In this document: piece by piece, positions 1 to 32,653 of the stretch
How the letters are laid out: every line of letters starts with the position of its first letter
Position numbering within the stretch: position 1 is the first letter of the stretch
From: a virus
Strand: one strand, 5' to 3'
IMG/VR virus record: IMGVR_UViG_3300034066_002182
Span: 1-32,653 of that record
DNA length: 32,653 nt
Program-made: the position numbers and the translations under genes
Notes under the pieces: generated by a model
The model's input: the letters and a program-made list of their open reading frames with translations, nothing else
What the model was told of the DNA's origin: nothing
Database searches by the model: none

Positions 1-102
1 AAAGGTTCAACCTACGGCAAAGCATTGTTTGCACGCCGCCGGGCTGGTAAGTTCGGAGGCTATCGTAAAGAGCTTCAGCCGATTCTCACCAGCAAAGTGT
101 AG
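1..102 (+). CDS. 3' end of an unidentified gene (GC-rich block)
   Basis: An open frame enters from the left edge and stops at TAG 100-102, giving the last 33 residues of a protein. The tail is very basic, with an RRR cluster and several Lys residues, and ends in LTSKV. I do not recognise the family from so little sequence. The codons are mostly GC-ending, as in the next three genes and unlike the AT-rich phage genes further right, so it belongs with the GC-rich block. A hairpin at 125-152 follows and could end its transcript. The real start lies outside the window. Confidence 0.55.
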   Translation, partial: KGSTYGKALFARRRAGKFGGYRKELQPILTSKV

Positions 103-124
103 AGATTAAGCTTTGCAACAATCC

Positions 125-152
125 GGGGTCTGACCCATAGCCAGGGTCCCCC
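125..152 (+). terminator. GC-rich hairpin after the first gene
   Basis: GACCC (132-136) can pair with GGGTC (144-148), extended by GGGG (125-128) pairing with CCCC (149-152) across a 3-nt bulge. There is no clear T tract, so termination is inferred from position: 22 nt after the TAG stop and just before the leader of the next gene. Confidence 0.35.
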
Positions 153-207
153 CATCCCTTACACTTATCCCAAGCGAGCCGACAGGAGCCCGCACACCCC
201 CAGGAAC
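152..207 (+). promoter_or_regulatory. Duplicated leader, copy 1 (upstream of the gene at 208)
   Basis: This stretch is repeated without gaps at 563-618, exactly 411 bp downstream. Over 152-195 versus 563-606 I count 37 of 44 identical bases, and in both copies the ATG lies at the same distance. It holds a -10-like TACACT (160-165) and an imperfect stem GCGAGC/GCCCGC with one mismatch. I see no convincing -35 box in this copy. AGGA precedes the ATG at SD distance. Confidence 0.55.
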
Positions 208-531
208 ATGACAAACCCCAACCGCACTGACCGCCTCACCCGTACCAGTATCCCCACCCCCGTGGCTGTGGCAGTAGCCAAGGTCACGATCAAAACCGGC
301 TGCATCGTTGGCCGGCACCGTGCCCAATGGTTGTTGGACCTGTGGGAGAGCCCCACCGCTCTGCCTGCAGAGCGCAAGCTGGGCCGCCAGGCCCTGCAGG
401 TTGCCGCCGATGCTGCAGGCCGCAGCGTGATCACGCTGGCTGATGGCACCACGATCAACAACCGGGTGTTCTCCAAGGCTTCCACCCGTAGGCTCCGGGA
501 CTGGAGCCAGGATCGCAACGCCACAGTTTGA
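208..531 (+). CDS. Unknown 107-aa protein (GC-rich block)
   Basis: The protein has 107 residues and I do not recognise it. The N-terminal third is Thr/Val/Ala-rich (VAVAVAKVTIKTG around residues 19-31), followed by an Arg-rich, probably helical middle and a basic C-terminus with an RRLRDW motif. There is no signal peptide or clear membrane segment. Third codon positions are strongly G/C, which favours this + strand frame over the longer opposite-strand frame across the same DNA. AGGA a few bases upstream supports the ATG at 208. It shares its leader with the gene at 619, so the two are probably co-regulated. A strong hairpin follows the TGA stop directly. Confidence 0.6.
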   Translation: MTNPNRTDRLTRTSIPTPVAVAVAKVTIKTGCIVGRHRAQWLLDLWESPTALPAERKLGRQALQVAADAAGRSVITLADGTTINNRVFSKASTRRLRDWSQDRNATV

Positions 532-538
532 GCCCATC

Positions 539-562
539 GGGGCAGCTTGACGGCTGCCCCTT
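539..562 (+). terminator. Hairpin terminator with a -35-like box in its loop
   Basis: GGGGCAGC (539-546) pairs perfectly with GCTGCCCC (553-560), followed by only TT. The 6-nt loop, 547-552, is TTGACG, a good sigma70 -35 hexamer, and TACAAT lies 18 bp downstream. The same DNA may therefore end one transcript and start the next. Confidence 0.6.
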
Positions 563-576
563 CCATCCTCTACAAT
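547..576 (+). promoter_or_regulatory. Sigma70-type promoter for the gene at 619
   Basis: TTGACG (547-552), an 18-bp spacer and TACAAT (571-576) fit a host sigma70 promoter well. The predicted start near 583 would place the perfect stem GCGGGC/GCCCGC (585-590 with 599-604) at the 5' end of the transcript. The match is by eye only. Confidence 0.55.
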
Positions 577-618
577 TATCTCAAGCGGGCCGAGAGGTGC
601 CCGCACCGTTTCGAGACC
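563..618 (+). repeat. Duplicated leader, copy 2 (upstream of the gene at 619)
   Basis: Second copy of the leader at 152-207, with the same spacing to the ATG. The inverted repeat is perfect here: GCGGGC (585-590), an 8-nt loop, GCCCGC (599-604). A shorter related piece, AAGCGGGCC, recurs at 1244-1252 after a TATAAG-like sequence. Confidence 0.6.
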
Positions 619-828
619 ATGGCCATCCCCTTCCCTCAGTATCAGTTCTGTGCTCGCCGCATCGCTAAAGAGATCGGCTACAGCTTCTCTGGTGCCGGCG
701 CTGTTGGCGCCAACCTGTTTTGGGTTGAGCGTATCTGGGGGCAACCCAGCAACACCCTGATGAGTCAAGCGGAGCTGCTGCGGTTCGCCATAACTGTTCA
801 AGGCCCTGCCCTTAAGCCAGCCGCCTGA
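619..828 (+). CDS. Unknown 69-aa protein (GC-rich block)
   Basis: I place the start at ATG 619, giving 69 residues. The frame is open back to a TTG at 547, but the likely promoter (-10 at 571-576) and the duplicated leader lie inside that extra part, and in the sister gene the same leader is followed by ATG at the matching position. The protein is unrecognised. It has a short basic stretch (CARRIAKEIG, residues 11-20), a Gly/Ala-rich centre (SGAGAVGAN) and a hydrophobic/aromatic FWVERIWG segment. Codons are GC-ending. A hairpin follows at 836-855. Confidence 0.55.
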   Translation: MAIPFPQYQFCARRIAKEIGYSFSGAGAVGANLFWVERIWGQPSNTLMSQAELLRFAITVQGPALKPAA

Positions 829-835
829 CCCCTAC

Positions 836-855
836 GGGGAGCCTCCGGGCTCCCC
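836..855 (+). terminator. GC-rich hairpin after the 69-aa gene
   Basis: GGGGAGCC (836-843) pairs with GGCTCCCC (848-855) across a TCCG loop, 7 nt after the TGA stop. No T tract follows, so termination is uncertain. Confidence 0.45.
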
Positions 856-885
856 ACACCAGCCACACCACACCACACCCGAACC

Positions 886-1110
886 ATGGCTAAGCAAACC
901 ACTATCACCCTCACCCTCACCCGTAACGAGGCCCGCCAGCTGCAAAGCCAGCTGGCCGATGCCGCTACCCGCTGGCACAGCCTCTGGAGGGATGCCGTAG
1001 AGGGCCGCCGCCCAGACCTTACCCCCAGCGGGTGCAGCGCCGTGGGCAAGGCAGCGTGGGATCGGTTTGATCAGATCGCCGAACTGCTGGCTGCTGCAGC
1101 AGCTGACTGA
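886..1110 (+). CDS. Unknown 74-aa helical protein (GC-rich block)
   Basis: This 74-residue protein is Ala/Gln/Leu-rich and looks mostly helical: NEARQLQSQLADAATRW near the N-terminus, then a linker with RRPDLTPSGC, then AAWDRFDQIAELLAAAAAD at the end. The size and shape suggest a small helix-linker-helix regulator or structural protein, but I do not recognise the family. Its leader is CA-rich (CACACCACACC) and lacks the duplicated leader of the two genes before it, so it may be read by read-through. A strong UUCG-capped hairpin follows 9 nt after the stop. Confidence 0.55.
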   Translation: MAKQTTITLTLTRNEARQLQSQLADAATRWHSLWRDAVEGRRPDLTPSGCSAVGKAAWDRFDQIAELLAAAAAD

Positions 1111-1119
1111 TCAGCAGCC

Positions 1120-1140
1120 AGGGGGGCTTCGGCCCCCCTT
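1120..1140 (+). terminator. UUCG-capped terminator hairpin
   Basis: AGGGGGGC (1120-1127) pairs with GCCCCCCT (1132-1139) across a TTCG tetraloop and is followed by a short T run. It lies just after the TGA at 1108-1110 and closes the GC-rich gene group. Confidence 0.65.
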
Positions 1141-1142
1141 CC

Positions 1143-1224
1143 ATCAGCAATCCTGATTGATCAGCAGTGCTTATCAGCCAGTGGCAAGACAGATCAGCAT
1201 TCCTGATCCATCAGCAGTCCTGAT
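1143..1224 (+). repeat. Four 15-bp dyad repeats (ATCAG-N5-CTGAT) in a non-coding stretch
   Basis: Copies start at 1143, 1160 (degenerate), 1193 and 1210, a spacing of 17, 33 and 17 bp. The consensus is ATCAGCANTCCTGAT; each good copy has inverted ATCAG/CTGAT arms. No credible gene covers this stretch. Such arrays are typical of operators or iterons, but no regulator or replication gene for either role is visible nearby. Confidence 0.6.
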
Positions 1225-1367
1225 CAGTCGGGCAGGGCAGTATAAGCGGGCCTTATGGGTCGCCGGCCCGCCGGGCCGTGAAAAACCTCTAACTACCCTA
1301 AGCTATACCGGACCCAAAGAGCCAGAGAGATACTCAACCAACTCAAAAAATTTTCCACCAGATTTTT

Positions 1368-1742
1368 ATGACTTATACGAATTGCCCAAATAATCAAAAT
1401 GGCTATGTATCAGAAGATCTTCACACATACCAGGATATCAGAGAAGATTTAGAAACAGATAGGAAAGAAGCTATCGAATTTTTAGCTCAGCTAAAAACAA
1501 TGTATCAGATGGATGTAAAAAATTCTGGCATAAGAGAAGCACTTAAAGATCTTCATACTACCCTCAATATCACAAAACCATCAGAGTATTACGAAGATAA
1601 CATTGCAGTTGTATATGATGAGTTGTATACATTGAACAAACAATTTTACAAATCCAAAACCAACGCAGAAATTATCAAACTAATCGAAGGAGAAGAAGAG
1701 TATATCATATTTCCCCATTTGCATTTTGAAAAACTTCTATGA
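1368..1742 (+). CDS. Unknown 124-aa acidic protein (AT-rich, phage-like)
   Basis: This is the first gene with the AT-rich composition of the rest of the window. The 124-residue product is rich in Glu, Asp, Lys and Tyr and looks helical from about residue 17 to 60, with a Glu-rich stretch (EGEEEY) near the end. There is no signal peptide or membrane segment, and I do not recognise the family. No Shine-Dalgarno sequence is visible before the ATG. Its TGA overlaps the ATG of the next small ORF (ATGA at 1739-1742), so the two are probably translationally coupled. Confidence 0.55.
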   Translation: MTYTNCPNNQNGYVSEDLHTYQDIREDLETDRKEAIEFLAQLKTMYQMDVKNSGIREALKDLHTTLNITKPSEYYEDNIAVVYDELYTLNKQFYKSKTNAEIIKLIEGEEEYIIFPHLHFEKLL

Positions 1743-1861
1743 AATTCCGAACAAACACAAGTCTCCGAGAGCAATTATCATACATTGCCCTCTGTCTTTC
1801 AGAGACAATTCACATACTTTCAGAAAAATTTTTTCACAAAAAAATCTCTGAAAAAGAGTGA
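1739..1861 (+). CDS. Unknown 40-aa protein coupled to the gene before it
   Basis: A 40-residue frame starts at ATG 1739 inside the ATGA overlap with the 124-aa gene. Its first half is polar; a mildly hydrophobic helix (LSYIALCLSETIHIL, residues 13-27) is followed by a Lys-rich end. There is no SD sequence, as expected for a coupled start. A 9-bp inverted repeat (TTTCAGAGA at 1797-1805, TCTCTGAAA at 1845-1853) lies within it. The overlap is the main support; the ORF is short enough to arise by chance. Confidence 0.35.
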   Translation: MKFRTNTSLREQLSYIALCLSETIHILSEKFFHKKISEKE

Positions 1862-1866
1862 TATAT

Positions 1867-1895
1867 ACTGTACAGTTTAAAAAAATAATTTTTTT
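1867..1895 (+). promoter_or_regulatory. Palindrome and A/T hairpin upstream of the AbrB-like gene
   Basis: ACTGTACAGT (1867-1876) is a perfect 10-bp palindrome and overlaps a TATACT -10-like box (1864-1869). It is followed by an A7T/AT7 self-complementary tract (1879-1895) ending just before ATG 1898. It may be an operator for the AbrB/MazE-like protein encoded immediately downstream; that link is inference. Confidence 0.35.
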
Positions 1896-1897
1896 GT

Positions 1898-2080
1898 ATG
1901 TCTACATTTTCTTCATTTACAACAGAAGTACAGTACGATGATAAATCTGGTGAATATTTCATTACATTCCCCGACGAACTACTCGATGAAATGCAATGGA
2001 TCGAGGGCGACACTTTAGAGTTTGAGTACTTTGATCATCACGATACTCCAGGAATTCGTATACATAAAGTAGGAGACTGA
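1898..2080 (+). CDS. AbrB/MazE-like small DNA-binding protein
   Basis: This 60-residue protein resembles the AbrB/MazE/SpoVT swapped-hairpin fold. After a short N-terminal strand comes DDKSGEYFITFPDELLDEM and then the family-typical W.EGDTLEFE, ending in a strand with IRIHKV. In this family Pro-Asp-Glu-Leu leads into the short helix and the G-D-T/L turn begins the next strand. Members are antitoxins or transition-state regulators that bind palindromic operators as dimers. No toxin partner is recognisable beside it, so a lone phage regulator is more likely than a toxin-antitoxin pair. The ATG lacks an SD sequence. A perfect palindrome lies upstream, consistent with autoregulation. Confidence 0.6.
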   Translation: MSTFSSFTTEVQYDDKSGEYFITFPDELLDEMQWIEGDTLEFEYFDHHDTPGIRIHKVGD

Positions 2081-2102
2081 GGCGTATACGTTCTTAATAA
2101 AT

Positions 2103-5100
2103 ATGGGAAATTGTAGTCCAAAAAAGCAACCTAAGTGGGAGACAGCGACATTTACGTATCAACAATGTCCTTGTCCAGAAGAAGGTCCTTGTCCATCTAT
2201 TACTCTTGAATTTGACTATATTGAACGATATTGGTATGAAGTAAGACCTCCTAATGCAGCCAAGAAGTTAATTGTTAATGGAAGTAAGCAAGAGAAATTA
2301 AAGAAGACTGTTATTCAAATACCCGATCTAGTGAATGGAGAAAATTCATCGGGTGAAGTAGTTAACTTTATTGATCAAGTATTTTATCAACCAGAATATG
2401 AAATTATTGGTTCTGGTGATGATATAAAAAGTAGACCAGTATTTGAAAGATACTGTAAGGCAGATATTGTATATGATGATCAATACTTCTACCACATTTT
2501 TGAGTGGCCATTATCTCACAATATTGAACCTAGACCTGTAGGAGGAATAACAGTAATTCCTGCACCACCTCCACCTCCAGGATCAGAGGGTGGTGGAACA
2601 TCTTGTCCAACCTATCAAGTTGAAAGTACTACAGTAGGTGGTACAGTTACTTTAAATCGAGTAGATAGTCAAGTCCTTGGTGTTCCAGAGAATACCATTG
2701 TATATCATGGTGGCACAAATGATAATAAGATATTTTTCTACTATGAAAATACAAGTGACAAAAACTACATTGCAGTTGGTGATCGAATTAATGGATGGAC
2801 TGTAAACAGAGTAGTTAACTATAACTCAGAACACTTTAATCAAAAATCTATCAGAACTACTGAAAGTGTTCGTCGTCGTGTTTCAAAATTTTCTGAAAAT
2901 AAAAAAACTCCTGGATACATCTTTATAAACAAGAATGATGATTCTACAGATAGAATCATTAATATTGGCGACAGAGTAATTGGTAATGGTATTCAACAAG
3001 ATACTTTTGTTGAGGGTATTCAAGGATTAAAAATATTCTTATCAAAACCTTTGAAGTATCAAAAGAAAAAAGATGTTCGTAATGTAAGATTTGAAAAAAC
3101 AGATCTTGTAAATAATATTTCCAATAAAATTCTTTGTTATGCAGAAATTAGTGGAGGAAGTGCAAACTTCGTAAAAGATAATTTCTATTCAAGAAATAGT
3201 TCATCTACTCCACAATATACAAGTACAACTTATCATGTATTTGATGATAAGAAGAATAAGAATATACAACTTACAACAACTAAAGAGATCACCGTCGATA
3301 TGAAATCTATGAATGATGATGGAGGATCTAGTGATGATACTGATAATCGAAAGCACTACGTAGTTACTTTCTTAGATGAAACTGAATTATCAAGTAAAAA
3401 CGATATTCAAATAACCATCACAGATGATCAAACTGCATCTGGAGTAGAAAAGTCTTTTAACTTTGTTTCCAAGATTGAACTTGTAAATAGTAAAAAATTC
3501 AAAGTTTGGTTTAAAAGAAAGGATACTGGAAACAATACTTTTGTTCGTGGATGGAGTATAACAAGAAATCCTGGTGGAAGTGTTATTGGCGAAAATCGTA
3601 TTCAGGTAGTTGCAGGAAAAGGAATTATAGACAGATCTGCAGTATGTGGAGTTTATGTAAGTAATGATAAAAAATACTTTACTTATACTCCATTATTTTA
3701 TGGTAAAGATAGTTTTTGTGAATCTACGAATTTAAGTGATGATGAGTTAGGTAATTTTACACTTGGAAATGTAATCTTAAATGATAATACTACATATATT
3801 TCTCAAGAATTTTTATGTGTAAGTCCATTAACTGATGATCTCTATAGAATAAACAGTATATTTTGGACTTATTTTAATAGACCTGCATCATATAATGAAT
3901 TAAAGTCTTGGAATGAAAAATATAAATTAGCATATGCAGAAAATCCATCTCCATCTGTTTATCTTGAATTGCAAAAAGAAATTATAGATTATGAAAATAC
4001 AAAACTTGAAGGAAAAACAGTTCGTTTTGTAAAGGATGCCGAATGTGATAACACAATTACTCCAGAGTATGAAAAAGTTTATTATCCTTATGTAGAATTA
4101 AAAGACTTTGAAGATAAATTTGAACCAGTTACAGAACTTCCATCATATGATCCATGTGTAGGTGAAAAGACTCCAGCTGCATATAGTACTGATGAAATTA
4201 AAAAAATAATTGAAACAAATTTATCTAGTGTTAATCTTCCTCAAGAAATGTACAAAAGAATCATAGAGGATAATGATTCTTTACAAAATACATTGTTTAA
4301 TGCTGTTGATAAAATTAAATCATCAATTCCAGATAAAACAACAATTCCAAATATTCCTCCTCAAATAGAAGGAGAGAATAAATCAAGTAAGGTTTTCTCT
4401 ACAGAATATGCTCATCGTATTCCACCTAGATTTAAATCTTTAGAATATGTAATTGATGATTTTAGATTTATAGATGATAGTGGACTTATTTCAGACTCTG
4501 AAGTAAATAACATTAAAATACAAATTAAGTCTATTCCTAGATGGACTGGTTCTTTGAGTCCGTCTAGTGGATCAGGGTGGACCAGTACTGTAAATACCAG
4601 TTCTGAAGGATTTGTTAATTCAATTACAATTTCCGCAGCTCCATTTGCACCTCTTATTCCAGGATTTCCCCCACTTATTCCTCCAGTCACAAAATCTTGG
4701 GTTTCTGGACCACATCCAGCAACATTTTGGCATGGAGATGACATAAACTATCAAGTTACATTCCAAAAAATATTAAACTTTAGAGTCAATGAAGTAAGTA
4801 AGATTTTAGCTAACTGTGCTAAAAATAAAGGTAATCCATATATGGATAATCCACCATATGCAAAGATTACTAAATCAATTGAATCTGGAGACACAACTAT
4901 AAATGTAGACAGTACTAGTCAGTTTGTTTCTTCTGGATATTTAATTATTCCAAAATTTATTGTAAAGAAAGAAGTTAATCCAGAAACACAGAATGAGACT
5001 TTGAAACATTATTACCTTGGTGAAGAAATTATTTACTATAAAAATAAAACCGGTACTCAATTTTTAAATTGTACTCGTGAAATGTTTGATTCATCAAATG

Positions 5101-5384
5101 ATTTTGAAGAATTTATAAATTCTGGATTTATTGAAACTGGAGTCACTTATATAATTAAAACTCTTGGAACAGTAGATTGGAAATCTTATGGTGCTCCAGA
5201 TAGTTATTCTGTTGGTACAATATTTACTGCAACATCAGATGGATCAGATGTAAATGAATCTGGAGAAGTATATCTATTTGAAACTACTTTAACTCCTTTT
5301 GATGGAAATACTTTTGTTATACATAGTTATGAAAAGAATAATTATTTGTCTCAATACTGGCCAATACAAATTCAGAACAAATGA
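2103..5384 (+). CDS. Large virion structural protein upstream of the PAAR tip (1093 aa)
   Basis: A 1093-residue protein that I take to be a baseplate or tail-tip structural protein, mainly from position: it overlaps the PAAR gene by ATGA and precedes gp25-gp6-gp7-gp8. The N-terminus is Cys/Pro-rich (CPCPEEGPCP, residues 22-31); a proline run (PAPPPPPG, about 153-160) forms a linker. About 300-325 holds a GDRVIGNGI...LSKPL module of a kind also seen in the fibre-like protein at 27424. About 418-490 (YVVTFLDETEL...NTFVRGWSITRN) closely resembles a segment of the DUF4815 protein. Around 580-630 an FWTYFNRPASYNELKSW stretch faintly resembles DUF4214. Near 973-993 lies the GEEIIYYKNKTGTQF module shared with gp7. 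I see no lysozyme domain, so it is not a clear gp5. Confidence 0.65.
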   Translation: MGNCSPKKQPKWETATFTYQQCPCPEEGPCPSITLEFDYIERYWYEVRPPNAAKKLIVNGSKQEKLKKTVIQIPDLVNGENSSGEVVNFIDQVFYQPEYEIIGSGDDIKSRPVFERYCKADIVYDDQYFYHIFEWPLSHNIEPRPVGGITVIPAPPPPPGSEGGGTSCPTYQVESTTVGGTVTLNRVDSQVLGVPENTIVYHGGTNDNKIFFYYENTSDKNYIAVGDRINGWTVNRVVNYNSEHFNQKSIRTTESVRRRVSKFSENKKTPGYIFINKNDDSTDRIINIGDRVIGNGIQQDTFVEGIQGLKIFLSKPLKYQKKKDVRNVRFEKTDLVNNISNKILCYAEISGGSANFVKDNFYSRNSSSTPQYTSTTYHVFDDKKNKNIQLTTTKEITVDMKSMNDDGGSSDDTDNRKHYVVTFLDETELSSKNDIQITITDDQTASGVEKSFNFVSKIELVNSKKFKVWFKRKDTGNNTFVRGWSITRNPGGSVIGENRIQVVAGKGIIDRSAVCGVYVSNDKKYFTYTPLFYGKDSFCESTNLSDDELGNFTLGNVILNDNTTYISQEFLCVSPLTDDLYRINSIFWTYFNRPASYNELKSWNEKYKLAYAENPSPSVYLELQKEIIDYENTKLEGKTVRFVKDAECDNTITPEYEKVYYPYVELKDFEDKFEPVTELPSYDPCVGEKTPAAYSTDEIKKIIETNLSSVNLPQEMYKRIIEDNDSLQNTLFNAVDKIKSSIPDKTTIPNIPPQIEGENKSSKVFSTEYAHRIPPRFKSLEYVIDDFRFIDDSGLISDSEVNNIKIQIKSIPRWTGSLSPSSGSGWTSTVNTSSEGFVNSITISAAPFAPLIPGFPPLIPPVTKSWVSGPHPATFWHGDDINYQVTFQKILNFRVNEVSKILANCAKNKGNPYMDNPPYAKITKSIESGDTTINVDSTSQFVSSGYLIIPKFIVKKEVNPETQNETLKHYYLGEEIIYYKNKTGTQFLNCTREMFDSSNDFEEFINSGFIETGVTYIIKTLGTVDWKSYGAPDSYSVGTIFTATSDGSDVNESGEVYLFETTLTPFDGNTFVIHSYEKNNYLSQYWPIQIQNK

Positions 5385-5704
5385 CCCGACCAATTGCAGG
5401 TTTAGGAAATCCAGATTCAATTTCATATAGACCTTGTTGTGTTTACCCTCCAAATACGGTAACTCCTATTGTTTCTACAGTATTTGCAGCGGGTATTCCA
5501 AGAGCAAAAGGAGGAGATGTATTGACTCCTGCTCCAGGATTTCCAGTTTGTAAAGATACGTTTTGTCCTCCATTAGAAAGAACAATTATTTCTGTCAGTA
5601 CTGTATTTGTAAATGGATTGCCCTCTGCACACGTAGGGGACTTGACAAATACGACATCTCCACGTATAATATTACCTGTTCCTACCAACCTATTCGTTAA
5701 TTGA
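5381..5704 (+). CDS. PAAR-repeat tail spike tip protein
   Basis: This 107-residue protein has two PAAR-type halves: VFAAGIPRAKGGDVL (about 33-47) and VFVNGLPSAHVGDLT (about 75-89). PAAR proteins fold into a small cone that caps the central spike of contractile injection systems and binds a metal ion through His and Cys residues; Cys and His residues of that kind (C19, C20, C57, C62, H84) are present. In T4 the equivalent tip is gp5.4. The start ATG overlaps the stop of the large structural gene (ATGA), suggesting coupled translation in a tail-tip operon. The metal-ligand assignment is by analogy. Confidence 0.85.
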   Translation: MTRPIAGLGNPDSISYRPCCVYPPNTVTPIVSTVFAAGIPRAKGGDVLTPAPGFPVCKDTFCPPLERTIISVSTVFVNGLPSAHVGDLTNTTSPRIILPVPTNLFVN

Positions 5705-5705
5705 T

Positions 5706-5849
5706 ATGGCAAAATCACCAAGTTTTAGCAAAACCAGTTATGTTCCAGGCAAACCAAAGTGTACTCGCCAAGGACGCAGTAAAAATACAAACCTTTCTGC
5801 AACTAGTAGAAACGGCAAACAAAAAAGATACAGAGGCCAAGGTCGATAA
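5706..5849 (+). CDS. Small basic protein, 47 aa
   Basis: The ATG at 5706 lies one base after the PAAR stop, and the frame runs 47 residues to TAA 5847-5849. The product is highly basic and Ser/Gly/Asn-rich (NLSATSRNGKQKRYRGQGR at the end), with one Cys at residue 19 and almost no hydrophobic residues, so it is probably flexible and could bind nucleic acid or a negatively charged partner. Small proteins of this type are, as I recall, common beside the baseplate genes of T4-like cyanophages, but I know of no function. It is the last gene before the terminator at 5855. Confidence 0.7.
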   Translation: MAKSPSFSKTSYVPGKPKCTRQGRSKNTNLSATSRNGKQKRYRGQGR

Positions 5850-5854
5850 TTGAT

Positions 5855-5882
5855 AAAAGAGGGTTATTAACCCTCTTTTTTT
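5855..5882 (+). terminator. Rho-independent terminator
   Basis: AGAGGGTT (5858-5865) pairs with AACCCTCT (5869-5876) across ATT; an A run upstream and a T7 tract (5876-5882) complete a classic intrinsic terminator. It closes the 2103-5849 operon, immediately before a late-promoter-like box. Confidence 0.9.
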
Positions 5883-5884
5883 GT

Positions 5885-5892
5885 AATAAATA
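5885..5892 (+). promoter_or_regulatory. Late promoter-like box (AATAAATA)
   Basis: AATAAATA fits the NATAAATA late-promoter pattern of T4-like cyanophages (T4: TATAAATA). It follows the terminator by two bases and precedes the gp25-gp6 operon. A start near 5898 would put a small hairpin (AAGGG 5899-5903, CCCTT 5912-5916) at the transcript's 5' end. Confidence 0.65.
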
Positions 5893-5953
5893 CTAGAGAA
5901 GGGATAGCAACCCCTTTAAAAGTTCTGTTAGACCCATTTTTTGGAGAAAACAG

Positions 5954-6109
5954 ATGGCAATTCACCCAAATCCTGATAGAAATACCAGTTACATGAGACA
6001 GATGTGGGGGACCACGAGATTAATAACTGATTATGTCCCAGAAAAGCCAAAAAACAAAAGAAAATATTATGTAGATTACTGTGAATATTTTGAAGATTGC
6101 TCTAAATAG
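5954..6109 (+). CDS. Unknown 51-aa protein before gp25
   Basis: A 51-residue frame with a good ribosome-binding site (GGAG at 5943-5946, 7 nt before ATG 5954). The product is polar, with a basic stretch (KPKNKRKYY, residues 31-39) and an acidic, Cys-containing end (DYCEYFEDCSK). The two Cys residues are seven apart. I do not recognise a family. It is the first gene after the late promoter at 5885 and leads the baseplate wedge operon, so it is expected late in infection, possibly as a small virion or assembly protein. Confidence 0.65.
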   Translation: MAIHPNPDRNTSYMRQMWGTTRLITDYVPEKPKNKRKYYVDYCEYFEDCSK

Positions 6110-6135
6110 TTTATAATCTTCATTTTTTACTTTAA

Positions 6136-6552
6136 ATGTCTACAATTTCCGACGAATTAGGTAAAATATCTCGATCTTTTAAAGATATTAGCCTAAATTT
6201 TAGTAGAAATCCAATGACAAATGACGTTGTTGTGATAAAAAATGAAGAGGCGATCAAACAGGCAGTAAAAAATTTAGTCTTAACCAAACTTGGAGAACGA
6301 CTTTTTAAACCTTTGATAGGTACAAATACAACTGGGTATCTATTTGAATTAAATACTACTCTTTCAGCTAACTCTTTAATTGAAGAAATTGAAAATATTC
6401 TTACAACTTATGAATCAAGAATCAATCTTAAAAATATAACAGTAAATATTGAAGATGATTCTAATGAATTTGATGTAACTATTGAGTATTTTATTGTTGG
6501 TTTACCTCCTATATTACAAACAGTAGATTTTATCCTCGTAAGAGAAAGTTAA
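6136..6552 (+). CDS. 25: Baseplate wedge subunit gp25
   Basis: This 138-residue protein matches the gp25 family (T4 gp25 is 132 aa), which joins the gp6-gp7 core of each baseplate wedge to the sheath and is thought to prime sheath assembly. Visible features are the N-terminal segment ISLNFSRNPMTNDVVVIKNE, the helix IKQAVKNLVLTK, and the family's EPR-like motif GERLFKPLIGTNTTGYLFE at about residues 54-72. The C-terminal part has alternating strands (NITVNIEDD...FDVTIEYFI). It ends three bases before the gp6 start. No SD is visible; a TATAAT with an upstream TTGAAG lies at 6090-6117 and could be a fortuitous host-type promoter. Confidence 0.9.
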   Translation: MSTISDELGKISRSFKDISLNFSRNPMTNDVVVIKNEEAIKQAVKNLVLTKLGERLFKPLIGTNTTGYLFELNTTLSANSLIEEIENILTTYESRINLKNITVNIEDDSNEFDVTIEYFIVGLPPILQTVDFILVRES

Positions 6553-6555
6553 TAA

Positions 6556-8697
6556 ATGGAAATTCCTTCAATCTCTGCTTTAGAATTTACTCAAATCAGA
6601 GAATCAATCAAAAATTACATCAAAAATACCACTGACTTCAAAGATTACGACTTTGAAGGATCTAACTTGTCTATGTTACTAGACATTTTAGCTTATAATA
6701 GCATGTATTCGTCATATAATATTAATATGGCGGCAAATGAATTAAATTTAGATACCGCAGTTCTTCGTGATAACGTTGTATCACATGCTAAAAAATTAGG
6801 ATATACTCCAAATTCATATACTTCTGCAAAAATAAATTATAATATCACAGTAAATAACCTATCAAATTTTGTTTCTGTGGTAATTCCCGCAGGAGTACTG
6901 TTTACAACTACACAAAATAATAAAACATACACTTTTATAACAAAAAAACAGTTATCTACTAACACACAAGGTAAATCTAGTGTAACATTTAACAATGTAG
7001 AAGTTTATGAAGGTACAGAATTTGCAATTAGATATACCGTAGATTCATCAAATGAAAATCAAAGATTCTTTGTACCTAATAATTTTGTAGATGTTGATTC
7101 TATCAGGGTTTCTATTATATCTGACCCAACCACAACTGAACAATTAGAAGTTGAGTATACCAAAATTTTTAGTATTGTAGGTGTTTCATCCTCGGATAGA
7201 ATTTTCTTTGTAGAAGAAGTTCAGGATCAAAAATATGAGATTATCTTTGGAGATGATCTCATAGGAAGAAAACTTCAAAATGGAGAAATAGTTATTATTA
7301 GATACATTGTATCAAGTGGTTCTGTAGCAAATAATATTTTAAGTTCTCAATTAAGTTTTAAAGGAAGCATTAAAAAAGTCAATCCTCAACTAGAAGAACA
7401 AACAGTTTCTGGAAATGATATTGTAACTGTTTCACTGTCAAATAAGACTGATGGAGGATCAGAGTTTGAAAATATAAAATCAATAAAATATAGAGCACCT
7501 AGATATTATTCTGCACAACAAAGAGCAGTTGTAAATGATGATTACGAAAGTATTCTTCAAAACATATATCCAAATTCAGATTTGGTCAGAGTTATGGGAG
7601 GAGAAGATAAGAATCCTCCTCAATATGGTAAAGTATTCATTTCTATAAAACCAAAAATAGGAACATCTGTATCAACACTACAGAAAAGAATTATAGAGGA
7701 AGAAATTAAAAAATATACTGTTGGATCTATAATTCCAGTCGTAGAAGATGCACTTAAATTATTCATAAGTATAAATTTTAATATCATATATGATAAATCA
7801 AAAACGACTAGAACTTTATCTGAGTTAATAAATTTAGCTGAACAAATTATATTAAAATATAATTTAGATGACGAGTTTAAAAATTTTAGTGGCATTTTCT
7901 CTTCTTCTAAACTTTTATGTGACTTAAGAGAGATAGATTCATCTATTAAATTTATTGTTCCAAAATATATATTTTATCGCCCATTGCAACTATTTTCTGG
8001 AATATCTTATGAATATAAATTAGATTTTTATACAAAATTAAGAAATAAAGTTGATAATAAATATACATTAATTAGTGATCCATTTTGTGTATCTGGTTAT
8101 AATGAACCATTATTCCTTGGTGCTTTTGGAAAAGACTTTTCTGGGTGTGATGAAGATAGAAATAAAAATATTTACTTAATCACCCAAAATGAAAGAGTAA
8201 TTGATATTGTTGGAAATATTAATTATGATACTGGTTTAGTATCATGCACAATAACTTCTTGTCAAGATGAACCAATAAATATTTACGTGCTTCCAGAAAA
8301 TCCAGACATAACAACAGGTCCAGATACTTATCCAGAATTAATATCTGACGGTATAAATCCTATTAGTGATGCTTCTCCAGATGATTTTGATAATACTGCG
8401 GAACTTCCAGGTCCTGGATCTACAGGATTAACTCCAGACATTCCTCCTTCGGGAGATCCAAATGGTGAAAATCCTGTTACTGATATTCCAGGAACTACTA
8501 CTACAAATCCAGATGGATCTGTTACTAATGTGGATGATGATGGAACTGCAACCACCACAAATCCAGATGGTTCAACTAATATAGAACCAGGAAATGATAC
8601 AGGTGATGGCGGTGGCGACGGCGGTGGCGACGGCGGTGGCGATGGACCTACACTCGATGATGATTTTACTCCAACTAATCCAGATACTTGCACATGA
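6556..8697 (+). CDS. 6: Baseplate wedge subunit gp6 with a low-complexity C-terminal tail
   Basis: The 713-residue protein begins with the gp6/gpJ-like signature: helices with DFEGSNLSMLLDILAYNSMYSSYNINMAANEL and AVLRDNVVSHAKKLGYTP (about 30-85), then the beta-rich region and GDDLIGRKLQNGE. gp6 dimers form the inner ring of the T4 baseplate (T4 gp6 is 660 aa). The middle carries YRAPRYYSAQQRAVVNDDYESIL (about 313-335), typical of the family. From about residue 575 to the end the protein becomes a Pro/Gly/Asp/Thr-rich tail with two NPDGS motifs and a GGGD repeat, which I do not know from T4 gp6. Stop and gp7 start overlap (ATGA, 8694-8697). Confidence 0.9.
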   Translation: MEIPSISALEFTQIRESIKNYIKNTTDFKDYDFEGSNLSMLLDILAYNSMYSSYNINMAANELNLDTAVLRDNVVSHAKKLGYTPNSYTSAKINYNITVNNLSNFVSVVIPAGVLFTTTQNNKTYTFITKKQLSTNTQGKSSVTFNNVEVYEGTEFAIRYTVDSSNENQRFFVPNNFVDVDSIRVSIISDPTTTEQLEVEYTKIFSIVGVSSSDRIFFVEEVQDQKYEIIFGDDLIGRKLQNGEIVIIRYIVSSGSVANNILSSQLSFKGSIKKVNPQLEEQTVSGNDIVTVSLSNKTDGGSEFENIKSIKYRAPRYYSAQQRAVVNDDYESILQNIYPNSDLVRVMGGEDKNPPQYGKVFISIKPKIGTSVSTLQKRIIEEEIKKYTVGSIIPVVEDALKLFISINFNIIYDKSKTTRTLSELINLAEQIILKYNLDDEFKNFSGIFSSSKLLCDLREIDSSIKFIVPKYIFYRPLQLFSGISYEYKLDFYTKLRNKVDNKYTLISDPFCVSGYNEPLFLGAFGKDFSGCDEDRNKNIYLITQNERVIDIVGNINYDTGLVSCTITSCQDEPINIYVLPENPDITTGPDTYPELISDGINPISDASPDDFDNTAELPGPGSTGLTPDIPPSGDPNGENPVTDIPGTTTTNPDGSVTNVDDDGTATTTNPDGSTNIEPGNDTGDGGGDGGGDGGGDGPTLDDDFTPTNPDTCT
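8602..8646 (+). repeat. 12-bp GC-rich coding microrepeat in gp6
   Basis: A 12-bp unit, GGTGGCGACGGC, repeats about three times in frame and encodes Gly-Gly-Asp-Gly. Its GGC and GAC codons stand out in a gene that otherwise prefers GGA and GAT. Unit gain or loss would change the tail length without a frameshift. Confidence 0.8.
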
Positions 8698-11600
8698 ACA
8701 CCTTAAAAGAGAAAATTACAACTACATCTGCGTTAATTGAAAATCAATTACCATCTTTTGTAGCAGATAACAATCCTAAATTTATTTCTTTTTTAAATTC
8801 ATATTATGAATCTCAGGAGACAAAATATAATTCATTAGATTTAGTCAAAAATTTTATTGAATATTATAATATTGGAAGTTATACTTCTAATAGTTTAATT
8901 CAATCTACTAAATTGTCTCAGCAATTATTAAGTTCTCAGACAACTATAACTGTAGACAGTACTTTAGGATTCCCAGAACAAAATGGGTATCTGATGATCG
9001 AGGGAGAAATTATATTTTATAAGTCTAAAACTAAAACTCAATTTAAAGATTGTGTTAGAGGCACTGGAGCTTTTATTCTAGAAAAAATTCCGTCCAATCA
9101 AATTATATACAAAAATGGCACTTCAAGTGCAAATCATGCAAGTGAATCTGTAGTAACTAATGTAGCCTATTACTTTGTAGAAGAATTTTTAAGAAGAATA
9201 AAGACTGAGATTTCTCCTGTCCTTCCACAAAAATTATCTAAAAATTTAAACTTAATTACATTTTTAAAAAATATTAAATCCTTTTATAGTACAAAAGGAA
9301 CTCAATTTTCCCATAAAATTCTTTTCAGAATTTTATTTAATGATAAACTTGTAAAATTAAGACTAGTTAATAGTGGCACTGGTGCAAAAATTAATATTTT
9401 AAATTATACTGGCAAAATTGATGAAGGTGGATATGAAGTTAAAGAATCTGGATCTGGGTATTATCTTGAATATGATGGAACTGGAAATTTAATAGGCCAA
9501 CCAATTATAGAAATTTTGGGTTCTGGAACTGGATCTCCAAAAAATAATTTGATTCCAAACTCAGCTTCAATGAAAGTCACTGGCATGACTTTAGGTGGAG
9601 GAATTGCACAAAATGGCATAGAAGTTACAAATGAAGGAACTGGGTACGTTGGACCTATTACTGCCAGAATTCGTGATAGAAATTTTGATAATGATCAAGA
9701 AATTGAATGTGTGGATATAAATGGTAATGTTGTATCAACTGCTAAAGTTTATAGTTGGGATTCATCATCGAGAGAATTGACACTGTATGATGTAGAGGGA
9801 TTTTTCTACTCTGGATATAGAATCATCGGTAAGGGAGGTGAAAATCCAAGATCAAAAATTTCTTTGGCATATCCAAAAACTTTACTTAATAAAGAAGGAA
9901 ATCCTTCAATAGAAATTATTTCTAAAGATCCAGAAGTAGAACTTCCTAGAAATTATACTATACAATCTTCTGGTGCAAAATTTTATAAAAGAACTACAAT
10001 AAGATGTGAATTAATTTCTGGAGATGCAATTGCTGTAGAAAGTGCTTCTCTTATCCAATTGACTCAAAAGTCAGATAAAACTTATAATATTAAAGGAACT
10101 TCCATCGAAGTTTCTAGTATTAATAATGTGGGTGGAAATTTTTATGAATTTGAAGTAGATGATAGTTTACAATATAAAAAATTATTTTTACCAGCATCTA
10201 CAAAAATAACTTCATCTGTTACTATACCAAGTGTTGGAACTGGAGTTAATTTAAATGTTTTAAAAACAACTAATTTTCCTGAGAAAAATGGAAGATTACA
10301 TATAAATGGAAAACTAGTAGAATATACTTCAAAAACACCTACTAGGTTTAATGGGTGTAAAGTTATTAACAATTCTGCATTTTCAGTATCTTCTTTAGAT
10401 AATTGCTACCTACAAGGAAGAAGATGCACTCCAAATCATATATCATATTTTTTAACTGGATATATTAATGGCGCTGTTGATAATCCACTTATTTTTAGAT
10501 TAGTATCTCTTCCATCTGAACCAATAATAGAAAATCCTGGATGTTTGTATTTTTCAAAAATTCACGAATTTGAAAATCAAACTATTTCAACTAAAATTAA
10601 ATCTAAATCTTATCAATTTGGAAGTATAGATTCTGTTATTATTGAAAATGCAGGATCTAATTATAAAATATTTGATAATGTTTTAATTGATGAAAATTCA
10701 TCAATTGGATCTGGATTTTATGCATATGTATCGGAAATTTCTGGAAAACCTGTAGAATCATATGATTTTACACGATTAAATTCTATTGATTATATTACAA
10801 TAACAACATCAAGTAACCACAATTTACAGACTGAAGATGTTGTGTATTTTAATCAATCTATCGGGAAACAGAAAATATTCTCAGTTCTTTCCAATACAAA
10901 ATTTTTAATTCCAAAACCATCTTCATTAACTGACACTAATCTTCTTATATCATATACAACCAATTCAAAAACTTCTTCTGGATCAATTGTAAAAATATCA
11001 ATTTCAAATAAAGGAAATAATTATAATAAACTTCCTTTGGTTCTTGGAATAAAATCTGATACTGGTATTGGAGCTATTATTCAGTTAAATTCATCTACAA
11101 TAGGAAGAATATCTGATTTAGAGTATGCTTCTGTTTCAGGAGAGCTTATTGGCGATAAAATTACAAAATATCCAATTAAATTTGGGTCAACTGCAAAAAT
11201 AATTAATAATTTTCAATTATCTAAAATAAATATTATTTCTGCCGGTGATAATTATAGATCTTCGGATAAAATATCTATAAACGGCACGGTAAACGAATCT
11301 ATTTACAAATTTAAAATTTCAACCTCAGCTTCTGTTTTATCCTCCATTGAAGTAATACGAGGTGGAAATAATCTGAGTGCATTTCCGCAAGTTCAAATTA
11401 TAAGTGATACTGGATCTGGTGCATCTTTACAATCAGAAATTTCAAGAAAACATTTATATGAAAATGATATTTTATATTTAAATTCTTTAACTTCTCCTAC
11501 TGGAGTTTGTAAGGTAATTTATTTCGATACTACTTCATCAACTCTTGAATTTGAAGTTGTTTCTGGTACGACCTCAAATAATGATATAGTATATCTTTCT

Positions 11601-14600
11601 GATGGATCTATATATGGAAATATCATTTCAATATCAACTGCATCTGCATATGCAACTCCTTTTTCATATGTAAAATATCCTCACAAATTTTTAGATAATT
11701 ATGGATTTTTAAATGATTCTACACAAAAAATCCATGATAGTGTTTATTATCAAGATTGGTCATATCTATTAAATTCAAGTAGAAATATTTTTGAGTGGAA
11801 AAACGAAGTACTTCAAAATACTCATCCATCAGGATTTAAGGTATACGGAAAAAATACAATTGAAAAAATTAATTCAATATATCAACAAGATGATATTGTT
11901 AAAGGTTCTCTAATATTAAAGTCATCTTTTAATAACTTAGCAGAATTAAATTTAAGACTATCAAATTGCAAAACTCAAAAACTTTATCTTGGTAATACAA
12001 GTTCATTTAATGTATCTGATTATGTTTATAGTCCAATTTCAAAAGCTAAAGGAATAGTAAAGGAAGTTAATGACAATTTTATTGAAGTTTATCTTTATAA
12101 TACAAGAAGAAAATTTGATGATTTAATTTTTGATGTAAATACTAGTTTTTATGAATTAACAATTAATGAATTAAATGTTTCTGAAAATTTTCCTATTGAT
12201 AATTCTAATGTATATGTAATTGCAAATAATTCTTATGAACTTTTACCAAACACATATAATATAGTATCAAATGGAATTATAATTTATAATACATATAATT
12301 TTGAGGATTTTGATTCGTTAAAAGTATATCAAACTGGAACTGAATTTGATGAAACCATTTATTTCATTGATGGCGAATATGTATATGAAGTAGATGAAAA
12401 ATTTATTTTTGAAAATATTGATGACACATCAAAATTATTATATTTTTATGATGGAATAATGCAACAACCTTATAGGAGTTATATTTATTCTAATGATACT
12501 TTTATTACAAATTTTAATATAGATACTTCAAAACAATCTATTACTAGTAAACTTACAACTGACTATGAAAATTTAAATTACTTAATTCAAGATTCTCAGT
12601 TAAAATTAATTAAAAATTTCCAAAATTTTTCTCCAATTAGTAAAGAAAATTTAATAATTTCAATTGATGGTGTAATACAATCACCAAATTCATTTACTTT
12701 AAATGGAAATGTGGTTCAATTATCGGAATCTGTGACATTTGAGGATAATGTATTTGTACTGTACCACGAAAAGTTCAAATCATTAACATTTACTGGATCT
12801 GGAACAACTTATACTTTAAATTATACACCATCATCCGCATGTAGATTATTAATTTTTGCTAATGGTGTATACCAGACTCACTTGGTTACAGATTATTCAG
12901 TGTCTGGAAATGTTCTTACATTAAGTGAATCTGTATCACCAGCTAATATTCTTGGTTGGTATATAGATGAATCTGTAATTTGTTCTTTGTTAAATATACA
13001 AAATATCAATCAATTTAAAATTTTAAATTCATCAACTTGCTCTGGAAAATTATTTACTACTTATATTGAAACCCGTGTAAATGCTTCTCCAAATTCATAT
13101 TATGAATTTACAAAAAATTTAATGGATGGTACTGTTTACTCAGATACTTCCACAAATACTTTGTATGGCTACAACACTAGATTTAAATATTCAACTCCAG
13201 AATATTCTACTAGTTATGTAGAAGTTCTAAATCCTATAACATTCAATGGAAGTGCTAAGACATTTTCATTAACGTATATAAATGGAATTTCATATACTCC
13301 AGTCAATGGAGAATCAAATTTAATGGTTTACATTGATAACACTGTATTGGACTACGATAAGTATAGTATTTCTGGTTCATCTATAACTTTTGTAGATACT
13401 TATAATTCTTCGAATAACTGCACAATTATAGATTTTGCAAGTAAATATCGTTCTAACAATATTACTTCAAAAGGATCTAATCTCGATAGATTGAATGTTG
13501 TTCAAAATGGAACTAAAAAAATATTTAATTTATCTGATAGAGGAGTTCCCCAATATGTCAGGAATGTGGAAGATTTATTTGTAATTAAAAATGGAACTTT
13601 ACAAATTCCAAATAGTACAACTCAATCCATATCCAATAATAAAGTAACATTACAGACTGCACCAGTTAGTACTGATGCATTAAATATTTTATATTTTAAT
13701 AGGCAATTACTTCCAAGTAAAACTAAAAATCTTATACTCGATGGTATAGTTTGTTTTGATGGAATAAGAACATCATATCCATTGAGTATAGATGGAATCT
13801 ATCAATATCCGGTTTCAATATATCATTTATTTGTGATTAGACATGGTGTACATCAACAACCATTAATTGATTATACAATTTCTACGACTGCAACTGGATC
13901 GTTTATAAACTTTAGTGTCGCTCCAGAGAATGGCGAAAATATAATTGTATATTATTCGTACAATGGATTGAATCAGAATTTTATTTTTGACACATTTAAA
14001 TTTTTCAATGGCATTCAAAATACATTTTCTTTAACTGCAAATTATATTAGTGCTGACGTATTAAGTTCATCTCACATTCAAGTTTATAAAAATCAGGAAT
14101 ATCAGTATCCACAAAATGATTATACTATATCTGGAGGAACTGGGTACAAGTATATTCAGTTTTCTACTCCACCAACAACATCGGACAATTTTCATATTGT
14201 AAATTTTACAACTGATGATTTAGTTGATGTGACTTCTAGATTTTCACAACAATCTACTACATCATTATTATACACTCCCGCAACTCCATCAATTGATACT
14301 AATGTATTTTTAATTTATATTAATGGAATTTTGCAAGTTAAAGATTCATGGAGTTTTAACACAACCACACAAATATTATCTTTGACTCAATTTGTAAGTT
14401 TGTCGCTAGATGATGTTAGGATACTTGCTTTTAAAACTGCAAGAAGAAAATTTGATACTATCAATACAGTAAATGGAACTAATACATATACTTTAACTGT
14501 TAATAGCAATAACATTACAACAAATTTACCCACAAAAAATTCAGATTTAATTGTAATTGTCAATGGAATTGTTCAAAATCCATCAACTGCATTTAGTGTA

Positions 14601-16973
14601 TCTGGAAATTCTCTTACTTTAAATGGACCTGTAAATTCTGGATCGACAGTTAATGTTTATCAGGTAGGCATGTCTTCCAGTGATACTCAAATTATAGATT
14701 ATTTGAATGATAATTTTTCAAAATCTACATATAAGTTACAACAAAATTATAAAAGTTTTAACCCACCATCAACTTCTGATATTTTTATTCTTAGGCATGG
14801 AGTTGCACAAAATCCTGGAGAAGATTTTGTAGTTGGAAATGGATATATTACTTTTACTACAAATATAACTGATTTAAATGAACTTGTTATCATGTATAGA
14901 CATGCTTCAAGTGAATTGACAGTTCAAAATACATCTAATAATATTATTACATTATCTTCTTCTGTAGCATCAAATGAATATAAAAATATAGTCGTTTATT
15001 TAAATGGAGTTCCGCAATTCAATGAATATAATTTTACAATGTCTAATAATACTATAATTTTAGATTCAATACCTTCAGAAATAAGTTCTTTATATGTAAT
15101 TAAATATTCAAATATTACCTTTTATGATCCACTAGATGATTGTCCAGATGGAGAAAGAACTAAATTTAGAACTTTATTGAATTTGCAAAATTTAGTATCC
15201 TCAGATATTATTTCAAATGCAGATATTATAATTTCAAAGAATGGAATTATTTTATATCCTGGAGTAGAATATACTCTAACTGCAGGTAGAGGAATGGTGC
15301 AGTTTTCATCACCATTAAATTATGGAGATCAAGTATTCATGATTAGAATGTATGGAAATCAAGTTATTAATTTAACTTCTGTTTCTGGTTCGTCTACTGT
15401 ATTTGATTTAAGTTCTTCTATTCCATCTTCAGATCAAGAAGATTTGGTTATTTTTTCAAATAATCTTTGGAGATTTAGTGAGCTGGGGCAATTTACATAT
15501 AATTCTACTTCAAGAATTACACTTTCTTCAGCAAAGACTTCTCAATATGCATTCGGAATTAAATTCTTCGGACTTGTTAAATTGTTAGATCAAATTCATA
15601 CTCCATACAATGGTTCTAATAATAAATTTAACCTATTCTTAAATGAAGAAAATTTTATGCCTACTGGAACAATTGAAAATACTGCCACTCCTTCAGAAAC
15701 TAGTATTTTAGTTGTAAAGAATGGTAAAGTATTAGATCCTGGAGTAGATTATACTTTACAGGGAGATATTAAATCTCAAATTCAATTTGCAAGTGCTCCA
15801 ATTTCCACAGATGTCATCTCTGTTAAGTCTGTAGGATCATTCTTGAAGTTAAAATCAATTACTTCTGGATTTGGAGGGAAAGTTTACGATTTGAAAAAAC
15901 AGGATAATTCTGTATATTATCCAAATGCACTTATATCTCGTCCAAGAGAATATGAAAATCAAATTTTAGTTATAAAAGATGGAAATATTCAAAGTCCTTT
16001 ACAAGATTACTATATTGACAATGATAAATTAATCTTTATGAATAATGTAACTGCATCTAAATTGGTCATTTTAGATTTCATGGGAACTATTGATGATGTT
16101 AAAGTAGATCAATATCAGAATCAAGTAGAAGTTGGAGAAATTATTTTCATAAATGGTGAATCATCTGGAAGAGAAGTTACAGAAATTATATCTCCTACTA
16201 TACTTAAAACAGAGTCGATTCAAGGACCATTCCCTTCAGGATTCACTGCAACTTCTACTGTTTCAAATGGAAAACTATCTTCCATCACAATTACAAATGG
16301 AGGAACTGGATATGGATTCCCAGTAATCTTGAGAACCAAAGGAGTTGGAACAAGTGCTAAAGCAACTGCAAATGTAGATAAAAATTTGGGAAATAAAGTA
16401 ACTCCACCAATTTCCATAGAATATCCTGGATATAATTTATATCAACCTCAACAAATAGTTGCAACGTCATATGCATATTATTACAAAAAAACTCCATTAA
16501 ATACTTCATCTATTAAAATTGCAACTAGATTAACTTCAAATATAAATTCTACTGCAGAAATAATTCCAATTGCAAACTCATCAAGATTTGATCAATCTGA
16601 TATTATAATTACAATTAATTCTTCTAGTGGATCTGGAGCTACTTTTAGACCATTTGTGAGCAACGGAAGAATTAGAAAAATTGAAGTTATTAATCAAGGA
16701 ATTGGATATGATGATAGAGATGTAACTCTAACCGTATCTGGTGGAGGTGGAAGTGGATGCGTATTAAGTCCAGTATTAGACTCCATGGGCAGATTAACTT
16801 CCATCACGGTTAGAAATGGAGGCGAGGGATATGATACATTTAAAATTATGATTTATAATGAAATTATAGAATATACAAATATCGTTTCAAATCAACTTAT
16901 TGGTTGTACTAGAGGATCTTTTGCAATTTCTCACACAGCAAACACTCTAGTTTATTATGACAAATTTATATAA
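8694..16973 (+). CDS. 7: Giant baseplate wedge protein gp7 (2759 aa)
   Basis: gp7 is the wedge protein that links inner and outer baseplate. T4 gp7 has 1032 aa. Similarity is to its C-terminal half: FIEYYNIG near the start, SFYSTKGTQFSHKILFRILFND at about 194-215 (T4 has FYSTKG...FLFKVLYN), and a conserved block around HPSGFKVYGK near residue 1044. From about 1247 to 2460 follow some 15 repeats of roughly 80 residues with the pattern L-hydrophobic-V-x-NGV-x-Q-x-P...DY...SG, ending in a strand. The last 250 residues carry NGG.GY modules and an EIIEYT...GCTRG motif. I chose ATG 8694, overlapping the gp6 stop, over the upstream in-frame TTG 8688. The repeat block probably extends the baseplate rim or helps adsorption; that is inference. 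Confidence 0.85.
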   Translation: MNTLKEKITTTSALIENQLPSFVADNNPKFISFLNSYYESQETKYNSLDLVKNFIEYYNIGSYTSNSLIQSTKLSQQLLSSQTTITVDSTLGFPEQNGYLMIEGEIIFYKSKTKTQFKDCVRGTGAFILEKIPSNQIIYKNGTSSANHASESVVTNVAYYFVEEFLRRIKTEISPVLPQKLSKNLNLITFLKNIKSFYSTKGTQFSHKILFRILFNDKLVKLRLVNSGTGAKINILNYTGKIDEGGYEVKESGSGYYLEYDGTGNLIGQPIIEILGSGTGSPKNNLIPNSASMKVTGMTLGGGIAQNGIEVTNEGTGYVGPITARIRDRNFDNDQEIECVDINGNVVSTAKVYSWDSSSRELTLYDVEGFFYSGYRIIGKGGENPRSKISLAYPKTLLNKEGNPSIEIISKDPEVELPRNYTIQSSGAKFYKRTTIRCELISGDAIAVESASLIQLTQKSDKTYNIKGTSIEVSSINNVGGNFYEFEVDDSLQYKKLFLPASTKITSSVTIPSVGTGVNLNVLKTTNFPEKNGRLHINGKLVEYTSKTPTRFNGCKVINNSAFSVSSLDNCYLQGRRCTPNHISYFLTGYINGAVDNPLIFRLVSLPSEPIIENPGCLYFSKIHEFENQTISTKIKSKSYQFGSIDSVIIENAGSNYKIFDNVLIDENSSIGSGFYAYVSEISGKPVESYDFTRLNSIDYITITTSSNHNLQTEDVVYFNQSIGKQKIFSVLSNTKFLIPKPSSLTDTNLLISYTTNSKTSSGSIVKISISNKGNNYNKLPLVLGIKSDTGIGAIIQLNSSTIGRISDLEYASVSGELIGDKITKYPIKFGSTAKIINNFQLSKINIISAGDNYRSSDKISINGTVNESIYKFKISTSASVLSSIEVIRGGNNLSAFPQVQIISDTGSGASLQSEISRKHLYENDILYLNSLTSPTGVCKVIYFDTTSSTLEFEVVSGTTSNNDIVYLSDGSIYGNIISISTASAYATPFSYVKYPHKFLDNYGFLNDSTQKIHDSVYYQDWSYLLNSSRNIFEWKNEVLQNTHPSGFKVYGKNTIEKINSIYQQDDIVKGSLILKSSFNNLAELNLRLSNCKTQKLYLGNTSSFNVSDYVYSPISKAKGIVKEVNDNFIEVYLYNTRRKFDDLIFDVNTSFYELTINELNVSENFPIDNSNVYVIANNSYELLPNTYNIVSNGIIIYNTYNFEDFDSLKVYQTGTEFDETIYFIDGEYVYEVDEKFIFENIDDTSKLLYFYDGIMQQPYRSYIYSNDTFITNFNIDTSKQSITSKLTTDYENLNYLIQDSQLKLIKNFQNFSPISKENLIISIDGVIQSPNSFTLNGNVVQLSESVTFEDNVFVLYHEKFKSLTFTGSGTTYTLNYTPSSACRLLIFANGVYQTHLVTDYSVSGNVLTLSESVSPANILGWYIDESVICSLLNIQNINQFKILNSSTCSGKLFTTYIETRVNASPNSYYEFTKNLMDGTVYSDTSTNTLYGYNTRFKYSTPEYSTSYVEVLNPITFNGSAKTFSLTYINGISYTPVNGESNLMVYIDNTVLDYDKYSISGSSITFVDTYNSSNNCTIIDFASKYRSNNITSKGSNLDRLNVVQNGTKKIFNLSDRGVPQYVRNVEDLFVIKNGTLQIPNSTTQSISNNKVTLQTAPVSTDALNILYFNRQLLPSKTKNLILDGIVCFDGIRTSYPLSIDGIYQYPVSIYHLFVIRHGVHQQPLIDYTISTTATGSFINFSVAPENGENIIVYYSYNGLNQNFIFDTFKFFNGIQNTFSLTANYISADVLSSSHIQVYKNQEYQYPQNDYTISGGTGYKYIQFSTPPTTSDNFHIVNFTTDDLVDVTSRFSQQSTTSLLYTPATPSIDTNVFLIYINGILQVKDSWSFNTTTQILSLTQFVSLSLDDVRILAFKTARRKFDTINTVNGTNTYTLTVNSNNITTNLPTKNSDLIVIVNGIVQNPSTAFSVSGNSLTLNGPVNSGSTVNVYQVGMSSSDTQIIDYLNDNFSKSTYKLQQNYKSFNPPSTSDIFILRHGVAQNPGEDFVVGNGYITFTTNITDLNELVIMYRHASSELTVQNTSNNIITLSSSVASNEYKNIVVYLNGVPQFNEYNFTMSNNTIILDSIPSEISSLYVIKYSNITFYDPLDDCPDGERTKFRTLLNLQNLVSSDIISNADIIISKNGIILYPGVEYTLTAGRGMVQFSSPLNYGDQVFMIRMYGNQVINLTSVSGSSTVFDLSSSIPSSDQEDLVIFSNNLWRFSELGQFTYNSTSRITLSSAKTSQYAFGIKFFGLVKLLDQIHTPYNGSNNKFNLFLNEENFMPTGTIENTATPSETSILVVKNGKVLDPGVDYTLQGDIKSQIQFASAPISTDVISVKSVGSFLKLKSITSGFGGKVYDLKKQDNSVYYPNALISRPREYENQILVIKDGNIQSPLQDYYIDNDKLIFMNNVTASKLVILDFMGTIDDVKVDQYQNQVEVGEIIFINGESSGREVTEIISPTILKTESIQGPFPSGFTATSTVSNGKLSSITITNGGTGYGFPVILRTKGVGTSAKATANVDKNLGNKVTPPISIEYPGYNLYQPQQIVATSYAYYYKKTPLNTSSIKIATRLTSNINSTAEIIPIANSSRFDQSDIIITINSSSGSGATFRPFVSNGRIRKIEVINQGIGYDDRDVTLTVSGGGGSGCVLSPVLDSMGRLTSITVRNGGEGYDTFKIMIYNEIIEYTNIVSNQLIGCTRGSFAISHTANTLVYYDKFI
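12434..16080 (+). repeat. About 15 divergent NG-x-x-Q-x-P repeats in gp7
   Basis: Units such as LIISIDGVIQSPNSF, LFVIRHGVHQQPLIDY, LIVIVNGIVQNPSTAF, IFILRHGVAQNPGEDF, ILVVKNGKVLDPGVDY and ILVIKDGNIQSPLQDY recur about every 70-90 residues. DNA identity is low, so the units are old, not a recent expansion. They fit a beta-strand repeat seen in large phage fibre and baseplate proteins. Confidence 0.75.
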
Positions 16974-16979
16974 TAAATA
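16972..16979 (+). promoter_or_regulatory. Late promoter-like box before gp8 (AATAAATA)
   Basis: AATAAATA overlaps the gp7 TAA stop. A transcript start near 16985 would give a 30-nt leader with AAGGA at 17002-17006, 8 nt before the gp8 ATG, the best SD arrangement in this part of the window. Confidence 0.6.
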
Positions 16980-17014
16980 AACATATACTAGACTAATTTA
17001 CAAGGATACCCATA

Positions 17015-18685
17015 ATGCCTTCATTAGTAACAGATAATTTTAGGATGTTTGCGGCTCAACAATTTGTAGAGTCTTTAGAAGAACCTTATACAAATACTGC
17101 AACTCCCCCAACTCAAACTTCAGATACGGATGCACAATCGCAGGCGTATAGAAGTAAAATTTACTTGTTTATTGGAAGATCTCAAAACTGGAATGATACC
17201 TCAACAATAAATGCAGTAATTGAGAAATATAAAGGATTTACTAATATTTCTGATTTAAATCCACCATCTCCAGTAGATTCAATAGATGAATTGAGTGAAA
17301 TTTATGATGATATGATTGCATTAAAGAGAGTTAATAGATCAGACGTATGTGAAGTAGTACGAAAAAGAGTATGGCAAAAAGATATTGTTTATGATATGTA
17401 TAAAGATGATTATGGAACTTTAAAAACTGATGGTAACATAAAATTATCATCAAATGGACAGTCTAAATTATATAATTGTAATTTTTATGTGATGAATAGT
17501 CAGTTTCAGGTTTTTAAATGTATCTATAATAATCAAACCGTCGCAAATCCTTCAGGAACTCCTTCTACTGTAGAACCAACTGGAACTAGTACTTCTATAA
17601 TTACTCTTAGTGATCAATATAAATGGAAGTATATGTATACAATTACAATTCCAGACTATATCAAATTTGTTTCCACTGATTTTATGCCTGTTAGAATTGA
17701 TTCTACTGTGCAAACAGCTGCCGTAAATGGGGCAATTCATCAAGTTATAATTGAATCTGCAGGCTCTGGATTTGTTACTGCAGAGAATGGAACTTATTTT
17801 GTTCCTGTCAGAGGAGACAATACTAATAACTGTATTGTACAAATTACCATATCATCTCAATCTCTCACTAGTGCAACTATAGCCACTAATAATGGCACTC
17901 TACTTACTGGATCTAATTACTCTTATGGATACTTAGATTATTCTAGATGTTATAAACAGCTTGCAAAAGCATTGAATGAATCTACAGCAGTTTCTTCAGA
18001 TTATGAGAATTTTGTTACAAAAAATATGAAAATAACACCTATAATTTCTCCTCCTGGAGGACATGGTTCAAATGCACTCTATGAACTTGGTGCATATAGA
18101 ATTATGATTAACAAGAGTCTAGATTTTCTAGACGGTGAAGGAGATATTCCAGTTGACATGCAATTCCGTAGATTTGGATTAATTGAAGATCCTCAGAGAA
18201 ATGGAACTAGTGAAGATTATGTAATTAATACTGCTACTGCGTGTAGAGCAATTAAATTTTCTACATTAACATTTAATGGCAACTTTAATATTGGAGAGAT
18301 AATTAGACAACCATCCACTGGAGCAACTGGAAGAGTTATTCATTGGGATTCTATCAATAAAGTTTTAAGATATTATCAAAATGAATATATTAATGGTACA
18401 CAAACTGCAGAATTACAATATAAATATATTCCATTTTCGGGAACTTCTGCAATTAATGGATCTCCAACTACTGAAGGAGGAAGTGGAATAACGGGAGCAA
18501 TTCCAGATACATCATTTAGCAATAATCAAACAATCCCAGAAACTAGTGGAATTGTATTTGCAAATGGATATTCTGTTTCGGAAGTTAAAAAATTTAGTGG
18601 TAAAATTTTATATGTGGAAAACAGAAAACCAGTAGTAAGATCAAATGATCAAATTGAAGATGTAAAATTAGTTATAGAATTCTAA
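17015..18685 (+). CDS. 8: Baseplate wedge subunit gp8
   Basis: A 556-residue gp8 (T4 gp8 is 334 aa and sits as a dimer in each wedge, bound to gp7 and gp10). The N-terminus has KIYLFIGRSQNWND (about 48-61), matching FITFGRSEPW in T4 gp8, and the block MIALKRV...VVRKRVWQKDIVYDMY (about 108-135). DQYKWKYMYTITIPD (about 199-213) corresponds to the T4 region GYVWEYLFEIPPD. The C-terminus SGKILYVENRKPVVRSNDQIEDV matches T4 SGEMIYMENRPP...DQTEEI. The extra length comes partly from beta-modules, including STGATGRVIHWDSINK (about 433-448), which recurs in gp14. The SD AAGGA supports the start. Confidence 0.9.
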   Translation: MPSLVTDNFRMFAAQQFVESLEEPYTNTATPPTQTSDTDAQSQAYRSKIYLFIGRSQNWNDTSTINAVIEKYKGFTNISDLNPPSPVDSIDELSEIYDDMIALKRVNRSDVCEVVRKRVWQKDIVYDMYKDDYGTLKTDGNIKLSSNGQSKLYNCNFYVMNSQFQVFKCIYNNQTVANPSGTPSTVEPTGTSTSIITLSDQYKWKYMYTITIPDYIKFVSTDFMPVRIDSTVQTAAVNGAIHQVIIESAGSGFVTAENGTYFVPVRGDNTNNCIVQITISSQSLTSATIATNNGTLLTGSNYSYGYLDYSRCYKQLAKALNESTAVSSDYENFVTKNMKITPIISPPGGHGSNALYELGAYRIMINKSLDFLDGEGDIPVDMQFRRFGLIEDPQRNGTSEDYVINTATACRAIKFSTLTFNGNFNIGEIIRQPSTGATGRVIHWDSINKVLRYYQNEYINGTQTAELQYKYIPFSGTSAINGSPTTEGGSGITGAIPDTSFSNNQTIPETSGIVFANGYSVSEVKKFSGKILYVENRKPVVRSNDQIEDVKLVIEF

Positions 18686-18726
18686 ACTAAATAATAAAAA
18701 AGAGATAATCTTGAAGGTTTAAATAA

Positions 18727-21700
18727 ATGCAAAAAACAAATCTTAATTTGCAACCATATTTCGACGATTATAATAGGTCTAAAAATTATTATAAAGTTCT
18801 TTTTAAACCTAGTTTTCCTATACAAGCTAGAGAACTAACTACCTTACAATCTATTTTACAAAATCAAATTGAAAGATTTGGTCAACACTTGTTTAAAGAT
18901 GGATCAGTAGTTATTCCTGGCCAAGTAGGATATGATCTGCAATATAATGCAGTTTTGATTCAACCAACTATTAATAGCATTAATTTTGAAACTACTTTCA
19001 GAACTAAATTAACTGGAAAGATTTTAACTGGTAGTTCTTCTGGTGTAAAAGCCAGGGTAGTGAATAGTATTAGTGCAGAGACTTCTGAAAAACAATTTGC
19101 TACTTTATACGTAAAATATACTTCTTCTGGAAATGTAGAGAATGGAGTTCAATTAACAAAATTTAAAAACAATGAGATATTGGTAGATGATAGTGGAAAT
19201 CAAGTAGCATTAACATCTACCCAGAATGCATCTGCATTCAAAGGAAGTGCGGCGTATATAACCTCTGGTGTATTCTTTATTCGTGGATTTTTTGTTGATG
19301 TTCCAGAACAAAGTATTATATTAGATCAATATACAGGATTTTCTTCATATAAAATTGGCCTAGAAATTATTGAAACTATTGTATCTGCAAGTGAAGATTC
19401 TTCTTTATATGATAATGCCGTAGGATCTTCAAATTTCTCTGCTCCTGGAGCAGATAGATTAAAAATAGATGCTGTATTGTCGAAAAAAGATGTAGATATT
19501 TCTGCATCCGACTCTTTCATAGAATTAATAAGACTAAAAGATGGTGAGTTAATTAAAATAGTAGATAATACAGTATATAATGAACTGGAGAAAAATTTAG
19601 CTAGAAGAACATTTGATGAATCTGGAAATTATACTGTATCTGATTATAATGTATCTTTAAAAGAAACTTATAATGATGGAGAAAATGATGGAGTATATCT
19701 ACTAAATGATTATCTAGTAGATGGGACTAAAATATTAAACAGAACTCCTACAGAATCTGATGGCAAATCTATTGATGCAAGAAATTATTACACGTTAGAA
19801 CTATCTAAGATCAAAGCTTACGTAAAAGGGTTTGAAATTAATAATGCCGGAAAATCTTATACAACTGTAGAAAAGCCTAGAAATTCTTTAACTGTAAATA
19901 ATAGAGGTATAATTTCTTCTTTTGGTAATTATGTAGAAGTGAATCAAACTTCTATTATTGGAAAAGTTAATCCTGGTGAAGTAATAACTTTAAAAAATAC
20001 CAACAACTCTATCGAAACTACTGTAGGAAAGGCAAGAGTATTATCTCTCCAAGGACAAGGAAAATTATTCTTATCTGATATAACTTTATATTCATCTATT
20101 AAAACTTCAGAATCCAATCCGAGTCTATTTTCAGGTGATTTTATATTTTTAAGTAATGGATCAACTGCGGTTATTGAATCTATCACCACAAATACAATTA
20201 TATTAAGTCAAATTAATGGAACAATAGTTCCAGGAATAAGTTTTACCAATAGTAGAAATTCAATTACATATAATATTGACACTTGCACAAATTATAAATT
20301 TGAAGATGTTCTATCAGTATCATCTTCTGGTTTTAGTGCAGATTTAAAATTGGATGAAGTTACACTCACAGGAACTTCATTCAGTGTAAGAAATAATAAT
20401 CCCACAAGTACAATAACTCATACTTATGATGATTCCAATAATGCCACTATTAGTTTAGTAGGAACAAATGGAATTCAAGTACAGGCTCAATCAACCACAA
20501 GTGTTGATGGTGTTGGAACTGTAACTGGAAATGCTAGAAATGTATATCAAGTTTCTTCTGGAACTGGAAATGCTACTTTTACCGTCACAAAAAATACCAA
20601 TGCAACTTATACGGTAGCAATTTTAAATCCTGGATCTAATTATACTAATGGACAAACTTTAACTATTTCAGGAACTTCTTTAGGTGGTACATCTGCTAAC
20701 AACATTACTTTATCCTCAATCACTATAAATCCAATTACTGGAGTAGGTACTGTAAACGGATCAGCAAAAAATACATACTCTTCAATTGCTGGAACTGGAG
20801 GAGGAGCTACAACAAACGCAACATTTAATGTTACCAAAAATTCAAACGGAACTTATTCAATTGCAATTGCAAATGGTGGTGCTGGATATACTGCCAATGC
20901 AACAAATATTATAATTACTATTCCAGGAACTTCTTTAGGTGGAGATTCTTCTAATAATGTAACTTTAACAAATGCTGCTGCGAATGCGAGTGGAGTTTTA
21001 ACAGGTTTTGGTACTGTAAGTGGTAACGCAAAAGTTTCCTATACTGGAGTTACACATAGTTCATCTTCTAGTAATGGTTCGGGAGCAACCTTTGATGTTA
21101 CTGTAAATGGATCTTCATATGTTGTCAATAACGTATCAAAAGGATCTGGATATGTTTCTGGAAGTACTTTAACTATTCCAGGAACTTCTTTAGGTGGAGA
21201 TTCTTCTAACAATCTAACTTTAACAGGAATTACAGTAGTTGATGGTTCAATTGCGTCAGTAGGAACTGTTACGGGATCTGCAAAAATAGCTTATAATGGA
21301 ATCACTAGTTCTACTGGAACTGCTACATTTAATGTTGCAATTAATAATGGAAATTATACCGTTTCATTGGCAACTGGTGGTACTGGATATACAAATAATC
21401 AGTCAATTACTATTCCAGGAACTAGTTTAGGAGGACTTTCTCCAGATAATGATGTATCTTTCCCTGTAACTAGTACTGGAAAGAATTATTTAATTACATT
21501 TTTAGACAATACTACAGTATCTTCAAATGCATCCAATATTACTCCTGCAGTTGTTGGAAATAGAACAGCAGGGGGAGTTGCTAGAACTATAGTAGTAGAT
21601 ACAATAACAAGATTATCTGACAAGAGTGTTAAGGTATCGTTTAAAATAGTAAATCCAGGACAATCAGATAATAATTTAAATACTTTTGTCCGTGATTTTA

Positions 21701-24700
21701 CTATTACCAGATCTGCTGGAAATTCTATAACTTTAACAGGAAGTTCTACACAATTTGCATCAGAACTTAAGCCTCAAATGAAGTTATTAATAGGAGGTTC
21801 TACTGTTTCGGTACTTGAAATCATTTCAGAAACTCTCAGAATTTCTGGAACTATTGCAGAAGGAACTTATTATGGAATTAAAAAATTAACACCAAAAATT
21901 AAATCACTTGGACCAAATTTTTATACAAAAATTTTAAGCACTCCTGTAAAATCTGCATCCGATTTATCATATTTTAAATCAATTACAGAAACTAAATTAA
22001 TAGATTCTGGATTCACAACAATTTCCACAACTTCAAATTATACAATTTCTCCAAATGATATCACAGTAACTAATAATTCGGGATCTGTTCTTTTCACCAC
22101 TTCTGATGTAACTGGGTATAGTGTAAAACTTAATTTAAGTGCTGGATTAAATGGCACCAATGTTAATGTTACTTATAAAGTAAGAATAAATGATCCTTCA
22201 ATAAAAACAAAAGTTTCAGAGACTTTTAAAGTATTAAAGGTAAATAAACAAAAAGATAGTACTAATATTGTATACGGAACTAGAATATCTGATAAAGAAA
22301 TTTCATTAAAATTCCCAGACGTATATAAAATACATACAATTAGAGAAATTGTAAACACAGGCGATTCTGATGATTCATTATTTGATAAAGTTGTAGTAAA
22401 TGATGTATCTGGTATTTCAAAAGGAAATATAATATACAAGGATAGTATAAAAGCAAAAGTTATACACATTCAAGGTACTACATTATATCTGATATACATT
22501 TCACCTGAAAAATTCCAGCCAGGTAGCAATTTATCCATTTCTATTAATGTAATTTCCAAAACTTTTGTATCTGGAAAATATATAACTTCAGCAACTAGTG
22601 GAAGATATAAAGATATCACTAAAGATTTTAGTTTAGTAAAAAATGATGGTCCAGAATTTTATAATATTTCAAAGTTAGTACGATATGATGCTGCAGCAGT
22701 TCCACAAAATAATTTCTTAGTCGTATTTGATTATTTTTCACACGACAATTTATCAAATGATTTGTATACAACAAATTCATATGATTTTGGCGAGATTGAA
22801 TATTCAGAAATTCCTTCATGTTACGATGGAACACCTTATACTGATATAATTGATTTTAGATATTATGCATCACCATCACCTATTACAGGAACTTCTGGAA
22901 CTATAGCATCTCCATATGTAGAAACTACATCTGCATTTAATTTATATCCACCAGCTATTACATCTAGAAGCATCTCTTCATTTATCTTCCCAGGAGATAT
23001 TGTCACTGTTGATTATGATTATTATATGGGAAGAATTGACAAAGTATTCCTGGATGAAAATGGAAATCTCACAGTGGCAAAAGGATCACAATCATTAACT
23101 CCCCAGCCACCAGAAGATATTTTAGGTGCATTGCATTTAGCAACATTAAATATTCCACCTTACATGAAGGATGTAAACGATGTTGCGGTAACTTTTGTCG
23201 ATTCAAAACGTTATACAATGAAGGATATTGGATCTATTGATAAAAGACTTAAAGCAGTAGAAGAACTAACGTCTTTAAGTTTACTAGAAATAGATACAAA
23301 TAATCTTAATATCACCGATGCAGATGGAAATAATAGATTTAAAACAGGGTTTGTAGCCGATAATTTTAAGACTACTCAGTTAGCAGACTTAAATAACGTT
23401 AATTACACTGCATCTATTGATACTGAAAATGCATTACTCAGACCGTATCCATACATTACAAGTACTTCATTAACATACAATAGTTCTTCAAGTTCCAAGA
23501 TAACTGGATCTATAGTAACTATTCCATACACTGAAGTCTCTTATGTGGTACAAAATTTTGCAAGTAGAGTAGAAAATTTACAACCATTTGAAGTTATTCA
23601 ATGGGATGGAGATTTGACATTAAATCCAGATAGAGATGTTTGGTTTGATACTGTAAGAACTACAACTAATACCAACCGAATAGATTTAAGTCAACCAGTT
23701 AGATTTTTATTTGATAGAAGTGGAGCTTCTGGAGACCAATGGAATGCATGGCGAAATGTCGGATCTCAGAGAGTTGGTGGAGGAACTAATGTTTTCCAAG
23801 AAAGAACTGGAGTAAATAATTCATTCTCCACTTTAACTCAAGATATTCAAGTAGGGGATACTATAAATTCCGTTGCACCTTCAACCTTCATGAGGTCAAT
23901 AATTGTAGATTTAACTTGCCTCAAACTAAAACCAAATACATTATTCCACTTCTTTGTTGATGATGTTCTTAATAATTTAATTGTTTATCCTAAACATTTT
24001 ACAAATATGACCCGACCACCTACTGGTGCTGGCACATTTGTTGTAGGAGAAACAGTTGATTTTTTCTATAATCCACCTGCAGGAATGGTAATGGCAATGG
24101 TGATGCCTACAAATCCTATAATTGCTACTGTCGCTTCTTCTTCTGTGGGCACATACAATGCAAACTCCACATATTTAAGTATTACCAATATTAGATCTCA
24201 AGATGGAACTAATGTTAATGCAAATAGTTTTGGGGATAGATTTACTATTGTTGGGAGATCATCTGGTGCTAGAGCAAGTGTAGACTTTAGTTCATCTTCA
24301 AATACACCTAGATTAAGGTCAGATAATGGTGGATCACTTCAAGGATTTATACTAATTCCGAGATCAACTTATCCAACAGGAACTTCTACTTTTAAATTGT
24401 GTGATCAAGTTAGTGGCACAACAGTATATGGAATTTCGGATTCAAATGCAGAAGCTTCATACAATTCCGAAGGAACTGTAGTCAATGTAACTAGTAACGT
24501 ACTGTCATTAACTACTCCTCAAATTGTCAGCACTCCTATTAGAGGAAGGCAAACGGTATTTGTTCCAGATCCACCACCACCACCACCACCAGCCCCAGCA
24601 GGCCCAGACCCTATTGCACAATCATTCTTTGTTCAAAATTTAGATGGTGGAGTGTTTGTAACTTCTATTGATTTATATTTTCAATCAAAAGATGATACTA

Positions 24701-26409
24701 TTCCAGTATCAGTAGATTTAAGGACAATGGAAAATGGGACTCCAACTCAAACCATACTTCCAGACAGTGTTACTGTTGTTCAGTCTAGTGATGTAAAAGT
24801 TTCAAATAATGCTCTCCTTCCAACAAGATTTACTTTTAAGTCACCGATATACTTAGCTCAGAATACTGAATATGCATTTGTTGTAAGAAGTGCTTCAAAA
24901 CAATATAAAATATGGATATCTAGATTGGGAGATCAAGAGATTAATAGTAGATCTGTAATTGATAAGCAACCATATTCTGGATCATTGTACAAATCTCAAA
25001 ATATGTCTGTATGGACGCCTGATCAATTTGAAGATCTTAAGTTTGTTTTAAATAGAGCAAAATTTGTCACAAATGCAACTTATACTTGCAAATTATCTAA
25101 TTTGCCAGTTCCTTCTGTAAGTTTACCACCAAATCCATTTAAATTTACTACATCTTCTGGATTAATTGAAGTATATCACCCAAATCATGGAATGAACAGT
25201 AAGCAAAATTATGTTAAAATTAGTGGAGTAATTTCACAATCTACATCAACTACGTTAAATACTAACATATCATCGACAACACAAGTTGGGAATATAACTA
25301 TAGGAAATGCCGCAGATACTTCTTGGAGTACTATAAATGGTGCTGTAGTATCTGCAAGTAATCCAGGATATATTTTAGTGAGAAATGAAATTATTAAATA
25401 TACTTCAATTTCTGGAACTACATCTGGAACTACATTAGGTATTCCATCTGATGGAAGAGGGCAATTTGGAACAATTGCATCTACCTATTCTATAGGAGAT
25501 TCAGTTTCTTGCTATTCTTTAAATGGAATTCCATTATCTGAAATTAATAAAGTTCACAAAATAACTGAAGTTATTGATTTAGATAGATATAAAATTACTG
25601 TGTCAGCTAATGCATCATCTTCTTTAGTTGGAGGAGGGTCTGATGGAGTTGCATCCAGAAATATTGCATATGAAGAAATATTCCCAAATATTGCTCTTGC
25701 AAATATTCCATCAACAAATGTAAGCCTAACATTTGATAGTGTATCTGGAAATTCTGTCAATATTCCAGAATCATCTTTCAATCTAGTTTTAAATCAACCT
25801 ATTCAAAATAAACAATATTTAAAATTAAATTCACCTAAAATAATAACATCTCCAGTAAATTCAGATGAATACTTTGATAGTTTAACATATTCATCATTAA
25901 CATTTAATGTGAATATGTCTACAGAAAAGGATAATCTAAGTCCATTTATTCAAGTAAATGGTTCTTCAGCAGTGACGATTTCAAATAGAATTTTAAAGAA
26001 AGTTTCTAATAATGTATTGGATATTTCTCAAGAACTTACGCCTTCTTCTGGAATCTATTCTTCTTACATAACTAAAAAAATTACCCTTCAAAATACATCA
26101 ACATCTATAAAAGTTCTACTGGACGCTATTAGATATAGAGGATATGCAGGAGAGTACTCTGATATTAAAGTATTTGCTAAAATGTATCCAGATGGAAATC
26201 TAGGATCTTTTGATAACATGAACTATGTTGAAATACCTGCAGTATCATATCCAACTTCTTCTACTTCAAATGAATATAAGTCATTTGATTTTGAACTGAA
26301 AAATCTTCCAGAATTTAAGGAATTTAGTATAAAAATTTGTATGATTAGCAATGATCAAACTAATATTCCAATAATACGAAACTTTAGATCTATTGCATTG
26401 GCGGTATAA
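18727..26409 (+). CDS. Giant DUF4815-type baseplate/fibre protein (2560 aa)
   Basis: The N-terminus (LQPYFDDYNRSKNYYKVLFK followed by ARELTTLQSILQNQIERFG) matches the DUF4815 family of large virion proteins in T4-like cyanophages, often labelled gp9 or gp10 by position. Residues about 595-915 hold four tandem 79-85-residue repeats ending in IPGTSLGG. About 920-997 is a segment shared with the 1093-aa protein at 2103. After about 1640 come Trp-containing regions (VWFDTVRTTTNTN, FDRSGASGDQWNAW), then a proline linker (PDPPPPPPPAPAGPDP, about 1950-1965) and a C-terminal beta-rich half with QSFFVQNLDGGVFVTSIDLYF. GAAGG (18711-18715) is a usable SD. It probably forms the outer baseplate with fibre-attachment or host-contact roles. 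Confidence 0.8.
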   Translation: MQKTNLNLQPYFDDYNRSKNYYKVLFKPSFPIQARELTTLQSILQNQIERFGQHLFKDGSVVIPGQVGYDLQYNAVLIQPTINSINFETTFRTKLTGKILTGSSSGVKARVVNSISAETSEKQFATLYVKYTSSGNVENGVQLTKFKNNEILVDDSGNQVALTSTQNASAFKGSAAYITSGVFFIRGFFVDVPEQSIILDQYTGFSSYKIGLEIIETIVSASEDSSLYDNAVGSSNFSAPGADRLKIDAVLSKKDVDISASDSFIELIRLKDGELIKIVDNTVYNELEKNLARRTFDESGNYTVSDYNVSLKETYNDGENDGVYLLNDYLVDGTKILNRTPTESDGKSIDARNYYTLELSKIKAYVKGFEINNAGKSYTTVEKPRNSLTVNNRGIISSFGNYVEVNQTSIIGKVNPGEVITLKNTNNSIETTVGKARVLSLQGQGKLFLSDITLYSSIKTSESNPSLFSGDFIFLSNGSTAVIESITTNTIILSQINGTIVPGISFTNSRNSITYNIDTCTNYKFEDVLSVSSSGFSADLKLDEVTLTGTSFSVRNNNPTSTITHTYDDSNNATISLVGTNGIQVQAQSTTSVDGVGTVTGNARNVYQVSSGTGNATFTVTKNTNATYTVAILNPGSNYTNGQTLTISGTSLGGTSANNITLSSITINPITGVGTVNGSAKNTYSSIAGTGGGATTNATFNVTKNSNGTYSIAIANGGAGYTANATNIIITIPGTSLGGDSSNNVTLTNAAANASGVLTGFGTVSGNAKVSYTGVTHSSSSSNGSGATFDVTVNGSSYVVNNVSKGSGYVSGSTLTIPGTSLGGDSSNNLTLTGITVVDGSIASVGTVTGSAKIAYNGITSSTGTATFNVAINNGNYTVSLATGGTGYTNNQSITIPGTSLGGLSPDNDVSFPVTSTGKNYLITFLDNTTVSSNASNITPAVVGNRTAGGVARTIVVDTITRLSDKSVKVSFKIVNPGQSDNNLNTFVRDFTITRSAGNSITLTGSSTQFASELKPQMKLLIGGSTVSVLEIISETLRISGTIAEGTYYGIKKLTPKIKSLGPNFYTKILSTPVKSASDLSYFKSITETKLIDSGFTTISTTSNYTISPNDITVTNNSGSVLFTTSDVTGYSVKLNLSAGLNGTNVNVTYKVRINDPSIKTKVSETFKVLKVNKQKDSTNIVYGTRISDKEISLKFPDVYKIHTIREIVNTGDSDDSLFDKVVVNDVSGISKGNIIYKDSIKAKVIHIQGTTLYLIYISPEKFQPGSNLSISINVISKTFVSGKYITSATSGRYKDITKDFSLVKNDGPEFYNISKLVRYDAAAVPQNNFLVVFDYFSHDNLSNDLYTTNSYDFGEIEYSEIPSCYDGTPYTDIIDFRYYASPSPITGTSGTIASPYVETTSAFNLYPPAITSRSISSFIFPGDIVTVDYDYYMGRIDKVFLDENGNLTVAKGSQSLTPQPPEDILGALHLATLNIPPYMKDVNDVAVTFVDSKRYTMKDIGSIDKRLKAVEELTSLSLLEIDTNNLNITDADGNNRFKTGFVADNFKTTQLADLNNVNYTASIDTENALLRPYPYITSTSLTYNSSSSSKITGSIVTIPYTEVSYVVQNFASRVENLQPFEVIQWDGDLTLNPDRDVWFDTVRTTTNTNRIDLSQPVRFLFDRSGASGDQWNAWRNVGSQRVGGGTNVFQERTGVNNSFSTLTQDIQVGDTINSVAPSTFMRSIIVDLTCLKLKPNTLFHFFVDDVLNNLIVYPKHFTNMTRPPTGAGTFVVGETVDFFYNPPAGMVMAMVMPTNPIIATVASSSVGTYNANSTYLSITNIRSQDGTNVNANSFGDRFTIVGRSSGARASVDFSSSSNTPRLRSDNGGSLQGFILIPRSTYPTGTSTFKLCDQVSGTTVYGISDSNAEASYNSEGTVVNVTSNVLSLTTPQIVSTPIRGRQTVFVPDPPPPPPPAPAGPDPIAQSFFVQNLDGGVFVTSIDLYFQSKDDTIPVSVDLRTMENGTPTQTILPDSVTVVQSSDVKVSNNALLPTRFTFKSPIYLAQNTEYAFVVRSASKQYKIWISRLGDQEINSRSVIDKQPYSGSLYKSQNMSVWTPDQFEDLKFVLNRAKFVTNATYTCKLSNLPVPSVSLPPNPFKFTTSSGLIEVYHPNHGMNSKQNYVKISGVISQSTSTTLNTNISSTTQVGNITIGNAADTSWSTINGAVVSASNPGYILVRNEIIKYTSISGTTSGTTLGIPSDGRGQFGTIASTYSIGDSVSCYSLNGIPLSEINKVHKITEVIDLDRYKITVSANASSSLVGGGSDGVASRNIAYEEIFPNIALANIPSTNVSLTFDSVSGNSVNIPESSFNLVLNQPIQNKQYLKLNSPKIITSPVNSDEYFDSLTYSSLTFNVNMSTEKDNLSPFIQVNGSSAVTISNRILKKVSNNVLDISQELTPSSGIYSSYITKKITLQNTSTSIKVLLDAIRYRGYAGEYSDIKVFAKMYPDGNLGSFDNMNYVEIPAVSYPTSSTSNEYKSFDFELKNLPEFKEFSIKICMISNDQTNIPIIRNFRSIALAV
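20510..21460 (+). repeat. Four tandem 255/237-bp coding repeats in the DUF4815 protein
   Basis: The anchor motif GTSLGG is encoded at 20668, 20923, 21178 and 21415, a period of 255, 255 and 237 bp. Copies 2 and 3 are nearly identical at DNA level around the anchor (from CCAGGAACTTC onward for over 40 bp), pointing to recent duplication. Each unit also has a GTV.G.A. strand and a G.GY turn. Confidence 0.85.
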
Positions 26410-26411
26410 TT

Positions 26412-26645
26412 ATGGATAAAATGTATGTTGATGGGCACCCAAATCTTTATAGAGATTTAAAAAGCGGTGCCATAATAAATGAAAGTGATACAAATTATAA
26501 ACTATACATGGAACAGTATCAATCAAGACAACTTAAATCTAGACGAATTGATACCATTGAAAATGATCTAAATAGTCTTAAATCTGAGATTAGTGAGATT
26601 AAATCTTTGCTTTTGAAATTAAATGAACGATCTTCCATTAACTAA
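26412..26645 (+). CDS. Small coiled-coil protein, 77 aa
   Basis: The first 30 residues (MYVDGHPNLYRDLKSGAIIN) look like a short folded head that I recall as common in T4-like cyanophage genomes; the rest, about 45-72 (IDTIENDLNSLKSEISEIKSLLLKL), is a clear coiled coil with hydrophobics at heptad positions. It starts two bases after the stop of the DUF4815 gene and its end overlaps the NblA-like ORF by 23 bases in another frame. The location suggests a minor virion or assembly protein, perhaps a partner of the DUF4815 protein. No function is known to me. Confidence 0.8.
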   Translation: MDKMYVDGHPNLYRDLKSGAIINESDTNYKLYMEQYQSRQLKSRRIDTIENDLNSLKSEISEIKSLLLKLNERSSIN

Positions 26646-26781
26646 ACAATTTACTCTTCAAAAAATTTATAACGATATAGATTCTTTAAACGAAGAGGAT
26701 GCTAAAAAAATTGCAAAAGAATTTGCAAAATTATACCATATACAACAACATGTCGTGATGAATTTATTAATTAGAAAGTAA
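26623..26781 (+). CDS. NblA-like small protein (possible phycobilisome degradation adaptor)
   Basis: A 52-residue frame from ATG 26623 to TAA 26779-26781, overlapping the end of the coiled-coil gene. The product fits the NblA pattern: a short N-terminal L.L..QF.L motif (DLPLTKQFTLQKI), a first helix, a turn with ...LNEEDAKKIAKEF where NblA has M-S-R-E-Q-A, and a second helix ending in NLLIRK where NblA has LLKHQW. By eye it aligns without gaps over about 50 residues to what I remember of cyanobacterial NblA. NblA is an adaptor that brings phycobilisomes to Clp protease; some cyanophages carry it. The Leu and basic residue near the C-terminus are where NblA contacts phycobiliproteins. The usual C-terminal Trp is missing. 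It could instead be an unrelated small helical protein. Confidence 0.5.
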   Translation: MNDLPLTKQFTLQKIYNDIDSLNEEDAKKIAKEFAKLYHIQQHVVMNLLIRK

Positions 26782-26786
26782 ATTAC

Positions 26787-26823
26787 TAAAAGGTCTCCTT
26801 ATAAATACTAAGGAGACCTTTTT
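26787..26823 (+). terminator. Terminator with a late-promoter box in its loop
   Basis: AAAGGTCTCCTT (26789-26800) pairs with AAGGAGACCTTT (26810-26821) across a 9-nt loop, followed by more T. The stem-loop border reads TATAAATA at 26800-26807. It closes the DUF4815/NblA-like operon. Confidence 0.85.
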
Positions 26824-26832
26824 ATATAAATA
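26800..26832 (+). promoter_or_regulatory. Two perfect TATAAATA late-promoter boxes
   Basis: TATAAATA occurs at 26800-26807 (in the terminator loop) and again at 26825-26832, 25 bp apart. The first would give a start near 26813 and a 27-nt leader; the second would start near 26838, only two bases before the ATG at 26840. Both match the T4 late consensus exactly. Confidence 0.6.
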
Positions 26833-26839
26833 TTTTTAA

Positions 26840-27172
26840 ATGGCAGCTGTAAAAAATTTATACGTTGACCAAGGTACTGACTTTAGTGTTCAACTAACAA
26901 TTTACGATGATAATAATTCCCCTTGGAATTTAACTGGATACACTGGTCAAGCTAAAATAAGAAAATCTTATTATAGTTCAACTTCTGTAAATTTTGCTCT
27001 ATCTTTTCATGCTGTCAGAACTACTGGAGTGATTACTCTTGAATTGAATTCTTCACAAACATCTTTATTAGAACAAGGAAGATATTTATATGATGTAGTT
27101 ATTACCAATCCATCCAATAAAAAAACTAGAGTGATAGAAGGTATTGTTACTATCAATCCAGGGGTAACATGA
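26840..27172 (+). CDS. Small beta-rich virion protein, 110 aa
   Basis: A 110-residue protein predicted to be all-beta. It starts with AVKNLYVDQGTDFSVQLTIYDD, continues with NLTGYTGQAKIRKSY, and ends with GRYLYDVVITNPSNKKTRVIEGIVTINPGV. This resembles the Ig-like N-terminal domains of phage fibre and baseplate-upper proteins (BppU-type), in which a strand with Y-D-V precedes the E-G-x-V-x-I-x-P-G-V end. The resemblance is by eye. It is the first gene after the two late-promoter boxes and overlaps the next gene by ATGA (27169-27172). No SD lies near the ATG. Likely a structural protein attached to fibres. Confidence 0.7.
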   Translation: MAAVKNLYVDQGTDFSVQLTIYDDNNSPWNLTGYTGQAKIRKSYYSSTSVNFALSFHAVRTTGVITLELNSSQTSLLEQGRYLYDVVITNPSNKKTRVIEGIVTINPGVT

Positions 27173-27405
27173 ACGTAAACGTAACACTTCCAAATAGTCC
27201 ACGAATAAAATCTACGGTTTCAAACCAACCTCAAGTAATAACTGTTTCTTCTAGTACCGGGCAAAGATTATCTTCATTAAATGATTTGGATATGACTAAT
27301 GCTCAAAATGGAGCCCTTCTACAATATAATAGTGTTACGGAAACTTGGGTAGCAACTAACATCATCGAAAATTCTGGTCTAACTATCAATTGTGGGAATT
27401 ACTAA
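27169..27405 (+). CDS. Small fibre-associated protein, 78 aa
   Basis: A 78-residue product. The N-terminal half is Thr/Ser/Val-rich and beta-like (MNVNVTLPNSPRIKSTVSNQ). The C-terminal half carries SSLNDLDMTNAQNGALLQYN followed by TETWVATN, a motif common in fibre and structural proteins of cyanophages (L.D.D...A..G..L.YN...W). The start overlaps the stop of the 110-aa gene (ATGA), so the two products are probably made in step. It probably contributes a short fibre segment or connector; I know no experimental function. Confidence 0.7.
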   Translation: MNVNVTLPNSPRIKSTVSNQPQVITVSSSTGQRLSSLNDLDMTNAQNGALLQYNSVTETWVATNIIENSGLTINCGNY

Positions 27406-27423
27406 CCTGTACGGAAAATAGAA

Positions 27424-29193
27424 ATGGCAACTATCATCAAAATTAAAAGATCTAGTACAACCAATGTTCCTAATCTTGGACAAGGTGAATTGGGATACTC
27501 TTGGGGTGCTGGAACTTACACAGATGCCCAAAGTGCTACGGTAGCATCTTATGGTAAGATGTACCTAGGAACAGGTACTGAGACTGGAGGTATTGCTGCA
27601 AATATTGAAGTTATTGGTGGTAAATATTTTACCGACATGTTAGATCATAGTCATGGAACATTAACTTCAAACTCTGCAGTAATAGTTGACTCTGCATCTA
27701 AGATTAATATTTGGAACGTAGATAATTTAACTTTAGATGGGAATACTATTTCATCTACAAATACAGATGGAGATATTAATTTTGATCCGAATGGTGCTGG
27801 AGAAATTGTAATACCAGATGACACACATTTAACTTTTGGTACTAGTAAGGACACCAAAATTAAATATGATGAAGCCACTGATGATAGGTTAGAAGTTACT
27901 GGTGCGGATTGGAATTTTGCTAGTGGAGTTGCAATTTCAATTAGTGATGCAACTACATCAACTACAACAACTACTGGTGCTTTAGTTGTTTCTGGTGGAG
28001 TTGGCATTGGAGGAAATCTAAATGTTGCAGGATCTATTAATGTAGGAGCACTTGGATCCACAGATCTTACACTTAGTGGAGATTTAACTGTACAGGGCGG
28101 AGATATTAATGTAACCAACGTAGCTACAAATATTAATCTTAAAGATAATACTGCATCTGCATTAGCTATCAAAGAAGGTGCTAATGTATATTTCAAAATT
28201 GATACAACAGATGGATCTGAGTTAATTACTCTAAGTACTTCTAATGTTATAATTGATAATGATTTGCAAATTAAAGGTGGTGATTTAACCACCAATCAGA
28301 CAACTTTTAATCTATTAAATTCTACAGCTACCACTGTAAATGCATTTGGTGCTGCAACTGATTTAAAGATTGGTACTGCTGCAACCGAAGTTGACTTCGG
28401 AAATTTGAGAATTCGTGATACTGTTATCTATAGTGAATCTGCTGCTCAAACAATTACTATTGATCCACATCCCTCAGGAGGAGATCAAGCAGGAAGTGTT
28501 GTAATTCGTGGTAATCTACAAGTTTCTGGAACAACTACTACGGTCAACTCAACTGAGATGACCATCAATGATCCAATTTTCACTCTTGGAGATGGAATTA
28601 GTGAAAAAACTGTAGTTGCCGCTGCTTCAAGTGGTGCAACTACTCTTACTTTAGATGATGTAACTGGATTAAATGTTGGTGATATTGTTTCTGGAACTTC
28701 CATTCAAAATGGCACTACAGTTACTAATATTAATACAGGAACCAAAGTTATTACAATTAGTCTTGGTATTTCTGCTGGTATTTCTGCAAGTACTAATACA
28801 AATCCAGTAATTTTAACTTTTACTCAAGGTGCAGATGATAACAAAGATCGTGGTATTCAATTCAAGTACTTTAATAATAGTTTAAAGACTGGATTTTTTG
28901 GATACGATGAATCTGGAGTTAGTGAAGATGTAACTACTTATTATTTCACATATATTCCAGATGCAACAAATACTTCAGATGTATTCAGCGGAACAAGAGG
29001 TAGTGCATACTTCAAGACAGTAAAACTTGATGATGGAATTACTAACGGAATTGCATTCTTTGATGCTTATAAGAGGATTACAACTACTGCAGCTGCAGGA
29101 ATATCAGATGCAACAACATCAAATCAAATTTTAACTGTCAATGGATCTGGAGTTCCAGTATGGACCACAACCCTTGATGGCGGAACATATTGA
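27424..29193 (+). CDS. Fibre-like virion structural protein, 589 aa
   Basis: The N-terminus (IIKIKRSSTTNVPNLGQGELGYSW...GKMYLGTG, about 4-50) resembles the KRSS...GELGY...G.LY.G domain of phage tropism-determinant and fibre proteins. The body has fibre-like repeats: DGDINFDPNGAGEIVIPDD (about 119-137), TGALVVSGGVGIGGNLNVAGS (about 184-204), and GDIVSGTSIQNGTTVTNI (about 420-437), the last resembling a module in the 1093-aa protein. The C-terminus ASNQ-like SNQILTVNGSGVPVW is typical of cyanophage fibre proteins. It should be a trimeric fibre or whisker component, in line with its place between the baseplate and neck genes. I see no lectin or enzyme domain. Confidence 0.8.
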   Translation: MATIIKIKRSSTTNVPNLGQGELGYSWGAGTYTDAQSATVASYGKMYLGTGTETGGIAANIEVIGGKYFTDMLDHSHGTLTSNSAVIVDSASKINIWNVDNLTLDGNTISSTNTDGDINFDPNGAGEIVIPDDTHLTFGTSKDTKIKYDEATDDRLEVTGADWNFASGVAISISDATTSTTTTTGALVVSGGVGIGGNLNVAGSINVGALGSTDLTLSGDLTVQGGDINVTNVATNINLKDNTASALAIKEGANVYFKIDTTDGSELITLSTSNVIIDNDLQIKGGDLTTNQTTFNLLNSTATTVNAFGAATDLKIGTAATEVDFGNLRIRDTVIYSESAAQTITIDPHPSGGDQAGSVVIRGNLQVSGTTTTVNSTEMTINDPIFTLGDGISEKTVVAAASSGATTLTLDDVTGLNVGDIVSGTSIQNGTTVTNINTGTKVITISLGISAGISASTNTNPVILTFTQGADDNKDRGIQFKYFNNSLKTGFFGYDESGVSEDVTTYYFTYIPDATNTSDVFSGTRGSAYFKTVKLDDGITNGIAFFDAYKRITTTAAAGISDATTSNQILTVNGSGVPVWTTTLDGGTY

Positions 29194-29199
29194 TAAATA
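29192..29199 (+). promoter_or_regulatory. Late promoter-like box before the neck operon (GATAAATA)
   Basis: GATAAATA overlaps the stop of the fibre-like gene; a start near 29205 would give a 15-nt leader for the coiled-coil gene at 29220 and the gp13-gp16 cluster that follows without large gaps. Confidence 0.55.
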
Positions 29200-29219
29200 C
29201 TTAAAAAAGTGAGAAAATT

Positions 29220-29435
29220 ATGAACTCAGATGAAGTAAACAATTTGTTGTCAGTGATGCAAAAAAAGATTAATGAACTGACATCTCAAAACATTATGTTA
29301 GAAGCTAAAGTTATTTACCTCAATAATATTGTTTCTAACATGAATAATAAGTCTGAACTTTCCGATGGAGGATCTTTTGGTGAAGATTCTACATCTCAAC
29401 AAAAAGAATTAACCAAATCCAAAAGGTCAGTATAA
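29220..29435 (+). CDS. Small coiled-coil protein upstream of gp13, 71 aa
   Basis: A 71-residue protein: residues 1-42 form a leucine-zipper-like coiled coil (VNNLLSVMQKKINEL, then NIMLEAKVIYLNNIVSNM), and the rest is polar, Ser/Gly/Lys-rich and probably flexible. Its stop shares a base with the gp13 start (TAATG). In T4 the gene just upstream of 13 is wac, for the trimeric coiled-coil whisker fibritin (487 aa). This ORF is far shorter and I see no fibritin foldon, so any relation is positional only. It could be a small oligomeric collar or assembly protein. Confidence 0.75.
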   Translation: MNSDEVNNLLSVMQKKINELTSQNIMLEAKVIYLNNIVSNMNNKSELSDGGSFGEDSTSQQKELTKSKRSV

Positions 29436-30256
29436 TGGCAGAACCAAGTAGTAGAACACAACTTAAAGAATATTGTCTTCGTAGACTTGGAAAACCAGTG
29501 ATTGAAATCAATGTTGATGATGATCAAATTGAAGATTTAATTGATGATACAATTTCATTATATAATGACAGAGCATATAATGGAATGGAAAGAATGTACT
29601 TAAAGTACAAACTTACCCAAGAAGATATTGACAATGGAAAGAAGAGAAATTTCATTACTACTAAAACAGATACTAACGATTCGGATAATTCAAGAACACT
29701 TAATTTTGAAGAAGGACGAGGATATTTAACTGTCCCTGATCATATTGTTGGAGTACAGGGAATTTTTAAGGTATCTAATGCCTTTGTAAATAACATGTTT
29801 GGCTTTAGATATCAATTTTTCTTGAATGATTTTTATAATTTTTATTCATATGATATCATGAATTATTACATGGTATTGACTTATCTTGAGACTTTAGATT
29901 TTATGCTAGAGGGCAATAAAGATATTAGATATAATAAAGTTCAAAATAGACTTTATATAGATTTAGATTGGGGAATGCAATCCAAGGATGATTTTATTGT
30001 CATTGATTGTTACCGAGCACTTGACCCTAATCAATTTACTGGATTGTATAATGAAAGGTGGGTTAAAAATTATTTGACTGCATTAATTAAAAGGCAGTGG
30101 GGACAAAATTTATCTAAATTTGAAGGCATTCAAATGCCAGGTGGAGTAACTTTTAATGGTCGCCAATTATATGATGATGCAATAGGAGAAATTGAAAAAT
30201 TAATGGAAGATCTTAAAACTACATATGAATTACCACCACTTGATATGGTAGGATAA
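29435..30256 (+). CDS. 13: Neck protein gp13
   Basis: A 273-residue gp13 (T4: 309 aa). gp13 with gp14 completes the neck at the portal vertex after DNA packaging, so that tails can join. The N-terminus has LKEYCLRRLGKPVIEINVDDDQIEDLIDDTI (about 9-39), a conserved family block; an aromatic-rich stretch FFLNDFYNFYSYDIMNYYM lies at about 129-147, and WVKNYLTALIKRQWGQNLSKF at about 209-229 precedes the conserved GGVTFNGR. The last part (EIEKLMEDL) is helical. It starts by TAATG overlap with the coiled-coil gene and overlaps gp14 in the same way. Confidence 0.92.
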   Translation: MAEPSSRTQLKEYCLRRLGKPVIEINVDDDQIEDLIDDTISLYNDRAYNGMERMYLKYKLTQEDIDNGKKRNFITTKTDTNDSDNSRTLNFEEGRGYLTVPDHIVGVQGIFKVSNAFVNNMFGFRYQFFLNDFYNFYSYDIMNYYMVLTYLETLDFMLEGNKDIRYNKVQNRLYIDLDWGMQSKDDFIVIDCYRALDPNQFTGLYNERWVKNYLTALIKRQWGQNLSKFEGIQMPGGVTFNGRQLYDDAIGEIEKLMEDLKTTYELPPLDMVG

Positions 30257-31353
30257 TGAAAAACGTTTATTTTTCACATGGCACATCATCTGAACAGAGA
30301 CTCTATGAAGATTTAATCATCGAGTCTTTGAAAATTTATGGTTTTGATGTGTATTATTTGCCAAGAGAATTTTCCAATGATGAAAGATTGTTTGGAGAAG
30401 ATCCTCTTGCAAAGTTTGATGAAAATTATATTATAGAAATGTATGTTTCTAACTATGAGGGATTTACTGGAGAAGGGACTTTATTGACTAAATTTGGAGT
30501 ACGTATTGCAGAAGAAGCAACATTTATAATTTCAAAAAGAAGATGGGAAGATTTAATTTCATCTTCAAATAATTTAATTACATCTGCAAGACCTAATGAA
30601 GGGGATGTAATTTATTTTCCGTTAACTAATCAACTATTTCAAATTAAATTTGTAGAACATAATAAACCATTTAGGCAATTAGGTCAAATTGCAACTTATC
30701 AATTAGTATGTGAAGTAATGGAAGATTCCAGTGAAAGATTTGAAACTGGAGTTGATGAAATTGATAAGATCAGACGAGATGAAGGATATTCAATTACATT
30801 TAAAATTACTGAAGGAATTAAACAAATTAATGTACTTACTGGAGGTACTGGATATACTGCATCTGGAACAGTTGTAAATATTGGTTCTGTCCCAGGAGCT
30901 TCTGGTGGTCAAGCGTCTGCAATTATATCTGCTGGAGTAGTAACTGGAGTTACAGTAATCAATCCAGGTACTGGATATCTTTCAGTTCCTGGTATATCAA
31001 TTACTGGATTGGGAACTGGAGCTACTGCACAGGCAATATTAGCTCCAAAAGGAATATATAAATATGAAGAAACAGTAACTGGTAGTAAAAGTGGAGCTAC
31101 TGGTAAAGTTATTAGATATGATGTTACAAACAAAGAACTTGAACTTATAGATATAGTAGGAACTTTTGTAGATAATGAAACTTTAGTTGGTCAAACCAGC
31201 AATGCGGAATGGATAATTAACACATTCAGTTCCATCGAAAATGAAAATGATGATTTCAATGAAAATAAATGGTTTGAAGATAAAGGTGACGAAATTGTCG
31301 ATTGGTCCGAAAAAAATCCATTTGGTGAATATGGAAACATGGGAGTATTCTAA
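30256..31353 (+). CDS. 14: Neck protein gp14 with an inserted repeat domain
   Basis: A 365-residue gp14; T4 gp14 has 256. The N-terminal 185 residues are typical: SSEQRLYEDLIIESLKIYGFDVYYLPRE (about 11-38) and FTGEGTLLTKFGVRIAEEATFIISKRRWEDL (about 73-103). The C-terminus DKGDEIVDWSEKNPFGE (about 341-357) is also typical. Between them, about 192-312, lies an insert with two NGG/GTGY beta-modules (VLTGGTGYTASG and VINPGTGYLSVP) and a SGATGKVIRYD module like that in gp8. The insert largely accounts for the extra length and may project from the neck. Both ends overlap neighbours by one to four bases. Confidence 0.92.
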   Translation: MKNVYFSHGTSSEQRLYEDLIIESLKIYGFDVYYLPREFSNDERLFGEDPLAKFDENYIIEMYVSNYEGFTGEGTLLTKFGVRIAEEATFIISKRRWEDLISSSNNLITSARPNEGDVIYFPLTNQLFQIKFVEHNKPFRQLGQIATYQLVCEVMEDSSERFETGVDEIDKIRRDEGYSITFKITEGIKQINVLTGGTGYTASGTVVNIGSVPGASGGQASAIISAGVVTGVTVINPGTGYLSVPGISITGLGTGATAQAILAPKGIYKYEETVTGSKSGATGKVIRYDVTNKELELIDIVGTFVDNETLVGQTSNAEWIINTFSSIENENDDFNENKWFEDKGDEIVDWSEKNPFGEYGNMGVF

Positions 31354-32150
31354 TGCTAGGTAAACATTTTTATAACGAATCAATTCGTAAAACTATTATT
31401 GGATTTGGAACTTTATTCAATAACATAGAATTACAAAGAAAAGACAAAGATGGTAGTGTTAAACAAACCATCAAAGTTCCTTTGGCATATGGTCCTGTCG
31501 AAAAGTTTTTGGCAAGAGTAGAGGCAGAACCAGATTTAGATAAAAGAAGACCTACTCAAATTCAGTTGCCTAGAATTTCTTTTGAAATGAAAGGAATTTC
31601 TTATGATGCAAGTAGAAAACTTGGCCCAACTCAAATTTGCAGAACTCCAAAATCTGGAGAAACTGAGATTACGTATTCTCATTATTTACCAGTTCCATAT
31701 AATTTAGATTTTGAAGTTGCACTTATTAGTAAAAATAATGATGATGCAGTTCAAATACTCGAACAGATTCTTCCATTTTTTCAACCATATTTTTCAATAA
31801 CTATTAATATGGTATCTGAAACAGATGAGAAAAAAGACATTCCTATTTTATTAAATGGAGTTTCTATTCAAGATGATTATGAAGGAAATTTTGAAGTAAG
31901 AAGAACTATAATTTATACTTTAACATTTGTAGCAAAATCATATATTTACGGACCAATTACTACTTCAGATATTATTAAAAAAGTTAATGTTGATATTGGT
32001 ACTGCAATAAATGCAAATAGATATGTAACTTATAGTGCAACTCCAAAAGCCCTTGAAGATTTAAATAATGATGGTGCTATTAATTCTTTAGATGATGAAT
32101 TAGTGGAACCAGAGGATAACTTTGGTTTCAATGAAATATGGACAGAATAA
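31353..32150 (+). CDS. 15: Tail completion / sheath terminator gp15
   Basis: A 265-residue gp15 (T4: 272 aa), which forms a hexamer at the head end of the tail, stabilises the sheath and joins the tail to the neck. Typical features are HFYNESIRKTIIGFGTLFNNI (about 5-25), VPLAYGPVEKFLAR (about 42-55), RISFEMKGISYDASRKLG (about 74-91) and the strand YSHYLPVPYNLDFEVALISKN (about 108-128). The last 30 residues carry DLNNDGAINSLD (236-247), which has the spacing of a dockerin/EF-hand calcium loop. The start shares a base with the gp14 stop; the stop lies two bases before the gp16 start I chose. Confidence 0.92.
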   Translation: MLGKHFYNESIRKTIIGFGTLFNNIELQRKDKDGSVKQTIKVPLAYGPVEKFLARVEAEPDLDKRRPTQIQLPRISFEMKGISYDASRKLGPTQICRTPKSGETEITYSHYLPVPYNLDFEVALISKNNDDAVQILEQILPFFQPYFSITINMVSETDEKKDIPILLNGVSIQDDYEGNFEVRRTIIYTLTFVAKSYIYGPITTSDIIKKVNVDIGTAINANRYVTYSATPKALEDLNNDGAINSLDDELVEPEDNFGFNEIWTE

Positions 32151-32152
32151 TT

Positions 32153-32581
32153 ATGTCATCATACGATAAACTAGACGACTCTTTTGATATAGTTCCAGTA
32201 GATTCCGATGAACCATCTGAATTAGTATCAGAACTTGATATCATTTTAGAATCAGATTTAGAGGATATTAAAAAAGATTACAAATATAGTAGAGGGCAAC
32301 TCTACAATTTAATTCAAAAAGGACAAAAAGCAATTGATGGAATTTTAGATGTTGCTAGTCAAAGTGATCATCCAAGAGCTTATGAAGTTGCATTTCAAGG
32401 CATAAAAAATGTGTCAGAACTTGCAGATAAATTAATAGAAGTTCAGAAAAAAATGAAAGATATAGAAGAAGATAGACCAATTAAAGGTCCTTCTACTGTA
32501 AATAATACTATGTTTGTTGGAAGTACTGCAGAACTTCAAAAGTTTCTAAAACAATCCAAAATAAATAATACGGAAGAATGA
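32153..32581 (+). CDS. 16: Terminase small subunit gp16
   Basis: gp16 binds phage DNA as a ring and loads the large terminase gp17 for packaging. The product is 142 residues from ATG 32153 (T4: 164 aa). An acidic N-terminus (DSDEPSELVSELD) is followed by the core KKDYKYSRGQLYNLIQKGQKAIDGILDVAS (about 40-69), HPRAYEVAFQGIKNVSELADKL (about 73-94) and a helix with EVQKKMKDIEED, as in cyanophage gp16. An in-frame ATG at 32138 would add five residues but lies inside gp15; 32153, two bases after the gp15 stop, is more likely. The expected gp17 is not seen in the window. Confidence 0.88.
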   Translation: MSSYDKLDDSFDIVPVDSDEPSELVSELDIILESDLEDIKKDYKYSRGQLYNLIQKGQKAIDGILDVASQSDHPRAYEVAFQGIKNVSELADKLIEVQKKMKDIEEDRPIKGPSTVNNTMFVGSTAELQKFLKQSKINNTEE

Positions 32582-32601
32582 TAACAATTCGGAGAATTTA
32601 A

Positions 32602-32653
32602 ATGTCAGTCATTAAAGTTGTACAAGATTTACCTATAGTAGATACTACAGATA
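32602..32653 (+). CDS. 5' end of an unidentified gene after gp16
   Basis: ATG 32602 has a good SD (GGAG at 32591-32594, 7 nt upstream) and an open frame of 17 residues to the window edge, beginning MSVIKVVQDLPIVDTTD. In T4 the next gene is 17 (large terminase), but this start does not look like gp17 to me; T4-like cyanophages sometimes have a small gene between 16 and 17. I cannot assign it. Confidence 0.6.
   Translation, partial: MSVIKVVQDLPIVDTTD

Follow-up and report, generated by a model that had tools for sequence, protein, structure and literature searches.

Phage-borne NblA is established for Ma-LMM01, MaMV-DC and PaV-LD (PMC9602691, PMC4103541), and expression of phage NblAs in cyanobacteria led to phycobilisome loss (PMC9602691). 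Nadel et al. 2019 predicted an NblA in S-TIM5, and ORF237 of S-SCSM1, which has seven cyanomyovirus homologues, was assigned as NblA by HHpred (PMC9602691). Viral NblA is reported to lower light capture and photosynthesis of infected oceanic cyanobacteria, by an estimated figure of up to 5% globally (Nadel et al. 2025, as cited in PMC12892361). The present study concerns a stretch of 32,653 nucleotides of viral DNA (IMG/VR record IMGVR_UViG_3300034066_002182), hereafter the window, in which an earlier note had pointed to a small NblA-like open reading frame (ORF). Its premise that phages carry NblA holds, whereas the novelty of the find is smaller than it implied, since phage NblA and the T4-like family have already been reported (PMC9602691). 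With a probability of roughly 0.7, we consider that this ORF encodes a distant NblA-type adaptor for Clp proteolysis of a T4-like cyanophage, which strips phycobilisomes, probably late. The ORF and its surroundings are as follows.

18727..26409, + strand: 2560-aa structural protein, placed where marine relatives have the VrlC-like T4-GC 400 gene
26412..26645, + strand: coiled-coil virion protein, 77 aa (T4-GC 112 / phrog_473, E 6.7e-25)
26623..26781, + strand: NblA-like ORF, 52 aa, ATG start, TAA stop; phrog_27081 member (E 1.8e-8)
26788..26822, + strand: hairpin with a 14-bp stem, a 7-nt loop and a T-rich end (-19.1 kcal/mol, z -5.2)
26800..26807, + strand: TATAAATA, presumed late promoter box of the T4 type, lying in the hairpin loop and at its edge
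26840..27172, + strand: L-shaped tail fibre assembly-like protein (LtfC-like; phrog_1084 E 1.8e-30, phrog_3304 E 2.7e-29, PF23926 E 1.3e-5)

The ORF proved to be as earlier described, that is, a plus-strand frame of 52 codons from ATG to TAA. Its product is MNDLPLTKQFTLQKIYNDIDSLNEEDAKKIAKEFAKLYHIQQHVVMNLLIRK, and its start shares 23 nt with the 3' end of the coiled-coil ORF at 26412-26645, the overlap that had been claimed. No open frame was found on the opposite strand of the ORF, and tRNA and Rfam searches of the window gave no matches. The ORF is a genuine gene, kept by purifying selection. When IMG/VR was scanned with its protein, 21 loci were found, in all of which the ORF is open; one (L005) has the window sequence over 8.9 kb, and the other 20 are 56-92% identical. 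Outside the overlap, the summed pairwise differences between homologues at codon positions 1, 2 and 3 were 261, 162 and 948, and the median pairwise dN/dS was 0.05. The conservation in related phages for which the earlier note had asked is thus evident among the 20 close viral relatives, and a wider profile scan found at least 257 relatives on viral contigs.

The surroundings are the structural cluster of a T4-like cyanophage. The protein encoded at 18727..26409 heads the cluster that the NblA-like ORF ends, and the gene at 26840..27172 forms the downstream border of the slot; further downstream, PHROGs for a head-tail adaptor, head closure, a tail sheath stabilizer and the terminase small subunit follow. 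The ORF was therefore correctly placed among late structural genes, with the phrog_473 virion protein upstream and the L-shaped tail fibre assembly protein downstream. It matches the phrog_27081 / T4-GC 1205 family and occupies the usual slot of that family: S-SM2 (homologue labelled T4-GC 1205), Bellamy (homologue gp115), SynMITS9220M01 and S-SRM01 have the same gene order, with the homologue after the T4-GC 112 gene. No clear Shine-Dalgarno sequence was seen before 26623, and the coiled-coil gene and the ORF are probably translationally coupled.

In the window, the region directly 3' of the ORF (26788-26832) contains the hairpin and the TATAAATA box; the corresponding region of L006-L026 was compared with it. 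None of 200 shuffles was as stable as the hairpin, which is present in many, not all, relatives and is probably the end of the transcript carrying the ORF. The box, which we take to be a late promoter from general knowledge of T4-like phages, was found in all close relatives inspected, even in those without the hairpin, and it likely drives the downstream tail-fibre assembly gene; the word by itself is not enriched in the window. Together, hairpin and box make the ORF look like the last gene of a late unit, with the gene after it having a late promoter of its own. This layout supports, rather than demonstrates, late expression of the ORF, and its position makes expression timed with virion production plausible. 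A terminator hairpin followed by AATAAATA also occurs at 5850-5900 of the window.

Several other features of the window were observed. Positions 1-1250 have a G+C content of approximately 62%, against 31-36% elsewhere, and the small ORFs there are unrelated. Since a second contig (L274), which extends upstream at 43-55% G+C, has 100% identity to positions 1-2825, the G+C-rich start did not arise by accidental end-joining in a single assembly. The ORF at 6556-8697 (713 aa), just 3' of a short ORF at 6136-6552, has a low-complexity Gly/Asp/Pro/Thr tail, GGGDGGGDGGGDG. A single ORF of 2761 aa at 8688-16973, listed with a TTG start, is very long for its position; it is flanked by the 713-aa ORF and by a 556-aa ORF (17015-18685).

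The direct resemblance to NblA is low-scoring and extends over nearly the whole protein. In the proposed profile search, PF04485 was the sole Pfam family that matched the ORF, even at E<=10, but with 13.9 bits (E 0.075) the match does not reach the curated gathering cut-off of 25 bits, and for this reason we call the ORF NblA-like and claim no strict membership in PF04485. The ungapped alignment that the earlier note had made by eye was recovered by the profile, in which ORF residues 4-49 correspond to positions 2-47 of 50. With a canonical NblA profile made here from 29 non-redundant cyanobacterial NblAs, the ORF came out on top of all 383 six-frame ORFs in the window (E 0.003; runner-up 0.15), and none of 5000 composition shuffles scored as high; the resemblance is thus beyond chance. 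Against this profile, scores of 10-17 bits were obtained for relatives in the window branch and of approximately 0-4 bits for marine members, the syntenic ones among them being at about 0 bits. In a 172-kb relative (G004, which holds L015), PF04485 matches nothing in the record but the homologue of the ORF, and the best viral relative (L024, in record G005) reaches 18.5 bits (E 3.3e-4). A search of the whole record of the window with PF04485 listed no match, in contrast to the direct scan of the protein, probably owing to a search filter. Other searches were negative: an NCBIfam scan of the ORF gave no match, tblastn with canonical NblA sequences found no phages, and both phmmer of the ORF and hmmsearch of the family profile against PDB sequences gave weak unrelated matches, with 1OJH at E 0.092 in the latter. 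In an hhalign comparison of the whole mixed phage family with canonical NblA, the E value of 0.27 was not significant, and scores as high were reached by 25 of 200 profiles with shuffled columns, which is evidence against a close relationship between the two.

By the ungapped alignment, the ORF is approximately 17% identical to Anabaena NblA over 46 residues (counted by eye). At the C terminus, L48-L49 lie at the NblA motif positions. Leu51 and Lys53 of Anabaena NblA reportedly serve phycobiliprotein binding (work attributed to Bienert, 2006); the equivalent of Leu51 is kept in the ORF as L48, and that of Lys53 is I50, followed by R51-K52. The invariant residues of the phage family itself (K8, K32, L37, Y38, Q41 and Q42) are outside the NblA signature, and the conserved KLYxxQQ segment is peculiar to it; the target of the phage family could therefore differ. 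The N-terminal motif L-x-L-x-x-Q-F, to which ClpC binding has been assigned (PMC4103541), is kept as L4, L6, Q9 and F10, and E10-Q11 of NblA is replaced with T-K.

AlphaFold2 with the viral alignment predicted helices at residues 6-20 and 24-49 with a turn between them (pLDDT 87), and the same method placed the helices of an Anabaena-type NblA (the sequence of 1OJH) at 9-22 and 27-55; once the offset of 3 residues in the ungapped alignment is applied, both models have the same helix starts. The structure prediction suggested in the earlier note thus yields, for the monomer, a helix-loop-helix in the range of about 50-65 residues with boundaries like those of Anabaena NblA. Foldseek of the model against PDB and BFVD gave no matches; this null result is uninformative, since the control model of Anabaena NblA equally missed 1OJH and every other NblA entry.

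A firmer link was obtained through host genes. In 145 cyanobacterial genomes, a profile of viral sequences only (A4) matched 23 host ORFs at E<=3.3e-4. When PF04485 was then run over the genomes holding them, 14 of the 23 were also PF04485 matches at identical coordinates (E 6.6e-5 to 0.013), and one host ORF (G094:C5:3112093) exceeded the Pfam cut-off with 26.3 bits. The proteins of these bridge genes, typified by MSDLPIEKQFTHMMFCQQIQNIDLDAAKQLLTELHMLYLGQQAVMVKIAKQEFLGG (PF04485 E ~1e-4), match no other family at a comparable score, and they have LP-[IL]-x-K-Q-F (LP-x-x-KQF) and LY-x-x-QQ in common with the phage protein. Conversely, a bridge protein searched into 50,697 phage records (2.3 Gb) matched only members of the phage family of the ORF. 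In a tree of 70 sequences, based on 59 columns and unreliable in its finer branching, all canonical NblAs lie on one side of a long branch (2.45), and host bridge and phage sequences are intermixed on the other. Most genomes with bridge genes have no strong canonical NblA; inspection by eye saw no phycobilisome operon in the host neighbourhoods and no phage context in the 3-kb loci. The ORF thus appears homologous to NblA via intermediate sequences, and the divergent host family is a possible source of the phage gene. That the ORF is NblA-like, as the earlier note had interpreted it, is the best-supported reading; it is supported by the profile links via host genes, the predicted fold and the ungapped alignment, and this support is transitive and does not come from a significant direct match. 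The divergent host NblA-like family was observed at L241-L250 and L254-L270, mostly below the Pfam cut-off. The rest of the 23 host matches are mostly in the small genomes G061, G138 and G145, with up to five copies each, and the short related proteins of these genomes have no PF04485 match.

The relatives of the ORF are cyanophages, since the 172-kb relative carries psbA and another relative has two psbA/psbD-type genes; all 25 isolate records with the NblA-like gene are Synechococcus phages. The window branch is probably of a freshwater type, because S-SRM01 and DSL-LC03 are lake or reservoir phages. The expectation that such a gene would be hidden or called hypothetical was borne out: PHROG 27081, which all 15 members of one alignment (A1) match, is listed with 'unknown function', and most homologues are labelled 'hypothetical protein'. 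The S-SCSM1 homologue was deposited as 'phycobilisome degradation protein' and that of S-SCSM2R, between both terminase genes, as 'NblA'. The deposited annotation of Sf-CH5 skips an ORF of the family (L240:3001-3156), which lies in a gap; the same holds for the corresponding place in Sf-CH8. The evidence supports calling PHROG 27081 / T4-GC 1205 NblA-like.

One alternative is that the ORF encodes a small virion or tail-assembly accessory, in which an inherited NblA-like hairpin has taken on the role of structural or chaperone partner to its neighbours (the VrlC-like protein, the coiled-coil protein and the L-shaped tail fibre assembly protein). The stability of the slot would suit it, as the T4-GC 112 coiled-coil gene is directly upstream in 86 of 93 family loci and both neighbours are kept in 66 of the 93, the rest being mostly contig-end cuts or downstream-only differences, and so would invariant residues that differ from those of NblA; this deep conservation makes a structural role possible. 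However, homologues are far from structural genes in S-TIM5 (amid hli, petE, talC and tRNA genes), in S-SCSM1 (adjoining helicase and oxygenase genes) and in S-SKS1, DSL-LC03 and Sf-CH5 (amid small hypothetical genes). Furthermore, occupancy of the late slot is optional: against 441 phage records with the coiled-coil gene, approximately 25 have the NblA-like gene, and Syn19, S-RIM8 and S-TIM4 have the former and lack the latter there. From these scattered positions and the optional slot, a cargo gene fits better than a structural one, and the profile links lead to NblA and host genes; we regard a structural accessory as unlikely.

The protein could also be an NblA-descended Clp adaptor or decoy for other cargo, such as a host regulator or a defence protein, or could block host NblA by forming heterodimers. 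The loss of the lysine at NblA position 53 and the family's own conserved KLYxxQQ are in line with this, and the occurrence of the host bridge family in genomes without a strong canonical NblA makes a separate role possible. However, there is no positive evidence for another target, and the freshwater-type branch retains both L-x-L-x-x-Q-F and the C-terminal L-L, so that we judge this explanation to be quite improbable. Chance resemblance of a generic helical hairpin unrelated to NblA might be suspected from the single-sequence E value of 0.075 and the non-significant comparison of whole-family profiles. It is hardly credible in view of the agreement of two independent profiles on the same host ORFs in 145 genomes, the full-length ungapped alignment, the matching helix boundaries and the failure of all 5000 shuffles to score as high.

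If the ORF is indeed an NblA-type adaptor, the 52-aa helix-loop-helix protein would dimerise like NblA, its N-terminal L-x-L-x-x-Q-F region would contact the host ClpC chaperone and its C-terminal L-L end would contact phycobiliprotein rods. Phycobilisomes would then be dismantled and degraded during infection, presumably with bleaching; amino acids would be set free, and less light would be captured. Since the gene closes a late unit of virion genes, the action might begin in the late phase, when capsid and tail proteins need most amino acids. More tentatively, and with the odds against it, the NblA-derived adaptor may be a standing member of the late virion block that performs antenna proteolysis, or Clp delivery of other substrates, together with particle assembly; it would then be a distinct late viral NblA, derived from the divergent host NblA-like family and not from canonical nblA. 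The phrog_27081 branch (at least 257 loci on viral contigs) is widespread, mostly unannotated and missed by the usual profile cut-offs, and in most T4-like carriers the gene is in late transcription units. Thus, if the ORF works as proposed, current estimates of the cyanophages that dismantle antennae would be too low, and the timing of antenna loss would differ among phage groups.

Compared with canonical NblA (PF04485; PDB 1OJH, 2Q8V, 2QDO and 3CS5), the ORF is alike in size, predicted helix-loop-helix fold, L-x-L-x-x-Q-F and L-L motifs and ungapped register; it differs in its score below the Pfam cut-off, its identity of about 17%, T-K in place of E10-Q11 and I in place of K53, and the long branch of 2.45 parts canonical NblA from its group. 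The host NblA-like genes (for example L245, L246, L248 and L250; G094:C5:3112093) score 28-30 bits with the phage profile and 12-19 bits with the NblA profile and, unlike the phage ORF, are cyanobacterial chromosomal genes. With S-SCSM1 ORF237 and the S-TIM5 gene, the window ORF shares the phage family, as its match to phrog_27081 (E 1.8e-8) indicates; its syntenic counterpart in Bellamy, gp115, shows 52% identity with S-SCSM1 ORF237 (E 2e-11). In contrast to the S-SCSM1 family members, the window branch is shorter, with 52 aa and without the MDPxxIEL N-terminal extension, and its gene lies in the late structural cluster, whereas that of S-SCSM1 is beside helicase and oxygenases. From the scores against canonical NblA (10-17 bits, versus approximately 0-4 for marine members), the window gene represents an unannotated freshwater-type branch that is closer to canonical NblA than the marine ones. 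The NblAs of the freshwater bloom phages Ma-LMM01, MaMV-DC and PaV-LD are likewise phage-borne, and their phycobilisome degradation was demonstrated or inferred (PMC9602691, PMC4103541). The early-expressed nblA of Ma-LMM01, which overlaps nrdA, retains every conserved cyanobacterial residue (PMC4103541), whereas the window gene is diverged and lies at the end of late virion genes. To these known systems, the present analysis adds a conserved slot in the late virion cluster, mostly left unannotated in the records, as well as a host family of divergent NblA-like proteins that joins the phage proteins and canonical NblA.
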